A stretch of 64,000 nucleotides of DNA. It comes from Chondrosia reniformis (Eukaryota; Porifera; Demospongiae; Chondrillida; Chondrillidae). The stretch covers positions 2,130,501 to 2,194,500 of the forward strand of contig OX359189.1 in NCBI GenBank assembly GCA_947172415.1, read 5' to 3'. The notes below the pieces were generated by a model. It did no database searches. It was not told the DNA's origin and worked only from the letters and a program-made list of their open reading frames with translations. Of this stretch, positions 1 through 64,000 are shown one piece after another. The position numbers and the translations under genes are program-made. How positions within the stretch are numbered: position 1 is the first letter of the stretch; the number at the start of each line of letters is the position of its first letter.

Positions 1-21
1 AACTTGTACTGTATCTAATAG

Positions 22-2741
22 AATCCAAAAGAAAGAGAATACCACCTCACTCACCCTCTCCTGAGGAGGATGGTAGCAGTAGAGGATCCAGCAGTAGTGG
101 ATCCAACAGTAGTGGATCCAACAGTAGTGGATCCAACAGTAGTGATAATGGACCAGTGGAAGAAGACAATAGTCAAGTAGATGGTAAGTATAGTGTATTG
201 TGTAGTTGTACTTATGAACTGTGTTAATCTCACTCCTTCAACAGGTTCTAGTTCCAAACAGACAAAGAAAAGTCACTACTCGTCCAAGTCAGCTAAAAGA
301 CGTGACAGAATGAAGATTGACACTGTTCCCCAATCTAGTGAGAATGATACTCTGTTGTTGCATACTGCAATGTGTTCCTTGTGTGGTGGTGGGCATTAAA
401 AGGAAGTTGACACTTTGGGCTACTGTAGTAATATGCATAGTGTGTGTATGTTTGTTTATTATCTAGTATTATCTAGTTATATATAATATTACGTCTTCAT
501 TATCTAGTTACAATATTTGTTATGTTTTTATTTGTTACAGAGCACAGTAGAAGGAAGTCTCAAACTTCTGTACTCTCTCCTTCTGCATCATCTGAGGAAG
601 ACGGTGGCAGTGGTGGATATAACAATAGTGATGATGAGAAGATCAGTCAACAAGATGGAGTAGATGTTCTTGTTTCATCACTTCCTGCATCATCTCAATC
701 CAGACTGGTTGCTCAATCTACTCACACTCCTCATTCACTAAGGTCACTCCCTCAGAAGAAGAAGAAGAAGAAGGAGAGAGAGTCTACTGATCACTCAACT
801 CATCCTATGAAGTCACAAGTGAGTAGAGATTCACAGAACACGAGCAATTCTATTCCAAATGTTGTAAGTGTTTCATCAATCAACTGAAATGTACATAAAT
901 GTAAGATCACAAGTGACAGAAACCGTATTGTTGGGGAACTGTAATCATATGAACTGCCAATGGAGGTGAAACAGCTGTCTATGATGGGCAATTAACTCCC
1001 TTACATACTTACATCTACTTACATAAAAAGTATATACATACAAACTGTATTACAATAATACTACATTTCATGTAGGATAATCCATACTACCCTCTCAGTG
1101 ATCTCCTTCACACACACTACATGAATCGGATGAAAGTGGTTCCCACTGATGCAGATATCATGTTTATTGAGTTGGCTGTGGTTGGCAGAGAGAAGAGACT
1201 TCGCAAGAAACAAGATCTCTGCAACTTTCTACAAGCAGCTATTGAAGGAATAGACATTATTCATGAAAGGTCTAAAACAATCCAATACAAGAGAATTTTA
1301 AGCTACGATGAGCAAAATTCTGGGAAACGAATTATAATCAGTGGAGCTCCTGGTTGTGGAAAGACAACCCTTTCTAGAAAGATCTGTAAAGACCTTTGTT
1401 CTCAGGAGCTGAAAAATGACTATAGACTAGTCATCCTGGCACACCTTCGTGAGTTAAATCTGTATGTGAAAGAAGAAGAGCTCCAGCTTCACCATCTCCT
1501 AAAGAAGTATGCTTCTAATAGGGTGAACATTCAGCTCATTAGCGGGACAATAGAGGAGACCAATGGTAAAGGAGTGATCCTTGTTCTAGATGGCTATGAT
1601 GAGATATCAGATGATATGAAGAAGAGCCAATTCATGCAAAACATTCTCAAAAGCTCTTCCCTGTATCTCAGTGAGTGTGACATAGTCATCACCTCCCGTC
1701 CTGTTACCATGCCAGAGCTCCTGTCAGACTTGGAGGGACCTGGTGGCCATGTTGAAATACTGGGGTTTAAGACAAAGCAGATCCATTCATACACCAAGAG
1801 CTACTTTAGCCAAAATGCACAACTTGCAGCTAAATTGATAGAGAAGCTGAAAACTCTACCTTCAGTTTGTGGAATGTGTCGCATTCCAGTGATCCTTCAA
1901 ATAGTCTGCCGAGTGCAGGAGTATTTGGGAGAAGCCAGTCTCCCTCATACAATGAGCGGAATCTATAACATGTATATTTGTAGAGAACTGGTTCAGTTTC
2001 TTAAAGTATTTGGCACTTCTAGCCAACTGACTGACATTAAATTAGACAACATTTCCAATGATGTATTCCCATTTTTTGCCGAACTTTGTGAAGTATCTTT
2101 TAAATTTTGCAAATATCAAAAACTAGTTCTTTCACAGACAGAGTTATCAGATGCCTTAAGAGGTTCTATCTTGAAATGCAGGGGAAGCATGTATGGACTG
2201 CTCTGTTCAGAGACAGTTGATGAATTTTTCTCAGTTTTTCCCGAACACTTGTACATGTTTACTCACAAAACAGTACAAGAGGCACTGGCAGCAGTTTATG
2301 TTGCTAAACAGGCCCCAGAGGAACAGTGGGAGATCTGGAAAGAGCAGTTTGGGAGGCCTGAAATGGTGGAGGTGTGGAAATTCTTCTGTGGATTTACTAA
2401 ACTACTCCATTTTGACCTCTTAAAGCTAATCAAAAGCAAGAGCTACTCAACAAGGGAAAAGAAAACCCTACCTCAACTGCTGATGATCTCCATTTATGAG
2501 GCGGAAAATGAAGACTTAGCTAAGACAGTGTTCACAAATGATATGTTCGAGGATATAACATATTCATCTTCTTCAGCCTACGAGACAGCCATTTTGGGTT
2601 ACTTCCTCAAGTTTAGCAGTAACACTGAAAGCCTTTGCTTGAGAGCCAAGAGATCTCCAATTCAAGTGGAGCTTGCCCTTCCAGCAATGCTGGCCAATCA
2701 GAATCTGAAGACACTGACACTTCAGTCACTGGGAAAGTCAG
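22..2741 (+). repeat. Segmental duplication block shared with copy D
   Basis: From the first bases of the window through the NACHT exon, exons and introns match 52896-55978 closely. The main interruption is a 133 bp tandem duplication plus extra sequence at 53394-53730 that is absent here. Similarity falls away immediately after the NACHT donor at 2742, where the two loci have different intron sequence. A second block of near identity begins again in the tail (about 11240-12870 against 61040-62692). Confidence 0.85.
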
Positions 2742-5700
2742 GTTTGTTTTTTCAGAAACATCTAAAATAAAATCAACCAAATTTCACAAAATTAGTTTTT
2801 AACCAACTTTCTTCCACCAGTATATATTTGGTCATAGTAATATTTCTGTCTAGTCCTACCTTCACATATACATACAATGTCAAATCCTCTCACTGCATGA
2901 GTCCTTCAAAGCCTGTTAGCTTTATGTTTGTACGTATGTATCTCCATTTAGATTATATTCAGTTTAAAAAGTGTCTTGTCACATGTGAATCTAATCACAT
3001 TAAATCATTAGAATTGAAGGATGTCACTCTTGAATATCTTGTAACAGTACTTAAGTTTTCCAAAAGGAATCAAACATTATCCAAACTGTTATACCATGAA
3101 ACAAAAGCAGTTGCTGGTAACAAAAAAATACAATCAATGGTATGTACATTTTGTATTATAATACAATTGTACTGTTCCTATATCTTTAATATTATCCATT
3201 ATCTGGTATCACCTTTAATTATAATAAATATTTCTTGTTTATTTAGTATCAACCTCTGGAAGACTTGTTAAAATGTAATTTGACACTGAAACAGTTTCAC
3301 TTGAAGTTTCACTATCCTTCTGGTCTCTTTAAACCTTGCTTACTTGTTTCATTGAGTAACCAAACATTGGAAGAATTGAACATTGAAGCTTATGGTAAAA
3401 TAGTAATTATGTGATTTGGTGAAGTCTATATAGCCGGATATACTCCAATATGCAATATATTCAATTGCTACAGTCATGCATGTATATACATACGTATATA
3501 GTCAAACCTTAGTATAGCGAACCCCTTGGTTCCACACAAAAAGTGTGCTATATCTGTGTGTTTACTGCGTATAACAGGTTTCAATGTTAATGATTTCCGT
3601 TGACTTGTCAGTTGAACTTCAACTTTATGCTGTTTTTAAATTATTCTGTTTGCCAAAGGATCCACAGCCTATATTGTCAAATTTACTCTATATTGTCTTT
3701 ATTAAATCCCCAGACATTAATTTTTTTAACATACATATACGTACATACGTATATACTTTTCTCCTATAGCCACCATTTCTAATAAATGAAGTCATTCCAT
3801 TAGCCAGAATTAGCTTGTTACATCCTGACTATTAGGGTAAATTTGTATGGAAAGAATTTTTAGGATCGTTCTAGCTATGGTTTACTGAGGTTTGACTGCA
3901 TGTAGGTGTAATTAGGTACATTTGATCGTATAAATGTACCTCAGTGTTAGCTTGATTAGACTTACGTACTCTATAAATTTCTTTCTTGTAGCTTTTTTTG
4001 TTTGATTTTTATTTCATGCAAAATTCGTAGGTACAGAAGTGTATTCTCTGGATCTACCTAACCAGTGCTTACTGTCACATGTACCCTCTCTGACGCTTAA
4101 ACTTGCTCCTCTTCATTGTGCTGAAGTGTTGTGTTACCTTGCTAAAGGGAACCTGGAGAGTCTTCAAGTATCACTGAGATGTTCAGAAGAGGTTTGTATT
4201 ATAGTACTATAAAATCAATAAGTGATATAATTACTGTACAAACGTACATACGTAAGAGTAGAAAAATACAGAAACTGGAAAGTAATCATTAGTTGAGATC
4301 AATACTATATCAGTGGTATCACCTGTATACTTGTATATAGAAATGTAGTGTTCAGAAGTACTTTAGGTAGATTGTATGCCATATCTACCATTCATAATAG
4401 TTCATTGTAGCTCAGTGACAGAGCACTGGAGACTTAAACTATTCAGTGTTTATCATTGCTCTTTCGTGTCCCTTTAACATCCTCCCTATTCCCTCTCCAT
4501 GATGTTTCACTGTGACTACTTGTGGTTTGATTATCATTTTGAGTTTTCATTTGTATTTATAGACATCACTTGATGAAGTCACATGTGATTCAGTGGAAAG
4601 GCTTTTGAGGAGAAACCTGTCAATTAAGCAAGTGAATTTACAGTTGGACAACTCTTGTCCTAATGAACTGATTAAGTCGTGCTTTATTGGTGTGTTATGT
4701 AACAGAACTGTAACAGATATAAATCTTGAGGCCTCAAGTGAGTTTTGTGAATTTTTATGTTAATTCCATCAGTGAACTTATCATAGCAACCTAATAGCTG
4801 TAAGTATTATTCTGTACAGTATACTATACTAATCAATGTATTCTCTACTTCATTATTAGGTGTTTCATTGGACTCTGAAGACTTTCCTTTTCCTGAACAT
4901 TGTATTTATGTTCAGTGCACACTCAAACTAGACCTCCCTCCACAGACATGGTGTAAAGTGTTGTGTAGTTTGGCTAAAGATGAATACTTGAAAGAGCTAG
5001 CACTATCACTCAAGTGTAACAAAGTACGTATACACAATCAATCCTACATATAATTTATTTGATCATTAGGTATTTTAATGGTATGTCACAGTACATCAAT
5101 CAATCCTATTTGATCATTAGACCTCTCAATAATGGACAAGTTGGTGCAAAGGGACTTGTCCACTATTTGGAGGTTGTCCTTTACTGGGAGGTTTTCATAA
5201 CAAAAGCTTTATATCTGTATACAATGCTATCTGAAACGGGTTCAGCCGTACGTACGTTACGTCGTTAGTACATTCAAGATTAGTCGATAGGACACTTTTA
5301 CTTCGATAACAGCTCCATCAATACTCGGTGAGAGGCATCCCTCGTTACGTACGGAAATTGTTCAGTTTTTTCTGACTGCAACCATAGCTAGATAAGGCCC
5401 TCTTTGTCTGTTAAAAGAGTTTTTTTGTATTACAAAAGTCCTTGGGATCGGGCAGAGTGTCCGTTATCCGGAATTCGGAGGTTGTCTGCTATTCAGGAGT
5501 TGCTAATGTACTAATCATATACTAAAATAAGTTGGTACATTGCATGCTATCCGTTATACGGAGACTGTCCGCTATTGGGAGTGTCCGTTAATAGAGGTTT
5601 TACTGTATATAGTACTCAAAGTTATATACGTTCAGCTACCACCATTCGTAGTTCACAGGTAGTATTGCACAGGTAAGCTAGGTGCAACATGAGAATGTGA

Positions 5701-8700
5701 TAAAGGTACACAAACAGTGATGGTAAACCTAATTCACTAATTTTGTTTCATAAATATATGTACTTACGTAACTCACTGTGTATTGTTGATGATTGTATAC
5801 GTCAGAGAACATACATATGCATGAACAGACTGTGGTTTAATCTAAGGAAGCTACTGGTGGAGTTTATTACTCAACATCATTATGTATTTAGACATCATCC
5901 TGTGATGAATGCAAATGTGACTCAGTGGAAAGGTCCTTGAAAGAGAACTCATCACTGAAGACAGTGAAATTGAAAATGGACTCCTCTTGTTCCAAAGAAC
6001 TGGCTGAATCATGCTTGATTGGAGTGCTGTGTAGCAGAACTATATCACATATCAGCATGTTGTTGGGTATGTATTCTGTTTTGAACATTGATTTAACAAT
6101 ATCGACCTACTGTATTCTGAAACATAAAAATGTAATCAGTAAGTGATTGAATTTTTTGGTAATTGCTTTATAGAGATCTCACTGTATTCTTTCTATTACT
6201 TTAGAGATTTCTTCTGAATCTAAGTGCATAATGTCAGATGATAGTTTGACGCTCTCTTGGACCCTAAAGCCAGACCAATGGGTCAAGGTACTTTTATGTA
6301 GCCTTGAGAGAGAAATAAAGGAACTGAGAGTCAACATGGAAACCCAATCTGCTGTGAGTCCAATAAGGCTGATGTTTTGTTAATGCAACGACATACTAAT
6401 TTACACAAGAGCTTACGTAGTTTCTGTAGCCTATAAAATATACTTGCTGATAAACTACATACATGTGCCTTCATAATGATATCTGATGCTATGTATAGGA
6501 ATCTTGTGATAAATACAAATGTGACTCAGTGGAAAGGTCCTTGAGGGAGAACTCATCACTGAAGACAGTGAAATTGGAAATGGACTCTTCTTGTCCCAAA
6601 GAACTGACTAGATCATGCGTGATTGGTGTATTACATAACCAGACTATGACAGATGTCAACATTTATGCCTGGAGTGAGTACTACTTATTTGTACCCTAAA
6701 TCAATATAATGTATACGTATATCCATTGATGCATGTTTTCACCAACAGTTACACAATTTAGTCAATAAAGGAAAACTGATTACTGTGACAGTTCATTTTT
6801 GTCCATTACATTGTGCAATTTCCACACAGTGCAAGTTACTAGTGGATGTTCTACGTATATAGACACAATATGCTTAAGACAGACGGACAGCCACAATCAA
6901 GTGCATGCATACATACAGTATGTCATACAGTAAAAGATTCAGCACCTCCACACACAATATTATACAATTGGATTTTTAAATTATATAACTTTTACATGCA
7001 GTATGTCCACTGCCTTTGGTTCCCCTTTAAGAGTTACAATCACTTTACAGACGTTTAGTGACAGGAGGATTAGTTCATAATGACTGTAACCACTAACAGC
7101 TATGGGATGTAGACATTGGTATCTTTAAGTTGAAGTATCTACAAGTGTCCATATTTGGGTGTCCCCAACCTACTGTAGGTATGTATGTATCATGAGATAT
7201 TATGAGATGGTTTTAATTTATAATGTTACAATTTGCATGAATAAACTAGAGAATGAGTAAACCCATTTACATTATCGACTGATGGTCCCCACTTTTGAGT
7301 GCTAAAACCAAAGTCTAAATTGCAGCAATACACAAGAATTAGTGGTTAAAGGTGCTGAATATATTGTTATTGTGTGCACAGTACTTACGTATATGCTGAC
7401 AACAGACACAGTGTTTGGACAATTTATATACCATTGCATTAAACCTCTTAACTAAAGTAAGAAACTTTCCCAGATTGCCATTTTATTTAATTATGTATGT
7501 AATGCATGCTCACGCTACCCAAACTTTCTGTGATATTAATTAACAGTAACTGTTACCCCTATTTTAGTGTAATTAATTATTCTACTACTTTGCCATACTT
7601 TCTTAATAATACGTATATTTGACCTTTAAAAGGTTCTAGCTAGTAAGTAAATGTGTTAATGTCAACCTTTGTGGTATTTGTTGTTATCACAGTGTAATGT
7701 ACTCTATTATTGTGTGATTTGTGTAAGATGTCTTCTTGTTAGTATACATAGTTGAGCAGTTATTGAATAAAATTTTCCATGAAATAATGATGTGCTGTAT
7801 AGTGAATAGTAATCTTCTTTGCTTTTACTGTTTTATTATATCCTCTTACATTAGAGAGTTCAATTGGTATTGAAGATCTAATTCTACCTGAGCAATGTGA
7901 GATGACATGTGTCAAGTTCTCATTGTATCTAAAACTCACTGTTCAGCAGTGGAATGAAGTGTTGTGTTATCTTAGAACTAAACATTTACAGGATCTTACA
8001 TTCGGATTGTGGTGTTCCTCTGAGGTGAGTCGAGTAGTGTGTTTATGTAGTGTGTAATATGTGATGAGATGATAAGCTTCATTCTCTATATTCTTCATTC
8101 CTTAATCTATCCATTGCGGTCACTCCTAAGTCCTAGCTAAACCCTCTTCTCTGTGGTCAGCACCTTTAGCTTCTACCTCTTCACCAATGCCATGTTTCAT
8201 AGCCAAACGTTGGTTGTTTTCCCCTCACAGCCATAACACCAGAGTAAACTAGCAGTTCAGGTGCCAGGCCAACCTAGGGCCTTCCTGCCACTCTTTCTCC
8301 ACCCAATCATTGGCCTCCTGAAGCAGTGCCGTATCAACATGGTTGAACCGCACCGCCCCACAGGGTTTTCTATGGGAGAAATCTCCAGGTTTCTTTCGGA
8401 GACAGGCATCTTTTGCTTTGCCTAAAAGTTGTATCAAATGATCATTGCCACTTGTCCTAGGACTGGGATGATCATGTGTGGAAGTATCAACAGGGCCTGT
8501 AGACAGCTCACCATTTTGTTCAGTCCCAGCCTGAACTTGATGAAGCTCCTCCTGTCCCTGGGCTCCCACACCTTCCTCCACAGTCCCAGTTAGGGTGGCT
8601 ACACCACGAGAGTCAGGTTCCACAAGGTTTAGTCTCGAGAGACCTTGACCTCTTCGGATTCTACCAACACTTGCAGTTAGCACTACCTTTGTGGTTTTAT

Positions 8701-11700
8701 GGTCTGGCATTGCAGCATTCCAAGCCTGGTACAACCGCTCGGCATACCCCTTTTCTATGGGCTTACTTTCTCGGTAAAGCTCCATGAGGATATTGTCCCT
8801 CTGAAAGTTCCTTTTGGCTTGGCAGGCAGGGTTCGACCAGTCTGAGGCAAATTTGGGTATTTGCTCAGCCATTTCCGCTCTAAACGCTTCAGATAGCCAC
8901 CTCTTTGGGGTTCAGATCACTCATAGCAATCAATTAGTACCCTAGCCATTTCCTTGGTCCATAGGGCTGGTTGGCCCGACATGGGGACTGAAGAAGGGCT
9001 ATAACATTCAGGTACATCTACCTGTGAGGCACCAGTGGAATGACCTATTCTGGTTGACCCAGGGTTTTCTTCACCACTGGTGCACCTAGGCCACAGCCTG
9101 TCTTGAAAATGTATATTAACAGAGCACGACGTAACCCAGTGAAACTGCCAGACAGGGGGGGTTAGTCCATGCTGGCAGGGAGGCTGATTTAGCCACAGGA
9201 TGCCACATGAAGGGCTAAGCACCCTGCTCTGTCGGGGGGTTGAACTAGACAATACCCATCCTCTTGTCTGCTCGGAACCACAGCCTCCAATTCCCACGAC
9301 TTAACTTTATTACACCCTCTGAAACTGCATACATGTCATATAATGTTCACCTTACAGATGTCCACGTGTGATAAATGCAAATGTGACTCAGTGGAAAAGT
9401 CCTTGAGGGAGAACTCATCACTGAAGACAGTGAAATTGGTAATGCACTCCTCTTGTCCCAAAGAACTGACTAGATCATGCTTGATTGGTGTATTACATAA
9501 CCAGACTATGACAGATGTCAACATTGATGCCTGGGGTGAGTACTAATTTAGTTTATTTTTGTTTAATTTTGTCCATTATATTGTGCAATTTCTAGTTTGC
9601 TATATAAATGTATGAGAATGTAACTGGTCACACAATAAAGCCCTTGTGTGTATATATTTAAAAGTAGCACACACAGTGCAAGTTACAAAGGGATTGATGC
9701 TCTATATAGACATAAATAGGCTTAACACAGCCACAATCAATTGAATGCATACATATGCCATACATGAAAGTTTAATCACCACCACACATTTATTATGTAA
9801 TGTATTTTCAAGTTATAAGCTTTACTGTATATACGTACGTACGTGTATATGTCTGATACTTTTGATTGCCCTTTAAGAGTTTACAGACTTTTCAAACTCT
9901 TTTATTTCTCATTTGGCCATACTTGAGTGGCTGGATGTTTTGTTTATAATCACTGCAACTGATATATTTGACCTTAAAGAGGTTCTAGCTAGTAAGTTAA
10001 TGTGTTAATGTCAACCTTTGTGGTATTTGTTGTTATCACAGTATAATGTACTCTTTATTATTGTGTGATTTGTGTAAGATGTCTTCTTGTTAGTATACAT
10101 AGTTGAGCAGTTATTCATGAAATAATGATGTGCTGTATAGTGAATAGTAATCTGCTTTGCTTTTACTGTTTTATTATATCCTCTTACATTAGACTGTTCA
10201 ATTGGTAATAAAGATCTAATTCTACCTGAGCAATGTGAGATGACATGTGTCAAGTGCTCACTTGGTCTAAAACTCACTGTTCAGCAGTGGAGTGAAGTGT
10301 TTTGTTATCTTGAAAAGGCTAAACATTTAGAGGATCTTACACTTGAGTTGTGGTGTTCCTCTGAAGTGAGTCAAGCAGTGTGCTTATGTAGTGTGTAATA
10401 TGTGATGAGATGATAAGCTTTCCTTAGCAATTAATTATTATTTCAGGATGTTTAGATAGATCCGTAGACCTTCATCAGCTGTACTTGATCAGGTACTGTT
10501 GTATACTGAATGTGTAGTATGTATTTGTCTACTACGTACGTATTTGTTAAGGAAAACTGACTGACTAGTGATTGACATAGTGTTACCATCTAATTCCTTG
10601 TGAAGTTGTGTACATCATTTTAATAAGAAAGAAATTTAATTATAATAATACGTATAAATCCTGTTGCCTCTCTCCTTCTCTTGGGCATATCTCTGTATAT
10701 ATAGAATGATAGACTTGTAATGTAACCAGTATATGTATGTATGTTAAGTTTGTTCTGTTTCTTTGTTCTTTATGACTTACAGTACAAGAGATTGGTATGT
10801 AGTGAGTATCAGTATTGATATGTATACTGTGTCTTATTCTCCCTCTGTAGTCAAGTGACATTGATAAATATGGTAGAAAAGTTAAGCAAGTGTGGAAAAT
10901 GTTCAAGTGTAAAAAGGTGGTCATGAAATTGTTGTCTGTTGTGAGTTGTGATTGTATGGATCTTACACATTTGTGTTATATAGTTATATGTACAGTTGTA
11001 ATTAAAACACTTAGCCATGTTACACAAATGTTCACACAAGTGGAATAGTCATATGTGAGTACAGTATGTATACTCACACCAGTATGACACTGTACAGGCA
11101 CTCAACAGAGTAGTTTCCAATTGATATATCATCTAATGTCTACTGTATACTTTATTAATTACTGAATTAATTACTGTTGTTGGACTTAGTGGAAGTAACT
11201 TGTATAGTATATGCTACTTATTGTACACAAATGTAGGATCTGAGTGAATATAAAGTTATTGGAGTCATTAGCTAAGGGTTATTAGAAACTTGTAAATGTA
11301 ATGTACAAATAATGAAAGAGAATGAGAAAGTGATAATAAGCTATTGAATTAGTTTAGTAATGATATTGTACACCAGTAGTGATAGTGTGTGTATAATCCA
11401 CCTCTCACTTGTCACATGTTGTTAGGTAGTGTATTATGTCAATATGTTCAGTGACTAAGGTAACTCTTCCTTTCTAGAAACAAACTGACATTGACATTGC
11501 CTGTGCTGTGTTGGAAGGTTTGTCAGAGAACACTAATGAGATTGAATTTACCCTGGGCTGTTGGCGTATGGTGAACACAGTCAAGTCTAAGCTACCACCC
11601 AACATGTCAGAGATGTTCACATGGGAGGATAAGAAATGTACCTTAAAACCTCTTCACACTAGAAACTCATTAGGTGAGTAGTTGTAACTATCCATTCTCT

Positions 11701-12859
11701 GAATACACAATGTTGGTAGATACTGTACAAGTATACACTGTATATTGTAAACAGGAATGTCCTTGTGAGAATCACTTGGAGGGTGTGTACGTATGTGGGT
11801 GTGTCCAAATATGGAAGTTATGTCCCATATCCTGTGTTTCACTAGAGCTCATTTAGAATGTACTTGGAGATCAGTAGTTTATATAGTAATATTTATTGTA
11901 TTTCAGTAGCTGCTTCATCAGGAGAGTCAAACCTTCCTTCTGTACCCACTGGAGACAGTCCAAATATGGAAGAGAGTGCTTCAGGTGAGTCATGTAATGA
12001 TGTTTGATCTAATTAGTACAGATTTACTGTAACACTAGCTAGTCAAACATGTTTTATAAGTTGAAGTGAGTACTTGTGGAATGTTCATATTTGCCCACTC
12101 TCTATTAGTAATAACTACATACAAGATAAACCCTTTGTATATTCATGTACTGGATCAACTGCATGGATATCCAGGTTCTTAATAAGACCTTTCTTTCTCT
12201 GAGTATATTAAACTGTTGCAAACACCAATATATGGTTTGTAGTTCAATTTGGTAATCCTAGAACTAGAAATACTAGACACTGGAATGTATTATAGTTAGT
12301 ATAGTCATGTTACAAGGTTGTTAAAGTTGGTATTAAAGTAACATTTCAAGAGTTTAAAACATTTCTCATGTTTCTACACAAATCCTCACACTCATGTCAC
12401 TGATTAGATAGAGTACATCATTATGGTCACGAGTATGCAATATATGTAGTATATATTGACTGTACATAGTATTTGTATTTGTATTGGTTTGAAGGTCATG
12501 TGTACCTATACAATTGTGGTGCTGTCTACTGTACATAGGATTGAATCAAGATAGTATACTTCAGTACAACAATACTGTATATAATATGTACTATATACGT
12601 ATACTGTATTATTATATGGTTCATTCTACAAAGTGTTAGTTTTGAAGGTTGCGTACACCCATACAAATGAGTATTTGTAGGAGTACCATTAAATTAACTG
12701 TTGTTTATTTTCCATTGTATTGTTTTGTTCCAATTAAGTGAAGCCTTATTGTGCTCTATTTAGTTATAAGAAATGATCCTCTAATGGATGAACCTTCTAG
12801 TTCAAGGCCTTCACAACCTGTGTCAGGTGATGATCCAAATATGGAAGTGACTGCTTCAG
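22..12859 (+). CDS. NLR-type receptor gene, copy A (5' end outside window)
   Basis: Multi-exon gene of the NLR class: cytosolic pattern-recognition/immune receptors in which a NACHT ATPase drives oligomerisation and LRRs sense or autoinhibit. Exons read by splice sites, frame and comparison with copies B-D: 22-183, 245-337, 541-863 (Ser/Asp/Lys-rich linkers), 1076-2741 (NACHT), 2952-3139, 3247-3394, 4031-4191, 4563-4737, 4860-5023, 5892-6066, 6205-6353, 6499-6673, 7855-8024, 9358-9535, 10193-10365 (LRR units), 10851-10940, 11478-11673, 11907-11984, 12764-12859. No frame break was seen in these exons. The first exons, expected to encode a Death-type domain by comparison with copies B and D, lie left of the window. 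An unrelated element interrupts the intron at 8082-9314. Similarity to copy D stops near 12870, so the natural 3' end is missing; the last exon ends in phase 1 and could splice to the exon at 13156. Confidence 0.8.
1076..2741 (+). CDS. NACHT-domain exon of copy A
   Basis: A single 1.67 kb exon, entered in phase 0 and left in phase 1. Counting from the Met at 1121, the P-loop GAPGCGKT lies at residues 75-82, the Walker B/DGYDE acidic motif at about 157-161, and the sensor-like VITSRPV near 190. The remainder, including GMCRIPVILQIVC and FTHKTVQEALAA, matches the helical region that follows NACHT domains in animal NLRs. The ATPase is expected to bind and hydrolyse ATP to control oligomerisation (family knowledge); all nucleotide-binding motifs look intact. 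The protein begins upstream of this exon, so the Met at 1121 is internal; the exon opens with DNPYYPLSDLLH right after the acceptor at 1075. Compared with copy D I count about two dozen amino-acid differences, more of them in the last third. Confidence 0.9.
2952..10365 (+). CDS. Leucine-rich repeat exon array of copy A
   Basis: Eleven exons of about 150-190 bp, each encoding one or two LRR-like units. Two types alternate. Type alpha begins in phase 0, carries the motif SVERSLRENSSLKTVKLEM and ends in phase 1. Type beta begins in phase 1, carries a motif like LPEQCEMTCVKFSL and a CYL or CSL helix, and ends in phase 0. The alternation means alpha-beta pairs can be duplicated without changing frame, and neighbouring exons are very similar to each other and to exons in copies B, C and D. 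Introns are also shared between copies (for example the sequence upstream of each LILPEQ exon), so the array grew by duplication of exon plus intron. The LRRs would form the sensing or regulatory part of the receptor (family knowledge); no ligand can be inferred. Confidence 0.75.
3499..3898. mobile_element. MITE with pogo/Tigger-like ends
   Basis: About 400 bp. The left end TAGTCAAACCTTAGTATAGC and the right end GGTTTACTGAGGTTTGACTG (inverted: CAGTCAAACCTCAGTAAACC) form imperfect terminal inverted repeats. The flanking TA is clear on the left and degraded on the right. No coding capacity. It lies in the LRR intron between the exons at 3247-3394 and 4031-4191. The TIR style and TA target suggest a Tc1/mariner-pogo relative (inference). 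Confidence 0.6.
5117..5605. mobile_element. Non-autonomous DNA transposon remnant in LRR intron
   Basis: The right end reads TGGGAGTGTCCGTTAATAGA then GGTTTTACTG before a TA; the left end has the matching inverted motif ACCTCTCAATAATGGACA. Internal segments repeat the gTCCGyTAT motif several times (near 5457, 5549 and 5583). The paralogous intron of copy C (35044-35579) lacks this block and rejoins at the motif AGTACTCAAAGTTATATACG, so the insertion is specific to copy A or was lost from C. Non-coding. Confidence 0.5.
8082..9314 (-). mobile_element. Inserted element with minus-strand ORFs, probable non-LTR retroelement 5' region
   Basis: Paralogy with the other NLR copies stops at about 8081 and resumes at about 9315 (ACCCTCTGAAACTGCATACA, also at 22753). 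The block is more GC-rich than its surroundings. On the minus strand there are two open segments, 9297-8917 and 8872-8249. The first ends WTKEMARVLIDCYE; the second starts MAEQIPKFASDWSNPACQAK and carries ANDWVEKEWQ near its end. They look like the region upstream of a reverse transcriptase in some invertebrate non-LTR elements, but no RT motif is present and I cannot assign a family. No target duplication was found, so it may also be a rearrangement filler. Confidence 0.45.
10851..12859 (+). CDS. C-terminal tail exons of copy A
   Basis: Four exons after the LRRs. 10851-10940 encodes a short Lys/Cys-rich helix (KCKKVVMKL), 11478-11673 a final LRR-like unit with AVLEGLSENTNEIEF, 11907-11984 the acidic peptide SGESNLPSVPTGDS, and 12764-12859 the peptide NDPLMDEPSSSRPSQPVSG. 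The last two both end NME(E/V)xAS and look like duplicates of each other. The tail is shared with copies C and D. In D it continues into Ser- and Pro-rich exons; here similarity ends just after the donor at 12860. No domain is recognised. Confidence 0.65.
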
Positions 12860-12870
12860 GTGAGATGTTC

Positions 12871-13022
12871 GAAATATCAATGGCTAGAATCGAAAGATGT
12901 CGGACAAATTCATCGTGAGTTATCTTCGAAGGCCGTCCAGATCGAGATCTATCTTGTTGGCCTCTCTGCTCCTCCCAACGAAAAATCCACTCTTTACTGT
13001 ACACGAACGATGTGTTAATCAA
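12871..13022 (-). mobile_element. Possible DNA-transposase fragment at the copy A breakpoint
   Basis: Similarity to copy D stops near 12870. The adjoining minus-strand open frame (from 13022) encodes KEWIFRWEEQRGQQDRSRSG followed by RPSKITHDEFV. The RSGRPxK motif followed by a helix resembles the DNA-binding N-terminus of Tc1/mariner-like transposases. Only about 50 codons remain and no catalytic motif is visible. The position, exactly at the end of the NLR homology, suggests involvement in the breakpoint. Confidence 0.3.
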
Positions 13023-13155
13023 CGATTTTACTCACACGGTTAAAGATGTACTCGCACCGAGTTGAGATTTACACGTACGAGTAATATACGCTAGTGTACA
13101 TGCGGTTAGTATGGTTAGGTAATTTTAATCATCATTGTATATTATCATTCTATAG

Positions 13156-16100
13156 TTATGAGCCAAAATCAAGGAGTAGGCAATGTGGTACAGAGGCCTT
13201 CTGGCGGGATGCCCTCATCTGCTGGACTTCAGCCCCCTGACCCCATGGGAGCTCAAGCTCAAGATGTATCACAGCAACCCATCCCTGGCATTCCTCCAGG
13301 AAATATGGCTTCATCAATGGGAGGAGGTGGACAAACTATTGGTCCACCTGGACCAGGACCACAGGGCAAGTATAGTGCCTGATCACACATGTAGTAATAC
13401 AGTTTGTGGAGCTCATCACTACAGATGGCTTCAAAGTGTAAGAATCTTCAATTTGCCAATGAGTGCTGATTAAGCCAATGTAGTTTCTTCTTTAAAAATT
13501 TCAAAACATAACAATGAGCTTGCCCAAATGTCATTTTAGAGTGGAGGTTGCTTTTTAAAACATTTATTGTAAATCACTCGAGCATTTCTAAGGTAATGTC
13601 CTTGATCAGATTTCCAAGAGCCAATTTTTCTCTAATACAACTAATATACAGAGAATGAGTTATTTTAGATTTGTTACTTACGTATGTTGTCTCTTTATAA
13701 TTGTCCCAAATTCATGTACTAATATGAATTAAATGCAAGTCATGAATGAAACCTTTCTGTGGAAATAGCTAAAGTTCAAGCTTTTAGACATATATTACTG
13801 ATATATTTGTCCTTGCATACTTTATGTGTAAACATTCCTTTAGAACAATCTGCCTTGAAGATACGAGACATTCTACTTGCCTTTCCACAAGATAAACAGG
13901 AGAGGATTATTCAGATGATTCAAAATGCTAAAACTCCAGAGGAGAAGTTACAAGTCAAAAGTCAGCTTATTAATCTATATGGTCAAATGAAGGTGAGAGA
14001 CCTGGTGATTGAAATACCAGTTTTTATAATGGTAGGATTTAGGTAGCACTTAATTTTAAGTAACTACTCAGTGCATGTATACCATGCACATGTCTTCATC
14101 CAAAATTCTCACCTGGTATAGTTCCCTATAGATTTTTACTGTAGAATAGATGTATGTATATAGGAAAATGTTAGCTCGTGTGTACAGTATTTGATAGGGA
14201 TTTCTGCTAACTGTCCCAGACTTATATTTGAGATAGTTCATCTTTTAGACTTTTAAGCATCTAAACGTTCAACTCTCTAAAAGAACCAACCAGATCTCTA
14301 GATGTTCAAAAGAGTGAAGGATGAACCATCTCAAAGATGGGTATTTGATGTATAGTTACTGCTCTTCTAGGGTTCTAGGCCACCGCTTCCTGGTCAAGGT
14401 CCGGGTCCTGGAGTGCCTCTCCAGCAGCATGGAGGAGGAAGAGGAGGAGGAATGCCTTCTACATATGGAGGAGGTGGATTGGGCCCTGTACAGTCTCCTG
14501 GGAATATGGCTCCATCAATGGGAGGAGGTGGACAAACTATTGGTCCACCTGGACCAGGACCACAGGGCAAGTATAGTACAGTGGACCCTCGCTTATGCGG
14601 ACCTCCAGTATCCGTCCGCTCGGATTATCCGGCCTTAGATTCTGTTTCTAATTAACGTCCATCGTTTAATAGCGTGTACGAGTTTTCCTTGAAAAGGAAG
14701 CGTAGTTGTAGTACTTTAAAGACCAAACTAACTTATTTGAACTAACCACTCAACGAAATCAACTGAAATACTACTCGTTCCTTGCTTGAAAATCTCGATC
14801 AAGGCGGCATTAGTTTTGCTTCACATATCCAGTCGTTTCAGTTATCTGGACATAGTCCGGTCCCGTTGGGTCCGGATAAGTGAGGGTCCACTGTACCTGA
14901 TCACACATGTAGTAAAACAGTTTGTGGAGCTCAACACTACAGATGGCTTCAAAGTGTAAGAATCTTCAATTTGCCAATGAGTGCTGATTAAGCCAATGTA
15001 GTTTCTTCTTTTAAAATTTCAAAACATAATAATGAGCTTGCCCAAATGTCACTTTAGAGTGGAGGTTGCTTTTTAAAACATTTATTGTAAATCACTCGAG
15101 CATTGCTAAGGTAATGTCCTTGATCAGATTTACAAGAGCCAGTTTTTCTCTAATACAACTAATATACAGAGAATGAGTTATTTTAGATTTGTTAATTTCT
15201 TATGTTGTCTCTTTATAATTGTCCCAAATTCATTTACTAATATGAATTAAATGCAAGTCATGAATGAAACCTTTCTGTGGAAATAGCTTGAGTTCAAGCT
15301 TTTAGACATATATTACTGATATATTTGTCCTTGCATACTTTATGTGTAAACATTCCTTTAGAACAATCTGCCTTGAAGATACGAGACATTCTACTTGCCT
15401 TTCCACAAGATAAACAGGAGAGGATTATTCAGATGATTCAAAATGCTAAAACTCCAGAGGAGAAGTTACAAGTCAAAAGTCAGCTTATTAATCTATATGG
15501 TCAAATGAAGGTGAGAGACCTGGTGATTGAAATACCAGTTTTTATAATGGTAGGATTTAGGTAGCACTTAATTTTAAGTAACTACTCAGTGCATGTATAC
15601 CATGCACATGTCTTCATCCAAAATTCTCACCTGGTATAGTTCCCTATAGATTTTTACTGTAGAATAGATGTATGTATATAGGAAAATGTTAGCTCGTGTG
15701 TACAGTATTTGATAGGGATTTCTGCTAACTGTCCCAGACTTATATTTGAGATAGTTCATCTTTTAGACTTTTAAGCATCTAAACGTAAAAGAACCAACCA
15801 GATCTCTAAGATTGAAGGATGAACCATCTCAAAGATGGGTATTTGATGTATAGTTACTGCTCTTCTAGGGTTCTAGGCCACCGCTTCCTGGTCAAGGTCC
15901 GGGTCCTGGAGTGCCTCTCCAGCAGCATGGAGGAGGAGGAGGAGGAGGAGGAGGAGGAATGCCTTCTACATATGGAGGAGGTGGATTGGGCCCTGTACAG
16001 GCTCCTTGGAATATGGCTCCCAGACAGATGCCTGGAGGAATGGATCAGTTGCCACAGTCTGTAGGAATGCAGCCATCAGTTGGTCCAGCGCATATGCAGC

Positions 16101-16228
16101 ATCCAGCTCACATGAATCAACCAGCACCCCAGCATCTCCCTAGGGCAAGGGGTCTGGGACAGATGCCTCCTCAGGGAGGACACAGACCACATGGTCCTGG
16201 CAGTGGTTACCCCGGATACCCAATGTGA
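13156..16228 (+). CDS. Gly/Pro/Met/Gln-rich protein, internally duplicated (unrecognised)
   Basis: Five exons: 13156-13365, 13842-13992, 14371-14566, 15362-15510, 15869-16228 (stop TGA). The product alternates low-complexity segments (GGMPSTYGGGG, MGGGGQTIGPPGPGPQ) with a charged helical segment, IRDILLAFPQDKQERIIQMI, present twice, and ends GPGSGYPGYPM. Frame analysis favours GC-AG introns after the first and third exons (donor GCAAGT, phase 1), because this gives GAA at the junction with the helical exon. MSQNQ at 13158 could be a start, or the exon (entered in phase 1) could be spliced to the NLR exon ending at 12859. The composition resembles RNA-processing or chromatin co-factors, but I do not recognise the family. 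The poly-Gly tract is GGA-repeat length variable between the two copies (7 against 10 residues, with an Arg in the first). Confidence 0.6.
13300..15990 (+). repeat. Tandem duplication of about 1.2 kb inside the Gly/Pro-rich gene
   Basis: Unit 1, about 13300-14500, and unit 2, about 14500-15990, match through exons and introns. For example GATCACACATGTAGTAA occurs at 13381 and 14899, and the helical exon at 13842 and 15362. The third exon (14371-14566) is a chimera that starts like the fifth exon and ends like the first, marking the duplication junction. Unit 2 is longer because it contains the MITE at 14579-14893. Small differences (poly-Gly length, scattered substitutions) show the copies have started to diverge. 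Confidence 0.85.
14579..14893. mobile_element. 315 bp MITE, pogo/Tigger-like, TA target site
   Basis: The ends are CAGTGGACCCTCGCTTATGC... and, inverted from the right, CAGTGGACCCTCACTTATCC..., 23 of 25 bases matching. It is flanked by TA at 14577-14578 and 14894-14895. The equivalent empty site exists at about 13376 in unit 1 of the tandem duplication, so insertion came after the duplication. No coding capacity. The GGACC(C)TCxCTTAT end is typical of Tigger/pogo-type elements (family knowledge). Confidence 0.85.
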
Positions 16229-16892
16229 CAAACACCTGCATTCTCCTAATAACATGGAGTAATTTCATATACCAAATGACAGTAAAACCTATTGAATGTC
16301 CAAAAGGTTATATTGATACATATTGATATAGGTCATACCCTATTACATTTTGGAGAATACATCAGCCTACACATAATAGCATGCAACAGTGTAACTTAAG
16401 TAGGCTATATACATATACAAAGTCTCTCAGTTTTAATGTGTATTAAGAGAAACAAAACATAATTTATGTGAATAGAATCATGAATTAGCTGAAAACTGCT
16501 GGTATAGATATTGTGAGATATGGTTGTACATGATGAGACTCTAATTAATATAATAGAGTTAATTTGTCTTATTCTGACACTTTTAATCAGAAGATTTATA
16601 AAGGCTGATCACTGTTTCCATGTTATCATATACTGCTCAATGGTTTCAAGCAATCTAACTATAGAGGTCATACAATCTCATGGTATCAACAACTTTACAA
16701 GATATTGCAACAAACTGTCTACTAATATGGTATATGTACGTACAATGCAACTGGACTTCTACAGAGTTCTAACAACAAAGCATTACTATATGCATGTTTT
16801 ATATATGGAAAACATCTTTCGTTTATTTATTGGAAAAGCGGGGACTACTCAAAACATCGATAATTTATCCATGGTGGTGTAATTCAGTAATT
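16229..16892. other. Intergenic, 3' flank of the Gly/Pro-rich gene
   Basis: AT-rich sequence after the TGA at 16226. The open frame at 16520-16882 has no recognisable motif and an unstructured composition; I treat it as chance. Nothing else is seen until the GGGGAA box at 16893. Confidence 0.5.
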
Positions 16893-16902
16893 GGGGAATT
16901 TT
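16893..16902 (+). promoter_or_regulatory. GGGGAATTTT box upstream of copy B, kappa-B-like
   Basis: GGGGAATTTT lies 223 bp before the copy B start codon. The same arrangement (GGGGAATTCT, also 223 bp) precedes copy D, and GGGGAAATTT precedes the CARD gene. Each is followed by AAAATGGCTACC or a close variant. The word is close to the Rel/NF-kappa-B consensus GGGRNYYYCC, but binding is inference. Copies B and D are paralogues, so their match may simply be inherited. Confidence 0.35.
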
Positions 16903-17199
16903 TCGGTCACTAAAATGGCTACCGAGGTGGTAAAGTTTTCGAAATATATATACGTATATACCTGATGATAAGGTGGTTTCTTGCTAATTAAAGGTACATA
17001 TAGTACTAAGATAGTGGATCCGATTGATATTTCAGAGAACCGAACGACTACTACTATCTTCTCTAAACTTTGATCTTCTTTCGTGATCGCCTAATTCATC
17101 ACTATTTGAAATACAATGAACAGGGAGTCAAAAGTCAGAGGTAATATATGAATTGAATGTTTTATAGTGCTCTATATAAATATCTCTCCCTTTCTGTAG

Positions 17200-17487
17200 A
17201 CTATCAAAAATTTGAATCTAAACTGAGAACACATTTAAAAGATTTAGTTAACTGGAAAGAGGTGTTGACCCATCTTGGAATACCACGTAATAAATACAAA
17301 ACAGTTCTTGATAACTCCAGAGACAGTAATGAAGCCTTTTTTGAGTGTCTTCTCCACTGGGTCCACTTGAATGTGGAGGATACTAAAGGTACATGGAGTG
17401 AGCTATTTGATGCTCTGAGAAAAGGAGAAGAAACAGGAGCAGCTGTAGACTTGGAAAAGAACATCTTTAGTTCAGAATGTGAGAGTA
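17200..17487 (+). CDS. Death-domain exon of copy B
   Basis: Encodes about 95 residues. NWKEVLTHLGIPRNKY, LLHWVHLNVEDTKGTWSELF and DALRKGEETGAAVDLE follow the six-helix Death-fold pattern: W and LGI in helices 1-2, LLxW in helix 4, TWxxLxxAL in helix 5 and a closing A..L helix. Such domains recruit adaptors through homotypic interaction (family knowledge). The exon enters and leaves in phase 1. It is preceded by a tiny start exon at 17116-17140, and copy D has the same pair, which supports the start choice. Confidence 0.85.
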
Positions 17488-18032
17488 GTTAAGTATATTA
17501 TGTATACTCTCTGACCTTTTAAATTTTAAATTCATAATATGGAAAATGACCGACCCTATTCCTCAAGGTTTTGATGAGAGACTGTGTCACTGATGGTTTT
17601 CTGATTGGTCTGATGAGACGAAGTGGTGTGTTATGCAAGAGCATTGTCCTGAAAAGCATATAATGACTGCGTAAAGTTTCTAATGGAACTTTTATAATAC
17701 GTATGTCGATATGAAGAATTTAATTATCACTGGAAGATATTAAGGCAACCATCCAAGTGGAAGATATTATGCCAAGTGATTTAAGTCTTTTATTAATAAT
17801 TCACTTCCTTATTGTCACAGCCTTTGCACAGGATTTAGTGCAATTACTAAACTCCCTCGCTTTATATCAATATACGTTCGTTAATGATAGTGAAGATGTA
17901 TTGTCACAATTATGTCTGTTGAGTTGACCTCTAATTTTGTACTTTTAATATGTTACTGTGTTTCATCCTCTCTTCACAATGATTGTGTTTGTGTTTCTAG
18001 AAGTGGATAATGAACTCTTCACTTGTCCACAG

Positions 18033-19641
18033 GTACCAAATCCAAGAGGAAACAGAAAGATAAGAAGACCTCACGGACCCACCAACCAAGTAAGAACAAT
18101 CTATGTACATTTAGTATTTCCATTAATACTCAAAGTCCTAACAAGACAGGTTCAGTAATATAACTTGTACTATATCTAATAGAATCCAAAAGAAAGAGAG
18201 TACAGCCTCACTCACCCTCTCCTGAGGAGGATGATAGTAGTAGTGGATCCAACAGTAGTGGATCCAACAGTAGTGGATCCAACAGTAGTGATAATAGAGT
18301 GACTGGATCAGTGGAAGAAGACAGTGGTGAAGTAGATGGTAAGTATCAGTCATGTAGTGTGTTGTATTTGTGAACTGCATTAATCTCATTCCTTCAACAG
18401 GTTCTAGTTCTGAACAGACAAAGAAGGCAAAGAAAAGTCACTACTCGTCCAAGTCAGCTAAAAGACGTGACAGAATGAAGACTGGCACTGTTCCCCAATC
18501 TAGTGAGAATGATATTCTGTTGTTACATACTGCAATGTGTTCCTTGTGTGATGGGCATTAGAAGGAAGTTGACACTTATATACTGTATCATGAATATTGT
18601 TATATGATCTATGAATATAATTTGCCTATCCTGTAAAATAAGTATATAAATAGGTAACTACCCATGTCTCATTTCATGTTATTACTACATCCAATGGAAA
18701 GGGAACAATTGCTTTTTGTAAGAGTTATGGATGTATCACATTAATTAATTAATCGGAATTCCTTATGTACTTACCTATACGTACATCTGTATATCTGTTA
18801 AAAGGTATGTATGCTCTTATTGCTATTGTGCATATTTATACTCTTATTTTCTTCAGAATACCAGAGATGTATAGACCAGTCTTCATCGTCTTCTCCTTCT
18901 TCCTCACCTGAGGAGAACAGTCTGAGTGAACAAGACGGGGAATACAAAAGTGAGGATGGAGGTGAGGTATTACATGAATATGCAAGTTTATGTAACTTCA
19001 GCTGTTCATTCTGTAAGATTTTACAATTTAATGTTAGTTTATCAGTAGGTGTACTGTACTAAAGGTAAGAGTGATAGAGTTGTGCCTAATGTCAAACAGA
19101 AGCTCATAGAAAACTGTTTTACATTAAAAATTTATGTAAAAGTAACAAGTTGAATGCCATACCTCAAAAGGTAACCCTTGACCCTTAACCCTTGACCCCA
19201 ATGAGAGGATTTATGTATTGTAGGGTATATACTTATATACTATAGTGTAGACTGGCACTGAAAAATGGCGGGAAAAGATGCCTATAAATGAAGACACCTT
19301 GAAGACCAACACCAGTCACTGAAGAAGACCCCCAGGGTCGAAACGTTTGGCAGACAGAAGAATCGGAAAAAACTGCGTCTCTAGACGCTCTAAAAGTCGA
19401 AAGATGAACCTTTACAAAGATAAGTTCGACGCAGTTAGAAGAAATCCTTATTCCATTACTATAGTATAGTTGCTAAGATCATTTATACAGTAAGTATGTG
19501 TACTAGTCTATGTAATTAGCATACGTATATATATGTATGTTCTGATACTTATTGTATTGATAGTACTTAGTGTTTCTGTTTGTAGGTGAACAGAATGATA
19601 GTGTATTTGAAACCATTTCTAGAGATCTAGCAGATAGTAGA
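18033..19641 (+). CDS. Ser/Lys-rich linker exons of copy B
   Basis: Five short exons between the Death and NACHT exons. 18033-18089 encodes TKSKRKQKDKKTSRTHQP, a basic stretch that could act as a nuclear signal; 18183-18338 carries repeated SSGSN units from a GGATCCAACAGTAGT repeat; 18401-18502 has KKSHYSSKSAKRRDRMK; 18857-18961 is SSSPSSSPEENSL; 19586-19641 is a short acidic exon ending in phase 0 for the NACHT exon. All but the last start and end in phase 1. The linker is probably disordered. Confidence 0.6.
19256..19450 (+). mobile_element. Retroelement fragment in the copy B linker intron
   Basis: A GC-richer island in an AT-rich intron, containing ACTGAAGAAGACCCCCAGGG followed by TCGAAACGTTTGGCAG. 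Penelope-like and some other retroelements carry terminal sequence of this kind. The downstream stretch CGAAAGATGAACCTTTACAA recurs in degraded form at 14318-14340 and 15812-15837. No coding capacity. The exact ends and family are not determined. Confidence 0.4.
19305..19360 (+). ncRNA. Hammerhead-like motif (degenerate or dimer-type)
   Basis: The CUGANGA core is matched by CTGAAGA at 19319-19325. Helix II is GACCC/GGGTC (19327-19331 with 19335-19339, CCA loop), and GAAA is at 19340-19343, followed by CGTTT. Helix III would be only A-C/G-T with no loop, as in dimeric hammerheads reported for retroelements. An extra A between core and helix II weakens it. Activity is unproven. Confidence 0.3.
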
Positions 19642-21089
19642 GTAAGTCTTTCTAACCTTTCCATTTATATTGACATGACTTATGTTATAAAATTGTCACC
19701 AACCATCTCTTTAGCAGACATTTTGATTTCTTTCCTATCATATAATAGTTCAACCTATGTATGTATATATGTATAACTCATTCTCCATCTACTGCATGTT
19801 AGTGCTTGTTAGTGCTTCTAAATTTTGTGAGGTGCATTTTATAACTGAGAGTAGAAATGATCTTTACAGCATTATGGATTAATTTTCTTCTACATACAGA
19901 TCATTAAACTTTTCAATTCATGGCTGGAGAAGGGCTATACTCGGATGAAGGTTGTACCTGGTGATGTTCGTTTCCCTGATATGAACTTTATAGAGTTAGC
20001 TATAGTCTCTCGTTCAAAACGCATTCGGCTAGAAAGAGAACTTTGCAAATTTCTTGAAGCAGCTTATGATGGAATTGATGATATTCATGAGAAATCTAAC
20101 CCAATTAAATATGAAGGAATTCTTAATTATGATGAGAGTAAATCTGGCAAGCGTATTATTATCAGTGGAGCTCCTGGTTGTGGTAAAACCACTTTGTCCA
20201 GAAAATTTTGCCTAGATATTTCATCTAGAAAACTGGGACAATCCTATGATCTAGTCATCCTATTTCCGCTTCGTGAAGCCTCTCTCTGGATGAAAGGAGA
20301 GTTCAAACTATGCCATTTGCTGCAAAAGTTTATTCCTCCCAACCAGTCAACCGAGAAGGCTGAAATAGTAAGTCAGACTATAGAGTTGAGAGATGGAAGA
20401 GGTGTCATGTTCATCCTGGATGGGTATGATGAGGCATCAGAAGAAGTGAAACAGAGCTTCTTTCTAAAGAGCCTCCTTTCAGCACCTTCAGCTTACTTGA
20501 GTGAGTGTGATGTGATTGTCACCTCTCGACCAGTGACCACATCAGATCTCCTCACCAGATTACAAGGGTCATGTGTGCATGTAGAAATTCTTGGTTTTAA
20601 AGTTAATAAGATAAATGCATACATTAAGGACTATTTCACTGGCAAAGTAAAAATTGGTGAAATTCTAAAGAATCGATTGCTGTCACTTCCTGCTGTTCGT
20701 GGAATGTGTCGTGTTCCAGTGGTCCTTAAGATAGTGTGTAAGGTGCAGGAGTACATGGGAGAGGATGGTCTTCCACGTACTATGAGTGATATATACAAGA
20801 AATACATTTGTGGTCAACTTTACCACTCCCAACTCAAGATTGATCCTCAAGCAACTGTGTCTGTCACTGATTTGAGCAATATTCCAAGTGATGTCTTCCC
20901 AGCATTTGACAAACTTTGCGAAATATCTTACCAATTTTGCATAGATCTTAAGCTTGTCATATCAGATGCAGATTTAAATGATTCACTGAGAGACAGTGTT
21001 TTCAATGGAAGCGTTTATGAGCTTCTCTTTTCAGAATCCGTGGATGCCTTCTTTGCAGCTCCCGTCAAGCTGTACATGTTTACTCACAA

Positions 21090-21325
21090 GGATTCACAGA
21101 AGATCAAGATAAAGAAAAAGACAAAGACTCCCAGGATCACTGATGAAGGGTGGAATTCCCAGAAACGGCTGTCTGACCCAGTGGAGAAGAAGATGAAAGA
21201 AGGGAAAAGAAGGAAGAAAAGACTCCTGTATCTTCATCTAAAGCTCTCTTTAGGTTTAGTTCCCCTATAGGCTCTTTTTACAGAATAGGTATATAGCATG
21301 TAGGAAAATGGTATATTAGATTTTT
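21090..21325 (+). mobile_element. 236 bp insertion with 15 bp target-site duplication
   Basis: The 15 bp CATGTTTACTCACAA occurs at 21075-21089 and again at 21326-21340; the intact paralogues A and D have it once. The insert ends in TTAGATTTTT. A long, variable-size target duplication is typical of target-primed retroposition (SINE, LINE or Penelope-like) rather than a cut-and-paste transposon. Its 3' half (TTAGTTCCCCTATAGG..., then GGAAAATGG) resembles intron sequence at about 14118-14172 and 15620-15690, and a piece (GTATCTTCATCTAAAGCTCT) resembles 62826-62850, so the family has other remnants here. It contains the ribozyme-like motif described separately. Confidence 0.8.
21126..21186 (+). 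ncRNA. Hammerhead-ribozyme-like motif inside the insertion
   Basis: Core elements in order: CTGATGA (21140-21146, the CUGANGA box), helix II GGG/CCC (21148-21150 with 21158-21160), GAAA (21162-21165), a 2 bp helix III A-C/G-T closing the loop GGCT (21165-21172), and cleavage-site nucleotide C at 21173 in GTC. Helix I pairs GGATCA (21134-21139) with TGACCC (21174-21179) with one mismatch, and more weakly beyond. The A-A at the base of helix II is non-canonical. Type I hammerheads with very short helix III are known in Penelope-like elements and retrozymes. Self-cleavage is inference. Confidence 0.45.
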
Positions 21326-22235
21326 CATGTTTACTCACAAAACAGTACAAGAGGCACTGGCTGCACTCCACATTGCCAAGCAGAGTCCAACTGAGCAGGA
21401 GAAGATGTGGAAAGAGCATTTTGATAGGCCAGAGATGGTGGAGGTGTGGAAGTTCTACTGTGGATTTACTAAACTAGCCAAAATTGACCTCTTGCCATTA
21501 AATAATAGCACAGGAAGTAGACGTAAGAAAGATCGTGAGGCTCTTCCTCCCCTGGTGATGCTGTCACTCTTTGAAGCAGACAACGAAGAGCAAACAAATG
21601 AGCTTATTGAAAAGGCCATTCCGACTGACCTGACCTTTGTCTCATCCTCATCATATGAGACATCAGTGTTAGACTACACACTAAGGCATCACTCCTCCAT
21701 TGAGAGCCTCCACCTGAAAGCCAAGGGAAGGACACTAATTCAGATAGAGCAGGTTCTTCCAACAATCCTCTCATCCAAGGTATTAAAAAGGTTGATATTG
21801 GAATTGCTTGGTAAATCAGGTAAGTTATCTGATTGCTTTTAATTGTAAAATGTTGCAGCAGAATATTTCGTACTATAAAAGCAGAACATTCAACATTTTT
21901 TCCTTATGTGAAAATGGGAGAAGTGGTAAATTACAATAATAACACATTGATAAATTTCTGGTCTCACACCTACGTACATACTAGCAAATGTTAGTTTTGA
22001 AATTCACTATACTAGTAGGATTTTCTATTGATTGAGTTAAAACAGCTTAATATCAATCCTTATTTTAAGCCACTACTTCTCCTTCCATCACCATATGAAA
22101 TGAGATATACGTACGTAGCTGTACATATATCTATAAACAATTTATCCCAGACCACCTGACAATGTTTGTTATATCTGAAAGTGATCTTTAAACTCCTTGT
22201 CATAATCTTTATATTTAGTACTTATCAATAATTAG

Positions 22236-25200
22236 ATCTTGGTATGTTTGAAAAGTGCTTGGAAACCTGTGAGTCCACTGGAATAGAAAGCCTTGAATTG
22301 ATGTTGCTACAGAGTATATTTTGGCTGTGTTAAAGGTTTCAGAAAAGTTTCCTTCATTGATCAATTTATCATGCCGTGAAATGAAATCACATGGTCAAAA
22401 CAAGGAGAAAGTACAAGCAATGGTATGTCAGATGATGTAATAGTGTACTAGTTACTGAATGGATCTTTGCTGAAATTCCATGCATTGTAAATGAAATTAG
22501 TTTGTTATATGATTTTCCTTTTCATTTCTGAAGAATATGAATGTCATACTGTACCTGTTCATGTAGTCATTTTCATTATCATGATAATATATGTACATAT
22601 ATGTTAGGGGTATTGTATGTACGTATGTTAAATTTTTAATTTTTAAATGTATTACATAAGTTGTATGTGTTTTACTAAGAAATTAGGCAATCAGTTATGT
22701 GTAGTCTTTGGGTATGCACATTTAATTAAAGGATTTTGTAAAATACTTTATGATACCCTCTGAAACTGCATACATGTCATATAATGTTCACCTTACAGAT
22801 GTCCACATGTGATAAATGCAAATGTGACTCAGTGGAAAGGTCCTTGAGGGAGAACTCATCACTGAAGACGGTGAAATTGGAAATGTACTCCTCTTGTCTT
22901 AACAAACTGACTAGATCATGCTTGATTGGTGTATTGCATAACCAGACTATGACAGATGTCAACATTAATGCCTGGGGTAAGTACTACTTATTTGTACACT
23001 AACTCAATATACTGTATACATACGTACGTAGGTATAAATCCGTTGATACATGTTTTCACTTAAAATATTGTACAGTTACACAGTTTAGTCTAGTAAAAGT
23101 TCCGACTGATTACTCTGTGACAGTTTAATTTTGTTCATTAAATTGTACAATTTCTAGTTTGCTATGTAAAAGTATGAGAATATAACTGGTCACACACTAA
23201 AGCCTTTGTGTGTATATATTTATAAGTAGCACACAGTGCAAGTTACAAAGGGATCTAAAAGTAAGAACCTTTCCCAGACTGCCATTTTATTTAATTTTGT
23301 AATGCATTCTCACACTACTCAAACTTTCTCAACTTTCTGTAAATTAATTTAACAGTGACCCCTATTGTAGTGTAATTAATGATATATTTGACCTTATAGA
23401 GGTCACTAAACCAATATTCAGTATATATACAAAGGTATAAATCCATTGATACACATGTTCACCTAAAATGTTGTCCAGTTACACAGTTTAGTCAGTAAAG
23501 TTTCCGACTGATTACTGTGTGACAGTTCATTTTTGTCCATTAAATTGTGCAATTTGTATTTTGCTATGTAAATGTATGAAAATGTAACTGGTCACACAAT
23601 AAAGCCCTTGTGTGTATATATTTATACAGTAGCACACAGTGTAAGTTACAAAGGGATTGATGCTCTATATATACATAAATATGCTTAACACAGCCACAAT
23701 CAAGTGTATGCATACATATGCCATACATGAAAGTTTCATCACCGCACATTTATTATGCAATGTATTTTCAAGTTATAAAGCTTTACTGTATGTATATACA
23801 TGTACATCATCATGTCTGATACTTTTGATTGCCCTTTAAGAGTTTACAGACTTTTCAAACTCTTTTATTTCTCATTTGACCATACTTGAGTGGCTGGATG
23901 CTTTGTTTATAATCACTGCAACAGCTGAGGGATGGTAGAGATTGGTATACCTTAAGAGTAAACCCTTAAAAAGTTTCCATATTTGGCTGTGCCCAACCTA
24001 TATACGTATGTACATACAGTATGTTTTATATGAGATGGTTTTAGGTGAAATGGTACATTTCAGCATTATGTCAATAGGAGAATGAGTGAAACCATTTACA
24101 GAATCAAATGATTGTCCTCCACTTTTGAGTGCTAAAGTCAGTATGATAACAATACTCAAGAATGGTATAAGGATGCTGATTATATTGTTACAGTACTTCT
24201 ATGCTGACAACACACAGACACAGTGTTTGGACAATTTATATACAGTCTCTTAACTAGGGTCAGACATTTTCCAATGTAGACAGCCAGTTTATTTCAATGA
24301 TTAATAATAATGCAATGCATGCACACACTACCATGACTTTCTTTGTTGTTAATTAATATTTATTTATTTAACTATTCTATGTAATTTCGTGCATTGTTCT
24401 ATCAGAAAGAATACTTGATAATAAAGTAGCCATTTTGTGGTCCCTTGAATGTCCATTTTAGATATATTTGACCTTAAAGAGGTTCTAGCTAGTAAGTTAA
24501 TGTGTTAATGTCAACCTTTGTGGTATTTGTTGTTATCACAGTGTAATGTACTCTTTATTATTGTGTGATTTGTGTAAGATGTCTTCTTGATAGTATACAT
24601 AGTTGAGCAGTTATTGAATAAAATTTTCCATGAAATAATGATGTGCTGTATAGTGAATTGTAATCTTCTTTGCTTTTACTGTTTTAGTAAATGTAATTTG
24701 GCATCAAGTATTCAAATCAGCTCAGAAAGACACACATTTTATTATATCCTCTTACATTAGATATTAGAAGTGAAGATCTAATTCTACCTGAGCAATGTGA
24801 GATGACATATGTCAAGTGTTCACTTTATCTAAACCTCACTGTTCAGCAGTGGAGTGAAGTGTTTTGTTATCTTGGAAAAGCTAAACATTTAGAGGATCTT
24901 ACACTTGCGTTGTGGTGTTCCTCTGAGGTGAGTCAAGTAGTGTGCTTATGTAGTGTGTAATATGTGATGGGATGATAAGCTTTCCTTAGCAATTAATTAT
25001 TATTTCAGTATGTTTAAGTCTGTAGACCTTCATCAGCTGTACTTGATCAGGTACTGTTGTATACTGAATGTGTAGTATGTATTTGTCTACTACGTACGTA
25101 TATAACATATAAATCCTGTTGCCTCTCTCCTTCTCTTGGGCATATCTCTGTATATATAGAATGATAGACTTGTAATGTAACCAGTATATATATGTATGTT

Positions 25201-25395
25201 AAGTTTGTTATGTTTCTTTGTTCTTTATGACTTACAGTACAAGAGATTGGTATGTAGTGAGTGTCAGTAATGATATGTATACTGTGTCTTATTCTCCCTC
25301 TGTAGTCAAGTGACGTTGGTAAATATTGTAGAAAATTTAAGCAAGTGTGGAAAATGTTCAAGTGTAAAAAGGTGGACATGAAATTGTGTGATACT
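22236..25395 (+). pseudogene. LRR and tail exons of copy B
   Basis: The post-NACHT exon 22236-22432 is frame-shifted by a four-base deletion relative to copy D. It is followed by an alpha LRR exon (22799-22976, MSTCDKCKCDSVERSL), a beta LRR exon (24761-24927, EDLILPEQCEMTYVKC) and the Lys/Cys-rich helix exon (25306-25395). Fewer LRR units remain than in A or D. The long intron between the two LRR exons contains a second, degenerate duplicate of the flanking intron (about 23400-23880 repeats 22980-23270). Confidence 0.6.
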
Positions 25396-25440
25396 GTGAG
25401 TTGTGATTGTATGGATCTTACACATTTGTGTTATATAGTT

Positions 25441-25680
25441 ATTATTATTATTATTATTGAAACACACCAGTGAAGGTGCAAAAAACAGAGACAAATGCAA
25501 AAATGATTAAAATGGTTACATAGTTGATGCTGAAGACACAATAATGTCTAATTCATGTTGACTGAAGTGAGGAATATTAATGACAGTGTGAGTGTCTCGG
25601 ATTTCTCTAATTAGATAGCCCACAGTAACATCATTAGTGGAATAGGATTTACAATGAGAGTTTCCATACATAGTTATATA
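25441..25680. mobile_element. About 240 bp insertion starting with an ATT repeat
   Basis: Copies A, C and D read GTTATATAGTTATATGTACAG here; copy B has a (TTA)n tract at 25439-25458 followed by about 220 bp of unrelated sequence before the paralogy resumes at TTATATTTATGTGCAATTG. An (ATT)n edge suggests the tail of a minus-oriented retroposon. Non-coding. Confidence 0.4.
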
Positions 25681-26155
25681 CGTAGTTATATTTATGTGCA
25701 ATTGTAATTAAAACACTTAGCCATGTTACACAAATGTGCACACAAGTGGAATAGTCATATGTGAGTACAGTATGTATACTCACACCAGTATGACACTGTA
25801 CAGGTGCTCAACAGAGTAGTTTTCAATTGATATATATCATCTAATGTCTACTGTATACTTGCTGTGTTGCTCTGGAACCTTCTTTAAACTTTTCCTTACC
25901 TCAATCAATCTCAATAGTTGAAGAATTAATTACTGTTGTTGGACTTAGTGGAAGTAACTTGTATAGTATATGCTACTTATTGTACACATATGTAGAATCT
26001 GAGTGAATATAAAGTTATTGGAGTCATTAGCCTAAGGGTTATTAGAAACATGTAAATGTGAAGTACAAATAATAAAAGAAAATGAGAACGTGATAATCGA
26101 CTATTGAATTAGTTTAGTAATGGTATTGTACACCAGTAGTGATAGTGTGTGTATT

Positions 26156-26519
26156 ATGAAAGTGCCAAATTTAGGGCCTCTTTGAACGCCATTTTTTAAT
26201 TAAGTTTCAAATTCTCTCTATATAAAATAAGTAACCCGAATGAGTAATATTTGTGGTACTGCCGTTACCCGCGATCGAATTTCTTAGTCGCTTTGCAGGG
26301 CCTATATACAGTCGTATTCTTAACGATTATGGACCCTTTAATATCCTAAACTGAATGTTAAAGAACGGTAGAAAACATCTTATCAAATTTGGGATCTTTT
26401 CGGACGCCATTTTTTAATTTAGAGCTCTCTATTATATCGTCTATTCTGCTACTTTATTTCGAGTTTTCGCCAAGAAAACTTTCAAAACAAATATTAACAA
26501 GAAAAAAGGGGCAATACAA
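26156..26519. other. Breakpoint after copy B; sequence with a direct repeat
   Basis: NLR paralogy ends at about 26155. The next 360 bp contain a diverged direct repeat: AACGCCATTTTTTAATTAAG at about 26184-26203 and GACGCCATTTTTTAATTTAG at about 26404-26423, each preceded by CAAATTTrGG. No coding potential is seen. Confidence 0.4.
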
Positions 26520-26889
26520 GTTAAATAAAAACATTCAAAAATGAAGTTAAAAGTAGGGATGGCACTATAACAGTGATTGGCACATCTAGAAAAAGTAACG
26601 AAACAAGAAAGTGATCATCTGGTAAGGCTAACATTGCAGAAGTGGCATACTGAAACTTAACTATACACATCACTTCTATGTTTGGGCGCATCGATCCCTA
26701 CTTCTAGTATATCCATGATGCGCCCAAACATAGAAGTGATGTGTATAGTTAAGTTTCAGTATGCCACTTCTGCAATGTTAGCCTTACCAGATGATCACTT
26801 TCTTGTTTCGTTACTTTTTCTAGATGTGCCAATCACTGTTATAGTGCCATCCCTACTTTTAACTTCATTTTTGAATGTTTTTATTTAAC
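26520..26889. mobile_element. Foldback element: 173 bp arms, 24 bp loop
   Basis: The left arm 26520-26692 and right arm 26717-26889 are inverted copies in which I found no mismatch when comparing base by base. The arms start GTTAAATAAAAACATTCAAA and the loop 26693-26716 contains CCCTACTTCTAG. There is no convincing ORF; the frame at 26682-26888 is simply one arm. Diverged relatives occur at 28931-29185, 42745-42895, 45754-46250 and 48030-48235, so this is one member of a repeat family, and by arm identity the youngest in the window. Confidence 0.85.
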
Positions 26890-26914
26890 TATATACAAAG
26901 CTGTCGATAACGCT

Positions 26915-26924
26915 GGGGAAATTT
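26915..26924 (+). promoter_or_regulatory. GGGGAAATTT box upstream of the CARD gene
   Basis: GGGGAAATTT lies 293 bp before the first candidate ATG (27208) of the CARD-like gene, followed by AAAAATGGCTTCC. Copies B and D have the same order of motifs although the coding exons that follow are unrelated (CARD against Death). The site is kappa-B-like; function is inferred. Confidence 0.35.
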
Positions 26925-27207
26925 TTGAACGAAAATATACGTAGTAAAAATGGTAAAAATGGCTTCCTTTAGGTGAATCTCTTAAAGTTGTCAGCGAAAT
27001 TAAACAATGCTTGCTGAAGTTAACAAAGGTAATTGTGATGCCTAATACAGTTTTCGAGTATTAAAACCACTCTAGTACGTTTGTTTGATGATACTAAATC
27101 GAAGCATGCACCGATCTGGTTCCGCCCATCTATTCGAACTAATTAACTAGCCGGTTGTATAGTGTTTCATGAATATCGATCGCGAGCTGTAGCTAGCTAG
27201 TGTTTTT

Positions 27208-28876
27208 ATGTTAACACTTCAAATTCCTTTCGCGATGGGTTCTTGGCGAAACGAAGTTTGCAAATTGCAACATTGGTGTGCTATATCGCTTTACCTCACT
27301 AAGAAAGTATTGCTCACGTTTTATGAATGTTTTCTTTCTCCATATTTCCAGATATTCTTGGAAAAGAATCAGAAGTTTATTAAAAATGGATGTAACTTTA
27401 AAAGAATTTCTACAGATCTGCTGCAGTTAAGAGTTATTGATAAAAGTCAACTTAATAAGCTGCTTCATTCTGACATTTTGGAGGCCAATCAGCACATGTA
27501 TCTCATTCTTGAGAGCGACCTTTCTCCTCCAAAGCTTTCCAAAGTGGCTGAAGCACTGGAGGGAGATACAACTCACGATGGTCACCAAGATCTGGCATGC
27601 CGGATTAGGGAGTGTCTTTGTGAGTGTACCTACGTACCTGTTGTGTGAACTTTTGAATCAATAGAGTATCATAATATGAACTGTCCCTGAGCCTTTAATA
27701 TAGTTTGGTGGCCATTTTGAGCAGGCTCGAACTACTAGGGCAGGACACCTCTCTAGAAAGCTTAGATAATGTAAATTTACTAGATCTGGATGTACAGTAT
27801 TTAAGCTTGCTTGTGCTTATTTAGTATGGAAGTATTTTCCAGTTCCTGCATCAATATTTCATGATCCATCTGTTAGTATAGTACTGTATGTATGGCACAA
27901 TAGAATGTTTTGAATTGTCATGCATTACTTTACTCTAGATGAACATGAACAAGATTCAGATCATACAAGTATTTTACTCATTAATCTGCAGGTTCAGTTG
28001 GGACACACAATCCTTCAGTAGGTGGTCCATCAGGGACACACCCTCCTTCAGTAGGTGGTCCATCATGGACACACCCTCCTTCAGCAGGTGGTCCATCATG
28101 GACACACCCTCCTTCAGCAGGTGATCCATCAAGGACACACCCTCCTTCAGCAGATGGTCTATCATGGACACACCCTCCTTCCGTAGGTAATCCATCAGGG
28201 ACACGCCCTCCTTCAGCAGGTTGTCCATCATGGACACGCCCTCCTTCAGCAGGTGGTCCATCAGGGACACACCCTCCTTCAGTAGGTGGTCCATCAGGGA
28301 CACACCCTCCTTCAGTAGCTGATCCATCAGGGACACACCCTCCTTCAGTAGCTGGTCCATCATGGACACACCCTCCTTCAGTAACTGGTCTATCAGGGAC
28401 ACACCCTCCTTCAGTAGGTGGTCCATCAGGGACACACCCTCCTTCAGTAGCTGGTCTAACAGGGACACACCCTCCTTCAGTAGCTGGTCTAACAGGGACA
28501 CACCCTCCTTCAGTAGGTGGTCCATCAGGGACACACCCTCCTTTATTATATGGTCCATCAGGGACACACCTTCCTTCAGTAGGTGGTCCATCAGGGACAC
28601 ACCTTCCTTCAGTAGGTGGTCCATCAGGGACACACCCTCCTTCAGTAGCTGGTCTTTCGGGGACACACCCTCCTTCAGTAGCTGGTCTATCAGGGGTACA
28701 ACCTCCTTCAGTAGGTGGTCCATCATGGACACACCCTCCTTCGGTAGGTGGTCCATCAGGGACACATACTCCATCAGTAGGTGGTCCATCAGGGACACAC
28801 CCTCCATCAGTAGCTGGTCCATCAGGGACACACCCTCCTTCAGTAGGTGGACCATCAGTGACAGAAACTTCTCCAG
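27208..28876 (+). CDS. CARD-like domain gene with minisatellite exon
   Basis: The open frame from 27208 encodes, after a possible acceptor at 27350, IFLEKNQKFIKNGCNFKRIS, LLQLRVIDKSQLNKLL and SKVAEALEGDTTHDGHQDLA then RIREC. The helix pattern, with L-x-LxVIDxSQLNxLL in the middle and HxxLAxxIREC at the end, matches a CARD, which mediates homotypic assembly in immune signalling (family knowledge). The CARD exon appears to end at 27617 in phase 1 (donor GTGAGT). A short acidic stretch (EHEQDSDHTS, from 27939) and the repeat exon 27992-28876 (ends phase 1) follow. Relative to copy D (EQESKSVHHYLDHTG) the acidic stretch has two extra bases, so its joining to the repeat frame is uncertain. No NACHT follows; the next exons belong to an ERM tail. 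Either ATG 27208 or 27235 could be the start. Confidence 0.6.
27992..28876 (+). repeat. 33 bp coding minisatellite, about 26 units (CARD gene)
   Basis: The unit GGTCCATCAGGGACACACCC + TCCTTCAGTAG(GT) encodes the 11-mer GPSGTHPPSVG in the favoured frame. Variants such as GLSWTHPPSAD and GPSGTHPPLLY mark individual units. The exon is bounded by CAG at 27989-27991 and a GT donor at 28877 and is phase 1 at both ends. Because 33 is divisible by 3, most other frames are also open on both strands. Homogeneity is lower than in the copy D array. Confidence 0.8.
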
Positions 28877-28930
28877 GTAGATTTCCATGCAAAGATTGTG
28901 ATATTAATAAACTGTTTATACGTAAATCAA

Positions 28931-29185
28931 CATCAAAAATATCGAAACAAGACAGTGATAATGTGGTAAGACGAACCATACAGAAATGGCACATTGAGAT
29001 TTCGTTGCCTTGACTATAGAAATCCCTTCTGTGTTTGGGTCCACAATGATAGCTGAAGTAGGGATGGTACACCTATACACAGAAGTGATGTGTATGGTTA
29101 AGTCTCTTATTAGTCTGTATGATTAGCCTTATCACATGATCACTATCTTGTGTCATTACTTTTTCTGGATGTGTTCATGAATTGA
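28931..29185. mobile_element. Diverged foldback-family copy
   Basis: Shares ATCGAAACAAGACAGTGATA, AAGTAGGGATGG, AGAAGTGATGTGTATGGTTA and CATGATCACTATCTTGTG with the arms and loop of the element at 26520-26889, in an inverted arrangement with eroded arms. Non-coding. Confidence 0.6.
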
Positions 29186-29590
29186 GTCTGTTTCTCTTAA
29201 CATTGTAGAGCATCAAAACATGTTTTGGCATTTAGAAAATTGTATCTAAATGACTGAAATAGTAGAATGTAACAGAAAATCGTATTGTTTTTGATTTAGA
29301 TGATAATGCATTGAATTGGGGAGGCATGTTTTTTGGCCATCCCTGCTAAGAGAGTGCCTCTCTGATACTTGCTTTCTCCCTAAGATAAAGGTAAAATTTT
29401 GTAAACTACTTTTTATATAGAATAAGGATTCTCTATAACTGCGTCGTTCAAGCACTTTTTTGACAGAATATTGGGTTTAGGGTCATATATATAGTCATGT
29501 ATCGGGCGATTTTCAAGACAGTTTTGGAACGCTTAGAGGCCATCTCTAAGATTTACTTTGTACGATTAAAATCTTGACGGAAGTGGCGGA

Positions 29591-29658
29591 TTAGGCGGTT
29601 TGGCAGATTAGGCGGTTTGGCGGATTAGGCGGTTTGGTGAATTAGGCGGTTTGGTGGA
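29591..29658. repeat. 17 bp tandem repeat, four units
   Basis: Unit TTAGGCGGTTTGGCGGA with small variants, followed by TTGTCCGGGTTACACTG. The GTCCGGGTTACACTG(TA) edge looks like one end of a DNA-transposon relative, of which the repeats may be the subterminal part. No partner end was identified. Confidence 0.6.
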
Positions 29659-29715
29659 TTGTCCGGGTTACACTGTATATTGCTAATGTACTTAGATATA
29701 TTCACTATCAATATA

Positions 29716-29880
29716 CAGTGGAAAGTGGCTAACACGAAAATTCTTACACTTTATGCACTCTAAATTTGGAAAAAAGACTCCCTGTAATACAAAAAGCTAC
29801 CTTTTAACACAATACATACTATTAATGAGAACTAAAGGCATGGCACCTACCTAGGAGTACTCACTAAGTAGTTTCCACTG
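29716..29880. mobile_element. 165 bp MITE with TA target duplication
   Basis: Left end CAGTGGAAAGTGGCTAACAC; right end inverted CAGTGGAAACTACTTAGTGA; flanked by TA at 29714-29715 and 29881-29882. No ORF. It lies directly upstream of the ERM tail exons. Confidence 0.75.
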
Positions 29881-29909
29881 TATATACATTTTGTATGTAC
29901 TGGCCGTAG

Positions 29910-31631
29910 GGCTCAGATGCAGAGAGAGCGATCAGAGAAGGCTCTGAAGGACAAAGAAGAAGCTGAGAGGGAGAGACAGAAAATGGAGGCGCTCCTAAAG
30001 AAATACGAAGAGGACAAGTCTAGTGCTCAGGAAAGTCAGTCCTTTCTATGTAACCTAAAGCTACTGTAGGATGCAAAAAGTTCCTGTTTTATTTATGTAC
30101 TACGGTAGAACCCGTTGCTATACCATTTCCGTTCTCAATACGTTTTATTTACCGTGCGACGGAGAGACCATTTTCTCCTATTCTCCGCATAAATTGTGAA
30201 CTTTTTTGCATCCTACTGTACGTACATTGTGTATGGACATCAACACTGTATGTATAGTTTAGTACAGTTGTTGTATATGATATACGTATGTAGGCATTAT
30301 GTACCTACTTGTGGTTTGTTTATCACTATGATTATGCACTTACTGCGTAAGAGATGGGGGATTGACCGTACTATTACATTAGTACAACTGCACTGTCATT
30401 GTCACTGGTTTGTGTGTTGATTACAGAGCTCAAACGCAGAGAAGAAGAAGCTAAAGATCTTGAAGAAAAGATGAGGTTGGCAAAACAGGAAGCTGAGACG
30501 ATTGAGCGAAGGCGCCAAAAGGCTGAAGAAGAGAGGAAGGCAACAGTTTTAAAGGCCCAACAAGAGCAAGCTGAAAAGGAAGCACTGGTAAGGTTCTCCT
30601 CAGTTATTAACTCCATCGACCAATTATTTCTACTACCAACTACTACACTTTACCTGTAACTAGCTATGAAATACGTACATAGGTAATTACATAGAAGTGA
30701 CATAAATTTAAACATATTTCTTGTAAACATTACCTACTTTGCAATATTTATAGCACAGTGTGACAGTTAACTATACTTTGCTGTGTCTCATGTTAACTAG
30801 TTTTGGATCTGCTGTTTGTAGATGAGGAGGGCTGCTGAAATGGAGGAGAAGGCAAGACAAATTGAAGAAGAATCAGCAAGGAAGGCAAGAGAGGCAGAAG
30901 AGCTGCAGAAACGGGTAAATGCATATGTGCTGCATTACACTAAGTCTTAAGACTGATTACTTTAAGAATTATTTGTTTAGCTGGTTGCACTCCTCATGTC
31001 TGTCCATACGTATCTGTAGTTGGACGAAGCTCACAAGAAGCAGATGGAGGATCTGAAAAAGTTACAAGACATCTCCTACATGCCCACCAGCAACTACACA
31101 CCTTACAGTGATGAGGAGAACACTGCTGGGGAGCAATCCCTTTCAATGGAGGGAGTGTCCAATATTGGCTCAGAGCTGGACAGACAGACCATGCAGGACA
31201 AAAATCAAAACATGGCTGACAGATTGAAGGTGAGCACTTGATCAGTTTGGCGCAGAAGTGGATTAAGCCTGTGATGCAACATCATTCACTAAAGATCCTT
31301 CTAGAATGTCAAAATGTACTCTTAGTATAGTGTCCCATATGTGTCTGCAGTTGTTATATTGCTTGTCTAATAACTAAGCTATACGTATGTATGTTAAGTT
31401 AGTATTGTCAAGTATAATAATAAATTACGTATTATGGTGTTCGAGTATTCTCTATCCCCTCACAGGCTCTGACAAAAGACTTACAGTCCATAAGAGTTGA
31501 AGCTAAGGAGACCCAGGCTGACAAGATCCACGCAGAGAATGTGAAGAAGGGAGTAGACAAGTTTAAGACACTCAAGCAGATTCGACAGGGCAACACCAAG
31601 ACTCGTGTTGAGTTGTTTGAAAACATGTAAC
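29910..31631 (+). CDS. ERM (ezrin/radixin/moesin) coiled coil and actin-binding tail, 5' part missing
   Basis: Exons 29910-30034, 30427-30587, 30822-30914, 31020-31229, 31466-31631 (stop TAA). The product is a Glu/Lys/Arg-rich alpha-helical coil ([40 protein letters not shown]), a linker with [11 protein letters not shown], and a C-terminal domain ending [24 protein letters not shown]. That end is the signature of the ERM C-ERMAD, which binds F-actin and masks the FERM domain in the closed state; animal ezrin has [16 protein letters not shown] there. The matching FERM exons lie downstream, not upstream, so this is an orphan tail. The FERM-to-coil junction is absent, and the first exon's phase does not match the preceding CARD/repeat exon. 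Confidence 0.85.
30064..30218. mobile_element. 155 bp MITE in the first intron of the ERM tail
   Basis: Left end CTGTAGGATGCAAAAAGTTC; right end inverted CAGTAGGATGCAAAAAAGTT; flanked by TA on both sides (30062-30063, 30219-30220). Internal sequence is unrelated to the other MITEs in this window. Non-coding. Confidence 0.75.
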
Positions 31632-32486
31632 CATTTGGTAAGTTGAATTTCGAACAGCCATTTTGAGTGTTCAACTCATTGTCTAATGTTAGGCTACCTT
31701 ACACACCTCTATTAACTGAATCTCTCTTCCTTTTCCTCTATAGCTGCAAAGGTATATCACTTGACTGAGAACTCTACCACTCCACCTGTTTCTTCACTAT
31801 CATTATATCATTCAGTATCGTACACCACTAGGCAACTGTAGTTATGAAGTTTTACATTTAATTTGGCTCTTTGTTGTAGTGATGCTATTTTTCTGTTTGA
31901 CAAGTTGTTTATTATTGTACATGAGAATATTCATATAATGTATCACATACGTACCTAATTAAGCCACAGGGCCAACTCAAAATATTATTAATTACGTATG
32001 TATGATCATGTCTATTGATGAATTTTATGAATTTTGTATGTTTATTTACAAAGCATAATTATAAATTCTACATAATTATTAGTAATGATAACAATATCCT
32101 ACATCCTATAGCTACATTAATACAGCATACATTAATAATATGTATGATATATATATATGTAGTGAATAATATCATACACCACTAGGCAACTAATATCATT
32201 TCTTATGTTGTCTTCTCTTATACTGTAACATCCTTGTATTGGCTCTAGCTCTGTCAGCCATTTTGTGATATGCTGTGCATGGTACCATGCATTGGTCAAT
32301 CTCTGGTAACATACTGCTTTTATAAGAATGTCACATGCAATCTTATCATTCCTCCTAACACATGCCATTCCTATATATAACAAACATCATGCAATATATT
32401 ATATTTTATAAGAGATCGTTACAGACTGGAGACAGTCAAATAGAGGTTTGAGATTGTACTGTAGTTTGTAGCTTAAAAGGAAGAAA
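31632..32486. other. ERM 3' flank running into the next ERM 5' flank
   Basis: After the tail stop at 31631 comes 3'-flank sequence, part of which (31835-31972) is repeated almost identically at 48855-48990. The interval then leads directly to the MPKS start exon at 32487. The intervals 31640-31760 and 32040-32400 show no coding potential; the minus-strand frame at 32132-32383 is unremarkable. Confidence 0.5.
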
Positions 32487-34341
32487 ATGCCTAAATCAGT
32501 GAGTCTATAATTATATACTATAATTATATACTATTTTAAAAATCATTCTGTGAATAATACTACAAAAAATCCATCCCAAAGTAATAGTAAAAGTATTTTC
32601 AAAATATTTAAAATCAGTTTCTGTGTATGCAGGTTAAAGTAAAAGTGGACAGTATGGATACAAAACTGGAGTTCAGTATTCAAACAGACACTAAGGGAAA
32701 GCAACTGTTTGATATGGTAACTGCTGTCCTGAATATCAAGGAGCACCGGTGGTTTGGTCTGCAGTACACAAGAGAAAGGGACAAGTCACATGGTTGGGTC
32801 CGACTAGCAGACAAGGTAAGTAACACTCTGTACTTAGGAATCATTAATGTACTTGATCGGGGCTTATAGTTAAATGTGGAAAGTAATTGTAGTTAGGTGA
32901 CAATGTAAACATCATATACACAGTAATTCAGTCACATGGCAGATCTAGTAATATGTATACTCCAGTGATTATGCACTATAGCCTTTGCATATACAAGCCA
33001 ATTAAGTGTAACTTACGTGTACTCCCTCTACTACAATATATAACATCTTAGTAGTATATGTACGTATATAGACCTACCTACCATTTGATTGGGCAACATT
33101 AGACCTACCTACAATTTGAGTCTATATCAACCCTTTCTTTCAATCTGTTGATGTTGCCCAATCAAATGGTAGATAGGTCTAATTTTGCCCAATCCCACTG
33201 CAATATATATCTGTACACATAGATAAGTAACCTTGATGTAGCAAGAGAAGAGAAAGATGATCCCATGTTTTTCAACTTTAGAATCAAACACTTTCCTGAA
33301 AGCATATCAGAGGAGCTCATACAACTGCCTACACTGGTTTGTGAGGCATATATACAATCAACACTCATGTATACTTTATGTATACTATATATACATACAT
33401 GTCTTATTTCTCATGAATATGTACAGCATCTGTTTTATCTTGAGATGAAAGAGAGCATCCTTGAGGACAAGATGTACTGTCCAGTAGCAGCTGTTATACT
33501 CTTGGCATCACTAGCAGTATGTGTTTCAACATAATAGTAATATACTGTATTAATAAAGTATTTATTTGATTTTTGATTACATCTGTATATAATTAATGTG
33601 TATTACTATATTATCACACAAAATCTAAATTATAACAGTTTCAGGTTAAATATGGTGACTATAAGCCAGACATTCACAAGACTGAGTTTTTCCAACAAGA
33701 GAGACTACTTCCAGAAAGGTGCCTACCAACATAGTGCTGTATATACTGTATATAGGTGTAAGAATGAGACATATAATATCTGTACTTAGTTGCAGTGTAC
33801 ATATACGTATATGTAGAGAGATGATATGTACAGAATATTTATATCAATTACATTATCAAAGCATGTAATGAGTGGAATATTTTGTTGTACGTTACTTATT
33901 ATTTAGGATAACCAATCAATATCTTCTTACAAAAGAAGAATGGACAACTCGAATAATTGCTCTTTACGCTCAACAGAAGTTCCAAATGAGGTACATGTAC
34001 ATATACTAATTTCATTCACTGATATACACTCATATGCCTCTATGGCTAGTCAATTAATAGGGACGTAATGCTCATCTCCTCATCCATATTCCTGTAGGGA
34101 GGAGGCAATGATGAAGTACCTCAAGATAGTTGAGGGATTGGACATGTACGGTGTCCAATACTACAGCATAAAGAATAAGAAGAATTCTGATGTTTGGCTG
34201 GGAGTTGATCCTGTTGGATTTAAAGTTTATGAGAAAGAAGACAAGCTAACAGTGAAGATGTGCTTTCCTTGGACAGAGAGTAAAAACATTGCCACAACTA
34301 ACAAGAAGTTCATCATCAAACACAGATATCCAGGAACTCCA
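32487..34341 (+). CDS. ERM FERM-domain half, tail missing
   Basis: Exons: 32487-32498 (MPKS), 32633-32815 (F1 ubiquitin-like lobe: VKVDSMDTKLEFSIQTDTKG, HRWFGLQYT), 33223-33336 (ARGEEK-like region then FFNFRIKHFPESISEELIQL), 33427-33516, 33645-33718, 33907-33990 (F2 lobe: MYCPVAAVILLASLA, EFFQQERLLPER, LLTKEEWTTRI) and 34098-34341 (F3 lobe: KYLKIVEGLDMYGVQYYSIK, VWLGVDPVGFKVYEKEDKL, CFPWTESKNI). Order and spacing match ezrin/moesin, whose FERM domain binds PIP2 and membrane-protein tails. MPKS corresponds to MPKP of ezrin, which supports the start. After the F3 exon the remaining FERM and coil exons are absent and NLR LRR sequence begins at about 34652. The gene is therefore truncated or part of a chimera. 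Confidence 0.85.
33067..33195. repeat. Inverted repeat in the FERM intron
   Basis: ACCTACCATTTGATTGGGCA at about 33073 is the inverse of TGCCCAATCAAATGGTAGAT at about 33156, giving a hairpin of roughly 35 bp stem around 50 bp. The same motif forms a 31 bp direct tandem array at 49480-49603 in the paralogous intron. Confidence 0.6.
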
Positions 34342-34651
34342 GTAAGTGAACAGAAGCCATCCCTCATGATCAGTATGCATATTATGTATAGTTACAGTAC
34401 ATACGTATAATGCATGCATAGTTATTATGTATAGTTATGTATAGTTACAGTATATATACAGCATGTATAGCGTATACGTACATGAGGTTTTGATTCACAC
34501 AACTAAAACATTTTCTGTACGTATTTACCATTATTGTTGCATTCATCATAAGATCAGTGGATATACTGATACAAAGACCTTCGTGGTCGAAGTGTTTAAT
34601 AACTTATATAACATTACTGTAGCTGATGTTCATATGAAATCGTACTATGAC

Positions 34652-37600
34652 TGTTGGACAACTCTTGTCCTAATGAACTGATCAGATCGTGCTTTATTGG
34701 TGTGTTATGTAACAGAACTGTAACAGATATAAGTCTTGAGGCCTCAAGTGAGTTTTGTGAATTTTTATGTTAATTCCATCAGTGAATTTATCATAGCAAC
34801 CTAATAGCTGTAAGTAATATTTTGTACAGTATACTATAATTACATATACTCATCAATGTATTCTTTACTTCATTGATAGGTGTTTCATTGGACTCTGAAG
34901 ACTTTCCTTTTCCTGAACATTGTGTTTATGTTCATTGCACACTCAAACTAGACCTCCCTCCACAGACATGGTGTAAAGTGTTGTGTAGTTTGGCTAAAGA
35001 TGAATACTTGAAGGAGCTAACACTATCACTCAAGTGTAACAAAGTACGTATGTACATCAATCAATCCTACATTTAATTATTTGATGATTAGATATTTAAA
35101 TGGCTAAGTCTAAAGGGATGAACACACTTACCCTGAATGTAATCAGTTTATATTTGGGGACATCATATTGTGTATATTATACTTACATGCATATGTACAT
35201 GCATACTTGGTACGTAGTTGTAAGATTGCACTGATATTTCTGTGTCAATTCTGTTATTGATGGTCTTAGTGAAGTGCCAAGTAGGTATCAGATATACATA
35301 TAGTACTCAAAGTTATATACGTTCAGCTACCACCATTCGTAGGTCACAGGTAGTATTGCACAGGTAAGCTAGGTGCAACATGAGAATGTGATAAAGGTAC
35401 ACAAACAGTGATGGTAAACCTAATTCACTAATTTTGTTCCATAAATATATGTACTTACGTAACTCACTGTGTATTGTTGATTGTATACGTCAGAGAACAT
35501 ACATATGCATGAACATAATCTAAGGAAGCTACTGGTGGAGTTTATTACTCAACATCATTATGTATTTAGACATCATCTTGTGATGAATGCAAATGGGACT
35601 CAGTGGAAAGGTCCTTGATAGAGAACTCATCACTGAAGACAGTGAAATTGGAAATGGACTCCTCTTGTCCCAAAGAACTGGCTGAATCATGCTTGATTGG
35701 TGTATTGCATAACCAGACTATGACAGATGTCAACATTTATGCCTGGGGTGAGTACTACTTATTTGTACCCTAAATCAATATACTGTATACATACGTCCAT
35801 TTCACTTACACAACACAATTTAGTCAATAAAGGAAAACTAATTGTGACAGTTCATTTTTGTCCATTACATTGTGCAATTTCCACACAGTGCAAGTTACTA
35901 GTGGATGTTCTACGTATATAGACACATTAATATGCTTAAGACAGCCACAATCAAGTGCATGCATACATACAGTATGTCATACAGTAAAAGATTCAGCACC
36001 TCCACACACAATATTATACAATTGGAGTTTTAAATTATATAACTTTTACATGCAGTATGTCCACTGCCTTTGGTTCCCCTTTAAGTGTTACAATCACTTT
36101 ACAGACGTTTAGTGACAGGAGGATTAGTTCATAATGACTGTAACCACTAACAGCTATGGGATGTAGACATTGGTATCTTTAAGTTGAAGTATCTACAAGT
36201 GTCCATATTTGGGTGTCCCTGACCTACTGTAGGTATGTACTTATCATGTTTATTATGAGATGGTTTTAAGTTGTATGTTACAATTTGCATGAATAAACTG
36301 GAGAATGAGTAAACCCATTTACAGTATCAACTGATGGTCCCCACTTTTGAGTGCTAAAACCAAAGTCTAAATTGCAACAATACACAAGAATTAGTGGTTA
36401 AAGATGCTGAATATATTGTTATTGTGTGCACAGTACTTACATATATGCTGACAACAGACACAGTGTTCTGACAATTTATATACCATTGCATGAAACCTCT
36501 TAACTAAAGTAAGAAACTTTCCCAGACTGCCATTTTTTTTAATTATGTAATGCATGCTCCCACTACCCAAACTTTCTGTGATGTTAATTAACAATGACCC
36601 CTATTGTAGTGTAATTATGTACTTATTTTACTACTATGCCATACATTCTATCAGAAAGAAGACTTGTGAGTTATATGGTAGCCATTTTGTGGTCCCTTGA
36701 ATGTCCATTTTAGATATATTTGACCTTAAGAGGTTCTAGCTAGTAAGTTAATGTGTTAATGTCAACCTTTGTGGTATTTGTTGTTATCACAGTGTAATGT
36801 ACTCTTTATTATTGTGTGATTTGTGTAAGATGTCTTCTTGTTAGTATACATAGTTGAGCAGTTATTGAATAAAATTTTCCATGAAATAATGATGTGCTGT
36901 ATAGTGAATAGTAATCTTCTTTGCTTTTACTGTTTTATTATATCCTCTTACATTAGACTGTTCAATTGGTAATGAAGATCTAATTCTGCCTGAGCAATGT
37001 GAGATGACATGTGTCAAGTTCTCACTTGATGTAAAACTCACTGTTCAGCAGTGGAGTGAAGTGTTGTGTTATCTTGGAAAGGCTAAACATTTAGAGAATC
37101 TTACACTCGAGTTGTGGTGTTCCTCTGAGGTGAATCAAGTAGTGTGCTTATGTAGTGTGTAATATATGATGAGATGATATGCTTTCCTTAGCAATTAATT
37201 ATTATTTCAGGATGTTTAGATCCGTGTACCTTCATCAGCTGTACTTGATCAGGTACTGTTGTATACTGAATGTGTAGTATGTATTTGTCTACTACGTACG
37301 TATTTGTTAAGGAAAACTGACTGACTAGTGATTGACATAGTGTCACCATCTGATTCCTTGTGAAGTTGTGTACATCATTTTAATAAGAAAGAAATTTAAT
37401 TATAATAATACGTATAAATCCTTTTGCCTCTCTCCTTCTCTTGGGAATATCTCTATATATTTAGAATGATAGACTTGTAATGTAACCAGTATATATATGT
37501 ATGTTAAGTTTGTTATGTTTCTTTGTTCTTTATGACTTACAGTACAAGAGATTGGTATGTAGTGAGTGTCAGTACTGATATGTATACTGTGTCTTATTCT

Positions 37601-38831
37601 CCCTCTGTAGTCAAGTGACATTGGTAAATATTGTAGTAAAGTTAAGCAAGTGTGGAAAATGTTCAAGTGTAAAAAGGTGGACATGAGATTGTGTAATAAT
37701 GTGAGTTATGATTGATCTTAAACATTTGTGTTATATAGTTATATGTACAGTTGTGATTAAAACATTTAGCCATGTTACACAAATGTGCACACAAGTAGAA
37801 TAGTCATATGTGAGTACAGTATGTATACTAACACCAGTATGACACTGTACCGGTGCTCAACAGAGTAGTTTCCAATTGATATATATCATCTAATGTCTAC
37901 TGTATACTTGCTGTGTTGCTCTGGAACCTTCTTTAAACGTTTCCTTACCTCAACATGTGACAAGTGAGAGGTCGTTTCCTTACCTCAATCAACCTCAATA
38001 GCTCAAGAATTAATTACTGTTGTTGGACTTAGTGGAAGTAACTTGTATAGTATATGCTACTTATTGTACACACACGTAGGATCTGAATGAATATAAAGTT
38101 ATTGGAGTCATTAGCCTAAGGGTTATTAGAAACTTGTAAATGTAATGTACAAATAATGAAAGAAAATGAGAACGTGATAATTGGCTATTGAATTAGTTTA
38201 GTAATGGTATTGTACACCAGTAGTGATAGTGTGTGTATAATCCACTTCTCACATGTCACATGTTGTTAGGTAGTGTATTATGTCAATATGTTTAGTGACT
38301 AAGGTAACTCTTCCTTTCTAGACACTAACTGACATTGTCTGTGCTGTGTTGGAAGGTTTGTCAGAGAACACTGATGAGATTGAATTTACCTTGCACTGCA
38401 GTTGGTATATTAACATGCGTAACACAGTCAAGTCTAAGCTAGCACCCAACATGTCAGAGATGTTCACATGGGAGGATAAGAAATGTACCTTAAAACCTCT
38501 TCACACTAGAAACTCATTAGGTGAGTAGTTGTAACTATACTTTCTCTGAATACACAATGTTGGTAGATACTGTACAAGTATACACTGTATATTGTAAAGA
38601 GGAATGTCCTTGTGAGAATCACTTGGAGGGTGTGTATGTATGTGGGTGTGTCCAAATATGGAAGTTATGTCCAATATCCTGTGTTTCACTAGAGCTCATT
38701 TAGAATGTACTTGGAGATCAGTAGTTTATAAAGTAATATTTATTGTATTTCAGTAGCTGCTTCATCAGGAGAGTCAAACCTTCCTTCTGTACCCACTGGA
38801 GACAGTCCAAATATGGAAGAGAGTGCTTCAG
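34652..38831 (+). CDS. NLR-type LRR and tail exons, copy C (no NACHT)
   Basis: Exons 34652-34747 (3' part of an alpha LRR exon), 34880-35043, 35580-35747, 36957-37129, 37611-37700, 38322-38520 and 38754-38831. These match copy A exons from its alpha exon 4563-4737 onward, with the introns, so the block is a segmental copy. The 5' breakpoint lies inside the first LRR exon, directly after FERM-gene sequence. The fusion frame across that breakpoint meets a stop, so a usable protein would have to start downstream or splice differently. The last exon ends in phase 1 (GCTTCA G|GTGAGT), and the next phase-1 acceptor in the window is at 39624, the first exon of the ROC-COR gene. Paralogy with A continues into the intron until about 39052. 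Confidence 0.7.
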
Positions 38832-39624
38832 GTGAGTCATCTAATGATGTTTGATCTAATTAGTACGGATTTACTGTAACACTAGCTAGTCAAACATGTT
38901 TTATAAGTTGAAGTGAGTACTTGTGGAATGTTCATATTGTTCACTCTCTATTAGTAATAACTACATACAAGATAAACCCTTTGTATATTCATGTACTGGA
39001 TTAACTGCATGGATATCCAAGTTCTTAATAAGGCCTTTCTTTCTCTGAGTATATTCATATGTGCATGTAATAACCCAAGTATGTACAAAATAAATTTAAC
39101 CTGATAGTTACAGATGTAGTATTGGTGACCATATTTTCTTTGCTTTATATGTACGTATTTGTGAGAAATACCATAGTTAGGGCAATTTTGTGTGATTGTT
39201 TTAATATTTTGTGGTCTGGACCAACCACATATTAACTTGAAACTCATTGGTTGAGAAGACATTTCTTGATTCACACAAGTGCTTGATTGCATGAGTTGTT
39301 ATTAAAGTCAAAAGTGAGCCTTTTGGGTCCTGTAGCCTGTGTTTACCTAAAGATACTGCAGTAAAGACATTTTTTACTCAGTATTTTGAGTTACACAATT
39401 ACATTATCTGTATTCTATCATAATTGCATTAATATATTCACTGTTGGAAAAACTTTTGTGGGATATTTTTGTGGTTTATAAGCCAACCACAAAAATATTT
39501 TAGCAACGAACATTCCCAAACTATAGTATATGCTATGTACGTATCTGTTGGCTCTACGTATGTTCTCACAAATGATGGACCCCATGCTCAGTAATTTAAT
39601 AATGTATTTCACATATTTTTAAAG

Positions 39625-42600
39625 GGAATAGTTTGGAGCCTGTATTTGATGGTTTTGATATGGATGAAGACGATCCTGAAATGTTAGGTAAGGCATATTA
39701 GAGCTAGAATATACACTATAAAAGTGTTTTTTTTTTTCAATTTTCTTTTATCCTCATTCAATTATACATATTATTTTTTAGAACCATGGATAGATGTGTA
39801 CAATCAAGTTCTGAAGATTGGGCACAAAATTACACAGCACATTATACATTGCATCACTTTGGGATCAGCTGGAGTAGGAAAGACATGGCTAAAGAATCTT
39901 CTCACTGGTCACCCCAACTCTACTACTATACCTAGTACAGATTGCATAGTTCCTCCAGATATATGTCTTCCAAAGGAAACATATGTTGAAGATGATACAC
40001 ATGGTTCCTGGAAGCTACTAACAGCAGAAGAAGAGTTAAAGGCAATCATTTCTGAATTTGATGTTGGCACAAGTTATTTTGATCAAAGGCAATCAGATTC
40101 TCCAGCATCTAATATTTCTATTGATAAGAATGAGGAGGAATCACCTGTTAGCTCTTTAACAGATGAATTGGATGGCAGAACACCAGTACAGTTGCAGCTT
40201 CCACTGCAGACTCATGAAACGTCACATGAAAAGTCACATGATGAAGTCACTGAAGCTGACAGCCAACAATTACAAACAGAAGAAGGCCTAAAAGATGAAG
40301 TAGAACAGAAACAGTCTAAGTCGTCTAATGATTTGGATGGAAGGGTTCTTGAGGACTCTGCTTTTTCAACATCTTTTTTAGATAAAATTGCATCTCTTAG
40401 AAGTGAAATTAAGTCTATTCCTCCTATCAAACTGGATGGTAAAGCTGTCATTTATTTTACTGATACAGGAGGACAACAGTCCTTTCATGAAATTCACCCA
40501 TCTCTCCTTACTGCACCAGGATCAGTTTACTTGATTGTCATGAAACTGCATGATTTAGATCCTCAGGATGAGGTAAAGACTAAGCATAAGTTGGATTTGG
40601 TAGAACGTACATTACAAAATATTTATCTTGCTAATAAGCCAAATTTTAAGAGTGAATATGGTGTCATCCTTGTTGGTACTCATAAAGATGAAGTAGATAA
40701 TGTGAAGGATCGTTTAGAATTTGGCAACAGACTTATTAAAGAAATGATTGCAGGAAAGGCATATGAGAAACTTTTACCAGACTCGATTATTGCAATTGAC
40801 AGCTCACAAGCTGGTACTCCTATTAACAAAATGAAGAATAATGATGGAGTGATTACTTTGCTTAAAGAAGGGGCAAGCGGCTTTCAGCTTCATAAAGATA
40901 TACCACTTTGTTGGTGGTGCTTTCATTTGTATATCCGCCATTTATTTGAATATTCTCCTGAAGAAGAACAAGAAAGACAGTGGGCTTATGAGTATAATCA
41001 CTTGCAGGAATTAGCTAAAGAAGTGGGTATTAGCTCTGATGCATCAAAAGATGCAGATAAATCAAAAAGCGAGTTTTACTCAATGGTAAAATTATTTAAT
41101 AGTCTTGGGTTTTGGGTTTATTTTGAGCCAAAGGGTAGTTCATTAGATGTGACTACCTCTCAGCCTAAGAAGTGGATTATTACTAGTCCTAATATGTTGT
41201 ATAAGTATGTTTCCAAACTGGTGAACATTCAAGAGACAGAGATTTCTCAATTCGATACTTTGCAACATTCCTTTAAAAAAACTGGATTTTTCAATCAATC
41301 TATGCTTGAAGAAATTTCAGAGGACAAACTGCTGAATTCTATTGAGGTACAGCAGTGGTTTTTGGATCTATTGATCCATTTAAATATTGCAGCAATGTGC
41401 TGGGATTATGAAATTTGCACTGAGGGCCCATCAAAAGAGCTAAAAGATCCATATTATATCATTCCTGCAGCTTTTCCAGAAGACAAAAGTATTACAATTC
41501 CAGAGCATAAAAGTGTAGCCAGTCTATATGTTAAGCTGGATGATATAGGTTGTATACCCACTGGCATATATTGTAATCTTATTGCTTATCTAGTATCAAC
41601 TCTAAAGGAATATGATAGCCTATTTGTGCATATCAGTGGGTACTCTCGTACTCTTAAACCTACTTCCAGGCAAAGAGCCATTGCTATATTTTCTGGTCAA
41701 TATGGCAAAGTTTACCTGACTGAGACCACAGATGCAATATGCGTAGATCTTGTAGCAGATTCATCTTACTTTCACAAAGAGAGCAACAGTCTTGAACTGC
41801 TTTTCTCCAAATGCTCCAAGTGGAGAAATAATATAAGCAATTTGATTAAAACAATGTATCCAAAACAAGGGATTCTCTGGCAGGTCAAATGTGAGCAGCA
41901 TGACCAGTTGGCCAATGTATGCCTTGGATCAGATGATTCAATAATGATTGCATGTGATAAAGAGCACATTGCTTCAGCAGATCAAGTAGCTTGGTTCACT
42001 GATCAAGTTCCTTCAAATGCTAAGGTATTTAACTTTATTTTTGATCTGTACACCTACATAAGTATATACGTATATATATATATACATAGACAAAAATAAG
42101 TTATGATTGGAATTATTATGCCAAACAATTACAAGCCAAGTGCATGACTGATGACTTATTTTGGCTGGAGTTCAATTACAACCAGTGATTGCCTCTTAGT
42201 TATTGATGATTTTCCATCTTGGATGATTGGCATAATATAATTATTCATGTTTAGTTTTAACATGCATGGGTTTTGTGCAATTACGTAACTCACTTTCAAA
42301 CACATTATTTACTATGGAAAAGTCTTCTTAATTTTAAAGGGTTTTTACATTAATGAGACATAACCTATCATATGATATTGCACAATCATCGCAAAGGAAT
42401 ATGCAGCTAGTCCCCAGACCCAACCTTCCGAGGCATCAGCATCATCTTGCGGAAGTTGGGGATGGGTACAAAACTTTAGTTAGCGAAAGTTATTTATAAT
42501 GTTCAGGACACTTGAGCGTTCTCAATTGTTAAAATTAAGAATATATATATTAGAGCCCAATGATGCAGTCAAGTAGTTTGAGTGTGGGGGTGGCAGCCCA

Positions 42601-45600
42601 CGAGTTTTTAAACTTGAAATATTAGTTTACTTCAATATGTCTTCATTATCATCAGTAATTTAAGCATAACAGCCCTGGCATGACTAGCTATGTAGCATAA
42701 TCCCTATACTCAACAGACAGTACTTGATTGTGATGGCTTATTATAAAGAGTATTGGAACAAGGTATTCATGTGATAAGGCTAACCGTACAGAAGTGCACA
42801 TGGCATACTAAATTTTAAGTGATTGACTTAACCATACATTATTTCTATGTTTATGATATCTGAAATGAGGATGCCATTTTAATGCGCCTGGAGAGGGTTA
42901 GGTGTTTTGAATAAACTGTAAACGTCAGCCTGAAGAGTGATGGGAATGAGACTGCCTTCAAAATTGACATGCTTTATGCAGAGCATGTTCAAAATCCTAA
43001 TTTCAGAGAAATTAATGACAATTTAAGCATTTTTGCAGGATCAGTTTGCATGTTTGTGCTAATTTATTTGAAAAAAGAATTTCTAATTGTTTTTTAACCA
43101 GTTTGTTTACATTGTAATTCATTGAAAATGTTTTAATGAAAGAAATTACAAAGTCTGAAATATTACTTCATTGTTGATTTATGATGTGATTATTGATTAT
43201 ATTGAATTGGGCAACCATATTCTGGGGAGCTATCCCTATTTAGAGAGTACTACCGTTCTCTGATAGAACTTATGGACATCTCGTGTGTGCAACCTACTAA
43301 TTAGCTGCTTTTTACAATACGAATTTGGTTAAGCTTTTGGTGAAGTAACAAGTAATGATAACATGTACAGTACGTAGGTACAATTAAGTACAAATAAGGT
43401 GGCAGTTTTATCCTGCTATACAATGTATATGCAATACTTGTATTATAGAAATCCCACTATGGTTAAAGGTTTCTTGTGTGTTACAGAATCTAATAATCAT
43501 CTTGCTGTTCTCTACTTGCAGAGTTATGATAAATCAGAAATCACTGCAATCATGGAGGAAGGTAATGTAGAATTAAGCTCCAATTGTACCAGTCCTATAT
43601 CTATATGCAAGTTGTGAGTGCTTTCTCTAATCAGTAGCAACTCTATTGAACCTGTAGTATTTTGTGTGAATGTAGACATTAATTACACTAATTAGCCTTA
43701 AGATTGATGATATACTGTTAAAAGCTTGTTAATTTTTAGCACCAAGAAAAATATGTAATTATGTAAGTCAAAGTTTGACAGTAATGCACTAAGTATTTTA
43801 ATAATTTGTAGTTCATGAAATGCAGTTGAAAGATCTCTGTTGGATTCCTTTTGGAATTAATTCCTTTCAAGTTGAAACAAAAATTGGTGGCATATTTAAT
43901 CTAGCACCACATATAGCCGAGAACAGCCCTGATTTTGTTTGGTGGTTGAAGGTATATCCTAATAATTCAGACAAGAGTAATACCCAGGTACTTGTGCATT
44001 ATGGATGCATAATCACTGGACCATTTGTTTTGCCTGATGGTTACAAGCTGGTGAGTCCAGTGTTGTACCTGGACATGAAGACAGATTTGTTTTTTACGCC
44101 ACTTGACCTGCATATGCCTCACTGGAGCAGTGACCCTACAAGTGTTAGATACATTACTGCTCCTCATGTACCTAACCCTGAGGGGAAGTATGTTTTTAAT
44201 TTGAGAGATAATGTTTCGACAACAGCAAATTTGAAGATTGTTGGAAACATGTGTTTATTTGCCAGTGTAATAGAATTGTCTAGCCCTGAAAATTATTTTA
44301 TCACTTGGTGGAAAAACGAATCAGTGAAGGATTTGCAGTACAGGGCTGTTGCTACTTATGACTCTGCAGACTGGATTTCAGTAAGCATGGAACTTTGTGC
44401 TGGGGAATATTTATGATTACTTTATTTTGTTGCTTTCTCATTGCATGATAAGCTGTTGGATAAAGAATGGAAGAATCTTAAATGGATTAGGGATACTAAT
44501 AATCAACCAAGGAAGTTTCAGTTCCTATCCGAAGAAATATATGCCAGTCTTCAACCAGAGGACTGTAATGCAAAGATTTCTAATATGGTATGTATGTACA
44601 CTTATATACTGCAACTGTATGTACTGTATGTGTCTATGTAAATCCTGTGTGTGCATATACTTATGATTTCATCTGGATAGGAGACAATACAGAAACAGGA
44701 TGTACAATACAACGGGGATGATGTAAAAAAAAGGGTCAAACAAACACTTTACCCTCCTTTTATATTTATCCAAAGTGAGAAGTTCTCTGAAAGAAAAGTT
44801 AATGGAGTCTGCAATATTTATTATAATAGCCATAATGGTGAACAAAAAATACTTTCTAAATGTAACATTCCTACATACTATGGTTAGTTAATTTTTATAG
44901 ATATGCAAAGCCTGTGATTGACACTACCTATTAAGTATGTACTTTACATTAAACTAGAAAGCATTACACACACTGAAATATATGGCAAGTATATGAATAT
45001 GTTCCTTATTATATGTATAGGTACGTATGTATATGTGTATACATATGTATTGTATCAGTTCTTTTCTGTTTCTGCATAATTCCATTTCACTTTGATTAAT
45101 ACGTATATATATACTATGATAATTTCAATTATCATTTTTCAATTATAGCTACCATGAGAGAGAGATCATTGCAAGCAAAGGAAGATGAGAAAATTCCATT
45201 AAAAAGAGGTAATAACAATTTTTATTACATTTTACTACATACATATACAGTACATGGCTAAGCACTTTCAGTTGAGTGTATCGTACATACTTGCATACTG
45301 ATTATTATGGTTTTTCTTAATATGAACTGTACAGATTCCTCCAGTACAACTTCAGTTACTAAGGAATCTAGGATCAGAGGTAACTGTTCCTAGTCAAGAT
45401 TTAATTTTATTGTTCAAGTTTTAGTGTTTTAAATTGTGGTTAAAAATATTTATACATATGTACGTACGTATATATAATACTAAATGATGACATTTACGTA
45501 TGAAGCTTTTTGCCTCTGTTATGCACAGCTTATCTGTGCATTACCAATTGATACATATGTAGTCCATAACAAATGAGGTGTATATGTACATTTTGTCTTT

Positions 45601-48450
45601 AAAGTTATGCCAAAGGTTAAAAAAGTTGTCCATGTAAATAGTCCACAGAGAGAAGTGCTAAACCTAGCCTTGTTTGCATAGAAGAAGAGTTAGTACATAC
45701 GTATGTTGTGTCACCGTATCAAGTATTTTGAGTTAAAAAAACTCAGTTTTCGTGATGTACCTAAACATAGAAGTGATGTGTATGATTATGTTTCAGTATG
45801 CCACTTCTGCAATGTTAGCCTTACCATATGATCACCGTCTTGATTCTATACTTTTCTGGATGTGTCAGTCACTGTTGTAGGCACTTCCATCTCTACTTCA
45901 GGGCTGTAGCCACTGGTCCAGTTGGTCTGGTTTCAACCAGACCACTTTTTAGCTACTCAGCAATCTTTTTTTGGACAGCAGTAGCTAGAAGGCACTGAGT
46001 ACATATGAGACTCAGAGCGAATCAGGCACTCACAGTGCACTATTAACCCTGACAGACACTTACACGGTTAGGCGCGGCTATTGTTGCCACGGACCATCGG
46101 TACCGCACGTTGACTGACTCACTTGAAACACAACGGTAGCCATTGCTGCTACGTCATATGTCGTCATAAACCCTACTTCTTATCTAACCTGACCACTTCA
46201 AAATTAATGGCTGCGGCCCTGTACTTCTAGTTTCATTTTTATGGAATGTTTATATAGGTATACATATATAGATTTATATTGTAGCCTGCACTGTACATAA
46301 GTTATATAAATACCTAAGAGTGAAACAATATAGGGACACTTTCAGTGCAGACTAATTTTCCTATGTACTTATATTAAGGGGCAAGCCTATATTAATTTTT
46401 GGATGTGGATGCAATTACTGTAGTAAGCTTTCTCTGTACCAACCAGCTATTTTCCAGAAACCATGTTCATCCTGTGTAGGCCATGTGCGTATGTATGATT
46501 TTACAAGCATGTATGAGAGTGTATTACTGAATTTCATTCTATGTAGAACCACCTAAGAAAAGAGAGCAACACTCTTCCTTTCACTCTCCTCCTCAATCTA
46601 CACCTAAGAAAAGAAAGCAACAGTCTTCCTTTCACTCTCCTCCTCAATCTACACCTGATCAGAAAAGAAAGCAACAGTCTTCCTTTCACTCTCCTCCTCA
46701 ATCTGCACCTGATCAGGAAAGGAAAGATAGTAAAAGAGGTAAATAATACACATAAAATATGGTAGTACTCTCTCTAGTAGAAATAACATGAAAACAGTAA
46801 TTTGAGTTAAAAGCCTGGGTGGGGCTACCCTCCCCAACTGGGCGGGGCTACCTTCCCCAACTGGGCGGGGCTACCTTCCCCAACTGGGTGGGGCTACCTT
46901 TCCCAACTCAAATTTCAATCCTCAAAATTTTATAGAGGTAAAAAAGGAAGCAAGCTTGCCATTTGCAAATAAGTACATGTACATGTACATACATGTATGT
47001 TTATAATAATTATGAACCTATTTACCTTTTTATATAACCTCCAAATAAGGGCATCCTATACATAAAGAGCACTGCCACTTGTCCCAAGGTGTCCTTATGG
47101 AGGTTTCCCTGTAATAATTGTACTTACTTATACAGTAAATAATTTTGAAGCTTGAATCATAGTCCCTCATTGTTGACTATGAAGAACTTTATTAGTATTA
47201 GTCTAGAAGATTCTTGATAGAACTTGTTTTGTCTGCTTATGTAGGTAAATCAAAGAAAATCAGCAACCAGAGTAAATCAGCTTCTCTCAGTTCTGTGTCA
47301 GATAAAGAAGAAAGTAACTCAGGTATGTAAATTGTCAGAATCAAGTTAGTGTGTTATGTCATTCATAAATCAACAGTAGTTTGATTTTATATACTCACAA
47401 GCTTGATGGGATTGCTATAATGTGACATGAGATGATGTGTGTTGTGTGTTTCATTTGATTTTCTGCTATAGAAACATAATAAATCACTAGACACAGATAG
47501 AGCCTCATTTAATGTGCTTATATTGCCTGTGACTCCTGCTTCTGTCCCATTTTCCTCTTCTTCATTATCTATGTCACCTTTTTGAACTTGAGGCAGTCTT
47601 GAACTCTGTATATACCATTATAGAGGCTTTGAATTCGTGTTTGTCAGTCTTCAGAGCAATCAGGCCTAGGTGTGCCCCTACTTGTAGCGTTGGTCCATTC
47701 ACCAGAATGTTGTGCTGCCTTGCTATATATAACAGGCAGTCTAAGACTCTTATGGACAGAGAATATGGAAGGACCAGGACCAAGCAAGTATCCTTCTTCA
47801 AAATCTTGTAAATATTATTTCATTGACAGTGTCCATACTGAAGGCAGCAGTTGTAGTAAAATTGTTATCATTATGCTGTTTATGATTACGCAATGTCTCG
47901 ACATGGCAATATCGTAAATATTATTAAGCGTACCATATGACATGTTCAATGTCTTGAATATAATTAAATGTACCCTACTAATGTACATACCTACGTATTC
48001 CAGCATTATGTCTTATCACTATTTGTGCCAAGATAAAAGTATCAAAACAAGATAGTGATCATGTGGAAAGACTGATCTACAGAAGTAGCCCTTACGTACA
48101 CATCACTAGCTTAGCTGAAGTAGGGATGATTATACCAAATCATATAAATAATGTGTATGGTTAAGCTTAAATTTCAGTATGTCACTTCTGAATGGTCAAA
48201 CAAAAACGGTTTTGCTTTGATACTTTTCCAAATGGAATATTTTTACTAAACTTTTACATATAATAAACTACAGTATTGCATATAAAATATGAAGTGTTAC
48301 TTTATCCATATACGTAGTTTAAAGAGCCTTCATGTTTAATTAAGCAGCAATTAAACTTTTATCCATCTATATGTAATAGGTTCTAAGAAACAGGAATTAG
48401 TAGACATGGACAAAAAATCAAAAGCCAAATCCTCTTTGAAACCTAAATGA
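39625..48450 (+). CDS. ROC-COR GTPase with ZU5-like domain and basic tail (ROCO family)
   Basis: Exons 39625-39687, 39782-42024, 43522-43561, 43812-44380, 44453-44587, 44681-44882, 45149-45208, 45335-45379, 46547-46738, 47245-47322, 48380-48450 (stop TGA). The large exon carries the ROC GTPase and COR region; 43812-44380 looks like ZU5; the last five exons are Ser/Lys-rich. ROCO proteins are GTP-regulated signalling proteins, usually with LRRs before ROC and a kinase or Death domain after; here no kinase is seen and ZU5 is the partner. The first exon (SLEPVFDGFDMDEDDPEML) enters in phase 1, so the protein starts further upstream; the only candidate 5' exons in the window are the LRR and tail exons at 34652-38831. 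That would give LRR-ROC-COR-ZU5. No frame break was noticed. Confidence 0.75.
39782..42024 (+). CDS. ROC-COR exon
   Basis: A single 2.2 kb exon. GTPase motifs: G1 GSAGVGKT (39862-39885), G3 DTGGQQ (from about 40461), G4 as THKDE (near 40679) and G5-like AIDSSQ. Between G1 and G3 there is a long Ser/Glu/Gln-rich insert of about 150 residues that would loop out of the domain. After ROC come LYIRHLFEYS, VKLFNSLGFWVYFE and other stretches consistent with a COR dimerisation region. The exon starts EPWIDVYNQVLKIG right after the acceptor at 39781; the run of Phe encoded just upstream is intron, not a signal peptide. Confidence 0.8.
42025..43521. other. Long intron of the ROCO gene
   Basis: Contains a short GC-rich hairpin (CCCAACCTTCCG at about 42420 pairing with CGGAAGTTGGGG at about 42450) and a degraded foldback-family copy at 42745-42895. 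Otherwise AT-rich with nothing recognisable. Confidence 0.5.
42745..42895. mobile_element. Diverged foldback-family fragment
   Basis: GTGATAAGGCTAACCGTACA, GAAGTG...GGCATACT and TTAACCATACAT...TTTCTATGTTTATG align with the arm of the element at 26520-26889. Arms are strongly eroded. Confidence 0.4.
43812..44380 (+). CDS. ZU5-like domain exon of the ROCO gene
   Basis: About 190 residues: GGIFNLAPHIAENSPDFVWW, GPFVLPDGYKLVSPVLYLDM and FFTPLDLHMPHWSSDP. The SPVLxLxM...FxxPLxLxMPH pattern is the conserved core of ZU5 domains (ankyrin, UNC5, PIDD, MALT-like proteins). In PIDD and UNC5 the ZU5 lies beside a Death domain and autoprocesses or autoinhibits it; no HFS-type cleavage motif is obvious here and no Death domain follows. 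Family assignment is by pattern only. Confidence 0.6.
45754..46250. mobile_element. Foldback-family half-copy, interrupted by a second element
   Basis: 45754-45898 (CTAAACATAGAAGTGATGTG, CCACTTCTGCAATGTTAGCC, ATGATCACCGTCTTG) and 46227-46250 (CTAGTTTCATTTTTATGGAA) together match one arm of the 26520-26889 element. Between them sits the 323 bp element at 45899-46221. Only one arm is present. Confidence 0.65.
45899..46221. mobile_element. 323 bp element nested in the foldback copy
   Basis: Ends CAGGGCTGTAGCCACTGGTC and, inverted from the right, CAGGGCCGCAGCCATTAATT, about 14 of the first 16 bases matching. Direct repeat TACTT at 45894-45898 and 46222-46226. The CAGGG ends suggest a hAT-type MITE, but hAT target duplications are normally 8 bp, so the superfamily is open. 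More GC-rich than the surrounding intron. Confidence 0.7.
46547..46738 (+). CDS. ROCO tail exon with a triplicated basic peptide
   Basis: Three near-identical units of about 51-57 bp encode KKREQHSSFHSPPQSTP, KKRKQQSSFHSPPQSTPDQ and KRKQQSSFHSPPQSAPDQ. Each contains a KKRK-type cluster that could serve as a nuclear signal and SP sites typical for proline-directed kinases (inference). The exon is phase 1 at both ends. Confidence 0.7.
46817..46908. repeat. 23 bp GC-rich minisatellite, four units
   Basis: Unit GGGCGGGGCTACCTTCCCCA + ACT, four copies, in the intron just after the triplicated-peptide exon. Each unit has a G-run and a C-run (GGGGCTACCTTCCCC) and could form a small hairpin. It is a striking GC island in very AT-rich sequence. 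Confidence 0.85.
48030..48235. mobile_element. Diverged foldback-family copy in the last ROCO intron
   Basis: TATCAAAACAAGATAGTGAT, GAAGTAGGGATG, AATGTGTATGGTTAAG and TTTCAGTATGTCACTTCTG match the 26520-26889 family in an inverted arrangement with eroded arms. Confidence 0.55.
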
Positions 48451-49660
48451 AGGAGAAGATTCTACCTTGAGTGAATGTACACTTTTCATACATTTTTAGT
48501 TTTAAGTAGTAAACCATTTTACAGTACATGCATACGTATATTATAAGGTGTACACAATCCTTAGGTTAGTTAGTTAATAAGTTATTTATGTATCTCCTCC
48601 ACTGGAGTTTGTACGTTACTCAATTTGTATGTAATAGTTTTCTTTATCAACAACTTTTGAGCATCTACGTATGTGTATAGAGATGCAGTCAATTTTTGTG
48701 ATTTTTGTACATTTCTACTGAAGGCTCTTCTTCGATGTATTTATTGTGTTTGTTTATAAATACAGTATGTAATCTATATTGTTTGGTTATAAAGGGTAAG
48801 TCCTGCTAGATCATACACTTGCCACATACTGTACAAAAGAGCCCAACTCGACAACTGTAGTTATGAAGTTTTACATTTAATTTGGCTCTTTGTTGTAGTG
48901 ATGCTATTTTTCTGTTTGACAAGTTGTTTATTATTGTACATGAGAATATTCATATAATATATCACATACGTACCTAATTAAGCCACAGATACAACTCAAA
49001 ATATTGTTGATTATGTATGATCATGCCTATTTGATGCATTTATGAATGTTGTATCTCGTCATCATAACACTCTGGATATTACCCCTGTCCATACATGTCT
49101 CCTGAGGAGCACAATGAGCTAATGGGCGGAACCAAAGTTTGCTTGATGGGAACTACAGTTTAATGATGATGACATCGATGTTTTAAGATCAGCTTTAGAT
49201 CTTAAATTTTCCCTATATATTTTTCAAATGTAATTATAAGCATCATGATCATGTGCATATAACATAAAGTTGGTCACATGGCAGGTCTAGTAATAAGTAT
49301 ACTCCAGTGATTATACACTATAGCCTTTGCACAGGCCAATTAAGTATAAATATAACATATGTGTACTGCCTTTACTACAATATATATAAAACATCATAGT
49401 GGTATATATACCTAATATAACAATATATAGAATGAGAGAAGGGTCCATGATATAGACTCAAATAGTAGATATGTACTGTAGGTCTAATGTTGCCCAATCA
49501 AATGGTAGGTAGGTCTAATGTTGCCCAATCAAATGGTAGGTAGGTCTAATGTTGCCCAATCAAATGGTAGGTAGGTCTAATGTTGCCCAATCAAATCGTA
49601 GGTAGCTAGGTCTAAATACATGTTCCCAATCCCACTGCAATATATATTCTGTACACATAG
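48451..49660. other. ROCO 3' flank joined to duplicated ERM flank
   Basis: After the TGA at 48448-48450 there is about 400 bp of AT-rich 3' flank. From about 48855 the sequence matches the ERM 3' flank at 31835-31972. It then diverges at about 49052, and matches the FERM intron again from about 49266 (against 32932 onward). The piece that should hold the MPKS and F1 exons is replaced by about 210 bp of unrelated sequence. Confidence 0.6.
49480..49603. repeat. 31 bp tandem repeat, four units
   Basis: Unit AGGTCTAATGTTGCCCAATC + AAATGGTAGGT, four copies with one substitution in the last. The paralogous intron at 33067-33195 has the same motif in both orientations instead of an array. Confidence 0.9.
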
Positions 49661-50396
49661 ATAAGTAGCCATGATGTAGCAAGAGAAGAGAAAGATGGTC
49701 CCATGTTTTTCAACTTTAGAATCAAACACTTTCCTGAAAGCATATCAGAGGAGCTCATACAACTGCCTACACTGGTTTGTGGGGCATATATACGATCAAC
49801 ACTCATGTATACTTTATGTATATATACATATACATGTCTTATTTCTCATGAATGTGTTCAGCAACTGTTTTATCTTGAAATATATACAAGTGAGCATCCT
49901 GGAGGACAAGATGTACTGTCCAGTAGCAGCTGCTATACTCCTGTCATCACTAGAAGTATGTGTTTCAACATAATTAATTGATATGTTTATGTTAATAGAT
50001 TTTTTGATTAAATCTGTATATATTTAACATGTACATCTGTTTATAATTAATGTGTATTACTATTCTCACACAAAATCTAAACTATAAACAGTTTCAGGTA
50101 AAATAATATGGTGACTACAAGCCAGACATTCACAAGACTGAGTTTTTCCAGCAAGAGAGACTACTTCCAGAAAGGTGCCTGCCAATATAGTGTATACATA
50201 TACTGTATATAGGTGTGAGAGTGAGACATATAATATCTGTACTTAGCTGCAGTGTACATAGAGAGATGATATGTACGTACAGTATTTATGTCAATTACAT
50301 TATCAAAGCATGCAATGGGTGGAATATTTTGATGTGTTTTACTTATTATTTAGGATAACCAATCAATATCTTCTTACAAGAAGAATGGACAACTCG
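49661..50396 (+). pseudogene. Degraded second ERM FERM copy
   Basis: Paralogues of four FERM exons: 49661-49774 (FFNFRIKHFPESISEELIQL intact), 49862-49955 (frame shifted in the middle relative to 33427-33516), 50098-50174 (an extra AAT near the start gives an in-frame stop) and 50354-50396 (only the first part, lacking one AAA-like triplet region and ending abruptly). The F1 lobe and start codon are absent. This is a non-functional segmental copy; the surrounding introns match 32932-33935. Confidence 0.85.
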
Positions 50397-50465
50397 TATA
50401 TTTATTATATGTAGTGACATATGTATGATGAGCTATACTCGTGTTTATAAAATATGCAATTGTAG

Positions 50466-50804
50466 CTGAAACTGAAGAATATGAACACCAAAGGAAGATA
50501 AATGTATTAGAGAAGTTACAGGTATTATAGTACACACCGCTTATTTACCCTAAAACACAAGTGAATCACAAGTGGCCACTATATCAAAATTATGCTAGAG
50601 CACTGGACATGTTTGTATTACACAACTACTCTACTGTAGTCTTTAGAGGCTAAACTGATCACTTTGAAACTTCAAGAGAAAATGGTAAAGTTTGACGTTA
50701 TTCATGATGACCATATAAGGGAAGGAGCAGACAAGGATACTATTATGAGAAGAATCAGAATGATAAATATGAAACAACAAATTGATAACTTTAATGTCAT
50801 GTGA
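50466..50804 (+). CDS. Divergent ERM C-terminal tail
   Basis: Two exons, 50466-50521 and 50640-50804 (stop TGA). The second ends KFDVIHDDHIREGADKDTIM, RRIRMINMKQQIDNFNVM. Aligned with the ezrin tail ([35 protein letters not shown]), the IH, R-G-DK, R-IR, N-KQ-ID-F positions agree, so this is a C-ERMAD, but it is far more diverged than the tail at 31466-31631 (which keeps IRQGNTK). The first exon encodes a short helix (EYEHQRKINVLEKLQ). It directly follows the broken FERM copy; whether it is expressed or itself a relic is unknown. Confidence 0.55.
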
Positions 50805-50888
50805 TAATCGGAGATCATAGTAAAGTGCAGTTGCACGAATGCATATAATTCTACAAGGCAGTTGCGCAATCGTCTATTCGATGTAATT

Positions 50889-50898
50889 GGGGAATTCT
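50889..50898 (+). promoter_or_regulatory. GGGGAATTCT box upstream of copy D, kappa-B-like
   Basis: GGGGAATTCT is 223 bp before the copy D ATG, followed by CAAAATGGCTACC as in copy B. It differs from an ideal GGGRNYYYCC kappa-B site at its final base. The downstream ATGGCTACC opens a 22-codon frame here (to a TAG at 50984-50986) that could be a uORF or a leader exon (donor GTAGTA at about 50984). Confidence 0.35.
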
Positions 50899-51111
50899 TT
50901 AGGGGACATCCATAGTCGCCAAAATGGCTACCTTGCTAGTTGGTCTAGTTTGTACTTTCGACAAAAAACTGATGACTTCAACAAGGTAGTATCTAGAGAG
51001 ATCTATTGTATTTTGTATTTTATAGTAGACCGATTGATATTTAAGAGAACCGAACGAATTCTAGACTATTACTATCTTCTCTAAACTCTTTGATCTTCTC
51101 CTTGAAATACA

Positions 51112-54100
51112 ATGAACAAGGAATCGAAAGTCAGAGGTAATTAACGAATTGAAGTGTGTTATAATGTTCTGTATTAGTGAAAATATCTCTCCCTTTCCGT
51201 AGACTATCCAAAATTTGAATCTAAACTGAGAACATATTTAAAAGATTTAGGCAACTGGAAAGAGGTGCTGGTCCATCTTGGAATACCACTTAAGAAATGT
51301 GATGCAGCACTCCGTAATAATATTGGTGATTCTAATGAAGCCTTTTTCAAATGTCTTCTCCACTGGGTTGATTTGAATGTGAAGGATACTAAAGGTACAT
51401 GGAGTGAGCTATTTGATGCTCTGAGAAAAGGAGGAGAAACAGGAGCAGCTGTAGACTTGGAAGAGGACATCTTTAGTTCAGAAAGTGAGAGTGGTTAAGT
51501 AGCATACGTATGTCTGATCTTTTGAAGAATTGAATTAGCAATGGAAGATATTATGCCAAGTGATTTAAGTATTTTATTCACTTCCTTGTCACAGCCTTTG
51601 CACAGGATTTAGTTCAATTATCTCCCTCACTTCGTATATCAATATACTTTGTATATTAATATATATTCCTTTTTAGTTAATGATAGTGAAAGTATTTTGC
51701 CACAAGAATGTCTGTTGAGTTGACCTCTAGTTTTAGTCACTGTGTCTTCCATTCTTGACTGTGTTCCATCCTCTCTTCAGTGTAAGAGTTGTGTTTCTGT
51801 TTTATTAGGTGAACAAGAAAGCAAGTCTGTTCATCATTATCTTGATCACACTGGAGTTATTCATCAATCTGCTGGTCCATCAGGGACACACCCTTCTTCA
51901 GTAGATGGTCCATCAGGGACACACCCTCCTTCAGCAGGTGGTCCATCAGGGACACACCCTCCTTTAATATATGGTCTATCAGGGACACACCCTCCTTTAA
52001 TATATGGTCTATCATGGACACACCCTCCTTCAGCAGATGCTCCATCAGGGACACACCCTCCTTTAATATATGGTCTATCAGAGACACACCCTCCTTCAGT
52101 AGCTGGTCCATCAGGGACACGCCGTCCTTCAGTAGGTGGTCCATCAGGGACACACCCTCCTTCAGTAGGTGGTCCATCAGGGACACACCCTCCTTCAGTA
52201 GGTGGTCCATCAGGGACACACCCTCCTTCAGTAGCTGATCCATCAGGGACACACCCTCCTTCAGTAGGTGGTCCATCAGGGACACACCCTCCTTCAGTAG
52301 GTGGTCCATCAGGGACACACCCTCCTTCAGTAGGTGGTCCATCAGGGACACACCCTCCTTCAGTAGCTGATCCATCAGGGACACACCCTCCTTCAGTAGG
52401 TGGTCCATCAGGGACACACCCTCCTTCAGTAGGTGGTCCATCAGGGACACACCCTCCTTCAGTAGGTGGTCCATCAGGGACACACCCACCTTCAGTAGGT
52501 GGTCCATCAGGGACACACCCTCCTTCAGTAGGTGGTCCTTCAGGGACACACCCTCCTTCAGTAGGTGGTCCTTCAGGGACCCACCCTCCATCAGCAGGTG
52601 GTCCATCAGGGACACACCCTCTCTCAGTAGGTGGTCCATCAGGGACACACCCTCCTTCAGTAGGTGGCTCATCCTGTAGACAATCTCCTGCAGGTTAGTT
52701 AACAATGATTGTGTTTGTGTTTCTAGAAGTGGATAATGAAGGAAAATACTCTTCACTTGTCCACAGGTACCAAATCCAAGAGGAAACAGAAAGATAAGAA
52801 GACCTCACGGACCCACCAACCAAGTAAGAACAATCTTTGTACATTTAGTATTTCCATTATTACTCAAAGTCCTAACAAGACAGGTTCAGTAGTATAACTT
52901 GTACTGTATCTAATAGAATCCAAAAGAAAGAGAGTACAGCCTCACTCACCCTCTCCTGAGGAAGATGGTAGCAGCAGTGGATCCAACAGTAGTGGATCCA
53001 ACAGTAGTGGATCCAACAGTAGTGATAATGGACCAGTGGAAGAAGACAATAGTCAAGTAGATGGTAAGTATAGTGTATTGTGTAGTTGTACTTATGAACT
53101 GTGTTAATCTCACTCCTTCAACAGGTTCTAGTTCCAAACAGACAAAGAAAAGTCACTACTCGTCCAAGTCAGCTAAAAGACGTGACAGAATGAAGATTGA
53201 CACTGTTCCCCAATCTAGTGAGAATGATACTCTGTTGTTGCATACTGCAATGTGTTCCTTGTGTGGTGGTGGGCAATAAAAGGAAGTTGACACTTTGGGC
53301 TACTGTAGTAATATGCATAGTGTGTGTATGTTTGTTAATTATCTAGTATACATAGTTATAATATTACGTCTTCGTTATCTAGTTATAATATTTGTGTGGT
53401 GGTGGGCAATAAAAGGAAGTTGACACTTTGGGCTACTGTAGTAATATGCATAGTGTGTGTATGTTTGTTAATTATCTAGTATACATAGTTATAATATTAC
53501 GTCTTCGTTATCTAGTTATAATATTTGTTATGTTTTTATTTGTTTATTATAAAGCTGATTTATTATTAAATAGCAGTTACTGTAGCTTATAATGAACTCA
53601 ATACATTGTGAATACATCACCTGTTATGTTTGTGTGTAATAGAACTTAAAGTCCACAAATAATATTTGGCAGATATACGTAGTATATAGTGACATAGAAG
53701 TGTGTGTATAATCTAGTATATAATATTACGTCTTCGTTATCTAGTTACAATATTTGTTATGTGTTTATTTGTTACAGAGCACAGAAGAAGGAAGTCTCAA
53801 CCTTCTTTACTCTCTCCTTCTGCATCATCTGAGGAAGACGGTGGCAGTGGTGGATATAACAATAGTGATGATGAGAAGATCAGTCAACAAGATGGAGTAG
53901 ATGTTCTTGTTTCATCACTTCCTGCATCATCTCAACCCAGACTGGTTGCTCAATCTACTCACACTCCTCATTCACTAAGGTCACTCCCTCAGAAGAAGAA
54001 GAAGAAGAAGGAGAGAGAGTCTACTGATCACTCAACTCATCCTATGAAGTCACAAGTGAGTAGAGATTCACAAAACACGAGCAATTCTATTCCAAATGTT

Positions 54101-57100
54101 GTTAGTGTTTCATCAATCAACTGAAATGTACATAAATGTAAGATTACAAGTGACAGAAACCGTATTGTTGGGGAACTGTAATCATATGAACTGCCAATGG
54201 AGGTGAAACAGCTGTCTATGATGGGCAATTAACTCCCTTACATACTTACATCTACTTACATAAAAAGTATATACATACACACTGTATTACAATAATACTA
54301 CATTTCATGTAGGATAATCCATACTACCCTCTCAGTGATCTCCTTCACACACACTACATGAATCGGATGAAAGTGGTTCCCACTGATGCAGATATCATGT
54401 TTATTGAGTTGGCTGTGGTTGGCAGAGAGAAGAGACTTCGCAAGAAACAAGATCTCTGTGACTTTCTACAAGCAGCTATTGAAGGAATAGACATTATTCA
54501 TGAAAGGTCTAAAACAGTCCAATACAAGAAAATGTTAAGCTACGATGAGCAAAATTCTGGGAAACGAATTATAATCAGTGGAGCTCCTGGTTGTGGAAAG
54601 ACAACCCTTTCTAGAAAGATCTGTAAAGACCTTTGTTCTCAGGAGCTGAAAAATGACTACAAACTAGTCATCCTGGCACACCTTCGTGAGTTAAGTCTGT
54701 ATGTGAAAGAAGAAGAGCTCCAGCTTCACCATCTCCTAAAGAAGTATGCTTCTAATAGGGTGAACATTCAGCTCATTAGCGGGACAATAGAGGAGACCAA
54801 TGGTAAAGGAGTGATCCTTGTTCTAGATGGCTATGATGAGATATCAGATGATATGAAGAAGAGCCAATTCATGCAAAACATTCTCAAAAGCTCTTCCCTG
54901 TATCTCAGTGAGTGTGACATAGTCATCACCTCCCGTCCTGTTACCATGCCAGAGCTCCAGTCAGACTTGGAGGGACCTGGTGGCCATGTTGAAATACTGG
55001 GTTTTAAGACAAAGCAGATCCATTTATACATCAAGAGCTACTTTAGCCAAAATGCACAACTTGCAGCTAAATTGATAGAGAAGCTGAAAACTCTACCTTC
55101 AGTTTGTGGAATGTGTCGCATTCCAGTGGTCCTCCAAATAGTCTGCCGAGTGCAGGAGTATTTGGGAGAAGCCAGTCTCCCTCATACAATGAGCGGAATC
55201 TATAACATGTATATTTGTAGAGAACTGGTTCAGTTTCTTAAAGTATTTGGCACTTCTAGCCAACTGACTGACATTAAATTAGACAACATTTCCAATGATG
55301 TATTCCCATTTTTTGCCGAACTTTGTGAAGTATCTTTTAAATTTTGCAAATATCAAAAACTAGTTCTTTCACAAACCGAGTTATCAGATGCCTTAAGAGG
55401 TTCTATCTTGAAATGCAGGGGGAGCATGTATGGACTGCTCTGTTCAGAGACAGTTGATGAATTTTTCTCAGTTTTTCCTGAACACTTGTACATGTTTACT
55501 CACAAAACAGTACAAGAGGCACTGGCAGCAGTTTATGTTGCTAAACAGACCCCAGAGGAACAGTGGGAGATCTGGAAAGAGCATTTTGGAAGGAAGGAGA
55601 TGGTGGAGGTGTGGAAATTCTATTGCGGATTTACTAAACTACTCCATTTTGACCTCTTAAAGCTAATCAAAAGCAAGAGCTACTCAAGATGGGAAAAGAA
55701 AACTCTACCTCAACTGCTGATGATCTCCCTTTATGAGGCAGAAAATGAAGATATAGCTAAGATAATCTTCACAGATGACATGTTCAAGGATATAACATAT
55801 TCATCTTCTTCAGCCTACGAGACAGCCATTTTGGGTTACTTCCTCAAGTTTAGCAGTAACACTGAAAGCCTTTGCTTCAGAGCCAAGAGATCTCCAATTC
55901 AAGTGGAGCTTGCCCTTCCAGCAATGCTGGCCAATCAGAATCTAAAGACACTGAAACTTCAGTCACTGGGAAAGTCAGGTTTGTTTAACGCTATACGTCG
56001 CTGCTTGATTTTTCAAAATTCTTCCATCTAAGATATGCCATTGATACTTAACAAATGGATGATATACGTACGTATAGTGTAGGTACGTACGTATATACAA
56101 ACTGTTACAGTAGTGATATATATAGGGAAATTACTTACTGGTTTAATGGTTTAGAGAGTTAATTACCAATTTATTTGAACCAGAAAATTACAGAAACAGA
56201 AAGAAATCCACAAAACCAACTTTCTTCCACTGGTATATAATATTATATATATTGGGCATATTCGTATACAATATTATATACTTGATTATGCACAGGAATA
56301 GTTGCAATAACATTTCTGTCTCTTCCTACTTTCATATGTACATTTGTCAAATCACTACATCAGTCCCCTCACAGCCTGTTTAACATTATATTTTCTCCTT
56401 TAGATTATACGTACATGTGAATCTAGTCATTATATCTTTAGAATTGAAGGATGTTGTTCTTGAATATTTTTAGTGGCCCGTTGAATGATATTTTCATGTC
56501 ATAAGAGATGCATGGCGTTTTTAGGAAAATATTATATTATTGTAAAGTGTAAATTGGGATAGCTGTATGTCTATAAATTGGGCATGATCTTTATATTAAT
56601 AATAGTTTTCATTAATTATAGATCTTGGTATGTTTGAAAAGTGCTTGGAATCCTGTGAGTCCACTGGAATAGAAAGCCTTCAATTGAAGGATGTTACTAC
56701 AGAGTATATTTTGGCCGTGTTAAAGGTTTCAGAAAATTTTCCTTCATTAACCAATTTATCATGCAGTGAAATGAAATCACAAGTTCAAAACAAGGAGAAA
56801 GTACAAGCAATGGTATGTCAGAATGATGTATTAGTAGTTACTGTATGGATCTTTACAGAAATTCCAAATGAAATGAGTTTGATTTTCCTTTTCATTATCA
56901 TGATAATATGCATATGTACATATATGTTAGGGGTATTGTACATACGTACATTGAATTTTTAATTTTGATACGTATGTTTAGTGTAAGTCATTTGGATCTC
57001 ACTTGGAAGATAGCACTTCATTGAAGACCTTTGAATTGGAGTTTAGCTATCCTTCTGGTCTCCTCAGACCTTGCTTAATTGGAGTATTGAATAGCCTATC

Positions 57101-60100
57101 ATTGGAAAGAGCGGTGTTTAAAGGACATGGTAAGGTTTACATTATTGTAATGTCATAATTATATTTATACTGTATAATTATCAGATAATTTTGTATCATT
57201 TACAAGGTATTTTTTGATTTAATATATAGATTTGTTACCTACTTTCATTTCAGGTACAGAGACACATTGTCTGGATCTACCAGACCAGTGCTTGCTGTCA
57301 CATGTACCCTCTCTGACACTTGAGCTTGCTCCTCTTCATTGTGCTGAAGTGTTGTGTTACCTTGCTAAAGGGAACCTGGAGAGTCTTCAAGTATCACTGA
57401 GTTGTCCAGAAGAGGTTTGTATTGTACACAGTGTACATATCTATGCAAATTGTATATTGATACTTTAGCCAATTTTACTTGCAAGAATCTTATTAATTAT
57501 GCAGAATTTTAAAACTGTGATGGTAAACCTAATTCACTAATTTTGTTAAATAAATATACGTACATACGTATGTATACTCACTGTGCATGTATTGTTGAGT
57601 AATAAACTCCACTAGTAGCTTTCTTAGATTCACCCATAATCTGTTATGCATACACATGTTCTCTGATGTATATAATCCACTTTATTATGTACGTTTTTAG
57701 ACATCATCCTGTGATGAATGCAAATGTGACTCAGTGGAAAGGTCCTTGAGGGAGAACTCATCACTGAAGAAAATGAAATTGGAAATGGACTCCTCTTTTC
57801 CCAAAGAACTGACTAGATCATGCTTGATTGGTGTATTACATAACCAGACTATGATAGATGTCAACATTAATGCCTGGGGTGAGTACTACTTATTTGTACC
57901 CTAAATCTATATACTGTATATGTACAAAGGTAGAAATCCATTGATTGATGTTCACCTACAATGTGCTGTGTAGCAGAACTATATCACATATCAGCATGTT
58001 GTTGGGTATGTATTCAGTTTTGAACATTGATCTAACAACGTCTTCTGTAGTCTACATAAAAATGTAATCCGTAAGTGATTGTATTTTTTGGTAATTGCAT
58101 TATAGAGATCTCACTGTATTCTTTCTATTACTTTAGACATCTCTTCTAGATGTCAGTGCATAATGTCAGATGATAGTTTGACACTCTCTTGGACCCTAAA
58201 GCCAGACCAATGGGTCAAGGTACTTGTATGTAGCCTTGAGAGAGAAATAAAGGAACTGACAGTCGATATAAAAACCCAATCTGCTGTGAGTCCAATAAGG
58301 CTGATGTTTTGTTAATGCAATGACATACTAATTTGCACAAGAACTTAGTTTCTGTAGCCTATAATATAAACTTGCTGATAAACTACGTACATGTGCCTTC
58401 ATAATGATATCTGATGTTATGTACAGGAATCTTGTGATGAATGCAAATGTGACTCAGTGGAAAGGTCCTTGAGGGAGAACTCATCACTGAAGACAGTGAA
58501 ATTGGAAATGGACTCATCTTGTCCCAAAGAACTGACTAGATCATGCTTGATTGGAGTGTTGTGTAACCAGACTATGACAGGTGTCAACATTGATGCCTGG
58601 AGTGAGTACTACTTATTTATACCCTAAATCAATATATTTTATTCATACGTACGTAGGTATAAATCAATTGATACACATGTTCACCTAAAATGTTGTCCAG
58701 TTACACAGTTTAGTCTAGTAAAAGTTCCAACTGATTACTGTGTGACAGTTCATTTTGTCCATTAAATTGTGCAATTTGTATTTTGCTATGTAAATGTATG
58801 AGAATGTAACTGGTCACACAATAAAGCCCTTGTGTGTATATACGTATTTATTTATACGTAAGTAGCACACAGTGCAAGTTACAAAGGGATCGATGCTCTA
58901 TATAGACATAAATATGCTTAACACAGCCACAATCAATTACATGCATATGCCATACATGAAAGGTTCATTTGTTATGCAATATATTTTCAAGTTATAAAGC
59001 TCTACTGTATATACGTACATGTATATGTCTGATACTTTTGATTGTCCTTTAAGAGTTTACAGACTTTTCAAACTCTTTTATTTCTCATTTGGCCATACTT
59101 GAGTGGCTGGATGTTTTGTTTATAATCACTGCAACAGCTGGGTGATGGTAGAGATTGGTACCTTAAGAGTAAACCCTTAAAAAGTTTCCATATTTGGGTG
59201 TGCCCAACCTACGTATGTATGTACATACAGTATGTTTTATATGAGATGGTTTTAGGTGAAATGGTACATTTCAGCATTATGTCAATAGGAGAATGAGTGA
59301 AACCATTTACAGAATCACATGATCGTCCCCCACTTTTGAATGCTGTAACCAAAGTCTGTATGATAACAATACTCAAGAATGGTATAACGATGCTGATTAT
59401 ATAGTTATAGTACTTCTATGCTGACAACATACAGACACAGTGTTTGGAAAATTTATATACAGTCTCTTAACTAGGGTCAGACATTTTCCAATGTAGACAA
59501 CCAGTTTATTTCAATGATTAATAATAATGCAATGCATACACACACTACCATGCCTTTCTTTGATGTTAATTAACAGTGACCCCTATTTTAGTGTAATTAC
59601 GTACTGTAAGTATTCTACTGCGTCCATGTATTGTTCTATCAGAAAGAAGACTTGTGAGTAATAAGGTAGCCATTTTGTGGTCCCTTGAATGTCCATTTTA
59701 GATATATTTGACCTTTAAAAGGTTCTAGCTAGTAAGTTAGTGTGTTATTGTCAACCTTTGTGGTATTTGTTGTTATCACAGTGTAATGTACTCTTTATTA
59801 TTGTGTGATTTGTGTAAGATATCTTCTTGTTAGTATACATAGTTGAGCAGTTATTGAATAAACCTTTCCATGAAATAATGATGAGCTGTATAGTGAATAG
59901 TAATCTTCTTTGCTTTTACTGTCAGTAAATGTAATTCCTTCAGTAAGACACACATTTTACTATATCCTCTTACTTTAGATATTAGAAGTGAAGATCTAAT
60001 TCTACCTGAGCAATGTGAGATGACATGTGTCAAGTGCTCACTTGATCTAAAACTCACTGTTCAGCAATGGAGTGAGATGTTATGTTATCTAGGAAAGGCT

Positions 60101-63100
60101 AAAAATTTAGAAGATCTTACACTCTGGTTGAGGTGTTCCTCTGAGGTGAGTCAAGTAGTGTGCTTATGTAGTGTGTAATATCTGATGAGATGATAAGCTT
60201 TCCTTAGGAATTAATTATTATTTCAGGATGTTTAGATCCGTAGACCTTCATCAGCTATACTTGATCAGGTACTGTTGTATACTGAATGTGTAGTATGTAT
60301 TTGTCTACTACGTACATATTTGTTAAGGAAACTGACTGACTAATGATTGACATAGTGTTACCATCTGATTCCTTGTGAAGTTGTGTACATCATTTTAATA
60401 AGAAAGAAATTTAATTATAATAATACATATAAATCCTATTGCCTCTCTCCTTCTCTTGGGCATATCTCTATATATATAGAATGATAGACTTGTAATGTAA
60501 CCAGTATATGTATGTATGTTTAGTTTGTTATGTTTCTTTGTTCTTTATGACTTACAGTACAAGAGATTGGTATGTAGTGAGTGTCAGTATTGATATGTAT
60601 ACTGTGTCTTATTCTCCCTCTGTAGTCAAGTGACATTGGTGAATATTGTAGAAAAGTTAAGCAAGTGTGTAAAATGTTCAAGTGTAAAAAGGTGCACATG
60701 AGATTGCATGATAATGTGAGTTATGATTGTATGGATCTTAAACATTTGTGTTATATAGTTATATGTACAGTTGTAATTAAAACATTTAGTCATGTTACAC
60801 AAATGTGCACACAAGTAGAATAGTCATATGTGAGTACAGTATGTATACTCACACCAGTATGACACTGTACAGGTGCTCAACAGAGTAGTTTCCAATTGAT
60901 ATATATCATCTAATGTCTACTGTATACTTGCTGTGTTGCTCTGGAACCTTCTTTAAACTTTTCCTTACCTCAATCAACCTCAATAGCTGAAGAATTAATT
61001 ACTGTTGTTGGACTTAGTGGAAGTAACTTGTATAGTATATGCTACTTATTGTACACATACGTAGGATCTGAGTGAATATAAAGTTATTGGAGTCATTAGC
61101 CTAAGGGTTATTAGAAACATGTAAATGTAATGTACAAATAATAAAAGAGAATGAGAAAGTGATAATAGTCTATTGAATTAGTTTAGTAATGGTATTGTAC
61201 ACCAGTAGTGATAGTGTGTGTATAATCCACCTCTCACTTGTCACATGTTGTTAGGTAGTGTATTGTGTCAATATGTTTAGTGACTAAGGTAACTCTTCCT
61301 TTCTAGAAACAAACTGACATCGCCTGTGCTGTGTTGGAAGGTTTGTCAGAGAACACTAATGAGATTGAATTCACCTGCACTTGGTTGTATATTAACACAT
61401 TCAAGTCTAAGCTACCACCCAACATGTCAAAGATGTTCACATGGGAGGATGAGAAATGTACCTTAAAACCTCTTCACACTAGAAACTCATTAGGTGAGTA
61501 GTTGTAACTATACATTCTATGAATACACAATGTTGGTAGATACTGTACAAGTATACACTGTATATTGTAAAGAGGAATGTCCTTGTGAGAATCACTTGGA
61601 GGGTGTGTACGTATATGGGTGTGTCCAAATATGGAAGTTATGTCCCATATCCTGTGTTTCACTAGAGCTCATTTAGAATGTACTTGGAGATCAGTAGTTT
61701 ATAAAGTAATATTTATTGTATTTCAGTAGCTGCTTCATCAGGAGAGTCAAACCTTCCTTCTGTACCCACTGGAGACAGTCCAAATATGGAAGAGAGTGCT
61801 TCAGGTGAGTCATCTAATGATGTTTGATCTAATTAGTACAGATTTACTGTAACACTAGCTAGTCAAACATGTTTTATAAGTTGAAGTGAGTACTTGTGGA
61901 ATGTTCATATTGTTCACTCTCTATTAGTAATAACTACATACAAGATAAACCCTTTGTATATTCATGTACTGGATCAACTGCATGGATATCCAGGTTCTTA
62001 ATAAGACCTTTCTTTCTCTGAGTATATTGAACTGTTGCAAACACCAATATATGGTTTGCAGTTCAATTTGGTAATCCTAGAACTAGAAATACTAGACACT
62101 GGAATGTATTATATTTAGTATAGTCATGTTACAAGGTTGTTAAAGTTGGTATTAAAGTAACATTTCAAGAGTTTAAAGCATTTCTCATGTTTCTACACAA
62201 ATCCTCACACTCATGTCACTGATTAGATAGAGTACATCAATATGGTCAATATGGTCAATATATGTAGTATATATTGACTGTACATAGTATTTGTATTTGT
62301 ATTGGTTTGAAGGTCATGTGTACCTATATAATTGTGGTGCTGTCTACTGTACATAGGATTGAATCAAGATACTGTACATCAGTACAACAATACTGTATAT
62401 AATATGTACTATATACGTACGTATACTTTATTATTATATGGTTCATTCTACAAAGTGTTAGTTTTGAAGGTTGCGTACACCCATACAAATGAGTATTTGT
62501 AGGAGTACCATTAAATTAACTGTTGTTTATTTTCCATTGTATTGTTTTGTTCCAATTAAGTGAAGCCTTATTGTGCTCTATTTAGTTATAAGAAATGATC
62601 CTCTAATGGATGAACCTTCTAGTTCAAGGCCTTCACAACCTGTGTCAGGTGATGATCCAAATATGGAAGTGACTGCTTCAGGTGAGATGTTCCTGTGTTA
62701 TAGATCAATGGACAGTGATGTATAGAAGACATTCATTAGAGTCCTTATATAGCATGTCTTGTCACTCCTCATAATCTGTTACATTACATTAGCAATCCAA
62801 TGGGAGAGAAGAACAAAGAGAAGACTTGTATCCTCATCTAAAGCTCTTATATGGTCAATGATCTGTACGTAGATTTTAATTATATGAATAATATATAGAT
62901 ATAGAAAATGGTGTTCTAATTATTCATTAATAATGTAGATCATAACTTGAAAGGTATACTTGTATGACTTACTAGAATTGTTCAATCATCTGGATAAGAC
63001 TTGATTATAAGATTATATACGTATACGTACGTACGTATGTATAACAATGGCTGAGGAGGAATCTACTCTAATAACCAATCAAATATCATATAGTAAACAA

Positions 63101-64000
63101 TGAGTCCTACTGTGTCATGATGTAACATACCCGAGTGATATAGAATATTCAATACTCTCCAATATTAGGTCTGGAAGAGACGTCCTCTCCTTCTCCATCT
63201 CCTAGTGAGGAAAGTAGTGACTGTAACAGTGGAAGTGATTCAGGAGATGGTGTTTGTGCCAGAAGTGAGATCAGCCATATATTATACGTACCTATACACA
63301 TGTATTATATGTACATGTACAGGTATATGAGTGGTTCAGTAATGTTTGTACTGATATTGTACTATACATGTACGTATACACATTTGTGATTCATACCAAC
63401 CTTTTAGCTTTGATTTACAAAGATCAACAATTTGTTAAAATGGATGAATTACACCAAAGTGACAGCACTAGTGGTAAGTCAATAAACTCTACAGAGTAGT
63501 AATAGATAGAAGTTATGTCTACTGTAAGTGATGGTCCGGGAAATGGTGTTTGGATTATTTGTGAGGAATTGTTAATGGAGGTAAATGTCACTGTATTGAG
63601 CTGTGAACACTATTAGAGAAAGTAGTAGGGAGGACGAGACTGCTAAACCTTCCTCTACTGATGTTGATATCTTCTATTGTGTAATACTTTCAGATACATA
63701 GAGGTATAGAATATGTGATTCATATTGTCCATTTTTATCTGTTTCCAGTTCCTCAATCCAGTATGCAACAATATACCCATCAGTCTGCCAGTCAATCCTT
63801 CCCTGGTCCCTTCAATCTGCCAGCACCACAACCTGTAGTACCATTTCCATTTTGGTTCACTGCTCCTTCTCCTAGAATTGCACTGCCAACAATGTCACCT
63901 GGAAACTTGAACTCTGAACCTGGTTTCATCCCAATCACCTTCCCACTCAATCCTCCCACACCTCCCCTGAACCCTTTACATCAGTCATACCAGATAAGGT
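51112..64000 (+). CDS. NLR-type receptor gene, copy D (3' end outside window)
   Basis: The most complete NLR here. Exons: 51112-51136 (MNKESKVR), 51203-51493 (Death), 51809-52693 (repeat), 52767-52823, 52917-53063, 53125-53217, 53778-54100 (linkers), 54313-55978 (NACHT), 56622-56812, 56982-57129, 57254-57414, 57701-57878, 58137-58285, 58427-58601, 59979-60145 (LRR), 60626-60715, 61307-61493, 61727-61804, 62586-62681, 63169-63264, 63408-63473, 63749 to the edge (tail). Predicted order: Death, 24 x 11-mer, disordered linker, NACHT, about eight LRR-type units, Ser/Pro-rich tail. All frames join, so the gene looks functional. It would act in the cytosol as an immune sensor whose Death domain recruits adaptors (family knowledge). 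The start is supported by the identical mini-exon in copy B. Confidence 0.85.
51203..51493 (+). CDS. Death-domain exon of copy D
   Basis: About 97 residues with NWKEVLVHLGIPLKKC, AFFKCLLHWVDLNVKDTKG, TWSELFDALRKGGETGAAVD. Death-fold landmarks are as in copy B, differing mainly in helix 3 (DAALRNNIGDS against KTVLDNSRDS). Phase 1 at both ends. The donor is GTTAAG; reading through gives an immediate stop, so intron retention would yield a Death-only protein. Confidence 0.85.
51809..52693 (+). CDS. Minisatellite exon of copy D: 24 x 11 residues
   Basis: Starts EQESKSVHHYLDHTGVIHQS, then 24 tandem copies of GPSGTHPPSVG (33 bp), ending SSCRQSPAG at a phase-1 donor. Units carrying PPLIY, SVAD or SAG interrupt an otherwise homogeneous array. 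The pattern (SVG, SVG, SVG, SVA-D) recurs, so there is a 132 bp higher-order repeat, meaning expansion by blocks. The peptide is Pro/Ser/Thr/His-rich and probably extended and disordered. Copy B lacks this exon; the CARD gene has a diverged version. Confidence 0.85.
52767..54100 (+). CDS. Linker exons of copy D
   Basis: Four exons, 52767-52823 (TKSKRKQKDKKTSRTHQP), 52917-53063 (Ser/Gly/Asn repeats then EEDNSQVD), 53125-53217 (KKSHYSSKSAKRRDRMK) and 53778-54100 (SEEDGGSGGYNNSDDEKIS, KKKKKKERES). They form a basic/acidic, Ser-rich, probably disordered spacer; the KRK and KKKKKK clusters could be nuclear signals. The last donor is GTTAGT where copy A has GTAAGT, a weaker site. Confidence 0.65.
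53261..53526. repeat. 133 bp tandem duplication in a linker intron of copy D
   Basis: The block starting GTGTGGTGGTGGGCAATAAA at 53261 is repeated from 53394 with almost no change. Copy A has one copy only, so it arose after the A/D duplication. The intron also has about 200 bp of extra sequence (53540-53730) absent from A. Confidence 0.9.
54313..55978 (+). CDS. NACHT-domain exon of copy D
   Basis: Same length as the copy A exon and intact: P-loop GAPGCGKT, LVLDGYDEISDD, VITSRPV. Differences from copy A cluster after the FTHKTVQEALAA motif (for example KEHFGRKEMVEVWKFYCGF against KEQFGRPEMVEVWKFFCGF), where D resembles copy B more than A does. That is compatible with partial gene conversion between copies (inference). 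Confidence 0.9.
56622..60145 (+). CDS. Leucine-rich repeat exon array of copy D
   Basis: Seven exons with alternating phases. 56622-56812 (DLGMFEKCLESCESTGIESL) and 56982-57129 follow the NACHT; 57254-57414 (LLSHVPSLTLELAPLHCAEV), 58137-58285 (DDSLTLSWTLKPDQWVKV) and 59979-60145 (EDLILPEQCEMTCVKC) are beta type; 57701-57878 and 58427-58601 are alpha type with SVERSLRENSSLK. Repeat composition differs from copy A, with fewer alpha/beta pairs, so the copies may sense different ligands. Confidence 0.75.
57961..58008 (+). pseudogene. 3' stub of an alpha LRR exon
   Basis: GTGCTGTGTAGCAGAACTAT and CATCAGCATGTTG-like sequence match the end of the copy A exon 5892-6066 (at 6022-6066), but the 5' part is missing and sits in intron sequence here. 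It records an unequal exchange between neighbouring alpha exons. Confidence 0.65.
60626..64000 (+). CDS. C-terminal tail exons of copy D
   Basis: 60626-60715 (KCKKVHMRLHDN), 61307-61493 (AVLEGLSENTNEIEF), 61727-61804, 62586-62681 (shared with copy A), then exons seen only here: 63169-63264 (SSPSPSPSEESSDCNSGSDS-like acidic Ser stretch), 63408-63473 (YKDQQFVKMDELHQSDST) and 63749-64000 (QQYTHQSASQSFPGPFNLP, then a Pro/Phe-rich stretch). Joining is phase 1 throughout. The last exon may end at the AG|GT at 63998-63999 or continue. No domain is recognised. Confidence 0.65.
62790..62900. mobile_element. Short remnant related to the 236 bp insertion in copy B
   Basis: GAGAAGACTTGTATCCTCAT and CTAAAGCTCTTATATG resemble GAAAAGACTCCTGTATCTTC and CTAAAGCTCTCTTTAGG at about 21214-21255. 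Too short and diverged to define ends. Confidence 0.3.

Follow-up and report, generated by a model that had tools for sequence, protein, structure and literature searches.

As a rule, NACHT and ROC-COR domains are assigned to distinct families of oligomerization switches driven by nucleotides. LRRK2 and MFHAS1 are ROCO proteins in which the ROC-COR tandem lies behind a repeat domain, and PIDD and UNC5 are ZU5-Death proteins. In the parts of the source available here, COR is listed among the domains of the bona fide NLRs of the sponge Dysidea avara (Figure 2 legend), which share NACHT followed by repeats, clustering of similar copies and, putatively, an N-terminal CARD or Death domain with the genes described below, whereas a NACHT-ROC-COR protein is not discussed in the text (PMC12909245). 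According to the accessible parts of further reports, brown-algal LRR-ROCOs shuffle their repeat exons (PMC11378527), the anthozoan gene NG1 encodes an LRR-Roc-COR-TIR protein (PMC5094078), and Aplysia has TIR proteins with ROC-COR (PMC9334734). In NG1 and the Aplysia proteins, immune-type domains have been shuffled onto ROC-COR as in the present case, with TIR there and NACHT here. NACHT-ZU5 proteins of early animals unite NACHT and ZU5 in one protein, but ROC-COR is not mentioned for them in the parts of these sources covered (PMC12909245, PMC8260672).

In this study, we closely analyzed a window, i.e., one whole stretch of 64,000 nucleotides (C1:2130501-2194500), from the genome of Chondrosia reniformis, for which public RNA-seq data, among them run ERR10177766, and Ensembl and BRAKER3 gene annotations exist (PMC12181767). 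Coordinates below 1 lie upstream of the window, and the genome position equals 2130500 plus the coordinate; genome searches covered 117,379,552 bases in 15 contigs. The locus resembles ROCO proteins in having a ROC-COR tandem behind a repeat domain. Unlike in ROCO proteins, the part before ROC is derived from an NLR, with a NACHT NTPase in a fuller copy upstream of the window (U) and in a locus on contig C7, and no kinase, which LRRK-type ROCOs have after COR, was matched in the eight frames scanned. The end of U, where a ZU5-like part is followed by a Death-like part, recalls PIDD and UNC5, but in U these parts would belong to one chain with NACHT and ROC-COR. The open literature searched yielded no discussion of a NACHT-ROC-COR protein, an absence of little weight.

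The NLR array and its truncated copy

The window contains a local array of NLR copies, of which copies A and D served as references (NACHT exons at 1076 to 2770 and 54313 to 56031, respectively, both on the plus strand). Pfam NACHT was matched in all three window copies tested (A, B, and D; E values of 4e-23 to 7e-20), and Pfam Death was matched in copy B with 24.6 bits (cutoff, 22.6). Regular, alpha/beta-looking repeat exons follow NACHT; in the truncated copy C, the repeat exons alternate between type A (phase 0 to 1) and type B (phase 1 to 0). No Pfam LRR model matched these repeats, and no solved structure in the PDB was recognized for them, the sole row of one search being an LRR protein by name at an E value of 5, so that "LRR" is kept as a label. 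Toward its 3' end, copy A has a linker exon, N+1 (12764 to 12859, ends approximate; plus strand; phase 1 to 1), that is conserved in U, common to copies A, D, and W, and represented by 10 genome matches; it is absent from the truncated copy C. In copies W and D and in a copy on contig C9, N+1 is followed by a proline-rich end exon.

Just 3' of N+1 lies a glycine/proline-rich sequence in copy A (12870-16228) and in a further copy on C1, L044 (C1:2245848); the two are 98% identical over 2.1 kb and unlike the proline-rich end of D and W. Repeat arrays with a spacing of 33 bases, open in several frames, were seen near NLR 5' ends (27974-28903 and 51857-52693), and an array with a spacing of 31 bases (64894-68084 on C1, downstream of the window) follows the proline-rich end of copy D, with matching stretches also behind copy W and the C9 copy.

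Copy C (34650 to 39055, plus strand) was delimited by blastn comparison with the other copies (A, B, D, U, E, and W), the longest aligned stretches showing about 86 to 97% identity to all of these except B, for which the value is 76%. A preliminary description of this DNA had presented copy C as the LRR and tail exons of an NLR without NACHT; the NLR 3' part and the lack of a NACHT exon were borne out, and the LRR identity was not. The genome NACHT list, with at least the entries found among the 101 of 139 candidates scored, has no entry between copies B and D. The 5' breakpoint does lie inside a repeat exon, a type-A exon cut at 34650, of which 34654 to 34743 (plus strand; tblastn residues 29 to 58 of 59) is left and which the exon chain of copy C can bypass. 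A type-B exon orphaned by this break (34880 to 35043, plus strand; phase 1 to 0; tblastn match at 34882-35043, first base set from the reading frame) is also found in U.

A splice-site and phase scan of the plus strand placed a type-A exon at 35570 to 35747 (phase 0 to 1), a type-B exon at 36957 to 37129 (phase 1 to 0), and exon K at 37611 to 37700 (phase 0 to 0); exon P (38322 to 38520, plus strand; phase 0 to 1) was set by the scan together with genome matches. All 17 genome matches of exon P are without an inner stop (weakest E value, 5.5e-4), and its length is 199, 187, and 190 bp in C, D, and E, the three comparable copies. An extra small exon after the type-B exon (about 37212-37252) was dropped, as its counterparts in the copies contain stops or do not share a frame. 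The acidic linker exon N (38754 to 38831, plus strand), with 11 copies in the genome, is flanked by AG and GT and runs from phase 1 to 1, so the last NLR exon of copy C ends in phase 1 as had been described. Equally, the ROCO side starts in phase 1: the short acidic exon R0 (39625 to 39687, plus strand) has phase 1 at both ends, and phase 1 is also the entry phase of the ROC-COR exon (39782 to 42024, plus strand). R0 as an ordinary NLR exon was ruled out, being found genome-wide in two copies only, C and U. The seven exons from 35570 to 42024 join into 1,008 codons without a stop.

The domain assignments of the ROCO body were examined with Pfam and structure profiles. The ROC-COR exon of the window, whose paralog in U is 94% identical and whose 3' end comes from a home-made gene finder, matches Pfam Roc weakly (E value of 0.012; 16.3 bits, below the cutoff of 27). 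Among 13 aligned family members, Roc was matched weakly in all (best E value, 7.8e-5), and columns G27, G32-K-T34, D227-T-G-G230, and T299-H-x-D302, which we take to be Roc hallmarks, are invariant in all 13. COR-A was matched in 2 of the 13 members, also weakly (best E value, 0.0015), and the ROC-COR profile gave weak matches only to solved structures, the best being LRRK2 at an E value of 0.059. The ZU5-like exon (43812 to 44380, plus strand, in an open frame of 43805-44416) has tentative boundaries, and the gene finder split its frame in two. Pfam ZU5 was matched in three of nine family members (best E value, 2.1e-5) and not in the window exon, and no ZU5 structure appeared among the 10 weak rows for the ZU5-like profile. 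In U, the Death-like exon (-7382 to -7104) is 57% identical to the NLR Death exon; neither this exon alone nor the CARD-like exon of U, labeled by eye, gave a Pfam match, and NCBIfam returned nothing useful.

A fuller copy upstream of the window

A genome search with the ROC-COR exon of the window revealed its paralog at C1:2117369-2119627. This locus, U, lies 53 kb upstream of copy C, outside the window, and has a NACHT match at C1:2098223. What had been described as a ROCO gene without its own 5' exons in the window is therefore corrected to a duplicate of an outside locus whose upstream NLR has a NACHT. Of the proposed LRR-ROC-COR order, the joining of an NLR tail to ROC-COR in compatible phases stands and is also present in U, but the order there is NACHT-repeats-ROC-COR and not the classic LRRK order. 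A transposase-like open frame, recognized by eye (-29679 to -28612; C1:2100821-2101888, minus strand), lies within U, after the repeat exon that ends at -30199 and before the one that starts at -26507.

In a self-alignment of a 124-kb region, the NLR homology between C and U stops at 39055 and -15461, respectively, and the ROCO homology begins at 39049 and -13875. Since the homology of U runs on through N+1 (C1:2,116,430-2,116,525), about 1.6 kb of U, including this exon, was lost from C at the junction at 39049 to 39055 (unstranded). At a second deletion junction (45481 to 45483, unstranded), about 370 bp of U with the Death-like exon is missing, and copy C is also without everything 5' of 34650, NACHT included. 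These losses relative to U indicate that the NLR-then-ROCO order predates the damage in C. As judged from the alignment, copy C is a duplicate of U minus NACHT, linker exon N+1, and the Death-like exon. The reverse, with C as the original and U derived, was ruled out, as C lacks not only the Death-like exon that U has but also NACHT and N+1, which U has in common with other NLR copies.

The identity of about 90 to 96% between C and U over long stretches would also fit two copies created by the assembly, either from unmerged haplotypes or by a mis-join. We regard this as very improbable, since C and U differ in deletions and flanks, both lie on one scaffold with the NACHT-bearing copies A and B between them, and a contig N50 of 4.71 Mb is given in the accessible part of the assembly publication (PMC12181767).

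The reading frames of the ROC-COR and ZU5-like exons are kept between C and U. All four indels in the ROC exon are multiples of 3, compared with 3 of 16 elsewhere in the aligned stretch, and the ZU5-like exon has a dN of 0.018 versus a dS of 0.063 over 189 codons. These open frames, the indel pattern, and the ZU5-like rates argue against copy C being a decaying pseudogene in which the join is without function, whatever U does. Such decay is in turn suggested by the three losses relative to U and by ROC-COR, whose dN about equals dS (0.026 and 0.025 over 739 codons), so that purifying selection is not shown; we consider the question of decay in C evenly balanced.

Just before copy C, an ERM-type gene is cut off, of which FERM exons remain (Pfam FERM_N and FERM_C; 32633 to 34341, plus strand; last exon ending in phase 0). 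Since this phase agrees with the phase 0 start of the exon at 35570, the truncated gene could be spliced to it, creating a new FERM-repeats-ROC-COR-ZU5 chimera in copy C only. A search of the 124-kb region gave no end of the FERM domain, which fits this reading, and the gene finder combined the FERM exons, 35570, and ROC-COR in one gene; however, its model of C leaves out exons B, K, P, N, and R0 and is thus unreliable. Considering also that the FERM exon at 33223-33336 has no splice pair above the thresholds and that C misses three pieces, including the Death-like exon, we judge it to be improbable. The ERM pieces themselves appear permuted, with a coiled coil and the ERM C terminus (29899-31627) upstream of the FERM exons (32633-34344), and FERM fragments were also seen 3' of both ROCO copies (49661 and 50107 for C; -2611 and -2130 for U).

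One gene or two at the fuller copy

In U, 20 GT-AG exons from NACHT (-32529) to ROC-COR (-10903) join into 2,212 codons with no stop and are followed by the ZU5-like and Death-like exons. The 20 exons were picked by hand, guided by sister copies, each with AG before and GT after it; the exon ending at -26347 is below the splice thresholds and was placed by its reading frame. Skipping R0, which begins about 0.7 kb after N+1, would leave the frame of U intact, since the end of N+1 and the start of ROC-COR are both in phase 1. Motif and donor at the end of N+1 are nearly the same as those of N, so that a further exon is expected. No ATG precedes the P-loop in the ROC-COR exon, which thus needs an upstream exon, either R0 or the NLR. 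A whole-genome search for the proline-rich end exon of W, D, and the C9 copy gave no match in U. We therefore favor, with modest confidence, the reading of U as one receptor gene that arose by an NLR/ROCO join and of C as its younger, damaged duplicate.

Alternatively, C and U might represent a duplicated pair of neighboring genes, with the NLR ending at or shortly after N+1, ROC-COR-ZU5(-Death) starting at the ATG of R0, and the phase match due to chance. The in-frame ATG of R0 (39660 in C and -13267 in U) has a G at both -3 and +4. If translation in U continued past the N+1 donor, it would reach a stop about 14 codons later, a possible end for the NLR, and the three NLR types (A, U, and D/W) lose homology at one point just after N+1, which is also expected if the NLR gene ended at this position. 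By chance alone, the phases would agree in one of three cases, and in five control stretches, candidate 1-to-1 exons with the score of R0 had a density of 0 to 1.1 per kb. Two genes would, however, leave N+1 with a donor like that of N, and they fit poorly with two observations from elsewhere in the genome, namely, ankyrin-type relatives in which the ROC exon seems to be internal and a NACHT and ROC-COR in one frame on C7. We consider the gene pair possible, if somewhat doubtful.

The home-made gene finder, trained on 42 kb of long frames of this genome, split exons, missed most repeat exons, and was inconsistent. In U, it started the ROCO gene separately at the R0 ATG, as a gene pair would require, and terminated the NLR model in a long, unrelated intronic frame. 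Its output is taken here only to lower certainty.

NACHT and ROC-COR elsewhere in the genome

A second combination of both domains was found on contig C7, where locus L059 (C7:392500-400499) contains a single open frame of 1,321 codons (1522-5487) with NACHT followed by ROC and COR. Pfam matched NACHT with an E value of 2.7e-20, Roc with 6.3e-6 (26.9 bits versus the cutoff of 27), and COR-A with 0.0065, the latter two both below their cutoffs. Its NACHT shares 46 to 48% identity with the NACHT domains of A, D, U, and E, and its ROC, which belongs to a different clade, is 23% identical to that of the window. An upstream frame of the same locus (641-1300) may be a death-fold exon. Inspection by eye for a NACHT within 30 kb upstream of a ROCO on the same strand identified, among the matches listed, C1 and C7 only.

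In a ROC tree of 13 rows, a C7 clade was separated from a clade of C1, C4, and C3 with 100/100 support; the C3 row is a long branch, 6 of the 10 inner branches are open, and L018, L019, and L020 were left out. With the C1 loci and the single C7 frame in different ROC clades, the NACHT/ROC-COR combination exists in this genome, apparently via two separate joins.

The N termini of ROCO genes were surveyed at 13 loci, of which L018 and L020 were not counted and L009 and L010 are C and U themselves. In seven relatives on C4 and C13, the frame in front of the ROC exon is, as judged by eye, of ankyrin type and ends in phase 1 (L019 is frame-shifted there). Pfam Ank was matched in two of three upstream frames scanned; the third (L011), which is glutamine/proline-rich and not ankyrin, gave no match. 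In L022 on C3, the frame before ROC is Death-like, by eye only. The ROC body thus looks like a phase-1 module placed after differing N termini, and its close relatives would have ankyrin repeats where U has the NLR part.

Under the favored reading, a tandem NLR array would have gained, in copy U, the body of a ROC-COR-ZU5-Death gene behind its last phase-1 linker exon. U is most likely one receptor, translated from a single predicted transcript and composed of a CARD-like part, NACHT, alpha/beta-looking repeats, an acidic linker, ROC-COR, and ZU5-like and Death-like parts; copy C is probably a relic or a shortened variant. The repeats may sense or bind a ligand or keep the protein shut, NACHT and ROC-COR would provide two nucleotide-controlled dimerization or oligomerization switches in one chain, and the ZU5-like and Death-like parts, together with the CARD-like end, might recruit partners and pass the signal on. 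That two nucleotide switches per chain were reached at least twice, by a phase-1 intron join to an ankyrin-type ROC-COR-ZU5-Death gene on C1 and by direct exon fusion on C7, is a proposal that we place just on the probable side. If true, a protein in which NACHT and ROC-COR follow each other would offer a natural system for testing whether one can gate the other, and it would suggest that NLR sensors of an animal lacking adaptive immunity use ROCO bodies as interchangeable output modules.
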